Below, one piece after another: positions 1-64,000 of a stretch of 64,000 bases of DNA. Each line of letters begins with the position of its first letter. The first letter of the stretch is position 1. The notes beneath the pieces are model-generated. The model had not been told where the DNA came from. It did no database searches and saw nothing but the letters and a program-made list of their open reading frames with translations. The translations under genes were made by a program, and so were the position numbers. Origin of the DNA: Winogradskyella aurantiaca (GTDB lineage: Bacteria; Bacteroidota; Bacteroidia; Flavobacteriales; Flavobacteriaceae); contig NZ_QKTV01000005.1 of the NCBI RefSeq assembly GCF_003362725.1, positions 186,001-250,000 on the forward strand, given 5' to 3'.

Positions 1-1950
1 GCACAACTTGCTGATGGCATTAGGAGCAATGATAAGTACCAAACCCTACTAGGTGTAACAGGATCAGGTAAAACCTTTACGGTGGCCAATGTTATTGAAG
101 AAGTTCAACGGCCTACCCTAGTTCTGGCTCATAACAAAACCTTAGCAGCTCAATTATATTCTGAGTTTAAACAGTTTTTCCCTAACAGCGCAGTTGAATA
201 TTTTGTATCCTACTACGATTACTATCAACCTGAAGCGTATATACCCGTTACAGGGACTTATATTGAAAAAGATTTGTCGATCAATGAAGAGATTGAAAAG
301 CTTAGACTGAGCACAACCTCTTCCCTACTATCAGGTAGGCGTGATGTCCTTGTGGTCGCCTCAGTATCCTGTTTATATGGTATTGGGAACCCAATAGAAT
401 TTCAAAAAAATGTTATTTCTATTGAGAGAGACATGGTCATTTCAAGAACAAAACTATTACACCAATTGGTTCAAAGTCTGTATTCCAGGACTGAAGCCGA
501 TTTTAAGAATGGTAATTTTAGAATCAAAGGGGATACTGTAGATGTCTTTCCGGGTTATGCTAATAACGCATTTAGAATTCACTTTTTTGGAGACGAGATT
601 GAAGACATTGAAGCTTTTGATGTGCAGACTAATGCAGTGATTGAGCGGTACGATCGGCTAAATATTTATCCCGCCAATATGTTTGTAACATCACCAGATG
701 TTTTACAGAATGCTATCATTAATATTCAGGATGATTTGGTTAAGCAATTTGATTATTTTAAAGACATAGGCAAGCATTTAGAGGCAAAACGATTAAAAGA
801 ACGTACCGAGTTTGATTTGGAAATGATTCGTGAGTTAGGGTATTGTTCCGGTATTGAAAATTACTCGAGATATCTGGATGGTCGTGCCCCGGGTACTAGA
901 CCCTTTTGCCTTTTGGACTATTTCCCAGATGATTATCTAATGGTGGTTGATGAAAGTCATGTTACCATCTCACAGGTTCATGCCATGTACGGTGGAGATC
1001 GAAGTCGAAAAGAAAATCTTGTGGAATACGGGTTTAGACTTCCCGCGGCTTTAGACAACAGACCGCTAAAGTTTGAAGAGTTTGAAGCCTTGCAAAATCA
1101 AGTCATCTATGTTAGCGCGACGCCATCCGATTACGAGCTTCAAAAGTCTGATGGTGTTTATGTGGAGCAAGTTATTAGACCTACCGGCCTTTTAGACCCC
1201 ATAATTGAGGTAAGACCAAGTCTTAATCAGATCGACGATCTTATTGAAGAAATCCAGGTGCGAGTTGAGAAGGACGAACGTACGCTGGTGACAACACTGA
1301 CAAAACGAATGGCAGAAGAACTGGTAAAATACTTGACGCGCATATCTATTCGTTGTCGTTACATCCACAGTGATGTGGACACCCTTGAACGCGTTGAGAT
1401 CATGCAAGATCTGCGCAAAGGACTTTTTGATGTGCTTGTTGGAGTTAATCTACTTCGTGAGGGCTTAGATCTTCCCGAGGTATCTCTCGTTGCTATTTTG
1501 GATGCTGATAAGGAAGGCTTCTTACGATCAAACCGATCGTTAACCCAGACAGTGGGTAGAGCTGCAAGAAATTTAAATGGAATGGCCATTATGTATGCAG
1601 ATACCATTACGGGTAGCATGCAAAGAACTATTGATGAAACCAACTACCGGCGCGAAAAACAGATGGCCTATAATACAAAGAATAACATTACACCAAAGGC
1701 ACTAAACAAGAGCCTCGATAGTGTGCTAGCCAAAAATTCTGTAAGCACCTATCGTACCGAATTAGAAGCGAAAAAAGCAGCAGAACCAGAATCCAAATAT
1801 TTGACCAAAGGAGAGCTGGAAAAGAAAATTAGAGAGACGCGTAAACAAATGGAACAAGCGGCCAAAGCGTTGGATTTTATGGAAGCCGCAAAATTTAGAG
1901 ATGCCATTGTTGCCTATCAGGAACGACTGGAAGTATTAAAGCAGAAATAA
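1..1950 (+). CDS. uvrB: UvrB, excinuclease ABC subunit B (5' truncated by window edge)
   Basis: This is the damage-verifying helicase-like subunit of nucleotide excision repair, which works in the cytoplasm with UvrA and UvrC. The open frame continues to base 1, so the N-terminus lies outside the window. The Walker A motif GVTGSGKT is read at about bases 52-75, so a GTG at 82 is only an internal codon. The beta-hairpin region (YYDYYQPEAYIP), the DESH helicase box, the SATPSDYE segment, the QTVGRAARN motif VI and a C-terminal UVR coiled coil (about the last 40 residues) are all visible. 649 codons are present and I estimate about 20 residues are missing. The next gene is convergent. The identification is very secure. 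Confidence 0.97.
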   Translation, partial: AQLADGIRSNDKYQTLLGVTGSGKTFTVANVIEEVQRPTLVLAHNKTLAAQLYSEFKQFFPNSAVEYFVSYYDYYQPEAYIPVTGTYIEKDLSINEEIEKLRLSTTSSLLSGRRDVLVVASVSCLYGIGNPIEFQKNVISIERDMVISRTKLLHQLVQSLYSRTEADFKNGNFRIKGDTVDVFPGYANNAFRIHFFGDEIEDIEAFDVQTNAVIERYDRLNIYPANMFVTSPDVLQNAIINIQDDLVKQFDYFKDIGKHLEAKRLKERTEFDLEMIRELGYCSGIENYSRYLDGRAPGTRPFCLLDYFPDDYLMVVDESHVTISQVHAMYGGDRSRKENLVEYGFRLPAALDNRPLKFEEFEALQNQVIYVSATPSDYELQKSDGVYVEQVIRPTGLLDPIIEVRPSLNQIDDLIEEIQVRVEKDERTLVTTLTKRMAEELVKYLTRISIRCRYIHSDVDTLERVEIMQDLRKGLFDVLVGVNLLREGLDLPEVSLVAILDADKEGFLRSNRSLTQTVGRAARNLNGMAIMYADTITGSMQRTIDETNYRREKQMAYNTKNNITPKALNKSLDSVLAKNSVSTYRTELEAKKAAEPESKYLTKGELEKKIRETRKQMEQAAKALDFMEAAKFRDAIVAYQERLEVLKQK

Positions 1951-1953
1951 AAA

Positions 1954-1978
1954 AGAGGTATCAATTAATAATACCTCT
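1954..1978 (-). terminator. Hairpin terminator for the 2013-2414 gene, between convergent genes
   Basis: AGAGGTAT (1954-1961) pairs with ATACCTCT (1971-1978) across a 9-nt loop. Read on the minus strand the stem is followed by a T-run (complement of the A-rich end of uvrB), as expected for a Rho-independent terminator. On the plus strand no T-run follows, so its effect on uvrB is less certain. Confidence 0.7.
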
Positions 1979-2012
1979 AGACAATGATTAAAATTAATAC
2001 TTGCTAGTATCT

Positions 2013-2414
2013 TTAGTTATACTGAACTTTAAAAATATCTATCAAAAAGTCAGGTGGAACAATATTATCTGGGAAACTCTCCATTAGATCTAAAACTCGA
2101 TTTATGGCCTCATGACCTAGACCCATTCGTAATCCAAAATTGTGAATTTTCTGTAATTGCTTTGCACTTTTATCATCACCAATATTCATTAATAATATAA
2201 GCCTGTGAAACTGAACTATACGCTCACTATGGGATTTAAGATGTACGTGAGTAGCTGGATTTTCGAAAAGATAATTAAAATCTTCCTCCGATATATCTAA
2301 TTGCTTGGCAATACTTAATAGGAAGTTATATTCAATAGCCTTGATGTTAGAATCAGTTTGAGCAAAGGCAATCATTTCTGAAAGAAGGCTTAATTTTTCT
2401 AAACGATTATACAT
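2013..2414 (-). CDS. TerB-like (tellurite resistance TerB fold) small helical protein
   Basis: The 133-residue soluble, all-helical protein has no signal peptide. Its layout (SEMIAFAQTDSNIKAIEYNFLL near the N-terminus, then SIAKQLDISEEDFNYLF) resembles the TerB / DjlA N-terminal helical domain, in which a short acidic loop precedes a second helix pair. Genes of this kind beside uvrB in flavobacteria are often labelled 'TerB family' or even 'excinuclease subunit B' by proximity; there is no evidence that it takes part in repair. It is convergent with uvrB and shares the intervening terminator. The biochemical role is unknown, and the family call is moderately confident. Confidence 0.6.
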   Translation of the reverse strand: MYNRLEKLSLLSEMIAFAQTDSNIKAIEYNFLLSIAKQLDISEEDFNYLFENPATHVHLKSHSERIVQFHRLILLMNIGDDKSAKQLQKIHNFGLRMGLGHEAINRVLDLMESFPDNIVPPDFLIDIFKVQYN

Positions 2415-2545
2415 GAGTCTATGGGTTAATTCGTTAGGTTAAAATTATAACAGCCTTTGTAATTGTTATCATACAATAACTGTATCTTGTCGAAAAATAA
2501 TTGTCACTTAGTCGGATTTTTTAAACGTTAATCATTTCGCATCCC

Positions 2546-3355
2546 TTGTCATCACTAATAGTTCAACGATTTATCCTGCTTTTAGTCCTTTTTAATACTT
2601 TAACTATTTTAAGCCAAAGAACTGCATCACAGCAAGTTATGACGTTTGAAATAGAAGTACCACAACTTCCTGGAGAGCGTCGTATTTGGGTCTATTTACC
2701 TGAACGCTACAATGCGACGAAAGAGGCATTTCCGGTGATGTACATGTTTGATGGACAAAATATATTTGATAAAGAAAGTTCATACGCAGGTGAATGGGAA
2801 GTGGATGAATATCTGGATACCATAAAAGCAGATCACATTATAGTGGCAATCGACCATGGTAATGAAGAGCGTTTAAATGAACTAACCCCCTATCAAAATC
2901 CTGAATATGGCGGTGGGGAGGGTGATTTATTCCTTGAATTTATAATTACAAGGTTAAAACCTTATATAGATGCAAACTTCCGTACCATAACAAACGCTGA
3001 AGGTACGAATATCGCTGGTGCCTCTCTTGGAGGCCTTATGGCCTATTATGCGGTTATTAAACATCAGGATTTGTTTTCAAAAGCTATTGCCCTGTCACCA
3101 TCATTCTGGATCAATCCCCAGATTACAGAACTCACTGAGAAGACAAGAATTAGGGATAGTTCTAAATTCTATATTGTCATCGGGGCCGATGAAGGAGAGC
3201 TAATGATCAGTGCGTACCAACCAATTCTTGAGGTCCTTTTAAACAAAGAACTTACTCCCAAACAGTATTACATGGAACTTGTGGAAGGTGGTCACCATAA
3301 TGAGGGGTTTTGGCAAGCCCAGTTCAAGCAAGCCTATCAGTGGTTGTTTAAATAA
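2546..3355 (+). CDS. Secreted alpha/beta-hydrolase, putative esterase (PF00756-like)
   Basis: A 269-residue exported hydrolase of the Esterase-D / Fes-like class. A hydrophobic signal segment occupies residues 6-23. The nucleophile elbow GASLGG (GxSxG type) and the MYMFDGQNIFD segment near the N-terminus are typical of the family, and GGHHNEGFW near the C-terminus would supply the catalytic His. The start is TTG; the first in-frame ATG comes at about residue 32, after the signal peptide, so TTG is preferred. Siderophore esterases and carbohydrate acyl-esterases share this fold, so the substrate cannot be told. It is monocistronic and divergent from the TerB-like gene. Confidence 0.8.
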   Translation: MSSLIVQRFILLLVLFNTLTILSQRTASQQVMTFEIEVPQLPGERRIWVYLPERYNATKEAFPVMYMFDGQNIFDKESSYAGEWEVDEYLDTIKADHIIVAIDHGNEERLNELTPYQNPEYGGGEGDLFLEFIITRLKPYIDANFRTITNAEGTNIAGASLGGLMAYYAVIKHQDLFSKAIALSPSFWINPQITELTEKTRIRDSSKFYIVIGADEGELMISAYQPILEVLLNKELTPKQYYMELVEGGHHNEGFWQAQFKQAYQWLFK

Positions 3356-3507
3356 TCGATCAATTGATGCATATATTTCCAAATTCAAATCAGTCTACTG
3401 CGAAATCCTCAATGAGCTAGTGCTCAATTTAAGAATCAGGCAATTATAATCCCAGAGGTTCAAACCTATGGACTAATGGCCTACCTTGCATATAAATAAG
3501 CACGACT

Positions 3508-4209
3508 ATGCCCCTTCAAAAACTGAAAACAAATGAGGCCCCTAAATTTTCGGTCCGTGAGATTAAGAAATTAAATCGTAAGTATCAACAGTTATCAGTT
3601 AGAGATAGAATTACTAAGCTTTATCAGGATTTTAATCTTAATGATATCATGCTTACAAGTTCCTTTGCAGCCACCTCAGCATTCCTTTTAAAACACATTT
3701 CAGATGCAGCTGTCCAGCAGAAGGTATATTTTATTGATACGGGGTATCATTTTGAAGAAACGCTGGCATATAAAGCGCAATTGTCTGAACAGTACCAACT
3801 TGAGGTCATTTCTATTTCCGCTCTTAAAGAAGAACATGAATTTACTACGAACGACCAAACATGGCTTAAGAATCCAGACTTTTGTTGTAGTATTAATAAG
3901 GTCAACCCCTTGGATCGTGTCAAGAAGAATTACAACATCTGGATTTCAGGTTTGATGAAATGGCAATCAGACCACAGAAAGACCTTAGATATTTTTGAAC
4001 TCAGAGGAGATATTCTAAAATTTTATCCCTTACTAGATGTCACCAAACAAGAACGGGATGAATATATTTCAAAACACAACTTACCCTTTCACCCTTTGGT
4101 GAGTAAAGGCTATCATTCTATTGGCTGTAAACATTGTACAGTGCCAGGAGATGATCGTTCGGGGCGTTGGAATAACAATCCCAAAACCGAGTGTGGTTTA
4201 CATCTATAA
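3508..4209 (+). CDS. cysH: Phosphoadenylyl/adenylyl-sulfate reductase, 4Fe-4S type
   Basis: It reduces activated sulfate (APS or PAPS) to sulfite in assimilatory sulfate reduction, in the cytoplasm. The 233-residue protein has the PP-loop-like TSSFAATSA segment (residues 50-58), the FIDTGYHF motif, the paired cysteines C126-C127 plus C207-x-x-C210, and a C-terminal TECGLH with catalytic C229. The CC...CxxC set binds a 4Fe-4S cluster and marks the plant/bacterial APS-reductase class; E. coli CysH lacks it. APS is therefore the likelier substrate, by inference. No cysD, cysN or sulfite reductase genes are adjacent. AGGTTCAAACCT lies upstream (3456-3467), a possible operator. Confidence 0.9.
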   Translation: MPLQKLKTNEAPKFSVREIKKLNRKYQQLSVRDRITKLYQDFNLNDIMLTSSFAATSAFLLKHISDAAVQQKVYFIDTGYHFEETLAYKAQLSEQYQLEVISISALKEEHEFTTNDQTWLKNPDFCCSINKVNPLDRVKKNYNIWISGLMKWQSDHRKTLDIFELRGDILKFYPLLDVTKQERDEYISKHNLPFHPLVSKGYHSIGCKHCTVPGDDRSGRWNNNPKTECGLHL

Positions 4210-4214
4210 AAAAA

Positions 4215-4240
4215 CCGCCAAAAACCTAAGTTCTTGGCGG
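4215..4240 (-). terminator. Rho-independent terminator between convergent genes
   Basis: CCGCCAA (4215-4221) pairs with TTGGCGG (4234-4240). On the minus strand the stem is followed by seven T residues, making it a strong terminator for the 4261-4605 gene. It may also stop cysH transcription. Confidence 0.85.
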
Positions 4241-4260
4241 CTCTCTTAAAAACCTAACTA

Positions 4261-4605
4261 TTAAATTGATTTCACTTTAACAGGAACTTTATAAGTTTTC
4301 TGCTTTCCACTAAAGTCTGTGTCTAATTTTTCGTAATTCAAACGATTTTTGATGTAAGATTCTAAAGTCTCATGATCAGAATCTACTGATAAAACCACAA
4401 TTTCGTTTTCTTGATTAACAGTTAAAATTATCATAGCATTTAGCTCATCATCAATTTGAAATGATGGGTTTTCTAATAACTTGCTAACCGTTTTACTAAT
4501 CTCATTTGATTTCTCAGCAGTTTTTTTTACAGGTTCTGTGCTAGCTGAAAGAGCACCGCTGAACGTAAATGCTACGGCCAGTAATAAAACTTTTAATGTT
4601 TTCAT
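4261..4605 (-). CDS. Small secreted protein with a domain shared with the 9518-10420 lipoprotein
   Basis: A 114-residue exported protein with a clear signal peptide (residues 1-21, ending SALSA). The mature part is about 90 residues. From residue 38 on it aligns with the C-terminal 80 residues of the protein at 9518-10420: both read NPSF/NPNF, LTVN, IVVLxVD, RLNY and then KxYxVPV in the same order and spacing. The fold looks alpha/beta, roughly like a TonB C-terminal type domain, but I cannot name a family. No catalytic residues are apparent. The gene ends at a strong terminator and appears monocistronic. Function unknown. Confidence 0.75.
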   Translation of the reverse strand: MKTLKVLLLAVAFTFSGALSASTEPVKKTAEKSNEISKTVSKLLENPSFQIDDELNAMIILTVNQENEIVVLSVDSDHETLESYIKNRLNYEKLDTDFSGKQKTYKVPVKVKSI

Positions 4606-4658
4606 AATTGTTCGATTTAAATGATTGACACCTAAAAGACGAGGCCGATTTAGAATTG

Positions 4659-4701
4659 TTACGCTTTTTTTATTCTATTAACGCTTATTTAACGCTTTTT
4701 A
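4659..4701. repeat. Repeated (A)ACGCTT(T/A)TTT motif upstream of the small secreted gene
   Basis: Three related copies occur: ACGCTTTTTT near 4661, ACGCTTATTT at 4681 and AACGCTTTTT at 4691, followed by a degenerate fourth (GCTTAACACTT) near 4707. They lie in the divergent intergenic region between the genes at 4605 and 4873, where a regulator could bind. They may simply be AT-rich coincidence. Confidence 0.3.
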
Positions 4702-4872
4702 TCATTGCTTAACACTTGTGTTTAAAGTAGTTATTTAAGATCTTAAACAAAATAAGTAGCTTCTGGACTAATTTCTGTCTTTATAATGTATTACTATTTG
4801 GCATACTCATATTCTTCTCATATATTTATATAGTCAACCTATTATTGTGATATTAAATTCGAATGAACAATT

Positions 4873-5886
4873 ATGAAAAATACCATTCTCTTAGCCACAC
4901 TCTTGTGTGTTATGGGGCTAAACAGTCAAGAGGTTGACACCACCTCAATTACTAAAAATGAATATCCCTACGTTTTACCTATTCTAGGAAAGAAAGCCTA
5001 TGAAAAAGGCTATACTTTACCTCTCCCCTTTAGTGCCTCAATAGGAACAATATTTAATAAGCAGGGAATTATATTGGAAAACTTTAGAATGGCTTTTACT
5101 CAAGGAGATGAAATCCCTGATTTTGAGCGATTAGATCCAATAAGCGAACTCATTCAATTTGGACCCTCACAAGGTAGAATTAATACTCTATTTGGGCGAA
5201 TTGAAGCTTGGGTACTCCCTTTCATATCGGTGGGTGGCTATTACGGAAAGGTTTGGGGAAAGCAAACCATAACCTTACTTGAACCGATAGCAATTGAGTC
5301 TAATACTGATATAAACGGGCAATATTACGGTATCAACTTAGTTGGCGTTATTCCTGTAGGACCAGTTATTTTACAAGGTGATTATTCATGGTCCTGGACA
5401 ACCAACGAGCGTCTGGACAAGCCGGTTAAGGTTAGAGTTAGCGGCATGCGAGTCATGAAACGTTTTGTGAGTAAAACAAATCCATCTAAATTTTGGGCAG
5501 TATGGGCAGGAGCACAATATCAGAACTTAGAAGGAACAACTTCCGGAAAGATAGGTTTGGGAGAGGCTTTAGATTTAACCCCAGAAGATATAGAAGAATT
5601 TGACCAGCAGTGGGAAGAATATACTATGAGCCCGGAGTGGGATGCTCTTAGTCTTGCAGAAAAAACAAAAGCCACAACAGCTTATAATATTATTAGAAAT
5701 GCGGCAACAAATTTGGAGGATACCACTGTATATTATCAATTTGATAAACGTTTGGAATTTGAATGGAATATGGTAATTGGCGGGACCTATGTCTTTAATA
5801 AGCACTGGGCTATTAGAGGAGAATATGGTCTACTTAAAAGCAAACAATCCCTAATGTTCCAGGTAGCCTATAACTTTGGTTTATAA
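4873..5886 (+). CDS. Outer-membrane beta-barrel protein of unknown function
   Basis: The 337-residue protein starts with a signal peptide (residues 1-18). Many alternating hydrophobic/polar strands follow, such as GRIEAWVLPFISVGGYYGKVWG and YYGINLVGVIPVGPVILQGDYSW, and it ends in an aromatic-poor strand MFQVAYNFGL typical of barrels that insert in the outer membrane. A more helical, charged insert lies around residues 225-280 (LTPEDIEEFDQQW). I do not recognise a specific family. A bidirectional terminator follows directly, shared with sucC. Confidence 0.65.
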   Translation: MKNTILLATLLCVMGLNSQEVDTTSITKNEYPYVLPILGKKAYEKGYTLPLPFSASIGTIFNKQGIILENFRMAFTQGDEIPDFERLDPISELIQFGPSQGRINTLFGRIEAWVLPFISVGGYYGKVWGKQTITLLEPIAIESNTDINGQYYGINLVGVIPVGPVILQGDYSWSWTTNERLDKPVKVRVSGMRVMKRFVSKTNPSKFWAVWAGAQYQNLEGTTSGKIGLGEALDLTPEDIEEFDQQWEEYTMSPEWDALSLAEKTKATTAYNIIRNAATNLEDTTVYYQFDKRLEFEWNMVIGGTYVFNKHWAIRGEYGLLKSKQSLMFQVAYNFGL

Positions 5887-5887
5887 A

Positions 5888-5914
5888 AAAAGCCCCATAG
5901 ATGATGGGGCTTTT
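5888..5914. terminator. Bidirectional terminator
   Basis: AAAAGCCCCAT (5888-5898) pairs with ATGGGGCTTTT (5904-5914) with a 5-nt loop. It carries T-runs on both strands and separates two convergent genes. Confidence 0.9.
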
Positions 5915-5932
5915 AATCCTTATTTGTCTAGT

Positions 5933-7123
5933 CTAGGCTAATACTTCATGTACTTTATCTGCTGCTTCCTGAAATTCAGTGGCACTGAGCACGTCCAGGC
6001 CTGAATTATCAATAAGATCCTTTGCGATATCGGCATTGGTTCCTTGTAAGCGCACAATAATTGGCACAGGAACAGATCCCATGTTTTTGTAGGCATCAAT
6101 TACCCCTTGTGCAACTCGGTCACAACGTACAATACCACCAAAAATATTGATTAAAATGGCCTTTACATTAGGGTCCTTGAGAATAATTTTAAATGCTGTT
6201 TCCACTCTGGCTGCATCAGCAGTTCCACCTACGTCCAAAAAGTTAGCAGGTTCCCCACCAGCTTGTTTAATAAGATCCATGGTAGCCATTGCTAAACCAG
6301 CACCATTAACCATACAACCCACATTGCCATCTAAATCCACATAGTTAAGGCCAACTTCTTTGGCTTCCACCTCAATTGGGTTCTCTTCTCTAATATCTCT
6401 TAAGGCAACATAGTCTTTATGTCTGTATAGGGCATTGTCATCAATGGTCACCTTAGCATCAACAGCCATGATTTTGTCATCACTAGTCTTTAACACCGGG
6501 TTGATCTCAAACAAAGACGAATCCGACTTGACGTAGGCCGTGTATAAAGCAGTCACGAATTTGGTCATGTCTTTAAATGCAGCTCCTGATAATCCTAAAT
6601 TAAAAGCTACACGTCTGGCCTGAAATGGCATGATACCAACAGCAGGGTCAATTTCTTCTGTAAAAATCAAATGTGGAGTCTCTTCGGCAACAGTTTCAAT
6701 GTCCATTCCACCTTCAGTTGAATACATAATCATATTTCTACCTGTAGCACGATTCAAAAGAACAGACATATAAAACTCACTGGTTTCTGATGGTCCAGGA
6801 TAGTAAACATCCTCAGCCACTAATACCTGGTGCACCTTTTTACCTTCAGCTGATGTTTGCGGAGTAATAAGATTCATACCAATGATTTGGTCGGCAATTG
6901 ATTGAACCTCCTCTAAGTTTTTAGCAAGCTTCACACCACCACCTTTTCCACGGCCACCTGCATGGACTTGAGCTTTAATCACGTGCCATCCAGTTCCTGT
7001 TTCTTCGGTTAGTTTTTTGGCCGCAGCAACAGCCTCATCGGCAGTTTGGGCAACAATACCGCGTTGTATACGCACACCGAAACTACTTAATATGTCTTTA
7101 CCTTGATATTCGTGTAAATTCAT
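5933..7123 (-). CDS. sucC: Succinyl-CoA ligase, ADP-forming, beta subunit
   Basis: A TCA-cycle enzyme that interconverts succinyl-CoA and succinate with substrate-level phosphorylation; it is the nucleotide-binding partner of SucD. The 396 residues match the normal SucC length. The ATP-grasp domain begins [12 protein letters not shown] and carries the glycine-rich [12 protein letters not shown] loop (residues 55-66). The C-terminal ligase domain includes FLDVGGTAD and the [10 protein letters not shown] segment. sucD is not adjacent, which is common in Bacteroidota. The start ATG lies 27 nt downstream of a TATTTTTG box on the minus strand. Confidence 0.97.
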
Positions 7124-7149
7124 TGATCTTTCAAAATTTTTTAATGACG

Positions 7150-7157
7150 CAAAAATA
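7150..7157 (-). promoter_or_regulatory. -7 promoter box of sucC (TATTTTTG)
   Basis: The plus strand reads CAAAAATA, i.e. TATTTTTG on the minus strand. This matches the Bacteroidota sigma-ABfr consensus TAnnTTTG and lies 27 nt upstream of the sucC start. Confidence 0.6.
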
Positions 7158-7282
7158 ATTAATCACAGCGTTTTAGACTAACATTTAAAATGAGAAAAAA
7201 TTCATGAAAAGTTAAATAATTAACAAAATGTAAAAAATAATTAAATTTTAGTAATTTTTTCCTCGTAGAATCACCTAAAATC

Positions 7283-7290
7283 TATATTTG
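7283..7290 (+). promoter_or_regulatory. -7 promoter box of lysA (TATATTTG)
   Basis: TATATTTG is an exact match to TAnnTTTG and ends 14 nt before the lysA ATG, implying a very short leader. Confidence 0.65.
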
Positions 7291-7304
7291 TCCAAAATGT
7301 TGCT

Positions 7305-8507
7305 ATGAGTTTAGACCTTCTAAGTATTGTAGAAGAATTTGGTAGTCCAGTATATGTTTATGATGCTGATAAAATTGCCTATCAGTATAACCGCCTGACA
7401 TCAGCCTTTAAAAACGTACACCAATTGCGTTTAAATTATGCTGTTAAAGCGCTTTCCAATATTTCAGTATTAAAGCTCTTTAAGCAATTAGGCTCTGGAT
7501 TAGATACTGTTTCCATTCAAGAGGTGGAGCTTGGACTTAGAGCTGGATTTGATCCAGAACAAATTATATTTACCCCTAATGGTGTATCTCTCGAAGAAAT
7601 AGAAAAGGTATCAGCCAAGGGTGTACAAATCAATATCGATAATTTAAGCGTATTAGAGCAGTTTGGTTCTAAATATCCCGATGTTCCTGTGTGTGTGCGT
7701 ATCAACCCTCATGTTATGGCTGGCGGTAATACCAATATATCTGTGGGTCATATAGACAGTAAGTTTGGGATTTCGATACATCAAATACCTCACCTACTGC
7801 GTATCGTTGAAAATACCTCCATGCATATTAATGGGATCCACATGCACACTGGTAGCGATATTTTAGATATTGATGTATTTCTATACGCCAGTGAAATTCT
7901 CTTTGAAACAGCCAAAAACTTCAAAAATTTAGAATTTATTGATTTTGGATCTGGGTTTAAAGTGCCCTATAAAGCCAATGATATTGAAACTAATGTGGAA
8001 GAATTGGGTGAGAAACTAGGAGAACGCTTTAACGAGTTTTGCCAGGAATACGGGGGCGAATTAACCCTTACTTTTGAGCCTGGCAAATTTATGGTGAGTG
8101 AAGCTGGGCAGTTCCTTGTTAAAGTCAATTCGGTTAAACAAACGACCTCAACGGTATTTGCACAGGTGGATTCTGGGTTCAACCATTTAATAAGACCCAT
8201 GATGTATGGATCGCAGCATGAAATCGTTAACATTTCTAACCCTCATGGGAAGGAACGCTTCTACTCAGTGGTTGGGTATATATGCGAGACAGATACCTTT
8301 GCTAATAACAGAAGAATTGCCGAAATAAAAGAGGGAGATATCCTAAGTTTTAAAAATGCAGGAGCCTACTGTTTTACCATGGCAAGTAACTACAATTCGC
8401 GTTACCGACCTGCCGAAGTGTTATGGTATAACAACCAAAGTTATTTGATTAGAGCTCGTGAAACTTTTGATGACATTATTAGAAATCAAATAGAGATTTC
8501 GCTCTAA
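7305..8507 (+). CDS. lysA: Diaminopimelate decarboxylase
   Basis: A PLP enzyme that decarboxylates meso-diaminopimelate to lysine, the last step of lysine biosynthesis. The 400 residues fit fold-type III decarboxylases. The PLP lysine is K48 in NYAVKALSN. The barrel motifs HMHTGSD and EPGKFMV, the CETDTF substrate motif, and the C-terminal GAYCFTMASNYNSR with its conserved Tyr follow in order. It stands alone, is divergent from sucC, and is preceded by a consensus -7 box. No lysC fusion is seen. Confidence 0.96.
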   Translation: MSLDLLSIVEEFGSPVYVYDADKIAYQYNRLTSAFKNVHQLRLNYAVKALSNISVLKLFKQLGSGLDTVSIQEVELGLRAGFDPEQIIFTPNGVSLEEIEKVSAKGVQINIDNLSVLEQFGSKYPDVPVCVRINPHVMAGGNTNISVGHIDSKFGISIHQIPHLLRIVENTSMHINGIHMHTGSDILDIDVFLYASEILFETAKNFKNLEFIDFGSGFKVPYKANDIETNVEELGEKLGERFNEFCQEYGGELTLTFEPGKFMVSEAGQFLVKVNSVKQTTSTVFAQVDSGFNHLIRPMMYGSQHEIVNISNPHGKERFYSVVGYICETDTFANNRRIAEIKEGDILSFKNAGAYCFTMASNYNSRYRPAEVLWYNNQSYLIRARETFDDIIRNQIEISL

Positions 8508-8640
8508 TTCATTTAAATTTCTTATTTTTAAGGAGTTGTCAACATTTAACCTAGTTGATAATGATTCTTTTAATAGCAAAATTTAGAGTCCATTAATTAG
8601 TAGCTCCAATTATTTTGCCCTCTTCTCGTGATACTATTTT

Positions 8641-8654
8641 AGCGCCTTAGCGCT
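8641..8654. repeat. Short perfect inverted repeat upstream of the 8710 gene
   Basis: AGCGC-CTTA-GCGCT is a 5-bp perfect stem with a 4-nt spacer, 56 nt before the start of the secreted protein gene. It could be an operator or a leader hairpin; no other support. Confidence 0.3.
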
Positions 8655-8709
8655 CAAACCATTTTGTTATGTATTGAATTGAAACTTTAATCAACTAAAT
8701 CAATACATT

Positions 8710-9450
8710 ATGAGAAAACTATTATTCACCTGTCTTTTAGCCCCATTATTCTTGGTGGCACAAAATGACACAAAGATTATTAACCTCACTCAGGTTAATG
8801 TGAAGATGGGCCATGAAATGCAATTCATGGAAGGCATGAAAATGTACAAAAAATGCTACGTGAACAACAATGGCGCCAATGAATGGAATGCCTGGCGTCA
8901 GGTTCAAGGAAAAAACATGACCATGGCATTTACAGACACTATGGATAAGTGGGCTGAAATGGACGATCAGAGCGATCCAGCTGGTAACACTTGCCGTACC
9001 ATGTTTAATGAATTCATTATGCCACATGTAGCTGGATATGAAAGCTCTATGGCAACCACCATGCCAGATGTAAGTCCAGCTGAAGCCGTTTCAACGGACA
9101 AGGTATGGGTGACGTATTTTAGAGTTAACAATTCTTCAGATTTTATGGATGCTATTAAGACCGTGTCTTCTGCCATGAAAGAAGTAGAAGGGCAACCTCG
9201 TGGCTATTGGTATGCCTTTGCAGGTGGTGGCTCAGATTCTGCTGATTACATGGTAGCCTGGCCTTTTGAAAATTATGCCGACCTCGATGTAGATATGGAT
9301 GGCGTTTGGGAAGTATGTGCCAAAAAGCACGGTCAAAAGAAAACTGATGAAGTACGTGCGAAATTCCGCGCTTCATTGGATGATTCCTGGGCTTATATCT
9401 ATGATAAGAGTGAGGACCTGACGTATTCTAAAGCTGAAGAAGCTAACTAA
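8710..9450 (+). CDS. Secreted protein, apparently two tandem dimeric alpha/beta-barrel-like domains
   Basis: The 246-residue protein has a signal peptide (residues 1-17, ending LFLVA). The mature part can be read as two repeats of about 100 residues: each opens with a beta-strand (INLTQVNVKMGHEMQF; VWVTYFRVNNSSDF), then a helix, then a Trp-rich strand (NEWNAWRQVQG; RGYWYAFAGGG) and a loop with an FTDTMDKWAEMD or FENYADLDVDMD segment. This resembles ferredoxin-like ABM-type domains, an inference from pattern only. No metal or haem motif is evident. It ends at a good terminator. Function unknown. Confidence 0.6.
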   Translation: MRKLLFTCLLAPLFLVAQNDTKIINLTQVNVKMGHEMQFMEGMKMYKKCYVNNNGANEWNAWRQVQGKNMTMAFTDTMDKWAEMDDQSDPAGNTCRTMFNEFIMPHVAGYESSMATTMPDVSPAEAVSTDKVWVTYFRVNNSSDFMDAIKTVSSAMKEVEGQPRGYWYAFAGGGSDSADYMVAWPFENYADLDVDMDGVWEVCAKKHGQKKTDEVRAKFRASLDDSWAYIYDKSEDLTYSKAEEAN

Positions 9451-9456
9451 TTTAAT

Positions 9457-9493
9457 AAGGTCTTAATAGAATTTAGCTGTTAAGGCCTTTTTA
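9457..9493 (+). terminator. Rho-independent terminator
   Basis: AAGGTCTTAA (9457-9466) pairs with TTAAGGCCTT (9480-9489) with one G-U wobble and is followed by a T-rich tail. It closes the 8710 gene. Confidence 0.75.
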
Positions 9494-9517
9494 TTTCCTA
9501 ACTATAAAACGATTTAA

Positions 9518-10420
9518 ATGAGATACTTAATAATTCTAATCTTATGCGCAATGCTCACCGTGAGCTGCAATAGCGATGTACGATACACGCAACAATCCTC
9601 CGAAATTGAAACTGTAAAACAACATATCAACAACTACAATGATATGAATTACGATCTAGCTTTTATGGCAGACAACTCCTATTCATTCTTTAATACAAAA
9701 ACTGATTCTCTTTCCAAGAATGATTTGATTGCCTATCATAAAGCCAATGATGCCAACTATTCTAGCAGAGGGTTCCTGGCAGAGGATCAGGAGTTCGAAA
9801 TGGTGGTTACCGATCGTGGAGATACTTGGGTAAATGCCTGGTTGGATTGGAGTGGAACTATTAACGGTAGCGACAAAGCCATTGTAATTCCTATTCATTT
9901 GACTTATAAGTTTGAAGATGGCAAAATCACTCGAGAGCTAGGTTACTGGGATCCGTCACCTTTAATGGATGAGATGGAAGCCATTGCAGCTAAAAGCTCA
10001 GGGTCAAGCGCGTCTGGTGGTGGCTCGGCATCAAGTGCGTCTGGTGGTGGCTCGGCATCAAGTGCGTCTGGAAATGGATCAGCGTCATCAGATTCTAACC
10101 GACCAGAAGTGACCGAAGTTTCAACTATTGAGGAAATGTCTGCTTCAGACCCTGAGGCGGCTAAAATGAGTGCTGACCAATTAAGCGCTACTGTGGCAAG
10201 CCGCTTGAGAAATCCAAACTTTGCAGTTGATGAAAATTCTAAAGCACGGATTAGACTCACCGTTAACAGTGCCAATCAAATCGTAGTATTAGGAGTTGAT
10301 GGCGGCAATAAAGATGTTAAAGAATTTATTCTTGACCGACTCAACTATTATCATCTGGACTACGAATTCAGCGATAAACTGAAAGCTTATTCAGTTCCGG
10401 TAACTCTCGTTGCCAATTAA
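9518..10420 (+). CDS. Lipoprotein: NTF2/SnoaL-like domain, Ser-Gly linker, shared C-terminal domain
   Basis: This 300-residue lipoprotein has lipobox LTVSC with C17 followed by Asn-Ser. Residues about 25-150 look like an NTF2/SnoaL fold (VKQHINNYNDMNYDLAFM, then WVNAWLDWSG and HLTYKFEDGKI). Residues about 155-195 form a flexible Ser-Gly-Ala linker encoded by three tandem 27-nt repeats. Residues about 220-300 repeat the domain of the protein at 4261-4605. The linker suggests the C-terminal domain is held away from the membrane. It lies between two terminators, so it is monocistronic. Function unknown; the architecture is seen in the sequence, the fold names are inferred. Confidence 0.75.
   Translation: MRYLIILILCAMLTVSCNSDVRYTQQSSEIETVKQHINNYNDMNYDLAFMADNSYSFFNTKTDSLSKNDLIAYHKANDANYSSRGFLAEDQEFEMVVTDRGDTWVNAWLDWSGTINGSDKAIVIPIHLTYKFEDGKITRELGYWDPSPLMDEMEAIAAKSSGSSASGGGSASSASGGGSASSASGNGSASSDSNRPEVTEVSTIEEMSASDPEAAKMSADQLSATVASRLRNPNFAVDENSKARIRLTVNSANQIVVLGVDGGNKDVKEFILDRLNYYHLDYEFSDKLKAYSVPVTLVAN
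10004..10084 (+). repeat. Three tandem 27-nt repeats encoding SSASGGGSA
   Basis: Copies at 10004-10030, 10031-10057 and 10058-10084 encode SSASGGGSA, SSASGGGSA and SSASGNGSA. The first two differ at a single base. The repeat is in frame, so copy-number changes would lengthen or shorten the linker without a frameshift. Confidence 0.9.
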
Positions 10421-10434
10421 TTAATTTAATGGAT

Positions 10435-10463
10435 AAAAAAGCCTCTTGATGAGGCTTTTTTTT
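10435..10463 (+). terminator. Strong Rho-independent terminator
   Basis: GCCTC (10441-10445), loop TTGAT, GAGGC (10451-10455), flanked by an A-run and an eight-T run, so the paired stem extends to 11 bp. Confidence 0.93.
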
Positions 10464-10522
10464 ATTCTCTAAACTATGTCCAGAATAATTGCGTTAACTT
10501 GTAGTAACTAAAAATCAATCAA

Positions 10523-11710
10523 TTGATCAAAAACACCGAGCGGATCCAGTCCATTGATGTACTAAGAGGATTGGTCATGGTTTTAATGGCCTTGGATCAT
10601 GTTAGAGATTACACAAACACGGGTTACATGTTTATCGATCCAACTAATCTCGACTATACAACTCCATCCTTATTCTTTACGCGGTGGATTACCCATTTTT
10701 GCGCACCGGTCTTTGTATTTCTTGCAGGAACATCTGCATTTCTCTATGGGGCTAAATACAGTTCAAAGAATCGTTTGTCTAAATTTCTATTTACACGTGG
10801 CATCTGGTTGGTGCTAATTGAATTAACAGTAGTAAACTTTTCATGGACCTTTGACATAACTCTGAGTGTTCATATTTTTCAAGTTATTTGGGCCATTGGC
10901 ATTTGTATGATTTTTATGGCAGCCTTAATTCGGTTGCCCAAAAAACTACTCTTGGTTCTTGGATTAATCATTGTTTTTGGTCATAATATGCTTGATGGGA
11001 TCTCAGCTGATGGTTCAACGGTTCAAGATGTCATTTGGTACTTTACACACCAACACCACTTTCTGGTGATTAATGAGGGTACGGGCATGTTGGCCATTGC
11101 TTATCCATTCTTGCCCTGGTTAGGCATAATGATTCTTGGTTATTGTTTTGGTCATTTCTACCAGAGAGGATTTAACCCACGCATCAGACGTAAATACCTT
11201 CTGATTTTTGGCATTGGATCCATTTTATTGTTCTTTATATTGAGATTCATAAATGTTTACGGTGATCCACGATTATGGGAAGTAAGAGATTCTTTTGCGT
11301 ATACATTGTTGTCTTTTCTAAATACCACTAAGTATCCCCCCTCTCTCATTTATACACTCATGACCCTGGGGCCTGCCTTTATTTTTTTAAATCATATTGA
11401 ATTGGTTAGAAATAGATTTTCAAATATAATGGTCACGATTGGACGGGTGCCATTCTTCTATTATGTGATACATCTATACCTCATTCATATCATAGGAATG
11501 GCCGTGTTACCAATTTTAGGCGAGGATTGGAAAGAACTATTACTTTCTGTTGATGCTTTTAAAAGCGGCTATCTCGCCACTATTGGCTTCGATCTTTGGG
11601 TTACTTATTTGGTTTGGGTGCTTGTCATACTCATATTATATCCTCTGTGTAGAAAATTTATGCAATACAAAGCTGCCAACAAAGATAAATGGTGGTTAAG
11701 CTATTTATAG
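10523..11710 (+). CDS. Polytopic acyltransferase-like membrane protein (DUF1624 / HGSNAT-like)
   Basis: A 395-residue integral membrane protein with about nine to ten hydrophobic segments. The N-terminal signature RIQSIDVLRGLVMVLMALDHVRD is typical of DUF1624 / heparan-alpha-glucosaminide N-acetyltransferase-like proteins, which move acetyl groups across a membrane. The start is a TTG at 10523; no ATG precedes the signature. It is followed after 3 nt by the sulfatase gene, so the two are probably co-transcribed. That pairing would fit work on a sulfated or acetylated glycan, but this is inference. Confidence 0.75.
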   Translation: MIKNTERIQSIDVLRGLVMVLMALDHVRDYTNTGYMFIDPTNLDYTTPSLFFTRWITHFCAPVFVFLAGTSAFLYGAKYSSKNRLSKFLFTRGIWLVLIELTVVNFSWTFDITLSVHIFQVIWAIGICMIFMAALIRLPKKLLLVLGLIIVFGHNMLDGISADGSTVQDVIWYFTHQHHFLVINEGTGMLAIAYPFLPWLGIMILGYCFGHFYQRGFNPRIRRKYLLIFGIGSILLFFILRFINVYGDPRLWEVRDSFAYTLLSFLNTTKYPPSLIYTLMTLGPAFIFLNHIELVRNRFSNIMVTIGRVPFFYYVIHLYLIHIIGMAVLPILGEDWKELLLSVDAFKSGYLATIGFDLWVTYLVWVLVILILYPLCRKFMQYKAANKDKWWLSYL

Positions 11711-11713
11711 TTT

Positions 11714-13336
11714 ATGAGTAGATATCTTTCAAAGTACATCGGGATTCTGGTTTTATTGTTTCATGGATGGATTCAATCGCAATCCCAACCTAATATCTTA
11801 TTAATACTAGCAGACGACCTCGCCTTTACGGATATGAGCTGCTTTGGTGGCGAAATTCCAACACCTAATCTGGACAAGATAGCTTCTCAGGGTATCCGTT
11901 TTTCGCAATTTCATACAGCACCGTACTGTGCAGTTACCAGAGCCATGGTTTTAACTGGTAATAATAACCATGTTGCGGGAATGGGAAGTCAGGACTTAAG
12001 AACCAATGTAGAAGGTTATGAGGGTCACCTTTCGAACCGTGTGGTGACCATACCACAATTATTAAAAACCAAAGGTTTTTCAACCTTTATGGCCGGAAAA
12101 TGGCATTTAGGAACTCAAGTCGAGGACAATCCACATCATAAGGGGTTTGATAAGTCCTTTGTAATGCTGGAAGGCGCAGCTAATCATTACAACAACGTCG
12201 GTGTTCTTCGCGAACCTGCCATTTCTCCATATACTGAAAATGGCCAGCAAACAGAATGGCCTAAAGGAGCCTATTCAACAGATTTGTATACAGATAAGCT
12301 ATTATCCTATATAGAGCAGGCCCATAGCAATAATTCTCCATTCTTTGGCTTTGCAGCTTACACCTCCCCGCACTGGCCGCTTCAGGTAGACGAGAGGCAC
12401 TGGAAAAAATTCGAAGGAAACTACAAAGGAGGCTATGACTCCTTGAGGATTGCTCGGTTTAAAGGTGCTATTAAGGCTGGTCTAATTTCAGAGAATGCCC
12501 AACTACCCGCTAGATTTCCCGAGGTTGTTTCATGGAAAAATTTATCGACTCAAGAGAAAAAAATTGAAGAACGGAAAATGGAGCTCTATGCTGGTATGGT
12601 AGATAATCTGGATTATAATGTTGGCCGATTAATAACCAAACTCAAGGAATTGGGAATTTATGAGGACACCATAATTATGTTCATGTCGGACAATGGTGCC
12701 GCAGCAGAAGACTTTGTCAATCATTCTTACTTCGGCCCTTATATTAAACAACATTTTGATAATAATTATAACAACATGGGACAACCGGATTCTTATGTGT
12801 CTTATGGGCCTCAATGGGCCGAAGCCGGTTCCGCCCCCTTTAAATACTTCAAAGGATATACCACAGAAGGTGGTATGAGAGCACCACTTATCATTTCGGG
12901 CCTGCAAATAAAGAGGTCCAATTCACTAGAAACACAGTTTTTGACCTTAATGGACATTGCCCCAACACTGTATGATTTGCTGGAAATATCTTATCCTTCT
13001 GAATACAATAGTCATGAGATAGAAGCCTTAAAAGGGGCATCCCTTTTACCTTTATTCAAGGATGATACTATTAAGATTCACGACGAAAATTACGTTTTTG
13101 CCCTAGAACACAGAGGCTATACCATGTTGCGTAAGGGCGACTGGAAATTAGTTAACATACACTCCCCATTGGACTTCAAAAACTTTGAACTGTACAACAT
13201 TAAATCCGACCCGGGTGAATCGGTTAATATAAGACGTCTGCATCCTAATAAATTTGAATCATTAATGCTAGAATGGGAAGCGTTTTCAAAAGAAGTTGGT
13301 GTGGTAACTCCTACCCCAAAGTCAGGTGCGCATTAA
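11714..13336 (+). CDS. Exported type I sulfatase (arylsulfatase family, S1)
   Basis: It hydrolyses sulfate esters in the periplasm or outside. The 540-residue protein has a signal peptide (residues 1-24) and the N-terminal metal site NILLILADDL. The formylglycine site is C72-A-V-T-R76, where the canonical third residue Pro or Ala is Val. GKWHLG follows and a second metal motif MSDNG lies at about residue 320. A C-terminal subdomain (GYTMLRKGDWKLV, ELYNIKSDPGE) completes the family layout. Its neighbours are an acyltransferase-like gene upstream and peptidase-type genes downstream. The substrate is unknown, and no maturation enzyme (FGE or anSME) with intact motifs is in the window. Confidence 0.9.
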   Translation: MSRYLSKYIGILVLLFHGWIQSQSQPNILLILADDLAFTDMSCFGGEIPTPNLDKIASQGIRFSQFHTAPYCAVTRAMVLTGNNNHVAGMGSQDLRTNVEGYEGHLSNRVVTIPQLLKTKGFSTFMAGKWHLGTQVEDNPHHKGFDKSFVMLEGAANHYNNVGVLREPAISPYTENGQQTEWPKGAYSTDLYTDKLLSYIEQAHSNNSPFFGFAAYTSPHWPLQVDERHWKKFEGNYKGGYDSLRIARFKGAIKAGLISENAQLPARFPEVVSWKNLSTQEKKIEERKMELYAGMVDNLDYNVGRLITKLKELGIYEDTIIMFMSDNGAAAEDFVNHSYFGPYIKQHFDNNYNNMGQPDSYVSYGPQWAEAGSAPFKYFKGYTTEGGMRAPLIISGLQIKRSNSLETQFLTLMDIAPTLYDLLEISYPSEYNSHEIEALKGASLLPLFKDDTIKIHDENYVFALEHRGYTMLRKGDWKLVNIHSPLDFKNFELYNIKSDPGESVNIRRLHPNKFESLMLEWEAFSKEVGVVTPTPKSGAH

Positions 13337-13430
13337 TTGTTGATCCTTTTAAAAAACTGAGAGAATTTCACTACCTTTTCGTTTCTATTTTCCATGCCCC
13401 GGCAAATAGCAATCAACCAACATCATAAAA

Positions 13431-16400
13431 ATGAAAAAAAACATCCTATTGCTTGTATTGGCTTTATGTGCCTTTAGCTTAAGTCATTCACAAAAATCCA
13501 AAAAGAAATCTTCAAATACTACTAATTCTCATTTCCAGGATAGTCTAATTCACGGATTAAAATGGAGAAATATCGGCCCTTTTAGAGGTGGAAGATCCGT
13601 GACATCCACAGGGGTCACCGGTGACCCACTCACCTATTATATGGGCTCTACAGGTGGTGGAGTTTGGAAAACACAGGACGCAGGAATTTCCTGGAAGAAT
13701 ATTTCCGATGGCCATTTTAAAATGGGCACTGTTGGTGCCATTGCTGTGTCGGAATCTGATCCCAATATAGTCGTTGTAGGCATGGGTGAACACGCTGCCC
13801 GAGGTGTTATGACTTCAATGGGTGATGGTGTTTATAAATCAATGGATGCCGGAAAAACCTGGACGCATTTAGGCCTTGAAAAAACAAGACATATTTCAGA
13901 TGTTATCATTCATCCCACCAATCCAGACATCATCTTCATTTCAGCGCAAGGGGCTCAGTACGCCCCATCAGAAGACCGTGGAATTTACAAGACTACAGAT
14001 GGTGGAAAGAACTGGACCAAGGTCTTCTATATTGATACTACTACGGGTTGCTCATCCATAAGTATGGACTATAACAATCCAAGGATTTTATATGCCTCTA
14101 TGTGGCAACACCGACGTTATCCCTGGTACATGGAATCAGGAGGTAAAAGTTCTGGTTTATTCAAATCAACTGATGGAGGAACCACCTGGAATGAAATGAC
14201 TGAGGGATTACCAGAAGATTTAGGAAAATCTGGGATATCCGTTTCACGTGCAGATTCGGAAACGGTATACGCTGTCATTGAAGCAGAAGGCGAGAAAGCT
14301 GGAGTCTACAAATCTACCAATGCAGGCGATAAATGGACTCAGGTTAATAAAGACCGAATCAACATTACCAGATCATGGTATTATATGGAGATTTTTGCTG
14401 ATCCTCAAAATGCGAATGTGGTGTATGTGCTCAATGCCCCAGTAATGAAGTCCATTGATGGAGGTAAAAGCTTTTCAAATATTCCTGTACCCCATGGTGA
14501 TAATCATCATCTTTGGATCAACCCAAAGAACAATGAGGTCATGATTAATTCCAATGACGGTGGGGCTAACATCTCTTTTAATGGAGGTAAAAGCTGGAGT
14601 ACACAGAAAAACCAACCTACTGTTCAATTTTATAGGGTTATTACAGACAATCGTTTCCCTTATTACGTTTATGGCGGTCAACAGGACAATTCAACAGTAG
14701 CCATAGCTAGTAGAACCAATGATGGGGGAATTGGATGGAAAGATTGGTATGCCACGGCAGGTGGTGAAAGTGCCTATTTGGCTTTTGATCCTGATGATCC
14801 AACAACGGTTTATGGTGGTACTTACCAGGGAAATCTGAGTCGCTGGACTATGGATTCTAAAGAACAAAAATCCATCAAACAATATCCAGAACTAGGCCTG
14901 AGTATTGCACCTAAAGATTCTAAATACCGTTACAATTGGAATGCACCTGTAATTACTTCCCCCCACGATAGAAACACCATTTACCATGCTGGAAATATGG
15001 TATTTAAGAGTACCAACGAAGGACAAAGCTGGGAAGTGGTAAGTCCTGACCTTACTAAAAATGAGATAGAAAAGCATGGTCCTGGAGGAGGTCCTTTTAC
15101 GAACGAAGCAGCAGGAGGTGAAAATTATAATACGATTACGGCTTTAGTAGAATCCCAACATGAAGAGGGAGTTCTATATGCAGGAACAGATGATGGTACC
15201 CTTCAAGTGACAAAAGATGGAGGAGCTAACTGGACCAATGTTACTCCTAAGGGAATATCAGATGGCATCATTAATAGTATTGACATTTCAGAGCACGATC
15301 CAGCAAAAGTATACATTACGGTAATGCGCTATAAAAGTATGGATCTAACACCACACATTTTCAAATCATCTAATTATGGAAACTCCTGGACCAAGATTGT
15401 CTCTGGAATCGACGATCCTAATGGATTCGCAAGAGTGGTAAGGGCTGACAAAAAGAAAGATGGCGTCTTATACGCAGGAACAGAAGTGGGCATGTATCTA
15501 TCTGTAAATGATGGAGCAAGCTGGCAGAAACTACAATTAAACTTACCCATAACACCAATCAATGATTTAATTATTCAGGATAATGATTTGGTAGCTGCTA
15601 CTGGAGGGCGCGGATTTTGGATATTGGACGATCTGGCTGTATTTCAACAAGCTGATAAAAGTGATGCCTTAAAAATTTACCAACCAAAGGACACACCAAT
15701 ATTCTTTGGAGGGAACTCAAATGCAGTTGGCCAAGGACAAAACCCAAGATCAGGTGTACTTATTGATTATTTTCTGCCTGAAGAAGTTGACTCCTTGGAA
15801 CTCACATTAGAAGTACGTCAGGATGGTAAGCTTATTAGAAACTATAGCAGCAAAAAACCAGAAAATTTTAGAAGCTGGCCTGGTGGACCACCGTCACCTC
15901 AGGTTCTTCCCGCTAAACAGGGCTTTAACCGTTTTGCCTGGGGCTTTGATCGTAATTCACTACCACCAGTAGATGACGTCTTTGTGTTCGGGTATTTGGG
16001 TGGATCTACAGTTGCTCCTGGAACCTATTCCTTAAAGTTAACGCTTGGTGATACTTCTTCAGAAACAACAGTGAATGTGCTTCCAAATCCAGCAATAGAA
16101 GCATCTAAACAAGATTACATAGAACAACAAACCATGTTATTGACTATCGAAGAAACTGTGAAAGAAATGCACAATGCTGTCAATAATATGCGCTCTGCCA
16201 AGGCACAAATTAAGAACTTCGAAAAACTGCTTAAAAATCAAGAAGGTTCGGAGGATCTAATTACGAAAGGTAAAGAGCTTTCGAAACGCATTTCAACCTG
16301 GGAAGAAAACCTAATTCAACCAAAGCAAAAAACCTTTCAGGATGTGATCAATTTTAACAACAAACTCAATTCGCAATTGTTAAACCTAGCAGGCTATATA

Positions 16401-16574
16401 AATCAGGCAGATCCAAAGGTAACCCAAGGTGCAAAAGAGCGTTTAAAAGACCTTTTGGCAGATTGGCGTGTTTACAAGGATGAACACGATGCTATTGTTA
16501 GTAAAGAAATGGCTGATTATAACACAGCCTATAAAGCATTAAACTTACCTGCCATTGTATTAAAACAGAAATAA
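13431..16574 (+). CDS. Exported BNR / sortilin (VPS10)-like beta-propeller protein
   Basis: A 1047-residue protein with signal peptide (residues 1-20). The first 700 residues hold many Asp-box (S/TxDxGxTW) repeats, for example [33 protein letters not shown] and [11 protein letters not shown], the mark of BNR/sortilin-type propellers. An Ig-like stretch follows, then a helical coiled-coil C-terminus (about residues 900-1040). Databases often label such proteins 'glycosyl hydrolase', but no catalytic residues of a glycosidase family are visible. The gene runs straight into the Tricorn-like gene (24-nt gap), so a shared role in handling exported proteins or peptides is plausible. Confidence 0.8.
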
Positions 16575-16598
16575 TCATCAATCGTTAGCATTATCATT

Positions 16599-19500
16599 AT
16601 GAAACAACCATTCATCTACTTATTTATAGGTCTTTTGTTAGGACAACTGAGTATCGCTCAAGGAACCAGATTATTACGCGACCCTGACATTAGCGATACC
16701 CATATCGCATTTACTTACGGAAGCGATATCTGGATTGTTGATAAAACTGGTGGTCTGGCCAAACGCATCACCAGTACTCCAGCCATTGAAGCGCATCCCC
16801 ACTTTTCTCCTGATGGTAAGTGGATTGCATTTAGTTCCAATCGTGCAGGGGTCAGCAACGTTTATGTTGTTTCTATTGAGGGTGGTACTCCAAAACGACT
16901 TACCTGGCATCCAACAGGGTCCAGAGTTAGAGGATGGACTAATGATGGAAGCTCGGTACTTATGAGCAGTAGTCGGGATACGGCTCCAAGAGGTTACGAC
17001 AGACTTTATACCGTATCCGTTGATGGAGGTTTGCCAAAACTTATAAGCTCCCAATGGGGTTACGATGGAGACTATTCTCCAGACGCCTCTCAAATGATCA
17101 TTGATAAAATGGATCGCTGGGATGTGGAATGGCGCGCCTATCGAGGGGGACAAAATACTCCATTAATTATAATGGATTTGGATACGCAGAACGAAATCCT
17201 ATTACCAAATACAGATCGAACCACCGATATTAAACCACTATGGTTAAATGATAACATCTATTTCCTATCCGATCGTGATCTGGTAGCCAATATCTGGTCG
17301 TTTGACCCTTCCAATTCGCAACTCAGTCAAGTGACCCAATTTAAAGGCTCAGATATTAAAAATATCAATGGATATGGAAACACGCTTGTTTATGAAAGAG
17401 ATGGCTTTATTCATACTATGGATATAAGTTCCGGTAATTCCTCACAATTAAACATCGAGGTAGTTGGCGATTTCCCGTGGGCCGAAACCAAATGGGAAAA
17501 CGTAACAGGGCGAGCGCAATCAGCTTCGCTCTCCCCTAACGGTAAGCGTGTCATCCTGCAAGCAAGAGGAGACATCTTTACAGTGCCTATTGAAAATGGC
17601 GATTCCAGAAATATCAGCAACACCTCAGGAGTGGCAGACCGTAGACCATTATGGTCACCAAAAGGTGATAAGATTGCCTGGTTTTCAGATGCGAATAGAA
17701 AAAACTACCAATTGATAGTGAGTAATCAGGATGGTACAAAAATTTTAGACAAAATAGACATTGGTGAATCAAAATTAGGATGGAGTCCCAGTTGGTCTCC
17801 TGATGGGAGTCACATTGCCTTCGTAGATGACGATGTGCGTCTGAGAGTGGTTAATTTAAAATCGAAAAAGATCAAGACGATCGATATTGGTGGCATCAAC
17901 ATTGAGCGTGGTGCTATTGAATTAAAATGGTCTCCAGATTCGAAATGGATTGCCTACGCCAAAACGGGTGATAATATGCTTCGGCAAATTTATTTGTGGT
18001 CCAGAGATTCTGGATCATCAACGGCCATTACCGACCCTTTTGCAGATTCTTTCTCACCGGCATGGGATCTCAACAAAAAACAACTGTATTTCTTAGCAAG
18101 TACGAACATTGCCTTAGGATCTGGATGGGCCAATACCAGTTCCATGGCGTCGGATGAAACCTATGGTGCCTATGTTGTTAACCTGGACGCCGGCGACACC
18201 TCCCCGTTTAAACCTAAAAGTGATGAGGAAGACATAACAGAAGATGACGAATCGTCGAAGGATGAGAAAAAAGATGGAAAGGATAAAAAGAAGGAAGCTT
18301 CAGGTCTTAAAATAGATTTCGATAATATTGGTAGACGCACTTTGCCCATGCCGGTACCAGTAAGAAGTTATGCCTACATATTGGCGGGTCCTGAGAATAC
18401 AGCCTTTTTAGCAGAGCGTGTGCCCAATAGCCGAGGATTAACACTTCATAAGTTCGATCTTAAAAAGCAAGAGAGCAAAGAGTTTACAGCTGGCGCTAGT
18501 GGCACATTTATAACCCCAAATGGTAAACATATGCTCGCACGAATCAATGGTGGATGGAAGCTGGTAAAAACCAGCGGATCTAATGCCAAAGGGGCCAAAT
18601 CCATCAAACCAAACCTACAGATGAAACTCAACAGAACCGAAGAGTGGGAGCAAATGTTTGAAGAGGCCTGGCGTTATGAGCGTGATTATTTCTATGATCC
18701 TAATATTCATGGCCGGGATTGGAATGTTGTATACAAACGATATGCACCTTTAGTGCCTTTTATAAAACACAGAGCAGATCTCACCTATATTTTTGATCAA
18801 ATGAATGGAGAATTATCCGTAGGTCACAGCTTTGTTGGCGGTGGAGATTATCCAGAAGTAGAGCGCAACCAAGTAGGTCTTCTCGGCGCTGATTTTGGCC
18901 TTGAGAATGGACGTTACCAAATCAAACGAATCTACACCACAGAAAACTGGAATCCAGGATTAGAAGGACCCCTGGATGCCCCAGGATTAAATATAAAGGA
19001 AGGCTATTACATTGTTGGCATCAACAATCAGGAGCTCAGCTCAGATGATAACATATTTGAATTCTTAGACGGCACATCTGGAAAACAAACGGTATTACAT
19101 GTTAATTCCTCACCAGAATTCGATGGGCATTGGACTGAAATTGTAGAACCCTTGAGAAGCGAAAATTCCCTAAGGCAACGTACCTGGGTAGAAGACAACA
19201 GACGCCGTGTAGATGAACTCTCCAATGGAAGATTGGGCTACATATGGGTACCCAATACAGGGGGACCAGGGTTTGTGTCCTTCAATCGGTACTTTTTTGC
19301 ACAACAAAATAAGGAAGGAGCGGTGATAGACGAACGTTTTAATGGAGGAGGTTTATTGGACGACTACATGGTAGATCTTATGACCAGAAAAGTGCGCGCA
19401 GCATTAACCAATGAGGTCCCTAATGGAAAACCATTTACCTTACCCGCGGGAATTTTAGGTCCAAAAGTATTACTCATTAACGAGCTAGCCGGTTCTGGTG

Positions 19501-19838
19501 GAGATTATTTCCCATGGGTCTTTAGACAACAGAAGGCCGGTAAACTTATTGGTATGCGCACCTGGGGTGGCTTGGTTAAGTCCTCAACACACTATCTTAT
19601 GATTGATGGAGGACGATTAACTTCGCCTGATAATGCCGTTTTTGATCCTGTTAAGAACGAATTCATTGCTGAAAATGTTGGTGTGGCACCAGACATAGAA
19701 GTACGACAGGATGCTAAATCCTTGAATGCTGGTAGAGATGCACAGCTGGAACGTGCTGTAGAAGAACTAATGAAACAATTGGGTACTAAACAGGAAATAA
19801 AAGTACCAACCTATAATAAGCCGGCAATAGGCAATTAA
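16599..19838 (+). CDS. Tricorn-like S41 family peptidase, exported
   Basis: A 1079-residue protease with signal peptide (residues 1-20) and the full Tricorn layout: TolB-like propeller (about 25-330), second propeller (about 330-530), a low-complexity charged linker (about 535-570, rich in Glu, Asp and Lys), a C1 domain with HSFVGGG (H743), a PDZ-like region (about 770-850), and the C-terminal S41 core. The nucleophile is S966 in ELAGSGGDYFPW. The archaeal enzyme has its Ser at almost the same position. Tricorn cuts short peptides; here it would act in the periplasm. It lies in a run of exported peptidases. Confidence 0.92.
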   Translation: MKQPFIYLFIGLLLGQLSIAQGTRLLRDPDISDTHIAFTYGSDIWIVDKTGGLAKRITSTPAIEAHPHFSPDGKWIAFSSNRAGVSNVYVVSIEGGTPKRLTWHPTGSRVRGWTNDGSSVLMSSSRDTAPRGYDRLYTVSVDGGLPKLISSQWGYDGDYSPDASQMIIDKMDRWDVEWRAYRGGQNTPLIIMDLDTQNEILLPNTDRTTDIKPLWLNDNIYFLSDRDLVANIWSFDPSNSQLSQVTQFKGSDIKNINGYGNTLVYERDGFIHTMDISSGNSSQLNIEVVGDFPWAETKWENVTGRAQSASLSPNGKRVILQARGDIFTVPIENGDSRNISNTSGVADRRPLWSPKGDKIAWFSDANRKNYQLIVSNQDGTKILDKIDIGESKLGWSPSWSPDGSHIAFVDDDVRLRVVNLKSKKIKTIDIGGINIERGAIELKWSPDSKWIAYAKTGDNMLRQIYLWSRDSGSSTAITDPFADSFSPAWDLNKKQLYFLASTNIALGSGWANTSSMASDETYGAYVVNLDAGDTSPFKPKSDEEDITEDDESSKDEKKDGKDKKKEASGLKIDFDNIGRRTLPMPVPVRSYAYILAGPENTAFLAERVPNSRGLTLHKFDLKKQESKEFTAGASGTFITPNGKHMLARINGGWKLVKTSGSNAKGAKSIKPNLQMKLNRTEEWEQMFEEAWRYERDYFYDPNIHGRDWNVVYKRYAPLVPFIKHRADLTYIFDQMNGELSVGHSFVGGGDYPEVERNQVGLLGADFGLENGRYQIKRIYTTENWNPGLEGPLDAPGLNIKEGYYIVGINNQELSSDDNIFEFLDGTSGKQTVLHVNSSPEFDGHWTEIVEPLRSENSLRQRTWVEDNRRRVDELSNGRLGYIWVPNTGGPGFVSFNRYFFAQQNKEGAVIDERFNGGGLLDDYMVDLMTRKVRAALTNEVPNGKPFTLPAGILGPKVLLINELAGSGGDYFPWVFRQQKAGKLIGMRTWGGLVKSSTHYLMIDGGRLTSPDNAVFDPVKNEFIAENVGVAPDIEVRQDAKSLNAGRDAQLERAVEELMKQLGTKQEIKVPTYNKPAIGN

Positions 19839-19899
19839 AAAGATAAAGAAGGGATGGCCTCACATCGATAAGGCTTCACTTAGCGAATGTCATCAATTT

Positions 19900-20199
19900 A
19901 TGGAAAACTACCCTATAAGTCATCTCGCTATAAGCCTGGAAAAAGGGGCATTAGAATCGGCGCGTTACTTTATAGATGCTGGTGCAGATTTAGAGCTGGT
20001 CTGCTTTGATAAAACCCCTTTAATGTATGCGGTCAAACATGGTCACCTTGAACTGGTCACCTACTTAATAGAAAAAGGAGCACGAGTTGACGTCATTTCG
20101 GTAGAAGACAAAACTGCACTCGATTATGCCATTAAATACGGCCATCCTGAAATTGAAGCCTATTTAAGAACTGTGATATCCAAACCTAATACCAACTAA
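19900..20199 (+). CDS. Small ankyrin-repeat protein
   Basis: The 99-residue protein has no signal peptide. It contains about three ankyrin repeats, with the diagnostic cores [41 protein letters not shown] and [18 protein letters not shown] visible in part. Such small proteins mediate protein contacts. The gene lies 61 nt after the Tricorn-like gene and 13 nt before the DUF885-like gene, so it is probably in the same transcript. Its partner is unknown. Confidence 0.85.
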
Positions 20200-20212
20200 A
20201 CCCATTCTAATT

Positions 20213-21886
20213 ATGAATCTCACTCAAAAATCATATGTACTTATAATTGCCACCATTTTTTTCTTTAATTGTGAGCATAAGTCAAGCGTCACTGTTGAAA
20301 CCAAGGACCAATCTAGTTTTAAAACCTACGAGGAGTTAGTTGACTTATTTAAAGAATGGAGGGTTTTAGAAACGCCTCCGCTTCTAAATGGGGCTCCAGA
20401 TTACACAGCTGCTACGTATACCAAACGCTGGGAATCTTTTAAAAAACTGCAAAAACGACTTCAGCAAGCTGATACCACTGGTTGGTCCATACCTCAACAG
20501 GTAGATTATATGATCGTCTGGGCCGAGATGAATGGTTATGATTTTAACCACAGGATCCTCAAGTCATCGGCTCGCGATCCAGCGTTCTATAAAACAGTTT
20601 GGACTTATAAAAGCGATGTACCAGCTCATGAAGGGCCCACCCATCATGCCACCTTAGAGCTTTGGACCTACGACTTTCCTTTGAGCACTGAAGAACGATT
20701 TCGTTTTGTTTCAGATTTAAAAGTTATTCCAGCTTTAAATACCCAGGCACAACAAAACCTAACAGGTAATGCTAGAGATCTTTGGATAGCTGGAATCCGG
20801 GACATTGAAACACAAGCTTCAGTCTTGAAGGAAGTATTAGCATATCCAGGCGTTGCTGAAGACCCAGAACTGGTTGGTCTAATTGAGACATCCATAAGTT
20901 CTACAGAAGACTTTGCTAGCTGGCTTAAGACCGAAAGTGAAAATAAAACCGGTCCTTCTGGTATAGGTAAAGACAATTACACCTGGTATCTACAAAATGT
21001 GCATCTGGTCCCACTAAGCTGGGAGGACGAAGTAATGCTTCTAAAACGTGAATTAGCCAGAGCCTGGTCGGCCTTAAAATTAGAAGAGCACCGCAACAGG
21101 CACTTACCAGAATTGGTGGCTGTCGATTCGCCTGAAGCTTATGATGCTATGGCTGATGCCGCCGCAAGGAGTCTAATGACCTTCTTAGAAGAGCAGGACA
21201 TCCTAACTGTAAAGCCCTATTTTGACCCAGCGCTAAGGGAACAGCTGGGAAGTTTTATCCCAGAAGAAGAACGGAACTTTTTTAGAATTGGTCAGCACTA
21301 CGATCCAAGACCGCTCTTTTCACACTTTTACCATTGGTTTGAATTAGCCCGGATGGAAGAAGAGCCCAATAACAGTCCCATAAGACGCGGACCCCTACTC
21401 TACAATATTTTTGATTCCAGAAATGAAGGCATGGCAACGGCTGTAGAAGAGATGTTTTTACAAGCAGGCTTATACGACGATAGCCCACGATCCAAGGAAA
21501 TTGTATATATCATGATTGCCCAGCGGGCCGCTAGAGGACTGGGGTCTTTGTACGCTCATGCTAACGAAATGACCATGGAGGAAGCTGGAGGTATACACAG
21601 TGAGTATACCCCTAGAGGCTGGATGAAAACCGAAAAAGAGCTCCTCATATTTGAACAGCATTTGTACTTAAGACAACCTGGCTATGGTACCAGTTACATT
21701 ACAGGGAAATACCTATTGGAAGCAACAATGGCAGACTTTGCAAAGCAAAAGGAGACCATGAATAGTCCTTTCACTACCAAAGCGTTTTTTGACAGCTTAA
21801 ACAACATTGGGAATATTCCAATATCCTTAGGACATTGGGAATTAACAGGCTCAAAAGATCATTTAAGAACCATTTTAAATGATTAA
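20213..21886 (+). CDS. DUF885-like lipoprotein lacking the usual zinc motif
   Basis: A 557-residue protein with a lipobox-like FFFNC near residue 20. The C-terminal third carries DUF885-type blocks: [20 protein letters not shown], then a helix with [10 protein letters not shown], and [18 protein letters not shown]885 peptidases normally have an HExxPGHH zinc site before the first block. Here that region reads [15 protein letters not shown], so no intact HExxH is present. An HEGPTHH string occurs at residues 139-145, far N-terminal to the expected place. It may be a binding protein or inactive paralogue, or may use a diverged site. Its last 8 bp overlap the next gene. Confidence 0.65.
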
Positions 21887-22583
21887 ATATTTTCGCCATA
21901 TTCGCTTTAAATATATGAACCAAAACCAAACTTCACGCTACATAAAATACGCCATTGGAGAGATCATCCTGGTGGTTATAGGAATTTTAATTGCCCTTTC
22001 AATTAACAATTGGAATGAAGACAGAAAAGCAAGACAGCAAGAAATAAAATTGGTCTCCCAATTACTGGAAGATGCCAAAAACGATTCTATTTTTTATCAA
22101 TCACGATTACTCCTGTTTAACGGTCAAATCAGTACATATCGGCTACTCTTAAATCAGTGTGATGGTAGAATGGAATCCAACGATACCATTACCCTTAGAA
22201 ACGAAACCTCTCCTTTTACAATGGCTGCAGATCAGTCTATTGTAATGAGCAATAAAATTGACTACAATGATATTAGTGACGAAGCCATAAAAAGAAGACT
22301 TCGTGACTATGCTCTAAGCTATACCTACATTACCAAAGCCATATCAAATCATTCCAATTTAATCAGCAGTGAAATAAGAAATTTGGCTAAATCGCGCAAT
22401 TTGGATTTCGGAAATAATGAGGCAAAGTTAACCGAGTTTTCGGTCATATGTGATATTCCCAATATACAAGGAGTTTTGAGATTATGTTTGGGGTATTCCC
22501 AAAATGCCCAAGAACAAGCCGAAAGGTTTATTGCAAATAATGAAGCATTGATTGTATCGTGTAATGATTTTTTCAATAACTAA
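21879..22583 (+). CDS. DUF6090 family membrane-anchored protein
   Basis: A 234-residue protein with the hallmark N-terminus of DUF6090: [13 protein letters not shown], then a single membrane segment [22 protein letters not shown], then a helical soluble domain. Members are numerous and often clustered in flavobacterial genomes; no function is established. The start overlaps the end of the DUF885-like gene by 8 bp, suggesting translational coupling. Topology is probably a short cytoplasmic N-terminus with the helical domain in the periplasm. Confidence 0.85.
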
Positions 22584-22717
22584 TTTGTTCAAAAAAAGAC
22601 TATTTGAGAGCCTTTTCAACTCTAAGAGAAACTTAAAGAAAGATTAAATTCAGTCGCTTTATACAATAAGCCTTCTTCCAATTTGTATATTTAGAAACTA
22701 ACATTACAATACCCTTT

Positions 22718-24190
22718 ATGAAACAACTAATTACCTGTGCACTGGGCCTACTAATCGCATGCTCATGTGCCAAAGATGATAAAACCCTAACTGAAAAAAC
22801 GGTGAATCAGGAAACTATAAAAGAACACATATACTTCCTCACAGACGATTCTCTCAAAGGTCGGGAAACTGGCACCGCCGAGCTTAAAAAAGCAGCCGCC
22901 TACCTAGCTCGGCAGTTTGAATCCTATGGGGTGTCACCTAATCCAAAATCAGGCAATTACTATCAGGATGTTACCTTATCTCAAACAGCACCACCTGAAC
23001 TTTTAGCGGTAACCATTAACGAAAATCCCGCAACAGACCTTGTTGCCGTAAATGCTGGAAAAGCAGAATTCAACAATGCGGTTTACCTAGGGTATGGTAT
23101 GGAATCTGACTATGCCAACCAGGACGTGACAGGCAAAGTAGTGGTGCTTAAAGCTGGAAATGATCAAGCTAAGGATGCCCGCGCCGCTTATGGATTAAGA
23201 CAACAAAAACAAGAATTAGCCCAGTCCAATGGTGCCGTGGGCATCATTGAATTGTTAAATGCTCAAGACCAAATGTGGGGCTTCATCTATGACAGTTTTA
23301 CAAGAACCGGTGTCTCATTAAAACGTCCAGAACAAGAAGAATCTTCAGATTTTCCTTATGTCTGGGTATTGGATACCGACGCCATATTGGCAGATAACCT
23401 GGAATCCAATGGCCTGAAGTCCGCGAGTCTGAGCATGTCGGGCTCCAATAACAAAGACATCGTATCCTATAATGTTGTAGGCGTTGTAGAAGGCACTGAC
23501 CCAGTACTTAAGGATGAGTATATTATCTATTCAGCCCACTATGATCACGTCGGGATAGGAACTCCTGACGAATCTGGAGATGACATTTACAATGGTGCCA
23601 GAGATAATGCTGTTGGTACCACAACCGTTTTAAGTATGGCAGAGAATCTTGCTAAATATCCAACCAAGCGATCGGCTTTATTTATACTGTTCACAGGGGA
23701 AGAAAAGGGCTTACTAGGGAGTAGATTCTATGTTGACAATCCCATTTTACCTCTAGAACAGATGGTCTATTGTTTTAATAGTGACAATGGTGGTTATAAT
23801 GACACCTCATTAGCCACTATTGTTGGACTTTCCAGAACGACTGCAGAAAAACACATCATGAGGGCTGCTGATACTTTTGGATTAAAAGCTATTGACGACC
23901 CAGCAGGAGAGCAAGGGCTTTTTGACAGATCTGATAATGTGAATTTTGCTCGTAAGGGTATTCCAGCCCCTACCTATTCTTTGGGTTTTAGTGCTTTTGA
24001 TGCCGAGATCACTAAATATTACCACCAGCCAGGTGATGAGGCTGATACCTTAGACTATGATTACCTGTTGCAATTCTTCCAGTCTTATGTGTACTCTGGA
24101 CGATTAATTGCCAATGACCCTGAAACTCCAAGATGGACAGAGGGCGATAAATATGAACCTGTTTCGAAAGAACTTTATAATATCAATTAA
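22718..24190 (+). CDS. M28 family metallopeptidase, lipoprotein
   Basis: A 490-residue aminopeptidase-type lipoprotein. The lipobox LLIACSC falls at about residues 12-18, followed by Ala-Lys-Asp-Asp. The di-zinc site is intact: SAHYDHVG, GARDNAVG, TGEEKG, NSDNGG and a late His in YYHQPGDEAD. A PA-like insert (about residues 90-240) sits between the N-terminus and the catalytic core, as in many exported M28 enzymes. It should release N-terminal residues from peptides at the cell envelope. The S9 gene begins 3 nt after its stop, so the two form an operon. Confidence 0.93.
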   Translation: MKQLITCALGLLIACSCAKDDKTLTEKTVNQETIKEHIYFLTDDSLKGRETGTAELKKAAAYLARQFESYGVSPNPKSGNYYQDVTLSQTAPPELLAVTINENPATDLVAVNAGKAEFNNAVYLGYGMESDYANQDVTGKVVVLKAGNDQAKDARAAYGLRQQKQELAQSNGAVGIIELLNAQDQMWGFIYDSFTRTGVSLKRPEQEESSDFPYVWVLDTDAILADNLESNGLKSASLSMSGSNNKDIVSYNVVGVVEGTDPVLKDEYIIYSAHYDHVGIGTPDESGDDIYNGARDNAVGTTTVLSMAENLAKYPTKRSALFILFTGEEKGLLGSRFYVDNPILPLEQMVYCFNSDNGGYNDTSLATIVGLSRTTAEKHIMRAADTFGLKAIDDPAGEQGLFDRSDNVNFARKGIPAPTYSLGFSAFDAEITKYYHQPGDEADTLDYDYLLQFFQSYVYSGRLIANDPETPRWTEGDKYEPVSKELYNIN

Positions 24191-24193
24191 CAA

Positions 24194-26884
24194 ATGAAAC
24201 CCACCAACCCTTTATTCCTAAGCATTCTTTTAGTTGTCATCTCGCTTGGTATTCGAGCTCAAGATGCACAGAAATGGACGCCAGAAGATATTATTAACAC
24301 GGAGTCTATAGGATCAGTATCAGTGTCGCCAGATAATTCCATGGTCGTTTGGACCAAGCGCAAGGGGGTTAAATCAAAAGATGCCTTTGTATCCAATCTT
24401 TATTTAACAAGACTGGACATGGAAACAGATAAAGGGTTTAAAACCATTGCCTTGACCAATGGGGAGGACAATGACTACAATCCTATTTTCTCTAAAGATG
24501 GTGAATACCTCTATTTCCTATCATCTCGGGATAAGGGAAAAAACCTTTACAAATTAAGTATCTACGGGGGTGAAGCCCAAAAGGTGGCCAACTTTAAAAA
24601 CGGCATTTCATCCATACGATGGAAAGACGAAAACACGATATTGTATCAGTCCAATGATGGAAAGACGCTTTATGAGCAAGAGCTTGAGAAACTAAAGGAC
24701 AACGTGGTAGTGGTTGAAGATAGTGTTAATTGGAAACCCAATCATGTCTACGCATACGACCTTAATACTAAGAAGTCAACCCGGTTAACCAACAACCCAA
24801 AACCCTTGGCAGGTTATACAGTCTCAAGAACAGGCAAATGGCTAATCTATGGAATGAGTCGTAGTACCTACTATGCATCGGATGCCCAAAAGGAGCCTTT
24901 TCAATACTTGGTAAACACTGAAACGGGACAAGTAACTCAAATCCTCACAGATTTCGACTACCCAACTTATGGCTTCCAATTCACGGCAGATGATGCTGGC
25001 TTTTATTTCTCATCCGAATACGGATCTGACCCTGAATGGAATGGCGCTGGTATCAACGAGCTTTACTATTTTGATTTAGCCTCAATGGCTTATACCAAGG
25101 TTAATTTGGATTGGGATATGGGACATGCTGGAGGTTATCAAGTACAAGGCTCGGACGTTATTGTATCCTTGGCCAACAAAGCTACACGCCGTTTGGCATA
25201 TTACAAAAAGAATGGAAATTCATGGACTAAAAAGACCTTCGATCTCAAGGATAAAAACGATCATGTGTTTATTTACACCTTGAGTCTAGACGGTACTAAA
25301 ATGATCTACAATTACTCCACCGCCTCTCGCCTACCTCAGTTCCTTGTAGCGGACCTTAAGGGAGCAAAGATTTCAAATGAAAAAGAGTTGGTTAAACTCA
25401 ATAAAAAACTTGCTAAAAAGCCTATAACCAGAAGCGAGGTCATGGTATGGAAAGGATACAATGGTGAAGAAGTAACGGGCTTATTGTACTACCCAGAAAA
25501 CTATGAAGAAGGCAAACGCTATCCTTTAATGTTATCCATTCACGGGGGGCCTTCAGGAGTAGATTTAGACCGTTGGTCTGAGCGTTGGAGTACCTATCCA
25601 AACATATTAGCCCAACGTGGTATGTTTGTTTTTAAACCCAATTATCACGGATCATCAAATCACGGCCTTGACTTTGTAGAAAGTATTAAGAAGAACTACT
25701 ACGAACCGGAAATGGAGGACATCATGAATGGTATTGAGGTTTTAAATCAAGAAGGTAAAATAGATATGGATCAATTAGGTACCATGGGCTGGTCTAACGG
25801 TGCCATCATCACCACGATGTTAACAGTGCGCTATCCAGATATGTTTAAAGTGGCTGCCCCAGGGGCCGGAGATGTCAACTGGACCTCAGATTATGGTACC
25901 TGCAGATTTGGGGTGAGTTTTGACCAGAGTTATTTTGGTGGTGCTCCTTGGGATGATGTTAAGGGAAAAACCTATAACGAGAATTACATCCTAAAATCAC
26001 CGCTCTTTGAAATTGAGAAAATAAAGACTCCTACCATCATTTTTCACGGAAGTTCGGATCGCGCGGTTCCAAGAGATCAGGGATGGGAATATTATAGAGG
26101 ATTACAACAAGTAGGTAAAGCACCCGTGCGCTTTTTATGGTTTCCGGGACAACCTCATGGTTTACGAAAAATCACCCATCAATTGCGCAAAATGAAAGAA
26201 GAACTCAAGTGGATAGACACGTATCTCCTTAAAAAAGAACCAGACACTGGCAAGAGCTTTAAAAAGGACAGTCCACTAGCCCAACTAAAGGCCTTGGAAT
26301 CCGTAAGTACAGTGGACGGCTTGTATGGGATTGTAGCAAATAATTCTATCATTCCCGAAACCAGATTAGTTAAGGCTGATTCCATTGCCATTGGTGTCTT
26401 TGAGGTTACCAATGCACAATTCAAGGCTTATGATTCCGGCTTTAATTTTGATGTCGGTCAGGATAATTATCCCGCACTCGTAACTAAGCAACAGGCTCAA
26501 GAATATACACAATGGCTAAGTCAGCTTACCGGAGACACCTATAGATTGCCAAATGCTGGAGAAGCTGAAGAACTACACTCTATGGCTCATAAGGTAGGTG
26601 GTAAGGAGAACACCCTTAACAACTGGGCTGGCTACGCACTGGTTAAAAGTGATGCGATAAAACTTCAGGAACAGATTAAAAGCCTAAAACTAAGTCTACT
26701 GAAACCGGTAGGCAGCTACAAATCATCAAAAGTAAGGGAGGCTGTAGTTTATGATTTAGGCGGCAATTTGGCAGAACATTTTGACAATGGCGTTTATGGT
26801 TATAGTGCCTATGATTTTTGTGATCCGTCAGATTCTACTATGACATCCAGTTCGTATACTGGATTTCGCATAGTTAAAGAGTGA
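24194..26884 (+). CDS. S9 prolyl-oligopeptidase-type peptidase fused to an FGE/SUMF1-like domain
   Basis: An 896-residue exported protein. A signal peptide (residues 1-22) is followed by a propeller (about 35-400). The alpha/beta-hydrolase peptidase core (about 410-680) has a full triad: S534 in GWSNGA, D622 in HGSSDRAVP and H655 in GQPHG. After a short linker, residues about 725-896 match the formylglycine-generating-enzyme-like fold: FEVTNAQFKAY, YPALVTKQQAQEYTQWLSQ, YRLPNAGEAEEL, DLGGNLAEH and a terminal TGFRIV. The terminal motif lacks the GFRC cysteine of true FGE, so sulfatase activation by this domain is unlikely; carbohydrate or protein binding is possible. Confidence 0.9.
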   Translation: MKPTNPLFLSILLVVISLGIRAQDAQKWTPEDIINTESIGSVSVSPDNSMVVWTKRKGVKSKDAFVSNLYLTRLDMETDKGFKTIALTNGEDNDYNPIFSKDGEYLYFLSSRDKGKNLYKLSIYGGEAQKVANFKNGISSIRWKDENTILYQSNDGKTLYEQELEKLKDNVVVVEDSVNWKPNHVYAYDLNTKKSTRLTNNPKPLAGYTVSRTGKWLIYGMSRSTYYASDAQKEPFQYLVNTETGQVTQILTDFDYPTYGFQFTADDAGFYFSSEYGSDPEWNGAGINELYYFDLASMAYTKVNLDWDMGHAGGYQVQGSDVIVSLANKATRRLAYYKKNGNSWTKKTFDLKDKNDHVFIYTLSLDGTKMIYNYSTASRLPQFLVADLKGAKISNEKELVKLNKKLAKKPITRSEVMVWKGYNGEEVTGLLYYPENYEEGKRYPLMLSIHGGPSGVDLDRWSERWSTYPNILAQRGMFVFKPNYHGSSNHGLDFVESIKKNYYEPEMEDIMNGIEVLNQEGKIDMDQLGTMGWSNGAIITTMLTVRYPDMFKVAAPGAGDVNWTSDYGTCRFGVSFDQSYFGGAPWDDVKGKTYNENYILKSPLFEIEKIKTPTIIFHGSSDRAVPRDQGWEYYRGLQQVGKAPVRFLWFPGQPHGLRKITHQLRKMKEELKWIDTYLLKKEPDTGKSFKKDSPLAQLKALESVSTVDGLYGIVANNSIIPETRLVKADSIAIGVFEVTNAQFKAYDSGFNFDVGQDNYPALVTKQQAQEYTQWLSQLTGDTYRLPNAGEAEELHSMAHKVGGKENTLNNWAGYALVKSDAIKLQEQIKSLKLSLLKPVGSYKSSKVREAVVYDLGGNLAEHFDNGVYGYSAYDFCDPSDSTMTSSSYTGFRIVKE

Positions 26885-26933
26885 CAAAGGTTAAATCTGA
26901 ATTAAACAAGCTGGCTTAATCTGAGATATGCAG

Positions 26934-26941
26934 TAGCTTTG
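26934..26941 (+). promoter_or_regulatory. -7 promoter box (TAGCTTTG) for the 35-residue gene
   Basis: TAGCTTTG matches TAnnTTTG exactly and ends 20 nt before the ATG at 26962. It lies within the 382-bp gap between two long genes. Confidence 0.5.
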
Positions 26942-26961
26942 TAACTAACTAAATCAATAGT

Positions 26962-27069
26962 ATGTCTGGATTGGATGTGGTCATGGTGATTGCCGTGATT
27001 TTATTTGCTCGACTTGGGGTAAGACTCGTCACCCAATATTTGAAAATGCGTCGCAAAAAGGAGGAGTAA
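26962..27069 (+). CDS. Candidate 35-residue single-pass membrane protein
   Basis: A short frame from ATG 26962 to TAA 27067-27069. It begins MSGLDVVMVIAVILF and ends with the basic tail MRRKKEE, i.e. one hydrophobic helix with a positively charged C-terminus, giving an N-out or membrane-surface topology. A consensus -7 box lies just upstream. It is the only coding candidate with a start codon in the 26885-27266 gap. Small membrane proteins of this shape are often missed by annotation. No homologue can be named. Confidence 0.45.
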   Translation: MSGLDVVMVIAVILFARLGVRLVTQYLKMRRKKEE

Positions 27070-27266
27070 TTCTAGTTATTGATAATCATTCTGCTTTTAT
27101 AAAGGTTCATAACGATGGTGCCAAGGAGCTCATTTCTAAAATTGCAACAAAGCTAGACCAGTTTTAGGTCTGGTTAAAAATAAGATTTCATAGAACTGTT
27201 GAATCAACAACGTTTTTTTTCACATATCCCTAAACATCCGCGGAAAAAGTAGTCATAAATTGGATT
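27070..27266. other. Intergenic remainder with no supported feature
   Basis: This is the rest of the 382-bp gap. A weak stem (AGACC/GGTCT, about 27153-27169) lacks a T-run. A 29-codon plus-strand stretch ending near 27168 looks protein-like but has no start codon. I see nothing firm here. Confidence 0.4.
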
Positions 27267-27641
27267 CTACAAATCCCTGTAGAAGATCAGCCCATTAGAA
27301 AAGGGATCATAGATTCCAAATTCTCTTGTCCCCCACTCCGTATCTCTTAATTGGGTTTCCTTATGAAATACATTCTTAGAACTAAATTCATCATATAGAA
27401 CATCCACCTCATCGGTGTAGATGCGAAGTAATGGTCGGTCAACACCAGTTTGCCATTCATCTTTATGATGCCATTGAAGGTGTAAAGTAACACCATCCCT
27501 CAATAAACCAGCATAAGCTGGGGTCTCTGGATTATCCACAAAAGTTAATTTGAAACCTAGATTAGCACAATAATATTCAATAGCACTATTTACATCCTTA
27601 ACCGGTAATACGGGATGAATATTTTGAAGATATGCTGTCAT
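27267..27641 (-). CDS. VOC superfamily protein (glyoxalase / bleomycin-resistance type)
   Basis: A 124-residue single-domain protein with the paired beta-alpha-beta-beta-beta layout of the vicinal-oxygen-chelate fold: IHPVLPVKDVNSAIEYYCANLGFKL at the start and REFGIYDPFSNGLIFYRDL at the end. Such proteins bind small molecules or metals; the substrate is not predictable. The spacing of the possible ligands (His9, a central Glu/His, and a late Glu) differs from glyoxalase I, so a binding role as in bleomycin-resistance proteins is as likely. It is the last gene of a minus-strand operon, starting 1 nt after the DinB-like gene. Confidence 0.8.
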   Translation of the reverse strand: MTAYLQNIHPVLPVKDVNSAIEYYCANLGFKLTFVDNPETPAYAGLLRDGVTLHLQWHHKDEWQTGVDRPLLRIYTDEVDVLYDEFSSKNVFHKETQLRDTEWGTREFGIYDPFSNGLIFYRDL

Positions 27642-27642
27642 A

Positions 27643-28230
27643 CTAATCCCGGATGGTACCGGAAAAATGATTTACTTTTGAATTCATGGGATTACCACTA
27701 GCTCTACGTAGTGTAGCTATTTGACCACAATGCCAAATAGCATCTGCTATGGGTCCATTAACCTGATTCCAAAACGGAAATGAGTTGGATCCAAACATAA
27801 TTTTAAACTCTTCCATAGAATCGGCCTCACCAATAAGATCAACAGCAGCTTTCAAATTGTTTAAAGTGGCGACACGCAGTTCTTGAAAGTTCATAGTATT
27901 ATCCTTGCCACGCTTGTTGGTTTTCTTTTCAGCACTGTTTCTAATGATAAGAGACAGATCATACACATGTTTCATAGTATCACCAATGGACCTTGATTCT
28001 TCTGAAAGTTTGAATTCAAAATCATTGTCTTCAAGGCTTTCGGTAGCCCAATAAAAACGGAATCCTAATGACTCAATCATTCTTGCAGATACCGAATTTG
28101 CAGTAAAGGTTTCTGGGTACTCAGAAAGTTCTCTAAACGGTAGCTCGTTTTGAGATTCTTGAGCTTGCATAAGCAAGCACATAGTCAAACTCAAAGCACT
28201 AATCCCCAATAATTTTATCAAGTTATTCAT
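27643..28230 (-). CDS. Exported DinB/YfiT-like four-helix protein
   Basis: A 195-residue protein with a signal peptide (about residues 1-23, ending MQAQ). The mature part looks like the DinB/YfiT helical bundle: histidines in DTMKHVYDL and IADAIWHCGQIATLRRASGNP occupy the usual metal-ligand helices, with FRFYWATESL in the first helix. DinB-like proteins are usually cytoplasmic thiol-S-transferases or metal hydrolases; an exported form next to a TlpA-type lipoprotein is a flavobacterial habit. Its first 8 bp overlap the end of the TlpA gene. Activity is unknown. Confidence 0.7.
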   Translation of the reverse strand: MNNLIKLLGISALSLTMCLLMQAQESQNELPFRELSEYPETFTANSVSARMIESLGFRFYWATESLEDNDFEFKLSEESRSIGDTMKHVYDLSLIIRNSAEKKTNKRGKDNTMNFQELRVATLNNLKAAVDLIGEADSMEEFKIMFGSNSFPFWNQVNGPIADAIWHCGQIATLRRASGNPMNSKVNHFSGTIRD

Positions 28231-29317
28231 TTACTAATTTTAAAATATCAGTTTCCAGTTGCGTATTAAAACCAAAATACTCTTTGACAATAATTCCGTT
28301 TTGATCTACCAACAAATAGGTAGGCCAACCTTTAATATTAAATTGATCTAAAAAGGTCTGATCCTGGAAATAGTTATTAAACGTTATCTCTTTAGCTTCA
28401 ATTAGATCAAGGGCTTTATCCTTACTTTCAGTAGTGATGCCAACTACCAGTAAATCGTCTTTATAGCTTTGATACAAAGCCTCAACTTGAGGAAATGATT
28501 TAATACAAGGGCCACACCACACTTCCCAGAAATCCATTAATAGAATTTTATCGGTTTCTAGTTGGACAGCCTTTCCTGTTTGAATATCAGTAAGATTTAA
28601 CTCAGGTAACGCCTGGCCAATGTAAGGACTTGCTTCATACACCTCCGGTTCCAAAATGGTATAGTCTTTCAATATTGCCTTATAGCTATCGAAATCTGAA
28701 CCTACTTCTTTATTGATTTTTACATCGGAGAACGTAATGCTTGTACTTGTTTTTTCTCCTTGATTAATCGAAGAGACTTTAACACTGACTGGTTGGTAAT
28801 TTTCATCGAGGCTCACAACTTTAATTCGATCCATAATCAGGTAAAGTGAATCATCAGAATAGGTGTAGTACATATTAAATCCATGGTCAGTGGCCTCGGC
28901 CCAGCTGGAATCCTGCTTGGTTTCCAATTCAAAAAATGCATTGGATATAACCTGACCACCTGGGGATCCAGTAAAGTAATACCCTCCCGGGCTTACTTCA
29001 TATATTTTCTCTTCCATGTCCAGATCAAAATTCTTTCCTTGATCATAAATTGAGATCTGAGCTACATCATCGCGTTTACCGTAGAAGTTAAATCCAAAAA
29101 TGGTATCCTTCCTATTCCGTTCCAGATGTGCAAATCCCGAATTATCCCAAACACCTCCACCTGCAAAGGTGTCTATCCTTCGAACTCTATAAGACAACAA
29201 CTCAATTGAATCACTTACCCTTGTATAAGCTGTCGCTACTTCTTCATAGGATACATGACTTTTTTCGCAGCCCGAAATCATGAACAAGAGGATAAAGGGA
29301 ATAACTAATTGTTTCAT
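28223..29317 (-). CDS. TlpA-like thioredoxin-fold lipoprotein
   Basis: A 364-residue lipoprotein with lipobox MISGC (C17) followed by Glu-Lys. Residues 20-220 form a beta-rich domain of unknown family resembling outer-membrane LolA-like lipoprotein domains. Residues about 230-364 are a TlpA-type thioredoxin domain with active site WCGPC (in DFWEVWCGPCIKSF) and the cis-Pro loop GWPTYLL. It probably reduces or exchanges disulfides in the periplasm. It lies 3 nt after the M28 gene and overlaps the DinB-like gene. Confidence 0.88.
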   Translation of the reverse strand: MKQLVIPFILLFMISGCEKSHVSYEEVATAYTRVSDSIELLSYRVRRIDTFAGGGVWDNSGFAHLERNRKDTIFGFNFYGKRDDVAQISIYDQGKNFDLDMEEKIYEVSPGGYYFTGSPGGQVISNAFFELETKQDSSWAEATDHGFNMYYTYSDDSLYLIMDRIKVVSLDENYQPVSVKVSSINQGEKTSTSITFSDVKINKEVGSDFDSYKAILKDYTILEPEVYEASPYIGQALPELNLTDIQTGKAVQLETDKILLMDFWEVWCGPCIKSFPQVEALYQSYKDDLLVVGITTESKDKALDLIEAKEITFNNYFQDQTFLDQFNIKGWPTYLLVDQNGIIVKEYFGFNTQLETDILKLVNE

Positions 29318-29320
29318 AGC

Positions 29321-30739
29321 TTATTTTTTAGGCTCGGGAATTTTCTCAATGGGATTGAGACCATATTTATCAAACAAATACACCAAAGATGTCATCGTTG
29401 CAGCTCCTAGTTCCAATTCGCGTTTATTAACGTGCTCGAATGTATCATTAGAGGCGTGATGGTGGTCAAAATAGCGCTGCGAATCTGGTCGGAGACCAGC
29501 CAATACCATATTATCAGCCTTAAGCGGACCTATATCAGCACCACTTCCACCACGTTCAAAATAATGGATTAAATAGGGCTTGAAAAGCGGTTTCCACGAT
29601 AACACTTGATTAAAATGAGACTCGCTGGCATCAAAGGAAAACCCCCTTGGTGTGAAACCACCAGCATCACTTTCCAAAGCGAAAATATGACGCTCCCCCT
29701 TTTGCTTGGCCACCTCGGCATATTTCCGCCCCCCTCGTAAACCATTTTCTTCATTCATGAATAACACAACACGAATAGTACGTTTCGGTCGTATCCCCAT
29801 TTCTTTAAAAAGCCTTAATACCTCCATTGATTGTACCACCCCAGCACCATCATCATGAGAACCATCACCAAGATCCCAGCTATCTAGATGCCCCCCAACA
29901 ATTATTATCTCCTTGGGAAATTCGCTACCGGTAATTTCGGCAATAACATTGTGGGATTCCACATCCTTTAACTGACGGCAGTTTTGCTTAAAGTAAAACT
30001 GGATATTAGGTTGTAAGCTCAGCATACTACTTAACAAATTGGCATCATTGGTACTAATAGCTGCTGAAGGGATGCGCTCAGACACTGGTAAATCCCCATA
30101 ACTCATAGCTCCTGTATGTGGGTAATCATCATCTCTTAAATTCATTGATCGAACGATCACACCAATAGCACCATATTTGGCCGCTTCTTTAGCACCTGAA
30201 TAGCGCTGATTGACACAGCCACCATATGCTTCGAACGTGCTTATAAGATCTGGTTGCATGGGGCGATTATAGAACACTATTTTTCCATCTATTTTTTCAC
30301 GCCCAAGCTCTTCTAATTCTTCAAAGCTTTTGACTTCAACCAATTGTGATTTAATACCAGCAGCATTCGTAGCCACAGACCCGCCTAAGGCACAGATGTT
30401 TACGCTTGTTGTTTTTCCAGGTGCAGTTTCAAAATAAGCAAACTCTTTGGCACCTCTAATCCACTTAGGTACCATCACTGGCTGTAACCAAACTTTATCA
30501 AATCCCAATGCCTCAAGTTCAGCCTTAGTATACTTTACGGCACGTTCTGCATTTAATGAACCTGATAAACGCCCCCCTATTTGATTGGATAAATGATCTA
30601 ACCATGTATAGCTCTTGCCGTTTGTAAGCGATTGGGTATAAATATTGCGTAGCACCTCAGCATCGGTTTGGGCATAACTACAATTCAGAATTAAGCTAAT
30701 CCCAATAACTAATCCTATGTTAAAAAATGTTTTACTCAT
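29321..30739 (-). CDS. M28 family carboxypeptidase Q-like metallopeptidase
   Basis: A 472-residue exported peptidase when started at the ATG at 30739. That ATG overlaps the PPK2 stop by 8 bp (ATGAGTAA), a typical coupled junction; a longer start at 30766 is possible. It has a signal peptide with a hydrophobic core about residues 6-23. The di-zinc site is complete: GGHLDSWDLG, HDDGAG, NEENGLRGG, ESDAGGF and FDHHHASNDT. A PA-like insert lies before the core. This is the second M28 enzyme in the window and is more like carboxypeptidase Q than the one at 22718. Confidence 0.92.
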   Translation of the reverse strand: MSKTFFNIGLVIGISLILNCSYAQTDAEVLRNIYTQSLTNGKSYTWLDHLSNQIGGRLSGSLNAERAVKYTKAELEALGFDKVWLQPVMVPKWIRGAKEFAYFETAPGKTTSVNICALGGSVATNAAGIKSQLVEVKSFEELEELGREKIDGKIVFYNRPMQPDLISTFEAYGGCVNQRYSGAKEAAKYGAIGVIVRSMNLRDDDYPHTGAMSYGDLPVSERIPSAAISTNDANLLSSMLSLQPNIQFYFKQNCRQLKDVESHNVIAEITGSEFPKEIIIVGGHLDSWDLGDGSHDDGAGVVQSMEVLRLFKEMGIRPKRTIRVVLFMNEENGLRGGRKYAEVAKQKGERHIFALESDAGGFTPRGFSFDASESHFNQVLSWKPLFKPYLIHYFERGGSGADIGPLKADNMVLAGLRPDSQRYFDHHHASNDTFEHVNKRELELGAATMTSLVYLFDKYGLNPIEKIPEPKK

Positions 30740-31610
30740 TCTTAAGTTGTTCTTTATACTCTTCAATATTTTGTTTTAATTCAATTGGCAAATCGGGTTC
30801 CTTAATATCTGTATACTTGGACAAGGTGTCATACAACACTTTAGCAACTATATATCGTGCCGTGGCCTTATCATCTGCAGGAATACTAAACCAAGGTGCA
30901 TTTGGTTTTGAAGTGTGATTTAGAACTTCTTGGTAACAAAATTGATAGTCATCCCAAAGGGCCCGTTCTTTTAAATCACTAGGAGAAAATTTCCAATGCT
31001 TATTGGGCTTGTTGAGGCGTCGCAACAATCTGTGTTTTTGTTCATCTTTAGACAGGTTAAGGAAAAACTTAATCACTATTGTACCGTTATCAGCAATGAA
31101 TTTTTCAAAATTATTGATCTCTTCAAAACGGCGTTGCCAAAAAGCTTCTGTAACATCTTCTACCGAATTGATATCAGGCATGTTCTCATTTAATAGGTAT
31201 TTGGGATGAACACGTGTTACTAGTACGTTTTCATAATGAGTTCGATTAAATATGCCAAATATTCCCCTAGGTGGTAAGCGAACAAAATGCCTCCAGAGAT
31301 AATTATAACCTAATTCCAGTGATGTGGGTTGTTTAAAGCTATGTGAGTCTACTCCACGTACATTAAACTCCTTAAAAACTTCTCTAATTAAACTGTCCTT
31401 ACCAGCGGTATCCATTCCTTGAATGCACATGAGTACCGAGTACTTACCATGTGCATACATGGTATTTTGAAGGTCTGCCAAATCTACACTTACCTTACGG
31501 AGTTCCTTTTCTATTTTCTTTTCTGAGGCCTCCAAATCATAAGTTGTAGAGAGTTCCGACATCTCAATAGGTCCGTCAATTTTAAAGTCGTTTATATTAA
31601 TCTTTTTCAT
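30732..31610 (-). CDS. Polyphosphate kinase 2 family protein
   Basis: It transfers phosphate between polyphosphate and nucleotides in the cytoplasm. The 292-residue form begins MKKININDFK at 31610, 7 nt after the regulator gene; a longer frame would overlap that gene by 71 nt and looks spurious. The P-loop GMDTAGKDS (within MCIQGMDTAGKDSLI), the RPP-type lid motif HFVRLPPRGIFGIFNRTHYENVL, and the C-terminal PWFSIPADDKATARYIV segment mark one-domain PPK2. The subclass (AMP versus ADP phosphorylation) cannot be settled by eye. It is co-transcribed with an NtrC-like regulator. Confidence 0.92.
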   Translation of the reverse strand: MKKININDFKIDGPIEMSELSTTYDLEASEKKIEKELRKVSVDLADLQNTMYAHGKYSVLMCIQGMDTAGKDSLIREVFKEFNVRGVDSHSFKQPTSLELGYNYLWRHFVRLPPRGIFGIFNRTHYENVLVTRVHPKYLLNENMPDINSVEDVTEAFWQRRFEEINNFEKFIADNGTIVIKFFLNLSKDEQKHRLLRRLNKPNKHWKFSPSDLKERALWDDYQFCYQEVLNHTSKPNAPWFSIPADDKATARYIVAKVLYDTLSKYTDIKEPDLPIELKQNIEEYKEQLKNE

Positions 31611-31617
31611 ATGTTGG

Positions 31618-32781
31618 TTATTTTGATGCGAAGGCCTCCACATCAGTTTTACTAATTTCACTGCCTCCAAGAATGATAAGGCGTTCAACTACGTTTCGCA
31701 ATTCTCTAATGTTCCCTGTCCAATCGTAAGCTTTGAGGAGCTCGATGGCCTCTTTGGAAAATGATTTGGGTGCTGTGCCTTGCTCATCAGCGATTTTAGT
31801 TGAAAAATGATCCAACAATAAGGGAATATCACTCCTACGGTCGTTTAGGGCAGGCACCTGAATTAATATCACAGCTAGCCGATGGTATAAATCCTCTCTG
31901 AAATGTCCTTTTTCTATTTCTTCTTTAAGATTCTTATTGGTGGCAGCAACAACCCGCACATTTACTTTAATGTCCTTGTCACTACCAACACGTTGAATAC
32001 GACTTTCTTGCAGCGCCCTCAATACTTTGGCCTGAGCCGAAAGACTCATATCTCCAACTTCATCTAAAAAAATGGTACCACCATTGGCTGCTTCAAATTT
32101 TCCTGCGCGGTCTTTATTGGCTGAGGTAAATGCGCCTTTCACATGACCAAATAGCTCACTCTCAATCAACTCACTGGGAATAGCAGCACAATTCACCTCT
32201 ATCATAGGTCCTTTAGAACGATCGCTCTTTTGATGTAACCAATGTGCCACTAATTCTTTACCAGTACCATTGGGGCCCGTGATTAATACACGTGCGTCGG
32301 TTGGCGCAACCTTATCGATCATATCCTTGATCTTAGTGATTTCGGGACTTTCACCAATCATTTTGTATTGCTTACTCACCTTCTTTTTAAGTCGCTTGTT
32401 CTCCACAACAAGTTCCTTTCGATCCAAGGCTATCCTAACGGTATTTAACAAGCGATTTAAATCAGGTGGTTTAGAAATATAGTCGAATGCTCCTAATCGC
32501 ATTGTGTTTACAGCGGTGTCTAAATCTCCGTGTCCTGAGATCATAACAACAGGAATCTCGGGTTTAATTTTTTTGAGTGCCTCCAGCACCTCTACCCCGT
32601 CCATTTTAGGCATCTTAATATCACAAAGCACCAGATCGTAATCCTGATTCTTTAAAATTTCCAAAGCCTGAAGTCCGTCTTCAACCTCATCAACCTTGTA
32701 TTGATCATTTTCTTCTGAAAGAATTTTGACAAGTACACGCCTGATGGCTGCCTCGTCTTCTATAATTAGGATTTTTTGCAT
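31618..32781 (-). CDS. NtrC-type response regulator without a DNA-binding domain
   Basis: A 387-residue protein. The receiver domain (1-120) has the phospho-acceptor D54 in LCDIKMPKMDG, and a linker follows. The AAA+ sigma-54 interaction domain (about 140-380) has Walker A GPNGTGKE, Walker B GGTIFLDEVGDM and the sensor segment YDWTGNIRELRNVVERL. The sigma-54 contact loop reads GAFTSA instead of GAFTGA. The chain stops 8 residues after SKTDVEAF, so the usual Fis-type helix-turn-helix is absent. It may act without sequence-specific DNA binding, or through a partner. No histidine kinase is adjacent. It heads a six-gene operon. Confidence 0.92.
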   Translation of the reverse strand: MQKILIIEDEAAIRRVLVKILSEENDQYKVDEVEDGLQALEILKNQDYDLVLCDIKMPKMDGVEVLEALKKIKPEIPVVMISGHGDLDTAVNTMRLGAFDYISKPPDLNRLLNTVRIALDRKELVVENKRLKKKVSKQYKMIGESPEITKIKDMIDKVAPTDARVLITGPNGTGKELVAHWLHQKSDRSKGPMIEVNCAAIPSELIESELFGHVKGAFTSANKDRAGKFEAANGGTIFLDEVGDMSLSAQAKVLRALQESRIQRVGSDKDIKVNVRVVAATNKNLKEEIEKGHFREDLYHRLAVILIQVPALNDRRSDIPLLLDHFSTKIADEQGTAPKSFSKEAIELLKAYDWTGNIRELRNVVERLIILGGSEISKTDVEAFASK

Positions 32782-32868
32782 GTACAGTTTGAAGAATTAA
32801 ATCTAGAACCTCTAATTTACTAAAAATAAGAGGCTATTGAGTCATAACTTAACTCATTGTTAAGACCC

Positions 32869-34182
32869 CTAATATTTAAGCCATTTAAACAACTCTTTGT
32901 AGGTAGGTTTTTTACCAAACATGAGAATTCCAACACGGTAGATCTTAGCTGCAAACCAAACTGTAATACTAAAGGTTCCAATTAGTAAAACTAGTGATAA
33001 TAATTGTTGCCAAATGGGCACTCCAAAGGGAATGCGCATGAGCATCACCACAGGAGATGTCAATGGTATAAAAGAAAATACGGTAGAAACCGTGCCATGA
33101 GGATCTTCTATAACGGTGAACACCCCAACATAAACAGCCAGGATTAATGGCATTAAAATCGGAAGCATGAATTGCTGAGTATCTGTTTCGTTATCTACCG
33201 CTGCTCCAATGGCGGCATAAATGGAACTGTACAACAAATACCCTCCAATGAAAAAGAACATGAAGGCTACCACTAAATTGGTTAGGGGTAAATTGTTAAT
33301 GGCGTTAATAATATTAACAGCCATTTGATCAGCATTCTGATTTTGCATGCTTTCCATGACCATCTGCTGTTGCGGTGTATTAACCTGTGCCATATCTACC
33401 CCAAAAATGGCAGAAACCAAAATTAAAAGTACTGCGCCCAACACCGCCCAAATAGCAAATTGAGTAACTCCAGCTAAGGAGGTACCAATGATCTTACCCA
33501 TCATTAACTGAATGGGTTTAACTGAAGAAATAATGACCTCAATAATTCTACTTGTCTTTTCTTCAATAACCGAACGCATAATCATGTTACCGTAGATGAT
33601 AATAAACATGAATAATAAATAACCGGCAATCCCACCAAAGGCAAGTTTAAGAACATTATCTATTTTAGAACTTTGCTCTCCCTCATAGCTTTCTTGAACT
33701 ATGTCAATACTGGTTCTTGTCGCATTAATCCGATCTATGTCAAGCCCATCCTGAAGTAACTTCACTTCTTGCAACTCACGTTCTATAGTGTTTTCTAAAG
33801 ACGAAATAACGGTCAATGAGGGACTATCTTCAGAATAGAATTTAAAGATTTGGGGGACCGCTTGGCCTTCTGGAATCGGCCCAATATGCATCAATCCATA
33901 CCCCCCGCTTTCATTAATTATCGTCTTGGCCTCCTCCAGGTTCACCTCTTGTAAAAAGGAATAGGTTGTGTTGTCAGTATTCTGAAAAACATTCGTAAAT
34001 AAACCCGATTGGTCCAGAATTGAGATGGTACGTTTCTTATCATTATTTAACTGAGTAAGATAAGCTACCACCGAAATTAGCGCAATCATAATCAAAGGAC
34101 TAACAAAGGTCATTATAATAAAAGACTTGTTTCTGACCTTAGTCATGTACTCTCGCTTAATTATTAAGGGTAAATGATTCAT
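32869..34182 (-). CDS. ABC exporter permease (NatB / ABC-2 type)
   Basis: A 437-residue membrane protein: one N-terminal membrane segment (SFIIMTFVSPLIMIALISVVAYL), a periplasmic domain of about 150 residues, then five to six C-terminal segments including the RSVIEEKTSRIIEVIISSVKP cytoplasmic turn. That turn is typical of NatB-like ABC-2 permeases. It begins 1 nt after its ATPase partner. NatAB exports sodium in Bacillus, but substrates of flavobacterial relatives are not established. Confidence 0.88.
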   Translation of the reverse strand: MNHLPLIIKREYMTKVRNKSFIIMTFVSPLIMIALISVVAYLTQLNNDKKRTISILDQSGLFTNVFQNTDNTTYSFLQEVNLEEAKTIINESGGYGLMHIGPIPEGQAVPQIFKFYSEDSPSLTVISSLENTIERELQEVKLLQDGLDIDRINATRTSIDIVQESYEGEQSSKIDNVLKLAFGGIAGYLLFMFIIIYGNMIMRSVIEEKTSRIIEVIISSVKPIQLMMGKIIGTSLAGVTQFAIWAVLGAVLLILVSAIFGVDMAQVNTPQQQMVMESMQNQNADQMAVNIINAINNLPLTNLVVAFMFFFIGGYLLYSSIYAAIGAAVDNETDTQQFMLPILMPLILAVYVGVFTVIEDPHGTVSTVFSFIPLTSPVVMLMRIPFGVPIWQQLLSLVLLIGTFSITVWFAAKIYRVGILMFGKKPTYKELFKWLKY

Positions 34183-34183
34183 G

Positions 34184-35110
34184 CTAATGATTTTCGATGG
34201 TTTGTATAAAAATATCGTTTGCTGAAGGCACCACCTCTACAAAGTGATTAACCTGAGCCTTAGAGGTTAAAAAAGATAAGACCTCATTTGGATTAACTGC
34301 CTCGTGACTTTTCACCACGAGTTTTAGATCATCATTTAAACTCTTAAACTGAGCTGGAAGCACTTTAAAGCGCTCCTCTATTTGTTTCAGAACAGTATCT
34401 GCTTGTTCTGTTACCAAGCCTACTTCAAAGCTGTTGGACTTAAACTCGCGTTTAATGTCTAATAAAGGGCCATCTAATACCTTATTAGATTTATGAATTA
34501 AGGCAATATGGTCGCATAATTCTTCTACCGATTCCATACGGTGGGTCGAAAAAATCACCGTAGCTCCTTCTTCACGCAATTGATGAATTTCGTCTTTTAT
34601 TTGATTGGCGTTAATGGGGTCAAAACCAGAAAAGGGCTCATCAAATATTAGTAGTTTTGGTTGATGTAGTACAGTAACAATAAACTGAATCTTCTGTGCC
34701 TGTCCCTTACTGAGTTCTTGAATTTTCTTGCCCCACCAGTCCTGTATTTCGAACTTTTTGAACCAATATTCCAACCGGCTTTTGGCCTCCGCTTTGGTCA
34801 TTCCTTTTAACTGCGCCAAGTACAACGCTTGTTCCCCAACTTTCATAGACTTATACAAACCACGTTCTTCTGGTAAGTAGCCAATATCACGAATATGTTC
34901 GGAACGCAAAATTTGTCCATCCAAATGCACCTCCCCTTCATCGGGCATGGTAATCTGATTGATAATTCTAATGAGTGTGGTTTTTCCGGCTCCATTTGGG
35001 CCAAGAAGACCAAAAATGGAACCTTTGGGAACAGAAATGGACACCTTGTTTAAGGCCGTAAAGTTTCCATAATGTTTAGAAACCAGATTTGCTTCTAACA
35101 GTGCTGACAT
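34184..35110 (-). CDS. ABC transporter ATP-binding protein (NatA-like)
   Basis: A 308-residue cytoplasmic ATPase that drives the neighbouring permease. Walker A is GPNGAGKTT (residues about 35-43), the Q-loop is followed by YLPEERGLY, the signature is LSKGQAQKIQF, Walker B is LLIFDEPFSGFD, and the switch His is in FSTHRME. The C-terminal 80 residues form the regulatory extension common in NatA-like proteins. A TATATTTG box lies upstream on the minus strand. Confidence 0.93.
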   Translation of the reverse strand: MSALLEANLVSKHYGNFTALNKVSISVPKGSIFGLLGPNGAGKTTLIRIINQITMPDEGEVHLDGQILRSEHIRDIGYLPEERGLYKSMKVGEQALYLAQLKGMTKAEAKSRLEYWFKKFEIQDWWGKKIQELSKGQAQKIQFIVTVLHQPKLLIFDEPFSGFDPINANQIKDEIHQLREEGATVIFSTHRMESVEELCDHIALIHKSNKVLDGPLLDIKREFKSNSFEVGLVTEQADTVLKQIEERFKVLPAQFKSLNDDLKLVVKSHEAVNPNEVLSFLTSKAQVNHFVEVVPSANDIFIQTIENH

Positions 35111-35141
35111 ATAAGTAAATTGAGGATCATATAGCGAGAAA

Positions 35142-35149
35142 CAAATATA
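35142..35149 (-). promoter_or_regulatory. -7 promoter box of the ABC exporter operon (TATATTTG)
   Basis: The plus strand reads CAAATATA, i.e. TATATTTG on the minus strand, 32 nt upstream of the ATPase start. Confidence 0.6.
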
Positions 35150-35238
35150 TTAAAAGGGAACACAATTAAATTTTATAATTTGGTTTTTCACTCCGACTAA
35201 AGATTAAAATATATCCAATGGTATAATTTTACAGAAAT

Positions 35239-35958
35239 ATGAAACTTGCTATAGCTCAAATTCTGCCTTTAAAAGGTGCTATTGAAGATAACATCCAGGC
35301 TCACAAATCCTGGATTCTTAAAGCCGTTAACGCTAAAGCAGACCTCATTGTATTCCCAGAATTATCACTTACTGGTTATGAACCAAGCTTAGCACAAGAC
35401 TTAGCGATGACTCCTGAAGATTCCCGTTTGGCCGTCCTCCAAAGGTTGTCCGATTTACATCATATTAGTATTGCAGTTGGAGCTCCAGTAAGAGCATACA
35501 ACAGTATCCATATCAGTATGCTCATATACCAACCAAATAAAGCCCTTAAGGTATATCATAAGCAATATTTGCATGAGGATGAAACACCCTTCTTTGATTC
35601 TGGAAAACAACAACTATTATTTAATTGTGCTAATGAAATTATAGCACCTGCTATCTGCTATGAAGTCTTACAACCAGATCACTCCAAATCGGCCTCTACT
35701 ATGGGCGCTACGCTATACTTGGCCAGCGTTGCCAAACCTCAAGATGGTGTTGATGCAGCTTACAATCATTTCCCAATTATTGCCTGTGAATATGGAATGT
35801 CCGTCATTATGAGTAATAGCATAGGTACTTGTGGTAACTTTATGAGTGCAGGACAATCGGGAGTATGGGATTCTAAAGGAGTTCTCGTGTCTCATTTAAA
35901 TACTGATGAGGAAGGGTTGTTACTATTTGATACGGAAAATAGAGATATAAAAAAATAA
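35239..35958 (+). CDS. Carbon-nitrogen hydrolase (nitrilase superfamily)
   Basis: A 239-residue cytoplasmic amidase-type enzyme. The catalytic triad is visible: E41 in FPELSLTGYEP, K108 in YHKQYLHEDE and C140 in PAICYEVL. The sequence is short for the superfamily (most are 260-300 residues) and ends soon after LNTDEEGLLLFD. The substrate is unknown; relatives hydrolyse omega-amides or carbamoyl compounds. It stands alone, divergent from the ABC exporter. Confidence 0.88.
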   Translation: MKLAIAQILPLKGAIEDNIQAHKSWILKAVNAKADLIVFPELSLTGYEPSLAQDLAMTPEDSRLAVLQRLSDLHHISIAVGAPVRAYNSIHISMLIYQPNKALKVYHKQYLHEDETPFFDSGKQQLLFNCANEIIAPAICYEVLQPDHSKSASTMGATLYLASVAKPQDGVDAAYNHFPIIACEYGMSVIMSNSIGTCGNFMSAGQSGVWDSKGVLVSHLNTDEEGLLLFDTENRDIKK

Positions 35959-36031
35959 TCTAATTACGACAACTTAGAGTTAGCTGTTCTTGTAAAATGC
36001 TTTGTATCTTTAGAACAAATTGAGCATCACT

Positions 36032-36913
36032 ATGAAATGGGTTAAACGTATCGCAATAGCAATTGTAGGTTTCATTTCAATCATTGTTTTTAGCGCTTAC
36101 ATTTATGTGACTCAAGTTAGAAGTATTAAGTTATCAGATACGGTTCCACCAATTGACCAAAATAGGGAAGCAAAGGCGCTTACGGCGTTTTTTGGTTTAG
36201 ATGAACTTCCAATGCAATCGTTGCTACTTTATTACAAAGCACCTGGTAAAAACGGTATGCCACTCGTGTTCTCCCAAGAACTTGATCCAGCAACCATTAA
36301 TAGCAGTGATTTTGAAGTTACTACTAAAGATGGGATGAAACATAAGGTAGAATTTGTAACCTTAAGACCAGCCGAAGAAGAATTTGAATTACGCACCCTA
36401 CTTTTTATTGGTGAGTATGGAATACATCCTGAAAATCCACCTGTTATAGTGAAGGTCGTCGATGATCTTTTCAGCAGATCGGGCCAAAATTATAAAGGCC
36501 AGGTCATACCTGTCATTCCCTTACCCGATGGTCCTACCATCTCCTATGCGGAACACTTTATTATCGATGACGATTATCCATATGTTGAAAGTGGGCGGGG
36601 TTGCGATTGTCCAAAAGATGAGACATCAATAGTCGTACGGACAGTTTGGGCTGGTGGAGTGAGAGCCCTTAATGGTAAAGAACTAGGTGATCCTGAGTTA
36701 AGTGCCTTTACAGTTCATATGGTAAAGGACCAAGATACGATCGAAGTGACACCATTTAAACTTGCTGATCTTGGTGATAATGATAACAATATTGACCTTT
36801 GCCTTAAAGAAATGGGAATTCCTATTTCGGTTGTAGCTGCAGCCAATATCGCCATAGATCCAAGGAATGATCCTAATCCAAGTACAAAGAGTCGTGTTTT
36901 TAGTCGTTGGTAA
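36032..36913 (+). CDS. Membrane-anchored protein of unknown function
   Basis: A 293-residue protein when started at ATG 36032 (MKWVKRIAIA); an in-frame TTG at 36020 is less likely. One N-terminal hydrophobic helix (residues 5-27) is followed by a soluble, beta-rich domain likely in the periplasm. Features include LVFSQELDPATINSSDFEVTT, which recalls bacterial Ig-like domains, a short Cys pair GRGCDCPKDE (about residues 192-201), and an acidic DLGDNDNNIDLC segment that could bind calcium. No family recognised. A near-consensus TATCTTTA lies about 20 nt upstream. Confidence 0.6.
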   Translation: MKWVKRIAIAIVGFISIIVFSAYIYVTQVRSIKLSDTVPPIDQNREAKALTAFFGLDELPMQSLLLYYKAPGKNGMPLVFSQELDPATINSSDFEVTTKDGMKHKVEFVTLRPAEEEFELRTLLFIGEYGIHPENPPVIVKVVDDLFSRSGQNYKGQVIPVIPLPDGPTISYAEHFIIDDDYPYVESGRGCDCPKDETSIVVRTVWAGGVRALNGKELGDPELSAFTVHMVKDQDTIEVTPFKLADLGDNDNNIDLCLKEMGIPISVVAAANIAIDPRNDPNPSTKSRVFSRW

Positions 36914-37088
36914 CCAAATGATTAAAACTCTCCCCATTCATAAATTTAACATTCGTTAAACAAAATTGATGTTTTGTAAGAATTTTCCATAAACTATACG
37001 TAATCAAGAATTGTAAGGGTTTTATAAAACAATCACCCAAGTAATTTTTAGTTAAAATATTGATTAACAATTGATTAAAAAAACAAAA

Positions 37089-37115
37089 CCCACCCTTATG
37101 CGAGATAAGGATGGG
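37089..37115 (-). terminator. Terminator of the grpE-dnaJ operon
   Basis: CCCA/TGGG and CCTTAT/ATAAGG stems with one C-A mismatch; on the minus strand a TTTTGTTTTTTT tail follows. It lies about 90 nt beyond the dnaJ stop, so the transcript has a sizeable 3' untranslated region that includes a second weak stem near 37150. Confidence 0.75.
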
Positions 37116-37202
37116 AAAAAATTGCTATGAAAAAGAAAAATTACCGCTAATATAGCACTAGCGATGGGGTAAAGATACTGTTTTTTGTTTAATCTAACTT
37201 AT

Positions 37203-38315
37203 TTAAGAGAACATATCTTTCACCTTTTCAAAAAAGGATTTATCGCCCTTTTCGGGCTTTGGTTGAAAGTGTTCATCATTTCGCATCGACTCGAAAAATT
37301 CCTTTTGAGATTTGTTAAGTGTTTTAGGGGTCCATACATTAACATGAACTAATAAATCTCCACGTCCATAACCATTAATACTAGGCACTCCCTTTCCACG
37401 TAGACGTAATATTTTTCCAGATTGTACACCTGGATCCAATTTAATTCTCACCTTTCCTGTAACAGTATCTATCTCTTTTGAAGCCCCTAATACAGCGTCA
37501 GGTAAACTCACGTACAAATCGTAATGCAGATTATCTCCTTCTCTTTTTAGTACTTGGTCTTCCTTTTCCGAAATTAGAACCAAAAGATCTCCAGCAATCC
37601 CATTACCAGGGGCATCGTTTCCTTTACCTGTCACTTTTAGTTGCATCCCATCAACAACACCAGCAGGTATCTTAACAGAAACAGTCTCTTCTTTGGCAAT
37701 CATTCCCTGTGAATCACCACCTGATCCTAATTTATCTATGGTTTGACCTGCACCACCACAAGTTGGACATGGAGACGAGGTTTGCATTCTACCCAATATT
37801 GTATTGGCAATTTTTGTTACCTGCCCCGTACCATTACAGGTAGGACAAGTTTTGTAGGTTGTCCCTGGAGCTTGTACTTTACGCTTAACCTTTATTTTCT
37901 TTTCAACACCATTGGCAATTTCTTCCAGGGTTAAACTAACGCGAATTCTTAAGTTACTTCCTTTAGCTACACGACGACCACCGCCTCCGCCAAAGCCTCC
38001 AAAGCCTCCGCCAAAAGCACCACCAAAAATATCACCAAATTGGCTGAATATGTCATCCATATTCATACCTCCACCACCAAATCCACCAGCACCATCAAAT
38101 GCCTGGTGACCAAATTGGTCATATCGAGCTCGCTTATCAGAATCACTTAATACCTCATAAGCCTCAGCCGCCTTTTTAAACTTCTCTTCAGCTTCTGAAT
38201 CCCCAGGATTCTTATCCGGGTGGTATTTTAAGGCTTGCTTTCTGTAGGCTTTCTTTATTTCTGAATCGCTTGCAGATTTGCTAACGCCTAATATGTCATA
38301 ATAATCTTCTTTCAT
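37203..38315 (-). CDS. dnaJ: Chaperone DnaJ with a reduced zinc finger
   Basis: A DnaK co-chaperone that stimulates ATP hydrolysis and delivers unfolded substrates. The 370 residues include the J domain (1-70, HPD at 32-34), a Gly/Phe-rich stretch (about 75-115) and the substrate-binding C-terminal domains. The zinc region has only two CxxCxGxG motifs, CPTCNGTG (C157, C160) and CPTCGGAG (C183, C186), where E. coli DnaJ has four. This leaves one zinc site. The deletion looks clean rather than frameshifted, so it is probably a lineage feature. It is second in the operon, 43 nt after grpE. Confidence 0.95.
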
Positions 38316-38358
38316 ACTGTTGTAATGTGTCTTATTACTTTATTGCTGCCAAATACAG

Positions 38359-38916
38359 TTACTGGCCTACAACCACCTTAGGGAAACGCAGTACTTTATT
38401 ACCTAACTGGTACCCTACTTCAATCACATCAATAATCTTTCCTTTAAGATCTTCTGATGGAGCAGGAATCTGTGTCACAGCTTCATGATCGTCGGCATTA
38501 AAAACATCGCCTTGATTCACCTCAATTTTACTTAAGCCCTTTTGCTCTAGCGTTGCTTTGAGCTTATTGTAAATAAGTTCCACACCTTTTCTAAGCTCTT
38601 CTGCTTCTTTATCCTCATTAATGTGATTTAAAGCACGCTCAAAATCATCCAATATGGGGAGTAAAGACGTCATTACATCCTGACCCGCTGTTTTAAATAA
38701 CTCAACGCGCTCCTTGGATGTTCTTTTCTTGTAATTTTCAAATTCTGCAAAAAGACGCATGAATTTGTCCTTTTCATTAGCCAGATCATTCTGCAATTGC
38801 TCGGTTTCAGAAATTGTACTCTCTTCCTTTGGCTCCGTTACTTGTTCTTGAGTATCATTAATTTGATCTTCAACAGCAACTTCTTCCTGTGCTTTTGTTT
38901 TAGTCTTTTTACTCAT
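38359..38916 (-). CDS. grpE: Nucleotide exchange factor GrpE
   Basis: It releases ADP from DnaK. The 185-residue form starts MSKKTKTKAQ at 38916. A longer frame from 38976 would begin upstream of the promoter box at 38962-38969, so the shorter start is preferred. An acidic, disordered N-terminus is followed by a long coiled coil (KDKFMRLFAEFENYKKRTSKERVELF) and the C-terminal beta domain with QGDVFNADDHEAVTQIP and GYQLGNKVLRFPKVVV. dnaJ follows. Confidence 0.96.
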   Translation of the reverse strand: MSKKTKTKAQEEVAVEDQINDTQEQVTEPKEESTISETEQLQNDLANEKDKFMRLFAEFENYKKRTSKERVELFKTAGQDVMTSLLPILDDFERALNHINEDKEAEELRKGVELIYNKLKATLEQKGLSKIEVNQGDVFNADDHEAVTQIPAPSEDLKGKIIDVIEVGYQLGNKVLRFPKVVVGQ

Positions 38917-38961
38917 ATCGAGATAAATTTCGTCTGCTTTATTTTTTTGTTCTAGAATGCG

Positions 38962-38969
38962 CAAAAGTA
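38962..38969 (-). promoter_or_regulatory. -7 promoter box of grpE-dnaJ (TACTTTTG)
   Basis: The plus strand reads CAAAAGTA, i.e. TACTTTTG on the minus strand. It lies 46 nt upstream of the grpE start chosen here. Confidence 0.6.
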
Positions 38970-39096
38970 CTGCCAATAATTAAATAATGTCAAATTGTCA
39001 TTGAAACATCTTGAAATTATTTCATTGGAAAATTTATGGGGATTACACAATATCATGTCCGAATTACTTATTTTTAAAACTCGCTTGTTACATGCT

Positions 39097-41298
39097 ATGA
39101 AACGTAAAATACTAAGAATTGGAATCCCATCACTGTCGTTCATCATCATTATTCTAATGATATGGGCCCCAGGACTTATAAAAAACTACGTGGTTAAAAA
39201 CAGCCCAGAACTTTTAGGAAGGCAAATAGCCTTGGGTAAATTAAAATACAACTACTTCACAAGTACCCTCAAGGCCTACAATTTCAAACTTTTTGAAGCG
39301 AACGGTCAAGATGAATTTATCTCTTTTGATACCTTAATATTGAATTTAGAACCTATAAAATATTTTCAAGATGTAAAGGCGATTGAGCAATTTTATATTA
39401 AGGGGCTTACCTCTAGAGTGATTATGAAGGATTCTACCTTTAATTTTGATGATTTAATTGAATTTCATTCCAAAGAAGACTCCGTCTCAGTGGAAGCACC
39501 CTTAGAAAAAGATGCATTTAAATATGCCATATCCAACATTGAATTCAGAGAATCTAATTTTTATTTTGACAATAGAAACGTTGATAAACTAACTCAGATT
39601 CAAAACTTAGACTTGGCGGTTCCATTCATAGGTTGGGACCAAGAAGAAAAAACCAGTGCCGATGTTAAATTCAATTTCAAAAATGGCGGGTTTTTTCAAT
39701 CGACAGTAAATGTTAATCCTAATGGCGGAAATTATGATGCGATAGTCGTAATTAACAGACTGAATCTAGACCCTTTTTACAAGTATGTCCAAGAATATGC
39801 TGACATTAACAGTTTTAACGGTAGTCTTGATGCCAATCTTTTAATTGAAGGTAACACCTACGAAGGTATTAAGTCCTTAGTATCGGGAAAGGTAGAGGTT
39901 AGCGACTTTGAAATGACGGATCTTAATAACAAAAAGTTTTTAGGAGCTGAAACTATTATATGTGAACTGGATACAATTGATTATTACAATTCCAATTATC
40001 AAATTGGTAGACTTGAAGCCAGGGAATCCTATACATTCTTTCAATTAGACACCATGTCCAATAACTTCTTTAGGATCTTCAAACTCGATGAGATATCCGA
40101 TCCTAGTGACGCGGAGAGTGCAGTAAATGAGCCTAATGATACAACATCGGTAACTTTAAGTTACGGAATCGCTAATTTGGTGCTGACTAATGGGATTCTT
40201 GATTATACAGACAATCTCACAGGACAGCCATTTAATTACCATCTTAGCGCTATTAAAATAGATTCCAAAGACATTACCAACTCGGTTGATTGGCTGACCA
40301 TAAATTCTACCATGTTGCTTAATAACCGTGGAAATCTTGTAGCCGAAGTTGGTCTCAATCCAAATGACTATTACCACAATATTAATTTTGATATTTCTAT
40401 TGAAAAGTTCCTATTACCAGATTTAAATATCTATACCAATTATTATATGGGACATAGCATCCTAGAGGGTGACATGTACTATTATTCAAAATCTAAAATT
40501 ACAAATGGCCTAATCAATAGTCAGAACAGTTTATTAGTTAAAAATGCAGAGTTAGAAACTGTTGATGCAGGACTCTATAGTCTTCCCTTAAAATTTGCTT
40601 TCTTTTTATTAACTGATAAAAATGGAGATGTCAATCTTGAAATACCGGTCCAGGGAGATGTTAATGATCCTGCCGTTGATGTGGGCACAATTGTCTGGAA
40701 TACATTTAAAAATGTCATTGGTAAAACCGTAGCAGCCCCAGTAAATTTCTTAGTGGGCCTTGTGGGAGGGGACCCCAAAGAATTGGAAGAGCTAACTTTA
40801 AGTTACACAGACACCATTCCTTCAAGCAAACAATACAGCCAGCTTGATAAGCTTTTGGATCTAGAACAAAAAAAGGAAGAGCTCGCAATTACCATGACCT
40901 ATTATGTGGATGCTAATCTGCAAAAAGAAGCACTAGCTAAAGAACTTGTAGGTCAGGATTTTAATAATAAACGTCGGAATTATTTAAAAGATGAGGCTAA
41001 GTTTAAAGACTATGTTTATAAAAAAGTTAAGACAGATAGCTTAAGCTTTAATAAAGCCCTTTTAGAATTAACCAAAGAGGTGAATTTAGACAGTTTATGT
41101 ACTGTAAAAAACAGACGCTTACTAGAGCATATAGATACCTATTTGAAATTAGAACGTCCTGATACCAACATCCTTATAACAATGGGTGAACTTGATGCGC
41201 CAGAGAATGTAGGTTCCTATCCTAAATTTATGATCACGTATGGTATGGTTGATGGACAGGTTAATTCTGTTTCATCTGACAATTCTATTTCAGATTAG
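39097..41298 (+). CDS. AsmA-like / DUF748-type envelope protein
   Basis: A 733-residue protein when started at ATG 39097 (MKRKILRIGIPSL), which puts the membrane helix (IPSLSFIIIILMIWAPGLI) at the N-terminus; earlier in-frame starts would add about 34 unlikely residues. The rest is long and beta-rich with DUF748/AsmA-like features (NSPELLGRQIALGKLKYNYFTSTL; GDMYYYSKSKITNGLINSQN; LPLKFAFFLLTDKNGDVNLEIPVQGDV). AsmA-like proteins span the periplasm and are linked to lipid transport. The last 150 residues are helical. It is divergent from grpE. Confidence 0.75.
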   Translation: MKRKILRIGIPSLSFIIIILMIWAPGLIKNYVVKNSPELLGRQIALGKLKYNYFTSTLKAYNFKLFEANGQDEFISFDTLILNLEPIKYFQDVKAIEQFYIKGLTSRVIMKDSTFNFDDLIEFHSKEDSVSVEAPLEKDAFKYAISNIEFRESNFYFDNRNVDKLTQIQNLDLAVPFIGWDQEEKTSADVKFNFKNGGFFQSTVNVNPNGGNYDAIVVINRLNLDPFYKYVQEYADINSFNGSLDANLLIEGNTYEGIKSLVSGKVEVSDFEMTDLNNKKFLGAETIICELDTIDYYNSNYQIGRLEARESYTFFQLDTMSNNFFRIFKLDEISDPSDAESAVNEPNDTTSVTLSYGIANLVLTNGILDYTDNLTGQPFNYHLSAIKIDSKDITNSVDWLTINSTMLLNNRGNLVAEVGLNPNDYYHNINFDISIEKFLLPDLNIYTNYYMGHSILEGDMYYYSKSKITNGLINSQNSLLVKNAELETVDAGLYSLPLKFAFFLLTDKNGDVNLEIPVQGDVNDPAVDVGTIVWNTFKNVIGKTVAAPVNFLVGLVGGDPKELEELTLSYTDTIPSSKQYSQLDKLLDLEQKKEELAITMTYYVDANLQKEALAKELVGQDFNNKRRNYLKDEAKFKDYVYKKVKTDSLSFNKALLELTKEVNLDSLCTVKNRRLLEHIDTYLKLERPDTNILITMGELDAPENVGSYPKFMITYGMVDGQVNSVSSDNSISD

Positions 41299-41382
41299 TC
41301 TGACAAATATTGAGGTAACAGCTATGGAATCCTCAAAAATCCGTAATTTTAGATGAAACCGAAACTTAAACCATTTTAAATT

Positions 41383-43257
41383 ATGAGACGTATCCTTTAT
41401 GTCTTTTTAGCGGCCAGTTTATTTGGATGTAAACAGGACAAGCAAAGCGAAGCAGAAGTAACACCTTCTGAACCAGCGTTAGAGATTACCACAACATCTT
41501 CAGATTCCAATGGAAATGCAACCAATGTCTATTGGGGAGATACGCACCTTCATACAACCCTGTCCATGGATGCTGGGTTATTTGGAAATACAAGAGGTCT
41601 TGATGATGCTTATAAATTTGCCAGAGGTGAACAAGTAACCTCGTCTACTGGAATTCCAGCGAAGTTGAGCAGACCCTTAGATTTCTTAGTTGTTGCTGAC
41701 CACTCTGATGGAATGGGCTTATTTCAGTCCATCCAAAATGGTGAGGAATGGGTAATGAAAACCCCTCAAGGAAAACGTTGGAATCAAATGCTCGAGAAGG
41801 GAGAAGGTGCGGATGCCGCATTAGAATTGATCAAAGCCTTTTCTCAAAAAGAAATGGATATGAATCCCAATGATCCTGAATTGCAGAAATCTGTTTGGTC
41901 CATGACTGTTGATGCTGCTGAAAAATATAATGAGCCCGGAAAATTTACAGCGTTTATAGGATATGAATGGACTTCATTGATTGCAGGCAACAACTTACAC
42001 AGGGTTGTTATCTACAGAGATGATAAAGATAAAACCTATAACTATACGCCTTCAGTCACCTACGATGATCAGGACCCAGAATCGTTATGGAAACATTTAA
42101 GTGCATACGAAGAACAAACCGGTGGAAAGGTATTAGCAATTCCTCATAATGGTAATCTTAGTAATGGCATCATGTTTACAGAAACAAAAATCAATGGAGA
42201 GCCCTTTGATGAGTCCTATGTAAAAGAGCGCATTAAATGGGAGCCTTTATATGAGGCCACGCAAATTAAAGGAGATGGTGAGGCCCATCCATTTTTATCT
42301 CCTAATGACGAATTTGCCGATTTTGAAAATTGGGATTACGGTAATCTAGATTTGAGTGCCTTAAAAACTGAGGATATGCTCCAGTACGAGTATACTCGCT
42401 CTGCTTTAAAGCTCGGTTTAAAAATTAAGAATGAACTGGGCACCAACCCCTATAAATTTGGACTAATTGGAAGTACCGATTCTCACACCTCTCTTGCTAC
42501 AGCAGACGATAATAATTTTTTTGGTAAAGCTGTGAATGTTGAAGGTGGTGCAGAACGCTGGAAGCATCCATTTGTACAAGCCGATAAAGGGGTCATCTAT
42601 ACATGGCAAACTCTTGCGTCTGGATACGCAGCTGTATGGGCAAGAGAAAACACTAGAGAAGCGCTTTGGGATGCCATGAAACGTAAAGAAACGTATGCTA
42701 CCACAGGCCCTAGAATGACAGTTAGGTTTTTTGGAGGCTTTGATTACTCTGCTGCTGACCTTGACAACCTTGTGGATAACGGATATGCCAAGGGGGTTCC
42801 AATGGGTGGAGATCTCAATAACGCCAGCGGTAAAACTCCTGGATTTATGATACATGCTGTCATGGATCCTGAAGGAGGTAGCCTTGATAGGGTTCAGGTG
42901 GTTAAAGGATGGGCAAATGCAGACGGCACCATGGGCGAACAGGTATATGATGTCGATTGGAGCGGCGATAGAGTAATAGAAGAAAATGGTAAACTACCAG
43001 CCGTCCCCAATACGGTAAACCTGAAGGATGGCTCATGGGACAATACTACTGGGGCAACCGAATTAAAAACCTTCTGGACCGATCCTGATTTTGATCCATC
43101 CTTAGAAGCTTTTTATTATGTAAGAGTTCTGGAAATTCCAACTCCTAGATGGACCTTATATGATGTACTAAAGTACAATATTGAAATGAGCGATGAAGTT
43201 CCAATGACGGCCCAGCAAAGAGCTTATACCTCCCCAATCTGGTACAGTCCTAAATAA
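41383..43257 (+). CDS. DUF3604 lipoprotein, PHP-like metal-dependent hydrolase
   Basis: A 624-residue lipoprotein with lipobox AASLFGC (C16) followed by Lys-Gln. Metal-ligand motifs of the PHP/DUF3604 fold are all present in order: WGDTHLHTT (about residues 50-58), VVADHSDGMG, AIPHNGN and IGSTDSHTS. The family appears to be a metallohydrolase, but its substrate is not established. It is followed by a parvulin-type isomerase and a HupE protein. A terminator hairpin lies just after the stop. Confidence 0.88.
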   Translation: MRRILYVFLAASLFGCKQDKQSEAEVTPSEPALEITTTSSDSNGNATNVYWGDTHLHTTLSMDAGLFGNTRGLDDAYKFARGEQVTSSTGIPAKLSRPLDFLVVADHSDGMGLFQSIQNGEEWVMKTPQGKRWNQMLEKGEGADAALELIKAFSQKEMDMNPNDPELQKSVWSMTVDAAEKYNEPGKFTAFIGYEWTSLIAGNNLHRVVIYRDDKDKTYNYTPSVTYDDQDPESLWKHLSAYEEQTGGKVLAIPHNGNLSNGIMFTETKINGEPFDESYVKERIKWEPLYEATQIKGDGEAHPFLSPNDEFADFENWDYGNLDLSALKTEDMLQYEYTRSALKLGLKIKNELGTNPYKFGLIGSTDSHTSLATADDNNFFGKAVNVEGGAERWKHPFVQADKGVIYTWQTLASGYAAVWARENTREALWDAMKRKETYATTGPRMTVRFFGGFDYSAADLDNLVDNGYAKGVPMGGDLNNASGKTPGFMIHAVMDPEGGSLDRVQVVKGWANADGTMGEQVYDVDWSGDRVIEENGKLPAVPNTVNLKDGSWDNTTGATELKTFWTDPDFDPSLEAFYYVRVLEIPTPRWTLYDVLKYNIEMSDEVPMTAQQRAYTSPIWYSPK

Positions 43258-43280
43258 AAAAATCAATATTTATGTTTAAG

Positions 43281-43304
43281 AAGCTCCCGCCATGGGAGCT
43301 TTTT
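43281..43304 (+). terminator. Terminator or attenuator between DUF3604 and the parvulin gene
   Basis: AAGCTCCC (43281-43288), loop GCCAT, GGGAGCTT (43294-43301) and a short T-run. It ends only 11 nt before the next start codon, so partial read-through or attenuation is likely rather than a full stop. Confidence 0.7.
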
Positions 43305-43315
43305 CAATGTCTATT

Positions 43316-44197
43316 ATGAAAAAGCTATTTAAAGAGCCCCTGGTTCATTTCATGTTAATTGGTGTTCTTATTTTTCTTGTTTATGGCATCGTTGGTGAGA
43401 ATGAAACCAATGAAAACACCATAGTTTTTAATTCCTATGACTTAAATAATATACTCAGCAAATGGGAGTTGCAATGGAAGCGGCCTCCTACAGAGCAGGA
43501 ACTAAAAAATATTATAGAACAAAATATGAAGCAAGAATTGTTCTATCAAGAGGCCTTAAAAATGAACCTTGATCACAATGATGAGATCATTAAAAGGCGA
43601 CTTTCACAAAAAATGGAGTTTCTCAGTAACGACCTTATAAGCATGAAACCTCCCACAGAACAGGAATTATTAGAGTTCTATGAGAAGGAACAACAGAACT
43701 ATTTAAGTGATTATATTTTTACCTTGCATATTGTCACCTATTCGTATGATTATCATGAACAACCGTCTCAAGTTGCATCCACGGCTCTTGAAAAAGCTAA
43801 GGAATCTGAGTTATCCACATTAAAGGGTAAAGGAGACAAGATGTCCTTTCCTGACTTCTTTGAAAATTCAGAAGCAATAGAAATTCGAAAATCACTCGGG
43901 AATTCCTTTGTTGAAGGCCTTAAGAAAAGTACCATAAATAGATGGTCAGGCCCCATTCAATCCGGATTTGGGTATCATTTGGTCTTTATTACAAATAAGA
44001 ATGAACCTCGTGCAATTCCATTAGAAACGATTGAAGATCGCGTTCTAAATGATTACAATTATACACGTCAACGCCAATTAGATTCCACTTTGTATATGGA
44101 GTTAAAAAAACATTACACCTTTGACTTAGACTTGAATTCAAAAGAATTTGATCCTGAGATCATCAAATTGGTAGAGAACACCCTAACAACAAATTAG
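43316..44197 (+). CDS. Parvulin-type peptidyl-prolyl isomerase, membrane-anchored
   Basis: A 293-residue protein starting MKKLFKEPLVHF at 43316; an in-frame ATG at 43292 falls inside the terminator loop and is rejected. One N-terminal membrane helix (residues 11-27) is followed by a SurA/PpiD-like helical region (PPTEQELKNIIEQNMKQELF), with a second PPTEQELLEFYE repeat, then a PpiC domain ending in WSGPIQSGFGYHLVFI. It probably folds exported proteins, perhaps its two neighbours. It ends 2 nt before the HupE gene. Confidence 0.82.
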   Translation: MKKLFKEPLVHFMLIGVLIFLVYGIVGENETNENTIVFNSYDLNNILSKWELQWKRPPTEQELKNIIEQNMKQELFYQEALKMNLDHNDEIIKRRLSQKMEFLSNDLISMKPPTEQELLEFYEKEQQNYLSDYIFTLHIVTYSYDYHEQPSQVASTALEKAKESELSTLKGKGDKMSFPDFFENSEAIEIRKSLGNSFVEGLKKSTINRWSGPIQSGFGYHLVFITNKNEPRAIPLETIEDRVLNDYNYTRQRQLDSTLYMELKKHYTFDLDLNSKEFDPEIIKLVENTLTTN

Positions 44198-44199
44198 CA

Positions 44200-45189
44200 T
44201 TGAAAAGATTGCGATTTCTTATACTCATCACAGTCTTGATATTTAGTTTCAAGTCAGCAGCTCATGAAATACGACCGGCATATTTACAATTAGTTCAAAT
44301 TGATCAAAACACCTATGAAGCTTATTGGAAAGTACCTATTTTAGGTGAGCTGATTCCAAAAATCAATCCCGTTTTTCCTTCAGGATTCCAATTAGAACAA
44401 TTAAACCGGCCTAATAAGGCAGGAGGGGCTGTGGTTTACAGCTATCGTTTAAAGTCCGAAATGGCACTTCCAGGTCAAGTACTTTATATTGACGGTCTCG
44501 ATAAAACACTTATTGATGCCCTTTTAACTATTACATACTTAAATGGTGAAACGGTAAGTGTTCTTCTGCAACCTGATAAAGATTCTATCATTATCCCCGG
44601 AGAATCCAAACTTATTGATATTATAAAAACCTACACCATTCTTGGTATTGAACATATTCTCTTAGGTTTTGATCATCTTCTCTTTGTCCTCGCGCTTATA
44701 CTCATTGTAAATAGTAATTGGAAGATCATCAAGACGGTGACAGCTTTTACTCTGGCCCACAGTATTACCCTGAGTGCGGCCGCATTAGGCTTAGTTTTTG
44801 TTCCGGGCCCTCCAGTTGAAGCTATTATTGCCCTGAGTATTGTGTTTTTAGCACTTGAGATTGTCTTAAATCTGAGAGGGAAAGAAACTTTGACAAGTCG
44901 CCAACCATGGATAGTGGCATTTGTATTTGGTTTGTTGCATGGTTTTGGATTCGCGGGAGCACTAAGTGATATTGGATTACCTCAACAGAATATTCCATGG
45001 GCATTGGGCTTTTTTAATATTGGTGTTGAATTAGGACAGATTGCCTTTATTCTAGTAGTTGTTTTATTAACCAAAGTACTCAACTTGAAGAAGAATTGGC
45101 CCCTAGCAACAAAACTTATTCCCGCTTATGGGATTGGTTCTATAGCGTGCTTCTGGTTAATTGAACGCATAGTTGGTTTCTGGATATGA
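44200..45189 (+). CDS. HupE/UreJ-family membrane protein
   Basis: A 329-residue protein: signal peptide (ending SAAHEIRPAYLQL, with His at the mature N-terminus), a soluble N-terminal domain to about residue 145, then six to seven membrane segments with GIEHILLGFDHLLF, FTLAHSITLSAAALG and GLLHGFGFAGAL. The repeated His motifs are the HupE/UreJ metal-site signature. Relatives are nickel or cobalt permeases, but the N-terminally extended form (PF13795 type) has no proven substrate. The start is TTG at 44200, 2 nt after the isomerase stop. Confidence 0.85.
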   Translation: MKRLRFLILITVLIFSFKSAAHEIRPAYLQLVQIDQNTYEAYWKVPILGELIPKINPVFPSGFQLEQLNRPNKAGGAVVYSYRLKSEMALPGQVLYIDGLDKTLIDALLTITYLNGETVSVLLQPDKDSIIIPGESKLIDIIKTYTILGIEHILLGFDHLLFVLALILIVNSNWKIIKTVTAFTLAHSITLSAAALGLVFVPGPPVEAIIALSIVFLALEIVLNLRGKETLTSRQPWIVAFVFGLLHGFGFAGALSDIGLPQQNIPWALGFFNIGVELGQIAFILVVVLLTKVLNLKKNWPLATKLIPAYGIGSIACFWLIERIVGFWI

Positions 45190-45191
45190 AA

Positions 45192-45215
45192 AAGCGCCCA
45201 ATAAATTGGACGCTT
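45192..45215. terminator. Imperfect bidirectional terminator hairpin
   Basis: AAGCG(C)CCAAT pairs with ATTGG(A)CGCTT with one mismatch, between the convergent HupE and fasciclin genes. Confidence 0.6.
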
Positions 45216-45254
45216 CTCACTTTTCATAGCAATTCCTAATTACAACGCATCAAA

Positions 45255-45776
45255 TTACTTAGGCATTACTACGGTGTCAATTACATGGATCACACCATTA
45301 CTCCCCTTCACATCTGTCGCAACGATCTCGCTGTAATTTCCTTTAGTATCTTTAATCCAGATCTTGCCATCTTTTGACATTACTGTTAAGACATCTCCGT
45401 TTACTGCTTTTACTTCAACTTTACCATTGTTCTGCTTTAAAGCGGCCACAACATCACTCGCCATTAACTTTGATGGTACTACATGATAGGTAAGAATGTT
45501 TGCTAGCGCTTTTTTATTCTCTGGTTGAAGCAAGCTATTTAGAGTGTTCTTATCGATTTTGGCAAACGCTTCATTGGTAGGTGCAAATACGGTCCATCCA
45601 CCACTTTCAGGTGTTCCTGATAATACACCAGCTAAATCAGCAGCTTTTACAGCAGTTACTAGGGTTGAAAAATCTTTGTTACCGGCGGCAACATCCACAA
45701 CAGTTTTTTGTGCCACAGCCACATTTGTTACTGCTAAGGCTAAAACGGTAGATAAAACGAAAACTAACTTTTTCAT
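45255..45776 (-). CDS. Secreted fasciclin-domain protein
   Basis: A 173-residue protein when started at MKKLVFVLST (45776); the upstream in-frame ATG at 45809 would add 11 residues before the signal peptide. The signal peptide ends VAVAQ. A single fasciclin (FAS1) domain fills the rest: H1 motif GGWTVFAPTNEAFAKI, the central NILTYHVVPSKL and the H2 motif GVIHVIDTVVMP. Such proteins mediate adhesion or matrix contacts. It is divergent from an ECF sigma factor gene, which suggests it is a target of that sigma. Confidence 0.93.
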   Translation of the reverse strand: MKKLVFVLSTVLALAVTNVAVAQKTVVDVAAGNKDFSTLVTAVKAADLAGVLSGTPESGGWTVFAPTNEAFAKIDKNTLNSLLQPENKKALANILTYHVVPSKLMASDVVAALKQNNGKVEVKAVNGDVLTVMSKDGKIWIKDTKGNYSEIVATDVKGSNGVIHVIDTVVMPK

Positions 45777-45903
45777 AATTTTTTTATTATTGGTTAAACG
45801 AATCAGCACTCTTCTTTTAATTTTTGGTGCTTTCAGTTATATTTACACAAGAGGTTATTCGTTAGATGAAGCCTTAGTATTTTTTGGCAAATCTTTAACA
45901 CCT

Positions 45904-46461
45904 ATGCAACAGGACACTGAGCTCATTTCGCAACTTCAAAATGGAGATGAGGGTGCCCTATCACAACTTTACGACAAATATTCTGGGGCACTTTATCATG
46001 TAATCCTTAGGATGGTCCAAAACCAAGCATTGGCCGAGGATTTGCTACAAGAAACATTTATAAGTATTTGGCAAAAGTCCAATCAATATAATCCAGATAA
46101 GGGAAGGTTTTACACCTGGGCTTATAGAATTGCTAGGCACAAAGTGTTAAATTATTTGAGATCTCAAAAAGACCTCATCCAAAGGGGGGATTTAAGTGTA
46201 TCTATTATTGAAGAAGAGAAAGAAGATATAAGTACCGAATTGAAAAGCTTCAAAGGTGCCATATTAAAATTAGAGCCACACCATCAAAAAGCGTTGGAAT
46301 TGGTCTATTTCAATGGGTTAACACATTTAGAAGCGCACAAAAGTATGGATGTTCCCTTAGGAACTTTTAAATCTTATGTGCAACAGGCCTTGAGAGAATT
46401 GCGCAAGCACTACAAGAATTTGGCACTTCTATGGGTTATATTTTTAATGCTAAAGGGATGA
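45904..46461 (+). CDS. ECF sigma factor (SigK-like)
   Basis: A 185-residue sigma-70 family factor starting MQQDTELISQL at 45904. An open frame continues upstream but lies antisense to the fasciclin gene and is spurious. Region 2 is visible as LYDKYSGALYHVILRMVQNQALAEDLLQETFISIWQKS with the RFYTWAYRIARHKVLNYLR promoter-melting segment. Region 4 is LKLEPHHQKALELVYFNGLTHLEAHKSMDVPLGTFKSYVQQALRELR in pieces. Its TGA stop overlaps the ATG of the anti-sigma gene. Likely autoregulated with its divergent neighbour. Confidence 0.92.
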   Translation: MQQDTELISQLQNGDEGALSQLYDKYSGALYHVILRMVQNQALAEDLLQETFISIWQKSNQYNPDKGRFYTWAYRIARHKVLNYLRSQKDLIQRGDLSVSIIEEEKEDISTELKSFKGAILKLEPHHQKALELVYFNGLTHLEAHKSMDVPLGTFKSYVQQALRELRKHYKNLALLWVIFLMLKG

Positions 46462-47237
46462 TGACAAAGGACAAAATATTAAAGGAACAGTTACTGGAAC
46501 AATACCTGTTAGGAGATTTAGAACCTGCTGTAAGCGATCAGATAGAATTAGCCATAAGCAAGGACTCCTCTTTAAAAGCTATGGTAGATGACATGGAGTT
46601 GGACCTTGAGAAGCTAGGCCAAGAGCATGCACTTTCAGTTCCAAAGACAGTCAAAGAACATCTAATGCATGAGATTAGTAATTCCAACCCATCGTCAAAG
46701 GTTAGACCTATGAAACCAGAACGGTTTAAAGCCTGGTTCAGTCTGGCGGCTGCGGCCTCTGTGATTTTGTTCTTAAATACCATTTATTTGATTGTTCAAA
46801 ATGGTGATATAAAGCAGGAATTGACAGAGATAAGTTCTGAATCCCAACAATTAAAGGAGCAACAGCGTTCTTTAATCTCCTCCTATAATAATCAAGAAAC
46901 CTTATTAGCGTTTATTTCAAATCCAAATACAAAACAGTACTCCTTGGAAGGGAATAAACTCATGCCTGACACTAAAATCGTGAGTTATGTCAACCATGAT
47001 GAGAAACAAGTTATGGTTAATACAGCAGCTATGCAGGAATTGGACCCAGACCATGATTATCAAATGTGGGCCGATGTTGAGGGAGAGATGATTAATATGG
47101 GAGTTATCAATCTCAATGAATCAATGCTGGCTATGACATACATTGATGATGCTGAGTCATTTAATATCACTATTGAACCTAAAGGGGGATCTGATCATCC
47201 CACCGTTGAGCGTTTAATTAGTAATGTTTACCTTTAA
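46458..47237 (+). CDS. Anti-sigma factor, RskA-like
   Basis: A 259-residue single-pass membrane protein. The cytoplasmic N-terminus (EQYLLGDLEPAVSDQIELAI) has the sigma-binding helical layout; it lacks a zinc HxxxCxxC motif, as RskA-type factors often do. The membrane helix is WFSLAAAASVILFLNTIYLIV (about residues 94-114). The C-terminal RskA-like domain carries HDYQMWADVEGEMINMGVI and FNITIEPKGGSDHPT. The start at 46458 overlaps the sigma stop as ATGA. It should hold the sigma factor at the membrane until an envelope signal leads to release. Confidence 0.9.
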   Translation: MMTKDKILKEQLLEQYLLGDLEPAVSDQIELAISKDSSLKAMVDDMELDLEKLGQEHALSVPKTVKEHLMHEISNSNPSSKVRPMKPERFKAWFSLAAAASVILFLNTIYLIVQNGDIKQELTEISSESQQLKEQQRSLISSYNNQETLLAFISNPNTKQYSLEGNKLMPDTKIVSYVNHDEKQVMVNTAAMQELDPDHDYQMWADVEGEMINMGVINLNESMLAMTYIDDAESFNITIEPKGGSDHPTVERLISNVYL

Positions 47238-47251
47238 AGAAAAGTTCAATA

Positions 47252-47773
47252 TTGAAATACTTTCTTTGTCTTGTCTTTAGTCTTGTCTCCTTCATTTCCA
47301 TTGCTCAGGAATCTGAAGTTGCTGAATTTAAAAAGCATCGTATTTCATTAGGGCTAGGTCACACCCATATTCCTAGCAGTGAACTAATTGAAGGCAGAAA
47401 TAAACTAGCTTTTGCATCTTGGACCCTAGATTATGATTTTCATTTTAATGAACGATGGGCAATTGGTCTTCAGACCGATCTTATTATGGAATCCTTTATA
47501 ATAAAACGATTTAATCAGGAAGAAATTGAAAGGGATTACCCTTTTTCTGTTAGTCCAGTTGTTCTTTTTAAACCATTTAACCGCTGGTCTTTTGTAGCTG
47601 GAGTTGGTGCAGAATTTGCACCTGGTGAAACATTAGGTTTTACAAGACTGGGAGTAGAATACGGTATAGAAATATCAGAAAATTGGGAATTTGGAATTAC
47701 CTTCCTTTGGGATGCTAAATGGGACTATTATAATTCCTGGGGACTGGCATTTATGATATCCAGGCTGTGGTAA
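47252..47773 (+). CDS. Small outer-membrane barrel-like protein
   Basis: A 173-residue protein with a signal peptide (residues 1-18) and eight or so amphipathic strands, such as HRISLGLGHTHI, LAFASWTLDYDFHF, WSFVAGVGAEFAP and SWGLAFMISRLW, which ends in Trp as in barrel proteins. The start is TTG at 47252, 14 nt after the anti-sigma stop, so it probably belongs to the sigma operon. No family is recognised. It ends 3 nt before the convergent TIGR01777 gene. Confidence 0.7.
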   Translation: MKYFLCLVFSLVSFISIAQESEVAEFKKHRISLGLGHTHIPSSELIEGRNKLAFASWTLDYDFHFNERWAIGLQTDLIMESFIIKRFNQEEIERDYPFSVSPVVLFKPFNRWSFVAGVGAEFAPGETLGFTRLGVEYGIEISENWEFGITFLWDAKWDYYNSWGLAFMISRLW

Positions 47774-47776
47774 GTT

Positions 47777-48682
47777 TTATAGAAGCAAATCTGATAAGGT
47801 TGGACGAATGTTAGGGAATTCAAATTGAAAACCCTCCCCTTCCAGTTTTTGCGAACTCACACGCTGACTCTCAAATAAAAGCATTGCCATTTCACCTAAT
47901 AGTATATGCATGACAGCCTTTGGGATGTTAGGTAAAAACAACGGGCGTTTTAAAATTTCTGCTGTAGCTTTGGTAAGTTCTGTATTCGATACCGGATTCG
48001 GAGCCACCCCATTAACCACACCATCTAGCTCTTGTTCTAAAACAAACATAAAAATAGCAGCGAGGTCTTTAAGGTGAATCCAACTTTGCCATTGTTCACC
48101 TGTACCAAAGGCCGCGCCAAATCCCATTTTTACTGGCTTCACAATTTCTGGAAGGGCCCCGCCTTTTTCAGACAAGACCAATCCAATTCTAATCTTAGAA
48201 ACAAGACGACCATCCGTTTTAAGTTCATCCACAGCAGCTTCCCACTGCTCCACTACTTCCCCTAAGAAGGAATCTGATACCTCATTATATGTTTCTTCGT
48301 AAAAGTGGGTTTGGCTCGTTGGATAAATTCCAATAGCACTAGCCGAAATAACATGATCGATTGGGAATTGATTAGCTTCAATAGTATTTTTAAGAAGTCT
48401 TGTACTTTCAATACGACTGTTTAAAACTTCTTTCTTGTATGCCTTTGTCCACCTTTTAGAAATGGAAGCCCCAGCTAAATGTATTACAACAGAAACATCT
48501 TTAAAGCATGCCGCATCTATTTCCTGAGACTCGATATTCCAGTAGAATCCTTTATAATTTTTGGTAGTACTTATTTTAGATTTTGAAGAGGATAAATAAT
48601 GAACCGTCATGTCTTTCTCATGACATAACTTTACAATCTCTTTACCTACCAATCCAGTTGCCCCTGTTATTAAGACGGTCAT
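47777..48682 (-). CDS. TIGR01777 family NAD(P)-dependent epimerase-like protein
   Basis: A 301-residue extended SDR protein. The Rossmann motif GATGLVGK lies at residues 7-14, followed by VVIHLAGASISKRWT, ISASAIGIYP and a C-terminal RIGLVLSEKGGALPEIV block, all hallmarks of the YfcH/SulA-like TIGR01777 family. The reaction is unknown. A TAACTTTG box lies 15 nt upstream on the minus strand. Confidence 0.9.
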   Translation of the reverse strand: MTVLITGATGLVGKEIVKLCHEKDMTVHYLSSSKSKISTTKNYKGFYWNIESQEIDAACFKDVSVVIHLAGASISKRWTKAYKKEVLNSRIESTRLLKNTIEANQFPIDHVISASAIGIYPTSQTHFYEETYNEVSDSFLGEVVEQWEAAVDELKTDGRLVSKIRIGLVLSEKGGALPEIVKPVKMGFGAAFGTGEQWQSWIHLKDLAAIFMFVLEQELDGVVNGVAPNPVSNTELTKATAEILKRPLFLPNIPKAVMHILLGEMAMLLFESQRVSSQKLEGEGFQFEFPNIRPTLSDLLL

Positions 48683-48696
48683 GTTTAACTTTTTTG

Positions 48697-48704
48697 CAAA
48701 GTTA
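48697..48704 (-). promoter_or_regulatory. -7 promoter box (TAACTTTG) of the TIGR01777 gene
   Basis: The plus strand reads CAAAGTTA, an exact match on the minus strand, 15 nt before the start codon. Confidence 0.6.
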
Positions 48705-48817
48705 CAATAGGTCGCAAGCGTGGATTTACTATTTAATTAGGATTTAACAATTTAACTCAGGGTTCGTAGATTTTATTCATACTAAAATGAAACTACAAAG
48801 CAGCTAAGTTCTAGTAT

Positions 48818-49504
48818 CTAGCTTGATTTCAATGCTCTAAGCATTTCCCTTTTACCTGGGGGACCAGGTAAACGTTCAACCTCGAATCCTGAAGCCTGCA
48901 TAGCACGTCTTACACTTCCCTTAGCGGAATAGGTAACCAAAACTCCATTTGGCCTTAAGGCTCTGTACATTTTTTGGAATATTTCTTCAGTCCAAAGATC
49001 GGGTTGTACACGTGCCCCAAAAGCATCAAAATAAATGAGGTCAAATTGGTTTTGACTGTCTACCTCCTTGAAAAACTTTTGATTTTTGATTAAACTAAAC
49101 TTTGAATCAATTTTAGACCATTCCTCCCATTTTGCCTTATGAAGAGCCTCAAATTCTCTGCTGTAATTGGAATTAATCAGTTCCACGTAATTCATTTCTT
49201 GAATTTCGTTCTCGGACACTGGATAGGCCTCAATTCCTGTGTAATGAATCTCTAAGTTTAAATCTTGAACTGTCAAAAGCGTTAAAAAGGCATTGAGCCC
49301 AGTACCAAAACCAATTTCCATAATGCTTATGGAATTTTCTTGCCCATTACTATGGATTTGGTGATAAGAAAAAAGCAAACCATGTTTTATAAAGACATGA
49401 TTTGCTTCCTGAATAGCACCGTGAATGGAATGGTATTGCTCATTCCAATCCTCTATTTGAATGGTTTTAGAACCATCCGCAGTGGTAATAATCTTTCGCT
49501 TCAA
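48818..49504 (-). CDS. mnmD: tRNA U34 methyltransferase MnmD
   Basis: A 228-residue SAM-dependent methyltransferase equal to the N-terminal half of MnmC; it completes mnm5(s2)U34 in tRNA anticodons. It has the SAM motif IMEIGFGTGLNAFLTL (about residues 60-75), YTGIEAYPVS, FDLIYFDAFGARVQPDLWT and the terminal PGPPGKREMLRAL. The FAD oxidase half of MnmC is absent, as in stand-alone MnmD. It lies 1 nt after the cytochrome gene and is probably co-transcribed with it. Confidence 0.92.
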   Translation of the reverse strand: MKRKIITTADGSKTIQIEDWNEQYHSIHGAIQEANHVFIKHGLLFSYHQIHSNGQENSISIMEIGFGTGLNAFLTLLTVQDLNLEIHYTGIEAYPVSENEIQEMNYVELINSNYSREFEALHKAKWEEWSKIDSKFSLIKNQKFFKEVDSQNQFDLIYFDAFGARVQPDLWTEEIFQKMYRALRPNGVLVTYSAKGSVRRAMQASGFEVERLPGPPGKREMLRALKSS

Positions 49505-49505
49505 T

Positions 49506-49955
49506 CTATTGAATCAAGAGTTTTTTGATTCTTGGAATCGGCCCTACACACTCAGTCTTATGACAAGACAAACATATATTAATGTTGTCATTAAAACGTG
49601 TTTTCAAGTCTTCGGTATTAAGGCTATCAGTGACTCTTAATTGAGTTTGTAAATAGACTGGAGCATAAGCCTTAAATATCTTTGATGGATCCGCACTATC
49701 CGTCATTTCAGCGGTTTGAATAGCTTTAAATGTTTCAGGCATATGAGTTAACTCATTCCCTGAAGTAATTTCTTTTTTCAGCTGCTCATTGTAATCATAG
49801 AATTCTTGCATCAACACGGCCATCTCAGATGGCTGATACATGACGTATTCTTTTTCAGATGAAGATTGATCCTCTTTTTTATCAGATTTGCAAGACCAAA
49901 AGACCAATAGAACTAGGAGTCCGAGAAAATGACTATTCTTTAAGTAATACACCAT
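49506..49955 (-). CDS. Monohaem cytochrome c-like lipoprotein
   Basis: A 149-residue lipoprotein with lipobox VFWSC (C22) followed by Lys-Ser-Asp-Lys-Lys. The haem-binding motif C128-LS-C131-H132 is near the C-terminus, unlike class I cytochromes where it is N-terminal. A helical stretch (MAVLMQEFYDYNEQLKKEI, SKIFKAYAPVYL) precedes it, suggesting a four-helix class II (c'-like) arrangement. The start lies inside the DUF4920 gene with a 23-bp overlap. It may carry electrons in the envelope; the partner is unknown. Confidence 0.82.
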   Translation of the reverse strand: MVYYLKNSHFLGLLVLLVFWSCKSDKKEDQSSSEKEYVMYQPSEMAVLMQEFYDYNEQLKKEITSGNELTHMPETFKAIQTAEMTDSADPSKIFKAYAPVYLQTQLRVTDSLNTEDLKTRFNDNINICLSCHKTECVGPIPRIKKLLIQ

Positions 49956-50436
49956 CAGCTATAAAGGCATATGAAAATTCAGGTTCAGTAATGGCATCAA
50001 TCTCTTCTTGAGATTTTCCTGCATCCTCTGCATAGTGCTTCAATTCCTCCACGCTGGTTTCAGTTACATAGGCCTGGCCGTTAATAATTGCTTCACCACT
50101 GGCATTTAAAGGCACAAAAAAGCCATAATCTTTGAATGTAACTCTTACTGTTTTATCATTTCCCATATCCAACTTCATCCAACAACCTTTTTTTGAACAT
50201 ACATCAACAATGGTTCCAGAGGTCTTAACCTGAATAGTATCCCCTTCCTTCATGGCATCGAATTTCACCATCAATTCAGAAGTGCTAAGAACTCCTTCAT
50301 CTGAGATTTCATCACCAAATGATGCATAGGCGAATTCTTTTTCTACTGTTTCAGGTGCAACTGTAACTTCTGTAGTTTTCTTCTCATTTTTACAGCTTAA
50401 AACAGCTAGTGCTAATAGTATTAAAATTCGTTTCAT
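49933..50436 (-). CDS. DUF4920 lipoprotein
   Basis: A 167-residue lipoprotein with lipobox LAVLSC (C15) followed by Lys-Asn-Glu-Lys. The core matches DUF4920: FGDEISDEGVLST, GDTIQVKTSGTIVDVCSKKGCWMKLDMGNDKTVRVTF in pieces, and YGFFVP. The paired cysteines in DVCSKKGCWM could bind copper or form a disulfide. It is the first gene of an operon with the cytochrome and mnmD; a TAAATTTG box lies 33 nt upstream. Function not established. Confidence 0.85.
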   Translation of the reverse strand: MKRILILLALAVLSCKNEKKTTEVTVAPETVEKEFAYASFGDEISDEGVLSTSELMVKFDAMKEGDTIQVKTSGTIVDVCSKKGCWMKLDMGNDKTVRVTFKDYGFFVPLNASGEAIINGQAYVTETSVEELKHYAEDAGKSQEEIDAITEPEFSYAFIADGVLLKE

Positions 50437-50468
50437 GGAACTATAATTTTGGATTGATTTAAGAGATA

Positions 50469-50476
50469 CAAATTTA
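50469..50476 (-). promoter_or_regulatory. -7 promoter box (TAAATTTG) of the DUF4920 operon
   Basis: The plus strand reads CAAATTTA, an exact minus-strand match, 33 nt from the DUF4920 start. Confidence 0.6.
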
Positions 50477-50520
50477 CGGATTTTAAGGGAATATTATGTT
50501 TTTTTAAGCGGCTTATTCCG

Positions 50521-50528
50521 TACTTTTG
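50521..50528 (+). promoter_or_regulatory. -7 promoter box (TACTTTTG) of ilvE
   Basis: TACTTTTG matches TAnnTTTG and ends 23 nt before the ilvE ATG. With the box at 50469-50476 it forms a divergent promoter pair. Confidence 0.65.
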
Positions 50529-50551
50529 CACAGTCATAAACCACTTCAATT

Positions 50552-51625
50552 ATGAGTCTAATACACGCCAGTACTATCCAAATTACTAAAGCTTCAACCT
50601 CGAAAATCCATAGTGTTGATTTTGATAATTTGGAATTCGGAAAGGTGTTCACGGATCACATGTTTGTATGTGATTATGAAGATGGGGAATGGCAAAATCC
50701 ACAGATCATCCCTTACCAGGCCTTATCAATGGAACCATCTGCTAGAGTATTCCATTATGGACAGGCTGTGTTTGAGGGAATGAAGGCTTATAAAGATGAA
50801 AAAGATCAAATCTGGTTATTTAGACCAGATCAAAATTTTGAGCGTATTAACAAGTCTTCCAAACGATTGGCGATTCCAGAATTTCCTGAAGCATATTTTT
50901 TTAATGGCTTAAACGAATTGCTAAAGCTAGACAGTGAATGGATAAAACCTGGTGTCGGGAATTCTTTATATCTAAGACCATTCGTTATTGCAACGGAACC
51001 AGCTATCTCTGCATCACCAGCACGTTCTTATAAATTCCTGATTATTTGTTCACCTGCAAAGGCTTATTATAATGAACCAGTGCGTGTACTGTTTGCAGAA
51101 AAGTTTAGCAGATCGGCCAATGGTGGAGTTGGTTTTGCTAAAGCCGCAGGTAACTATGCAGCTCAGTTTTACCCAACAAGCTTGGCGCAGCAAAAAGGAT
51201 TTCAACAAATCATTTGGACTGACGCCAATACCCATGACTATCTTGAAGAAGCGGGTACCATGAATATTTTCTTTAGAATAGGTGATAAGTTACTGACGGC
51301 ACCAACAAATGATAGAATTCTAGATGGAGTGACCAGAAAGAGTGTAATTCAACTGGCTGAAGATCTTGGTATCGAGTGTGAAGTGCGTGCTGTTAAGGTA
51401 TCAGAAATAAAAGAAGCCGCCGGAAATGGTACTCTTAAAGAAATCTTTGGCGCTGGAACTGCAGCCGTCATAAGCGAGATCTCTGCCTTTGAACACGCTG
51501 ATGATGTTTTTGAATTAGCACATGTTGAAGAAGGCTCCTACGGTAGTTTGTTCAAATCACATCTTTTAGACATCCAGCATAATAAGGCTGAAGATGCCCA
51601 TGACTGGAGATACCTTGTTAAGTAA
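50552..51625 (+). CDS. ilvE: Branched-chain amino acid aminotransferase
   Basis: It catalyses the last step of Val, Leu and Ile synthesis and the first of their breakdown. The 357-residue fold-type IV PLP enzyme belongs to the longer BCAT class. YGQAVFEGMKAY (about residues 69-80), the PLP lysine K197 in GGVGFAKAAGNY, LEEAGTMNIFF and FGAGTAAVISEI are all visible. It is monocistronic, with a good -7 box. Convergent with the MazG-like gene. Confidence 0.96.
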   Translation: MSLIHASTIQITKASTSKIHSVDFDNLEFGKVFTDHMFVCDYEDGEWQNPQIIPYQALSMEPSARVFHYGQAVFEGMKAYKDEKDQIWLFRPDQNFERINKSSKRLAIPEFPEAYFFNGLNELLKLDSEWIKPGVGNSLYLRPFVIATEPAISASPARSYKFLIICSPAKAYYNEPVRVLFAEKFSRSANGGVGFAKAAGNYAAQFYPTSLAQQKGFQQIIWTDANTHDYLEEAGTMNIFFRIGDKLLTAPTNDRILDGVTRKSVIQLAEDLGIECEVRAVKVSEIKEAAGNGTLKEIFGAGTAAVISEISAFEHADDVFELAHVEEGSYGSLFKSHLLDIQHNKAEDAHDWRYLVK

Positions 51626-51646
51626 ATCCAAGAATTCTATTTCTTT

Positions 51647-52033
51647 CTAATTCTTAAGGATAGCTTCTATATTAGGTTTAAAATAGTTAGGGCCCTTTAA
51701 GACCTTACCATCTTCTCGGTAAATAGGCTCACCGTTTTCCCCTAATTTGCTCATATTACTGCGCTGAATCTCTTCAAAGACTTCTTCAATTTTATGTTGC
51801 AGACCGTGCTCAATAATTGTTCCGCACAAAATGTATAACATATCTCCTAGAGCGTCAGCAACCTCAACCAAGTCATTGTCATTAGCCGCTTCTAAGTACT
51901 CTTCATTTTCTTCTCGCATCAATTTATAACGGAGTAAATTTTTATCCTTGCCTAAATCTGCTTTAGCAGTTTCTCTGTATCCTATTTTAAAAGCAGTGTG
52001 GAAAGCTTTGACGGCATTTATCTTATCTTGCAT
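51647..52033 (-). CDS. MazG-like nucleotide pyrophosphohydrolase
   Basis: A 128-residue all-alpha NTP-PPase protein. The metal-binding motif is the EENEEYLEA helix (residues about 41-49) and the VEVADALGDMLYILCG helix (about 56-71). The C-terminal NGEPIYREDGKVLKGPNYFKP is like that of phosphoribosyl-ATP-pyrophosphohydrolase-like house-cleaning enzymes. It probably removes pyrophosphate from unusual nucleoside triphosphates. It is divergent from the small membrane protein gene at 52083. Confidence 0.88.
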   Translation of the reverse strand: MQDKINAVKAFHTAFKIGYRETAKADLGKDKNLLRYKLMREENEEYLEAANDNDLVEVADALGDMLYILCGTIIEHGLQHKIEEVFEEIQRSNMSKLGENGEPIYREDGKVLKGPNYFKPNIEAILKN

Positions 52034-52082
52034 TGAATTTCGTTATTTTTATCATTATAAACTTCGCTCTAAAATTAACTAG

Positions 52083-52268
52083 ATGTTTTCAAAAGGTCAA
52101 TTGATATTTGCCATATTATTTTTTATTGCATTTGTCATCGTTATTACCTATACCTATCGCCGAGATCTCAAACTTCATAAGCGCTATTATAAAGGCACTG
52201 TTTGGGTACTTATTGCCTTTATAAGCTTTATAGCACTTATAGCTACCATCAAATTCATTTTTATGTAA
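52083..52268 (+). CDS. Small two-helix membrane protein
   Basis: A 61-residue protein with two membrane segments (about residues 7-23 and 41-59) joined by a very basic loop, YRRDLKLHKRYYKG, which by the positive-inside rule should be cytoplasmic. It has no signal peptide and no known motif. A strong terminator follows immediately, and it starts 49 nt from a divergent gene, so it is a self-contained transcription unit. Function unknown. Confidence 0.75.
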   Translation: MFSKGQLIFAILFFIAFVIVITYTYRRDLKLHKRYYKGTVWVLIAFISFIALIATIKFIFM

Positions 52269-52273
52269 TAAAA

Positions 52274-52296
52274 AAAGCAGCTCAATGAGCTGCTTT
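52274..52296. terminator. Bidirectional terminator
   Basis: AAAGCAGCTC (52274-52283), loop AAT, GAGCTGCTTT (52287-52296), flanked by an A-run, between convergent genes. Confidence 0.85.
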
Positions 52297-52316
52297 AAAA
52301 TATCATGATTTAAAGA

Positions 52317-54356
52317 TCAATTAACCATCGGAAGGAAACTATAGTACTTACTATAATCCAACATTTGCTCAGCAAATCCTTTAGGTTGAATTACTTTGAT
52401 TGCAACTATTTCACCGCTCTCATTCATTTCAGGAACTAATTCTGGATTAACAAATCCACTATAAGGGGCAGATGTAAATTGCGCATTACGCTCAAGCACC
52501 TCTGCATGTATTTCCTGATCAACCTTAACTCCATAACCTTCTACTAAGGCCTCAACAGCATCAAAATCACCTTCGGACTTAATACGCTGTGTCTCCCTTA
52601 ATAATTCTCCAAATAAATCGTGCAATTTGTCATAATCATTAATGTTGAAATACGTTTTACCATCGCGCGAAACCTCTTCAATTACATTTTCTGAAGCGCC
52701 TTTTTCAAATACCCATGCACTCACCCATTGTCGGTTTCTCATATGTGCTTCTTCGACGTCGTCACCAAGATTAAGTCGGATCAATTGCGTCATTAAACCA
52801 TTTCTTATATATCCATCATAGGCTGCCATTCCAACTTTTTTCCAATCCTCAACAAGACCAAGCTCTTGCAACTTTGGATTATATAAATAATACAATCCAA
52901 CCAAATCTGCGCGTCCTTCTTCTAAAGTGGAGGCATAATTTTTTAAAGTCTCTTTGGTTTCTCCAACACCTTGGTTTAACTGACCTGATGCATGACCAAT
53001 AACTTCATGTAAGGCCGTATGTAACTTATCGGCTAATTGACCATACGTTTCCTCTAATTCCAATTCTTCTTCATCATGTACAAACTCCTTTAAGCGACCA
53101 CTACTTCCTGCATTATTATAGGCATGAATAATGTTTCCTAAAGAGACCGACTTACTCCCAACCTCTTTTCTAATCCAATTGGCATTTGGCAAGTTGACCC
53201 CAATTGGTGTGCTTGGTGAGGCATCACCGGCTTCGCCCGCAACAGTAACCACCTTATAGGTAACACCAACAACATTTTCCTTTTTATGTTCCTCCATAAG
53301 CGGCGAATTATCTTCAAACCACTGTGCATTATCAGACAATACCTTCATCTTCTGAGACATATCAAAATCATTAATCTGAACAATAGTCTCATAACTTCCT
53401 CTATAGCCAAGCGGATCATTATAAACTTCGATAAAACTGTTGATATAATCTACATTGCCCTCCGTAGCAGCAGTCCAGGCCACATTATAGTCATCCCAGA
53501 TTTGAAGATCACCTGTTTTATAGTATTCTATCAGTAAACCTAAGGCTTCCCCCTGAGCAGGATTCTCAGCCACCCCCTGTGCTAGTTCTAACCATTTTAT
53601 AATCTGGTCAATCGCAGTTCCATAAAGCCCACCTGACTTGTAAATTCGTTCCTTGATAACGCCATCTTCTTTGACCAATTGAGAGTTTAATCCAAAAGAC
53701 AAAGGTCTGTTAGGGTCTGGAGATTCTTTAACACTGTAGTAGTCAATAACGTCCTGATTGGTAACATTGGGTCCATAAAAATTAACTGCAGACAAGGCTA
53801 CATTATCAATACCCTTAGCCTGATTTACTTTTTTCGCATCACTATCATTAAAAATAACCTCTAGAGCTTCACCTTCAAGTTTGGTTCCTGTAGCGGAAAT
53901 TAAGCTGTTCAAGTAATCCTTTGAAAACTCTGGCTTTATCTTATCATTACTGTAGTGATGGTGGATTCCATTACTAAACCAAACGCGCTTTAAATAAACC
54001 TCAAAACTTTGCCAATCCTCAGATGATCTATCTCCATCATAGTTTTTATAAATGTTTTCAAGCGCCGCACGGATCGTTAAGTTGTGGCGATAGTTTTGGT
54101 CCCACATTATATCTCTTCCAGCCAAACCCGCTTGGGTTAAATAGTAGACTAACTTTTGTTCTTTCAGTGATAAGTTCTCCCAACCAGGGATTTGATACCT
54201 TAATATCTTTAGATCGGCAAATTGCTCGACCATGAAATCAAATTCCACTTTAGTTTCTGCAACCTCAGATGGCACTTGTTTTTCATTTTTTGCATCATTA
54301 CAACTTAAAGCCAACAAGGCAATTAAGCTAACTTTTAAGACGGTTTTTATTTGCAT
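52317..54356 (-). CDS. Dipeptidyl peptidase III-like lipoprotein (M49)
   Basis: A 679-residue metallopeptidase that should release dipeptides from N-termini. Lipobox LALSC (C19) followed by Asn-Asp predicts a lipoprotein, whereas eukaryotic DPP III is cytosolic. The family zinc motif HExxGH is intact as HEVIGH (H450, H455), and the third ligand lies in EEGRADLVGLYYL about 36 residues on. The length fits M49. A TATTTTTG box lies 20 nt upstream. Together with the M28, S9 and S41 enzymes it adds to an exported peptide-degrading set. Confidence 0.93.
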   Translation of the reverse strand: MQIKTVLKVSLIALLALSCNDAKNEKQVPSEVAETKVEFDFMVEQFADLKILRYQIPGWENLSLKEQKLVYYLTQAGLAGRDIMWDQNYRHNLTIRAALENIYKNYDGDRSSEDWQSFEVYLKRVWFSNGIHHHYSNDKIKPEFSKDYLNSLISATGTKLEGEALEVIFNDSDAKKVNQAKGIDNVALSAVNFYGPNVTNQDVIDYYSVKESPDPNRPLSFGLNSQLVKEDGVIKERIYKSGGLYGTAIDQIIKWLELAQGVAENPAQGEALGLLIEYYKTGDLQIWDDYNVAWTAATEGNVDYINSFIEVYNDPLGYRGSYETIVQINDFDMSQKMKVLSDNAQWFEDNSPLMEEHKKENVVGVTYKVVTVAGEAGDASPSTPIGVNLPNANWIRKEVGSKSVSLGNIIHAYNNAGSSGRLKEFVHDEEELELEETYGQLADKLHTALHEVIGHASGQLNQGVGETKETLKNYASTLEEGRADLVGLYYLYNPKLQELGLVEDWKKVGMAAYDGYIRNGLMTQLIRLNLGDDVEEAHMRNRQWVSAWVFEKGASENVIEEVSRDGKTYFNINDYDKLHDLFGELLRETQRIKSEGDFDAVEALVEGYGVKVDQEIHAEVLERNAQFTSAPYSGFVNPELVPEMNESGEIVAIKVIQPKGFAEQMLDYSKYYSFLPMVN

Positions 54357-54375
54357 AAGTATTTATTTTGACCAA

Positions 54376-54383
54376 CAAAAATA
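54376..54383 (-). promoter_or_regulatory. -7 promoter box (TATTTTTG) of the DPP III gene
   Basis: The plus strand reads CAAAAATA, an exact minus-strand match, 20 nt from the start codon. Confidence 0.6.
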
Positions 54384-54440
54384 AGACTATTAAGCACTCC
54401 ATAAAATGATATTCGTTATATTCGATTAATTCATTCTATT

Positions 54441-55463
54441 ATGAAAACTATTAAAAATATTCTGATAGTTATTCTGGTTTTTATCATTGGATTTGCCATT
54501 TACGTGGGGACAAGACCGAGCGAGTTTAATTTTGAAAGGAGTTTGACTATAAAAGCACCTGCTGAAGTTCTTTATGACAAGGTAAACGACTTTAAAAACT
54601 GGCCAGAATTTTCACCATGGCTGGAACAAGACCCAAATGCAGCGCTTTCTTATGATAACACTACTCATGGAGTAGGCAGCTCATATAGCTGGGCAGGAGA
54701 TATTCTTGGAGAGGGTTCAATGGAAACGACAAAAACTATTAAGAACCAATCGATTGCTCAAAAAATTAACATTATAAAGCCATTTGAAGCCAGTTCTAAT
54801 ATCAATTGGACCTTTGATGCTCAAGGTGCAGAGACCAAAGTTACCTGGCAAATGAACGGTGATCAGGATTTTGTATCCAAATTGTTCACTGTTTTTATGG
54901 GCTCTATTGAGGAGAATACTGGACCTGATTTTGAACGAGGATTGTTTAAACTTGACAGTATTATCCAAAGGGATATGAGGGTCTATTCCATTAAAGTCAA
55001 TGGTATAGCAGAACATAGTGGGGGGTATTACCTTTATAAAACCACCTCTTGTAAATTTGCTGATTTTCAGAAAAAAATGGCAAGCATGATGCCAGAAATC
55101 GGGGCATACGCCATTAGCAATAATATTAGTTTTGCCGGTAGACCTTTTGTTCTTTACCAAAAATGGGATGAAGCCAATGATGCTATTATTTTTTCAACTT
55201 GTATCCCAACTACCACACGAATTATTTCCAAAGAACCTGACATACTCACAGGACAATTAGAACCATTTAAAGCCATAAGAACGACTCTTATTGGAGACTA
55301 TTCCAACTTAAAGGAGACTTGGGAAACAACGATGTCTTATATAGAATCTAACAATCAAAAGATGGACGAATCAGGGCCTATGATAGAAATCTATATAAAA
55401 GACCATTCCTATTCATCAAACCCAGCAAAATGGGTGACAGATGTATTTGTACCTATTAAATGA
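54441..55463 (+). CDS. Membrane-anchored SRPBCC domain plus GyrI-like domain protein
   Basis: A 340-residue protein: one N-terminal membrane helix (residues 5-24), an SRPBCC ligand-binding domain (about 30-175, FERSLTIKAPAEVLYDKVNDFKNWPEFSPW) and a C-terminal GyrI/AraC-effector-like domain (about 180-340, ending SYSSNPAKWVTDVFVPIK). Both domains bind small hydrophobic or cationic ligands in other proteins. Its TGA overlaps the ATG of crcB by ATGA, so the two are translationally coupled. A TATATTCG near-consensus box lies about 17 nt upstream. Confidence 0.82.
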   Translation: MKTIKNILIVILVFIIGFAIYVGTRPSEFNFERSLTIKAPAEVLYDKVNDFKNWPEFSPWLEQDPNAALSYDNTTHGVGSSYSWAGDILGEGSMETTKTIKNQSIAQKINIIKPFEASSNINWTFDAQGAETKVTWQMNGDQDFVSKLFTVFMGSIEENTGPDFERGLFKLDSIIQRDMRVYSIKVNGIAEHSGGYYLYKTTSCKFADFQKKMASMMPEIGAYAISNNISFAGRPFVLYQKWDEANDAIIFSTCIPTTTRIISKEPDILTGQLEPFKAIRTTLIGDYSNLKETWETTMSYIESNNQKMDESGPMIEIYIKDHSYSSNPAKWVTDVFVPIK

Positions 55464-55834
55464 GCTTTATGAAACAATTGGCATTAGTATTTGTAGGTGG
55501 TGGCTTTGGAAGTATCCTGAGATACCTTATTGGCAAATGGTTAAATAGTCCGGCCTCAGGAATTCCTTACGGTACGTTTGCTGCTAACGTTATTGGAAGC
55601 CTTTTAATTGGTATCATTCTAGGACTGGCTGCCAAAAATGAAAGCCTTACCCCAGATCAGACCCTATTATTAGCCTCTGGTTTCTGTGGAGGGTTTACAA
55701 CATTTTCCACCTTTGCCTACGAAGCTCATGTGTTTTTAAAGGATGGCAATTTTTTTCATTTTGCCCTCTATGCTATTACTAGCTTTGTCCTTGGGTTTTT
55801 GGCCGTTTTTCTTGGAATGCACCTTGTGAAGTAG
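55460..55834 (+). CDS. crcB: Fluoride channel CrcB/Fluc
   Basis: A 124-residue four-helix membrane protein that exports fluoride as a dual-topology dimer. The diagnostic GFCGGFTTFSTFAYE (about residues 74-88) with the Phe pair and the first-helix GGGFGSILRY are present, as is the Asn in FAANVIGS. The start overlaps the SRPBCC gene (ATGA); a second in-frame ATG 9 nt later is also possible. I see no fluoride riboswitch upstream of the pair. Convergent with the DUF1684 gene. Confidence 0.93.
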   Translation: MSFMKQLALVFVGGGFGSILRYLIGKWLNSPASGIPYGTFAANVIGSLLIGIILGLAAKNESLTPDQTLLLASGFCGGFTTFSTFAYEAHVFLKDGNFFHFALYAITSFVLGFLAVFLGMHLVK

Positions 55835-55837
55835 GCT

Positions 55838-56440
55838 TTACTTTTTATTAAACATCTTTACCCCTGCTCGTATCTCAGTATCCATAAAGTTAGTCCTTGG
55901 GACGATTGGGCAAGAATACTTTTCGTTATAAACACAAAGGGGATTGTAGGCAGAATTAAAATCAATTTCGATTGTAGCTCCTTCTGGTATTCTAAGGTTA
56001 ATATAGCGTCCACCACCATATGTGGATTCGCCATTAGTGAGGTCCAAAAAGGGAAGAAACAAGTAGTCCTCTAAACCTTCAGTGTTCATATTTTCTTCAC
56101 CCTGGTAGATGTTTAATTGAAACTCCCGATCCCCAATTGAAAAACTTGCAATTCCAAAAACTCGCTCTTTAGAGAGCCTCTCAGTCGTTGTTTTCATTTG
56201 GAACCAAGGGGCATCAGGTGTTCGTTCCAACTGAGCCATTACTTTGTACTCTTCATCAAAATCAAAAAAATCCAGACCATCAAAACTCTTAAGGTCTTCA
56301 GGTTTTAAAGGAGATTTAGATGCATCCTTAAATTCTGAATTCATTTTAATCTGAAATTCCGTTTCTCCTTTTATGGGTGTTTTTTTCTGTGAACAGGAGG
56401 TACTAAATAGTAGTATTACAAGAATAAGTAACTGTCTCAA
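55838..56440 (-). CDS. DUF1684 lipoprotein
   Basis: A 200-residue lipoprotein with lipobox FSTSC (C16) followed by Ser-Gln-Lys-Lys. The core matches DUF1684: the KDASKSPLKPEDLKSFDGLDFF pattern in pieces, LFLPFLDLTNGESTYGGGRYINL and DFNSAYNPLCVYNEKYSCPI near the C-terminus with two Cys. The family has no established activity. A TACTTTTG box lies 18 nt upstream on the minus strand. Confidence 0.85.
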   Translation of the reverse strand: MRQLLILVILLFSTSCSQKKTPIKGETEFQIKMNSEFKDASKSPLKPEDLKSFDGLDFFDFDEEYKVMAQLERTPDAPWFQMKTTTERLSKERVFGIASFSIGDREFQLNIYQGEENMNTEGLEDYLFLPFLDLTNGESTYGGGRYINLRIPEGATIEIDFNSAYNPLCVYNEKYSCPIVPRTNFMDTEIRAGVKMFNKK

Positions 56441-56457
56441 GGTATTTTTTTATAATT

Positions 56458-56465
56458 CAAAAGTA
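56458..56465 (-). promoter_or_regulatory. -7 promoter box (TACTTTTG) of the DUF1684 gene
   Basis: The plus strand reads CAAAAGTA, an exact minus-strand match, 18 nt from the start. Confidence 0.6.
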
Positions 56466-56493
56466 CCACTTATCAATATTTGTTGTAGTTTCG

Positions 56494-56589
56494 ATGCAGA
56501 TAAAAAAATTTATGTCAATAAAGGTCACAAATAGATGTCAAAACTGGACAATTGGATTTCCAATAGCCCGGGTGCATCATGTGTTGTGA
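56494..56589 (+). CDS. Doubtful 31-codon ORF within an orphan transcription unit
   Basis: ATG at 56494 to TGA at 56587-56589 encodes MQIKKFMSIKVTNRCQNW and a further 13 residues ending in a histidine pair. It lies between a near-consensus AATATTTG box (about 56475-56482) and a strong terminator. Whether it is translated, is part of a small RNA, or is chance cannot be told from sequence alone. Confidence 0.2.
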   Translation: MQIKKFMSIKVTNRCQNWTIGFPIARVHHVL

Positions 56590-56619
56590 TAATAGTTATA
56601 TACAATTAAACAATATTTG

Positions 56620-56646
56620 AAATCCGGCTTTGCAGCCGGATTTTTT
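56620..56646 (+). terminator. Strong plus-strand terminator with no long gene upstream
   Basis: AAATCCGGCT (56620-56629), loop TTGC, AGCCGGATTT (56634-56643) with a T-run. The nearest plus-strand gene upstream (crcB) ends almost 800 nt away, beyond a minus-strand gene. It implies a short RNA made from about 56490, or an attenuator 18 nt before the MFS start codon. Confidence 0.85.
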
Positions 56647-56663
56647 ATTTTAAAAATTAATCA

Positions 56664-57887
56664 GTGAAAAATTTATTTAATCATTACATCAGTTCCTTTA
56701 AAGGGTTGGTGCCAGAAATCTGGATACTGTCTTTAGTGACATTCATTAACAGAGCAGGTGCCATGGTAATTCCATTTCTGTCCATTTATTTGGTTGAAGA
56801 AAAGGGTTTGACATTTCCTCAAGTTGGAATGATCATGACCTGTTTTGGAATTGGCTCGCTACTTGGTAATTATTTAGGTGGGTTTCTAACTGATAAAATC
56901 GGGTTCTATAAAACTATTGTATTGAGTCTATTCTTTGGTGGCATTGGTTTCATATGCATCCAATTTCTCAATTCGTTTATCGGCCTCTGTCTCGGGATTC
57001 TCACCTTAATGATTGCAGTTGATACCTATAGACCGGGAGTCTTTGTGGCTGCTGATGTTTACGGTGATGGCAAGGAAACGACACGAAATATTGGTCTAAT
57101 TAGACTCGCTATTAATATTGGTTTTTCCATTGGTCCTGTCATTGGCGGCCTCTTAATAGCCAAAGTTAGCTACAGTTCTATTTTCTGGATTGATGGAGTG
57201 ACTTGTATGCTTGCTTCCTTATTATTGCTTTTACTACTCAAGCCAAAGGAACAGAAACAAAAAGAGGAATCTAAGCAAGTTATCAAAGAGGGTGTGTCAC
57301 CATTTAAAAATGCTTTGTTTTTACTTTTCTTTTTAATAATGGCACTCAATAGTATCTCATTTGTTCAATACTTTTCTGCTGTTCCCTTGTATTACAGTGA
57401 GGTTCATGGTTTAAGTGAAGATACTATTGGCTTACTCTTTTTAATTAATGGATCCATGATTGTAATTTTTGAGATGCCCCTTATTGCGTGGTTGGAACGT
57501 CTTAAGTTATCCAAATCCATGGCGACCTTTTGGGGTATAGGGTTGTTAGCAGTTAGCTTAATCATTCTAAATATCTCAAATTGGTTTGGCGTGCTTATTA
57601 TTGGAATGATTCTCATGACCCTTGGTGAAATGATTGGATCCCCTTTTGCTAGTTCTCTTGCCCTTGACATGGCACCAAAAGGCCGAAAGGGTAGTTATAT
57701 GGGCTTGTTTAGTATTAGCTTCTCAATTTCTCATATCATTGGGCACAATGCAGCATTAAACAGTATTGATGTTTTTGGGTACTCCAAAACGTGGGTATTT
57801 TTGTTTTGCACCCTTGCCTTGGCAGGATTACTTACTCTATATTTGAAGGCCAAACTAAAATCATCAAAGGAGTATGAGACTTATTAA
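56664..57887 (+). CDS. MFS transporter
   Basis: A 407-residue transporter with twelve predicted membrane helices. The start is GTG at 56664. The loop 2-3 signature is GGFLTDKIGFYKTIV and motif C-like residues are NIGFSIGPVIGGLL in helix 5, as in drug:proton antiporters. A central Lys/Glu-rich loop (KPKEQKQKEESKQ) separates the halves. The substrate is unknown. The stop overlaps the DJ-1-like gene by 14 bp. Confidence 0.88.
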   Translation: MKNLFNHYISSFKGLVPEIWILSLVTFINRAGAMVIPFLSIYLVEEKGLTFPQVGMIMTCFGIGSLLGNYLGGFLTDKIGFYKTIVLSLFFGGIGFICIQFLNSFIGLCLGILTLMIAVDTYRPGVFVAADVYGDGKETTRNIGLIRLAINIGFSIGPVIGGLLIAKVSYSSIFWIDGVTCMLASLLLLLLLKPKEQKQKEESKQVIKEGVSPFKNALFLLFFLIMALNSISFVQYFSAVPLYYSEVHGLSEDTIGLLFLINGSMIVIFEMPLIAWLERLKLSKSMATFWGIGLLAVSLIILNISNWFGVLIIGMILMTLGEMIGSPFASSLALDMAPKGRKGSYMGLFSISFSISHIIGHNAALNSIDVFGYSKTWVFLFCTLALAGLLTLYLKAKLKSSKEYETY

Positions 57888-58629
57888 AATTGGGCTGGGA
57901 CTGTGTACACTGCTAATTCTCTGTAATTGTAATAATAGCTCGTCTACAGAACCGAATAAGAAACCCGTTAGTACCAAAAAAGTACTGCCTGATTTAGACC
58001 CTAACAGATACAATGTAGGTTTCCTAATCATGGATGGCACTTATAATACAGAATTCACAGCACCTTATGATATCTATCAACATACCATTTTTCGCGATAG
58101 TATTAAGGCTATGAATGTATTTACTATTGCTAATACAGATACTCCCATTACCACCTTTGAAGGATTAAAAATTTTGCCTGATTTTAATTATGTTACAGAT
58201 AGTATTCCAAGGATTGATATTCTGGTAATACCTAGTGCGGAGCACCATCTCGATTCAGATCTGGAAAATGAGCAACTGTTGAACTTTGTTAAAAGAGTTG
58301 ATCGACAAGCCATGTACATGATCTCTCATTGCGATGGTGCCTTTATATTGGCCAAGGCTGGTCTACTGAACAACTCGGTTTCAACAACCTTTCCTTCCGA
58401 TATAGATACTATGAGGGAGATGTTCCCTCAACTAGATGTTAGAAAGGAGGTACTCTTTGTTCATGATGGCAAATACATTACCTCAGCCGGTGGCGCCAAA
58501 TCCTTTGAGGCCTCCTTATATTTAGCAGAACTATTATATGGGAAAGCCATTGCTGATGACCTTGCAAAGGGACTAGTCATTGATTGGAATTTAGAAGCTG
58601 TACCCCACCTAATAATTCCTTCGGAATAG
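57874..58629 (+). CDS. DJ-1/PfpI-family lipoprotein
   Basis: A 251-residue lipoprotein with a lipobox-like ILCNC (C19) followed by Asn-Asn-Ser. The rest is the class I glutaminase-like DJ-1/PfpI fold: VGFLIMDGTYNTEFTAPYDIY at the start, the nucleophile-elbow Cys in SHCDGAFILAKAG (about residue 150), and a late ITSAGGAKSFEASLYL. It resembles the N-terminal ligand domain of AraC-type transcription factors but has no DNA-binding part. It overlaps the MFS gene and is 33 nt upstream of the amidohydrolase. Confidence 0.82.
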   Translation: MRLIKIGLGLCTLLILCNCNNSSSTEPNKKPVSTKKVLPDLDPNRYNVGFLIMDGTYNTEFTAPYDIYQHTIFRDSIKAMNVFTIANTDTPITTFEGLKILPDFNYVTDSIPRIDILVIPSAEHHLDSDLENEQLLNFVKRVDRQAMYMISHCDGAFILAKAGLLNNSVSTTFPSDIDTMREMFPQLDVRKEVLFVHDGKYITSAGGAKSFEASLYLAELLYGKAIADDLAKGLVIDWNLEAVPHLIIPSE

Positions 58630-58662
58630 AATATTTATCTTTAAGTTCTAAAAACCGAACAA

Positions 58663-60252
58663 ATGAAATTCATCCGCACAGGCGTAGTACTGCTACTATT
58701 GTTATGCCCACTATTATCCATATCACAATCTGTAACAGGAGATGGCCCCTTCTCTCAACTAATTATCAGAGGAGTTATGCTAATAAATGGCGATGGTTCA
58801 CCTCCTAGGGGCCCCATTGATATTGTTGTTGAAGGCAATAAGATTGTAAGTATTAATGTAGTAGGATATCCTGGTGTTGAAATTAAGGATTCCAGCAGAC
58901 CCCAATTAAAAGAAGGTGGTAAAGAATTAGACGCCACAGGTATGTACCTGCTACCTGGCTTTGTTGATATGCATGGTCATATTGGAGGGGTGGCTCAAGG
59001 AGCAGATTGGGATTACGTTTTTAAACTGTGGATGGCACACGGGATCACAACCATAAGAGAACCCAGTGGCCGAAGTATAGACTGGACCTTGGATTTGAAA
59101 AGACGTAGTGAAAAAAATGAAATTGTAGCGCCTAGGATATTCGCTTATACTGGTTTCGGCCAAACAACAGATAAGTTTAACCCACTCAATGATATTCCTA
59201 TTAGTACCCCGGAACAAGCGAGAGAATGGGTTAGAGCCAATGCCAAAAATGGCGCTGACGGGGTTAAGTTTTTTGGTGCTGAACCTGAAATCATGGCTGC
59301 TGCACTTGACGAAAACAAAAAATTAGGGTTACGCTCGGCTTGTCATCACGCACAAATGAGTGTGGCCAGATGGAATGTGTTGCATTCAGCAAGGGCTGGT
59401 TTGACTACAATGGAACATTGGTATGGTCTTCCTGAGGCTTTGTTTTCAGATAGAACTGTCCAAAACTATCCCTTGGATTACAATTATCAGAATGAGCAAA
59501 ACAGGTTTGAAGAAGCGGGTAAACTATGGGAACAAGCTGCCAAACCTTATACAGATAAATGGAATGCTGTAATGAACGAGTTACTTGATTTGGATTTTAC
59601 CATAGATCCCACATTTAATATCTACGAAGCCAGTCGAGATTTACAACGCGCCAGACGTGCAGAGTGGCATGAGGATTACACCATGCCTTCTTTATGGAAA
59701 TTCTACGAACCTAGTATGGTGAGTCATGGTAGTTATTGGCACGATTGGGGCACCGAACAAGAAATTGCGTGGAAACGTAATTACCAGCTTTGGATGACTT
59801 TCATCAATGAATATAAAAATCGAGGTGGTAGAGTAACTGTAGGGTCCGATTCAGGTTTTATTTATCAGTTGTATGGCTTCGCATATATCCGCGAAATGGA
59901 ATTACTCAGAGAATCTGGATTTCATCCTTTAGAAGTAATCAGATCAGCAACTTTGAACGGTGCAGAAGCCCTTGGTTGGGGAGATAAGATTGGGAGTGTT
60001 CAAGTTGGTAAATTGGCAGACTTTGTTATAGTCGAAGAAAATCCGCTGGCCAACCTAAAAGTCCTCTATGGAACAGGGGCGGTGCGATTGACAGAAGAGA
60101 ATGAAGTGGTAAGAGTTGGTGGAGTTAAGTATACAATCAAGGATGGTGTTATTTATGATGCTAAAGCATTGTTACGTCGCGTCAAAATCATGGTAGATGC
60201 TGAAAAAGCCAAAACCAACTGGAAGTTGACACAACCAGGAATGCAGAACTAA
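58663..60252 (+). CDS. Exported amidohydrolase
   Basis: A 529-residue metal-dependent hydrolase of the amidohydrolase superfamily with a signal peptide (residues 1-21). The composite beta domain comes first (GDGSPPRGPIDIVVEGNKI). The HxH motif is in FVDMHGHIGG, a possible carboxylated Lys in GADGVKFFG, then HHAQ, MEHWYG and the metal Asp in VGSDSGF. The C-terminal beta part is IGSVQVGKLADFVIVEENPL. The substrate is unknown; imidazolonepropionase- or peptidase-like relatives exist. Its stop codon interlocks with that of the convergent Lrp gene. Confidence 0.9.
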   Translation: MKFIRTGVVLLLLLCPLLSISQSVTGDGPFSQLIIRGVMLINGDGSPPRGPIDIVVEGNKIVSINVVGYPGVEIKDSSRPQLKEGGKELDATGMYLLPGFVDMHGHIGGVAQGADWDYVFKLWMAHGITTIREPSGRSIDWTLDLKRRSEKNEIVAPRIFAYTGFGQTTDKFNPLNDIPISTPEQAREWVRANAKNGADGVKFFGAEPEIMAAALDENKKLGLRSACHHAQMSVARWNVLHSARAGLTTMEHWYGLPEALFSDRTVQNYPLDYNYQNEQNRFEEAGKLWEQAAKPYTDKWNAVMNELLDLDFTIDPTFNIYEASRDLQRARRAEWHEDYTMPSLWKFYEPSMVSHGSYWHDWGTEQEIAWKRNYQLWMTFINEYKNRGGRVTVGSDSGFIYQLYGFAYIREMELLRESGFHPLEVIRSATLNGAEALGWGDKIGSVQVGKLADFVIVEENPLANLKVLYGTGAVRLTEENEVVRVGGVKYTIKDGVIYDAKALLRRVKIMVDAEKAKTNWKLTQPGMQN

Positions 60253-60695
60253 TCTTTTAAGGGTTTAATATCATTGTTTTTAACCACATGAGACAAAACT
60301 ATTTGGGTTTTGGTTTCACCATATACAATGAGTTGATCAATGAATGATTCGAGGTGTTTTTGATTTTTTAGAACCACCTCCATGACAATATTATCATTTC
60401 CGGTAATTCGATAGCAATTTATTACCTCATCATAGCTTCGTACTTTTTCTAAAAATGGTTTAAGCATGCCCATGAACGCTCTTAAGGTAATAATTGCCTT
60501 TAATTGGTAGTCTGCTTTAAATGGTGATACCACGGTTTTATAACCCTCTATTATTTCAGCATCTTCCATTTTTTTAATGCGTTCTGCTACGGCAGGAGAA
60601 CTAATGCCCACCTGACGGCCAATTTCTGCATTGGACATGCGTGAATTGGACTGCAAACAGCCTAGAATTCTCCAATTAAGCTCATCAATTAACAT
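60249..60695 (-). CDS. Lrp/AsnC family transcriptional regulator
   Basis: A 148-residue regulator. The N-terminal helix-turn-helix is LDELNWRILGCLQSNSRMSNAEIGRQVGISSPAVAERIKKME in pieces, and the RAM/AsnC ligand-sensing domain (about residues 65-140) has CYRITGNDNIVMEVVLKN. It probably senses an amino acid or related metabolite. The neighbouring DJ-1 / amidohydrolase operon is a possible target but is convergent, so direct control is only a guess. Confidence 0.93.
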   Translation of the reverse strand: MLIDELNWRILGCLQSNSRMSNAEIGRQVGISSPAVAERIKKMEDAEIIEGYKTVVSPFKADYQLKAIITLRAFMGMLKPFLEKVRSYDEVINCYRITGNDNIVMEVVLKNQKHLESFIDQLIVYGETKTQIVLSHVVKNNDIKPLKD

Positions 60696-60809
60696 AATTA
60701 AGCAGATTTATATATTTTTTTACTTTTTAAAGCAATTTAATTATTTTGATTTAATTTTTAATGTTGACTTCATTTAAATGGCAGTAATTTCGTTTAAATT
60801 GCTATTAGA

Positions 60810-61205
60810 ATGAACCCAATGCTTTCGGCAACATTATCGGATCATCCGGTGTACCGAAAAGCACTTGAGATTTTTAGGATCTCTAAGTGCATTTCGTCTA
60901 ACATGCGTGAAGATTTGAATACAATTAGCCAATATGGTGATGAAAACGAGTTAATCTATTTCTCAGGTGATATTGTACACCAGTCATTTAGTTTAGTTCC
61001 AGAAATTATCAAAGCTGAGGCGCAAAAACATTCAGAAGAAAAGTTCAAACACCTAGAAAGTTTGGATAGGCTTACTTTTAGATTGATTAATAGTTGTAAG
61101 CGTCTCGAACGCTCTAACAGCAATGGCAAAGACTTCTTACCTATTCTAAGAAGTGAAGTAAAGAAATTTAAAACCTTACAACGTCATTGGATGTTGACCC
61201 TATAA
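60810..61205 (+). CDS. Small helical protein of unknown function
   Basis: A 131-residue protein without signal peptide. It is nearly all helix, with heptad-like leucines and charges (HPVYRKALEIFRISKCISSNMREDL; KFKHLESLDRLTFRLINSCKRLERS), suggesting a four-helix bundle. No motif recognised. A near-consensus TAATTTCG lies about 20 nt upstream and a perfect terminator follows, so it is a self-contained gene. Confidence 0.7.
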   Translation: MNPMLSATLSDHPVYRKALEIFRISKCISSNMREDLNTISQYGDENELIYFSGDIVHQSFSLVPEIIKAEAQKHSEEKFKHLESLDRLTFRLINSCKRLERSNSNGKDFLPILRSEVKKFKTLQRHWMLTL

Positions 61206-61230
61206 CTAACTAACCAACCAAAGTTTAGGG

Positions 61231-61266
61231 AAAACGCCTTTCAGAAATGAAAGGCGTTTTGTTTTT
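61231..61266. terminator. Perfect 12-bp terminator between convergent genes
   Basis: AAAACGCCTTTC (61231-61242), loop AGAAAT, GAAAGGCGTTTT (61249-61260) then GTTTTT. It serves the plus-strand gene and, by its A-rich flank, probably the mutase gene too. Confidence 0.92.
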
Positions 61267-64000
61267 ACATATTTCTTCTGTATTGACCCCCTACCTCAAA
61301 GAGTGCTTGGGTAATCTGACCTAACGAGCATACCTTACAAACCTCCATCAATGATTCAAAGATGTTTTGATTGTTGATAGCCTTCAATTGAAGATCCTTC
61401 AATAATTCTATGGTATTATTATAATCATGAAGATTCTTCAACGTCTGGATTTGATACTCCTTTTCCTCGGTAGTTGCTCTAATGACCTCAGCGGGTTGCA
61501 CGGTTGGTGAACCCTTACTGCTTAAGAAGGTATTTACCCCAATAATTGGAAACTCCCCATTGTGTTTTAAGGTTTCGTAATAAAGGCTTTCTTCTTGGAT
61601 TTTAGATCGCTGATACATGGTCTCCATGGCACCGAGAACACCACCACGTTCAGTTAATCTATCAAACTCCATAAGTACGGCTTCCTCTACCAAATCAGTT
61701 AATTCTTCAATTATAAATGATCCTTGTATTGGGTTTTCATTTTTTGCAAGCCCTAATTCTTTGTTGATAATCAATTGGATCGCCATGGCACGTCTCACAG
61801 ATTCCTCGGTTGGTGTCGTAATTGCCTCGTCATAAGCATTGGTATGTAATGAGTTACAATTATCATAAATCGCATATAAGGCCTGAAGTGTTGTTCTTAT
61901 ATCATTGAAATCAATTTCCTGAGCATGTAAACTTCTACCGGAGGTCTGGATATGGTACTTTAGCATTTGAGCCCTTGGATTAGCACCATACTTATGCTTA
62001 AGTGCTTTAGACCATATTTTTCGAGCAACTCTACCAATCACCGCATATTCAGGATCTATTCCGTTGGAGAAAAAGAAAGACAGATTAGGTCCAAACTTAT
62101 TGATATCCATTCCTCTACTTAAATAATACTCTACATAAGTAAATCCATTGGCCAATGTAAAGGCCAACTGAGTAATTGGATTAGCACCGGCTTCCGCAAT
62201 ATGATATCCAGAAATAGAAACTGAATAGAAGTTTCTAACATTGTTATTAATAAAATACTCCTGAACATCACCCATCAAACGCAAGGCAAATTCGGTGGAA
62301 AAAATACAAGTGTTTTGTGCCTGATCCTCTTTAAGAATGTCTGCCTGAACAGTACCTCTCACCTGAGCTATGGTCCTGGCTTTAATATCCTCATATATGT
62401 CTTGGGGTAAAACTTGGTTCCCGGTAACTCCCAATAGCATTAATCCTAGACCATCATTTCCTTCTGGAATATCACCTTGATACGCAGGTCTTTCTTTGCC
62501 TTTATAAATCGCTTTGATCTTGTCTTCTACTTCTTGTTCAAGTCCGTTCTCCTTAATGTAGATTTCACATTGTTGATCAATAGCAGCATTCATAAAAAAG
62601 CCTAGCAACATTGGTGCCGGACCGTTAATTGTCATACTTACTGAGGTCATCGCATCTGCCAGATTAAAGCCAGAGTACAACTTCTTAGCATCGTCCAAAC
62701 AACAAATACTCACACCCGAGTTACCAATTTTACCATAAATATCTGGTCGGTAGTCTGGATCGTTTCCATACAAGGTAACACTGTCAAAAGCAGTTGACAG
62801 TCGCTTTGCCGGCATACCTAAACTTACATAGTGAAAACGTCGGTTGGTACGTTCTGGTCCACCTTCACCCGCAAACATTCGTGTGGGATCTTCTCCCGTT
62901 CTTTTAAAAGGGTATAAACCTGAGGTATATGGAAACTCTCCAGGAACATTCTCCTGTAAGCACCATCTGAGGATATCACCCCATGCCTGATACTTTGGTA
63001 AGGCAACCTTTGGAATATCTGAATGCGATAAAGACTTTGTATGCGTCTCTATTTTAATCTCTTTATCTCTAACCTTAAACGAATATATAGGATCATTGTA
63101 CCTATTGACCTTGTTTTGCCATCCTGTAATAATCTCCCAGTTATAGGGGTCCAAGTCCATCTTAACCCTGTCAAATTCAGATAGCAACAAGGTCATAAAC
63201 TCCTCCCTGTCACTTCCAACCAGCCCCAGAATTTCTTCTTGATTAAGACCATTTTTTTCGAAGAAAGTACTTTCCGCCTCTATGGTCTTAACACCGGCAA
63301 CAGAACATATAGTTTTAAAAATTCCGTATAGTTTTTGAGCAACTTCCACCTGGACATTTGCTGTGGCATCATAAGAGCGATTGTTCTCAGAGATCTCTGA
63401 TAAGTAACGGGTTCGAGCTGGTGGAATAACAAAAATCTTCTCACTCATCTCTTCTGATATTTCAAAAGTCGATTGAAGATCAGCCTCAGTTTTCTCAACG
63501 ATCTCATCCATAATAGCCTTGTACAAGGTGTTCATTCCAGGATCGTTAAACTGAGAAGCAATAGTTCCAAAAACTGGCATTGTATCTGGATCTGCATGCC
63601 ATAGATTATGATTACGCATGTACTGCTTTTTGACATCTCGTAAAGCATCCAGTGCACCGCGCTTATCGAATTTATTAATGGCCACTAAATCAGCAAAGTC
63701 CAGCATATCAATTTTCTCAAGCTGAGTGGCTGCACCAAATTCTGGTGTCATCACATATAAAGACACATCGCTATGTTCCAAAATCTCTGTATCTGACTGA
63801 CCTATACCTGAAGTTTCCAATATGATAAGATCGTATTCAGCTGCTTTAAGTACTTCAACAGCTTCATTAACATACTTAGATAATGCCAAATTGGACTGAC
63901 GTGTAGCAAGACTTCGCATGTAGACTCTTGGATTGTTGATCGCATTCATACGAATTCTATCACCCAACAGTGCCCCCCCAGTTTTTCTCTTGGAAGGATC
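61265..64000 (-). CDS. Fused acyl-CoA mutase (IcmF-like), N-terminus beyond window
   Basis: A B12-dependent carbon-skeleton mutase fused to its G-protein chaperone. The frame is open to base 64000, so a start at 63967 is not real; 911 residues are visible. First comes the MeaB-like GTPase, with [22 protein letters not shown] and the NKFDKRG guanine motif. A linker follows, then the mutase barrel with [21 protein letters not shown] and [22 protein letters not shown] in pieces. The B12-binding domain, which is N-terminal in IcmF, would lie outside the window. IcmF converts isobutyryl-CoA to butyryl-CoA; methylmalonyl-CoA mutase activity is less likely for this fusion. Confidence 0.92.

Follow-up and report, generated by a model that had tools for sequence, protein, structure and literature searches.

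An S9 peptidase of Winogradskyella aurantiaca is fused to an FGE-like domain that lacks the active-site cysteine pair

What does a domain of the FGE/SUMF1 family do at the end of a serine peptidase? This question is raised by a gene in a 64,000-nucleotide stretch of the Winogradskyella aurantiaca genome (the window; all coordinates below refer to it), which an earlier note, made from the sequence alone, had read as an S9 peptidase fused to an FGE-like domain. We examined the composition of the predicted protein, the state of the FGE active site in its C-terminal tail, and the distribution, origin and gene neighbourhood of the fusion, which we refer to as S9-FGE. We found no description of such a fusion in the open-access literature.

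Gene and domain organization

The S9-FGE gene (24194..26884, + strand) is a single intact open reading frame, running from ATG to TGA and encoding 896 amino acids. Residues 1-23 (MKPTNPLFLSILLVVISLGIRAQ; 24194..24262, +) form a probable Sec signal peptide, judged from sequence alone, and reading of the N-terminus found no lipobox Cys; we infer that the protein is probably exported to the periplasm or cell surface. An N-terminal beta-propeller region (residues 28-410; 24275..25423, +), with a PD40 match at residues 87-119, is followed by an S9 alpha/beta-hydrolase catalytic domain (residues 411-680; 25424..26233, +), in which Peptidase_S9 (PF00326) matches residues 468-678 at 131.3 bits against a cut-off of 22.6 bits. 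The complete Ser-Asp-His triad proposed in the earlier note is borne out: Ser534 (in GWSNGA; 25793..25795, +), Asp622 (26057..26059, +) and His655 (26156..26158, +) occur in this order and are invariant among the orthologues of two alignments (A1 and A5). The S9 catalytic domain appears intact and of the serine oligopeptidase type.

The peptidase part resembles S9 enzymes of the Dpp5 / acylaminoacyl-peptidase type (NF053518; PDB 8wt1, 7ep9), which likewise combine a propeller, an alpha/beta-hydrolase and a Ser-Asp-His triad. PDB 8wt1 aligns with S9-FGE residues 32-678 (E 1.2e-36), but chains of the 8wt1/7ep9 type stop where the S9-FGE tail starts. No named equivalog fits the peptidase or its group of orthologues; S9-FGE scores 153.8 bits against a cut-off of 900 for Dpp5 (NF053518), and 86 bits against 400 for the lasso isopeptidase equivalog.

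The tail is related to the FGE/SUMF1 family

Beyond the peptidase lies the FGE/SUMF1-like C-terminal domain (residues about 705-896; 26306..26881, +), which is supported by PF03781, by profile matches in the PDB and by conservation among orthologues. The earlier note had set this domain at residues 725-896; the domain itself stands, and its start lies nearer residue 705. When the whole protein was searched, PF03781 matched residues 757-864 at 18.8 bits, below the cut-off of 23.3 bits, and residues 680-896 taken alone reached 24.6 bits, above it. The 16 orthologues in alignment A5 all give a PF03781 match with E of at most 0.01 (best 8.3e-13), and the reading as an S9 peptidase fused to an FGE-like domain is supported.

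Matches to the PDB were weak when the single tail sequence was used (best E 0.016). A profile of the tail family matched ToxD, PvdO and PorK (best E 7.8e-7), and one that took in more distant orthologues matched PorK (2.7e-13), ToxD (9e-11), PvdO (1.5e-8), CalU17 and FGE, making PorK the best PDB match of the tail profile. Sequence identity between the tail and true FGE is low, and AlphaFold2 run from two-row alignments returned pLDDT values of 34.2 for the tail alone and 36.2 for the whole protein.

The FGE-family motifs quoted in the earlier note are present in the protein. Scaffold residues E737, R784, P786, E790, D854, G857, N858, E861, G890 and R892 show no variation in alignments spanning Flavobacteriaceae and more distant relatives. 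Alignment with FGE identifies R784-E790 as the RLPxxxE block common to the family (26543..26563, +), and D854-E861 form a DxxGNxxE block (26753..26776, +) with invariant D, G, N and E, the counterpart of a loop in FGE that probably binds structural Ca2+.

The tail lacks the FGE active-site block

A normal FGE (PF03781, 262 bits) is encoded elsewhere in the same genome. Compared with this enzyme, the tail retains EVTN, RLPxxxE, DxxGNxxE and GFR, the blocks that it has in common with FGE/SUMF1 (PF03781), and is missing the GGSFLCNDSYC block. The stretch between the GNxxE loop and GFR (26777..26860, +) is much shorter than in FGE, and the GGSFxCxxSYC active-site block is absent from it; this strong shortening supports the description of the domain in the earlier note as short and degenerate. 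The only Cys of the segment, C876, is not conserved among orthologues, and the active-site Cys pair (336/341 in human FGE) is not present in the tail in our alignment.

In human FGE the active site consists of Cys336 and Cys341, and Cys365 forms a structural disulphide with Cys218 (PMC4505483). The cysteines of SFLCNDSYC and GFRC in the genome's own FGE are 5 and 24 residues apart, and because these spacings fit positions 336/341/365, the GFRC Cys is the structural disulphide Cys and not part of the copper site. In the tail, the GFR motif (G890-R892; 26861..26869, +) is followed by Ile where FGE has this structural Cys. The earlier note had seen the Ile correctly but had taken the residue that it replaces for a copper-site Cys, a role that does not hold given that the equivalent Cys365 is structural (PMC4505483). 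Its conclusion that the tail is unlikely to make formylglycine survives on other grounds than the GFRI sequence: since the whole cysteine-pair block is missing, formylglycine formation by the tail is, judging from the alignments, very unlikely. The tail therefore differs from FGE/SUMF1 in having neither the active-site cysteine-pair block nor the structural GFRC Cys, and in being fused to a peptidase.

The tail might have kept some other enzymatic activity, for example an oxidation like that attributed to PvdO or a metal-dependent one of the EgtB/OvoA type, but we consider this highly improbable. Weak matches to the PvdO and OvoA models were obtained for 7 and 2 of 16 members, respectively, but the score of the whole protein is 18.5 bits, where the cut-off for PvdO (NF051459) is 500, over scaffold blocks that are family-wide, and the strongly shortened segment after the GNxxE loop also speaks against this reading. 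As a separate observation, the window's genome contains an FGE-sulfatase match with an in-frame TAA (L011; G000:C10:374997-375326), possibly a decayed copy.

Distribution and origin of the fusion

The earlier note had raised the conservation of the fusion in other flavobacteria, and a survey with the tail as query gave strong matches in 13 of 397 Flavobacteriaceae genomes, that of the window among them (E of 4e-43 or lower), and each match lies in a long open frame. The peptidase query recovered the same 13 genomes and one more, G111 (E below 1e-120), in which the contig start truncates the gene ahead of the tail. A scan of 345 genomes from the phylum added 15 in which the two parts are both present. 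Within the class of G670, 34 of 195 genomes have the peptidase at E below 1e-100, and the tail was present in 30 of the 30 loci fetched from these (a count that leaves out G989, G994, G1054 and G1064), one of them truncated by a contig end within the tail. With each genome counted once, the fusion is present in 44 of the genomes surveyed (13 + 15 + 16), and one named record, from Winogradskyella alexanderae, carries it too. The genome survey covers one phylum, with only a narrow peptide-pattern scan beyond it.

No tail-less orthologue was seen among the surveyed loci examined, once those truncated by a contig end ahead of the tail are set aside. The tail is absent from the eight S9 proteins that rank next, which are 28-32% identical and have open frames of 662-732 aa. 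Because the examined orthologues are all tailed and these next-nearest S9 proteins are tail-less, the tail characterizes one clade of the peptidase. The presence of the fusion in 44 surveyed genomes and in W. alexanderae refutes both a chance arrangement and a sequencing or assembly fusion of two genes, and the frame in the window has no stop or frame break. Two kinds of related protein were also noted. In one family covered by the class survey (f68), the fused proteins (L149-L152) are longer (open frames 980-1016 aa), and the two that were read, L149 and L152, have an insertion in the propeller region. An FGE-domain protein of the same order (L065:73-2079), with PEGA-like repeats recognized by eye, matches the tail profile weakly (E 2.9e-12).

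Trees of the peptidase and of the tail, built for 29 sequences, have 18 of 26 splits in common, 13 of which reach a support of at least 0.9 in each tree, and the one supported conflict concerns the deep placement of a single sequence (L087). Since the two trees agree, a single old fusion is the simplest reading, and the sequences probably reflect one such event followed by joint inheritance. It follows from the patchy distribution (13/397 in the family) that there were losses, transfers or both. Two distant relatives (L088 and L090) retain a more FGE-like end, VRGG/IRGG...DP...GFR, and by sequence ends of this type look intermediate between FGE and the tail.

NG86 omega for the tail is 0.06-0.18 in five close pairs, indicating that the tail is under purifying selection. 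Across 14 sequences, mean pairwise identity is 56% for the tail, 58% for the propeller and about 81.5% for the catalytic domain. The similar divergence of tail and propeller, together with the constant association of tail and peptidase, would fit a tail that only stabilises the peptidase fold, with neither partner nor ligand. We consider this unlikely, although the evidence against it, the invariance of the FGE scaffold residues across Flavobacteriaceae and more distant relatives, is weak because a stabiliser also needs its fold.

A proposed docking or substrate-positioning role

Because the catalytic cysteines have been lost yet the tail is kept in every checkable relative, it has probably turned into a binding or docking part. 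Our preferred reading, to which we assign a probability of about one half, is that the tail serves as a non-catalytic FGE-fold module for docking or substrate positioning. Such a module would tether the peptidase to a binding partner or to the peptidase's own second subunit; alternatively, it would place peptide substrates near the propeller/hydrolase cleft, and in either case the surface used would be the FGE surface that binds the sulfatase peptide.

Precedent exists within the same phylum, in PorK, GldK and GldJ of type IX secretion and gliding, in which the catalytic cysteines are lost as they are in the tail. The FGE-like fold of PorK has lost both catalytic cysteines, and its former substrate groove docks PorN, making it a docking hub (PMC12421860). 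There are differences, as PorK carries large insertions within its FGE fold and forms a ring with PorN, whereas S9-FGE has a short tail on an enzyme. The traits that define PorK/GldK, a lipid anchor and these large insertions, were not found in S9-FGE, whose N-terminus has no lipobox and whose FGE-like domain is short, so that the likeness is at family level only. A peptidase is likewise joined to an FGE-sulfatase domain in bacterial metacaspase (C14)-FGE-sulfatase fusions, of which 33 sequences have been reported (PMC3501461), but metacaspases are caspase-type cysteine peptidases of another fold and mechanism, and kinship with the S9-FGE fusion is not implied.

More tentatively, S9-FGE may represent a distinct, undescribed S9 subfamily in which an FGE was acquired in a single event, gave up its chemistry and now acts as a substrate-selecting or docking domain, with the old sulfatase-peptide groove presenting peptides or a partner to the serine protease. 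The fusion is a clean natural example of an enzyme domain that loses its activity and is retained by an unrelated enzyme as an accessory domain, and the tail would be the phylum's second use of inactive FGE folds, beside the secretion ring. For such proteins, annotation based solely on the FGE domain would be misleading.

Gene neighbourhood

An M28 peptidase gene (PF04389, 129 bits; 22718..24190, +) ends 3 bases upstream of the S9-FGE gene on the same strand, and the two are probably co-transcribed. They lie in a region of the window (13431-30766) that holds probably secreted peptidases and a Vps10-like gene: Sortilin-Vps10 (13431), tricorn-like S41 (16599), M28 (22718), S9-FGE (24194) and a further M28 (29321, minus strand). 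A conserved operon partner was found only in part in the orthologue loci examined, where tricorn-like S41, Vps10-like and M28 genes recur, none of them in all. The loci with tricorn-like or Vps10-like genes close to the orthologue are L053, L054, L056, L058 and L059; those with an M28 relative are L053 and L014; and a gene for a PLP-dependent decarboxylase (diaminopimelate/ornithine type) occurs in L014, L052, L058, L059 and L061. This suggests a secreted-peptidase gene cluster with no fixed partner.

The neighbourhood also bears on whether the tail could bind glycans or other small ligands, as the earlier note had suggested, and so recruit the peptidase to glycosylated or sulfated substrates. 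A sulfatase gene within the same window (11714-13336) is in keeping with this, as are the relatedness of the FGE and C-type-lectin-like folds and a weak match of the tail profile to Treponema variable protein 1 (2y3c, E 0.0045), a protein of the same fold class. However, no relative of this sulfatase turned up close to the S9-FGE gene in the other loci inspected, no carbohydrate-binding motif was recognized in the tail, and we regard ligand recruitment of this kind as unlikely. Docking is ranked above glycan binding because PorK/GldK, the best-documented precedent in the phylum, uses an inactive FGE fold for protein-protein docking (PMC12421860).

The sulfatase (11714-13336, +; PF00884, 188 bits) is itself unusual in one respect. 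The usual sulfatase activation motif is C-x-P/A-x-R, and the likely activation site here, CAVTR (from APYCAVTRAMVLTG), has Val where the usual motif has Pro or Ala.
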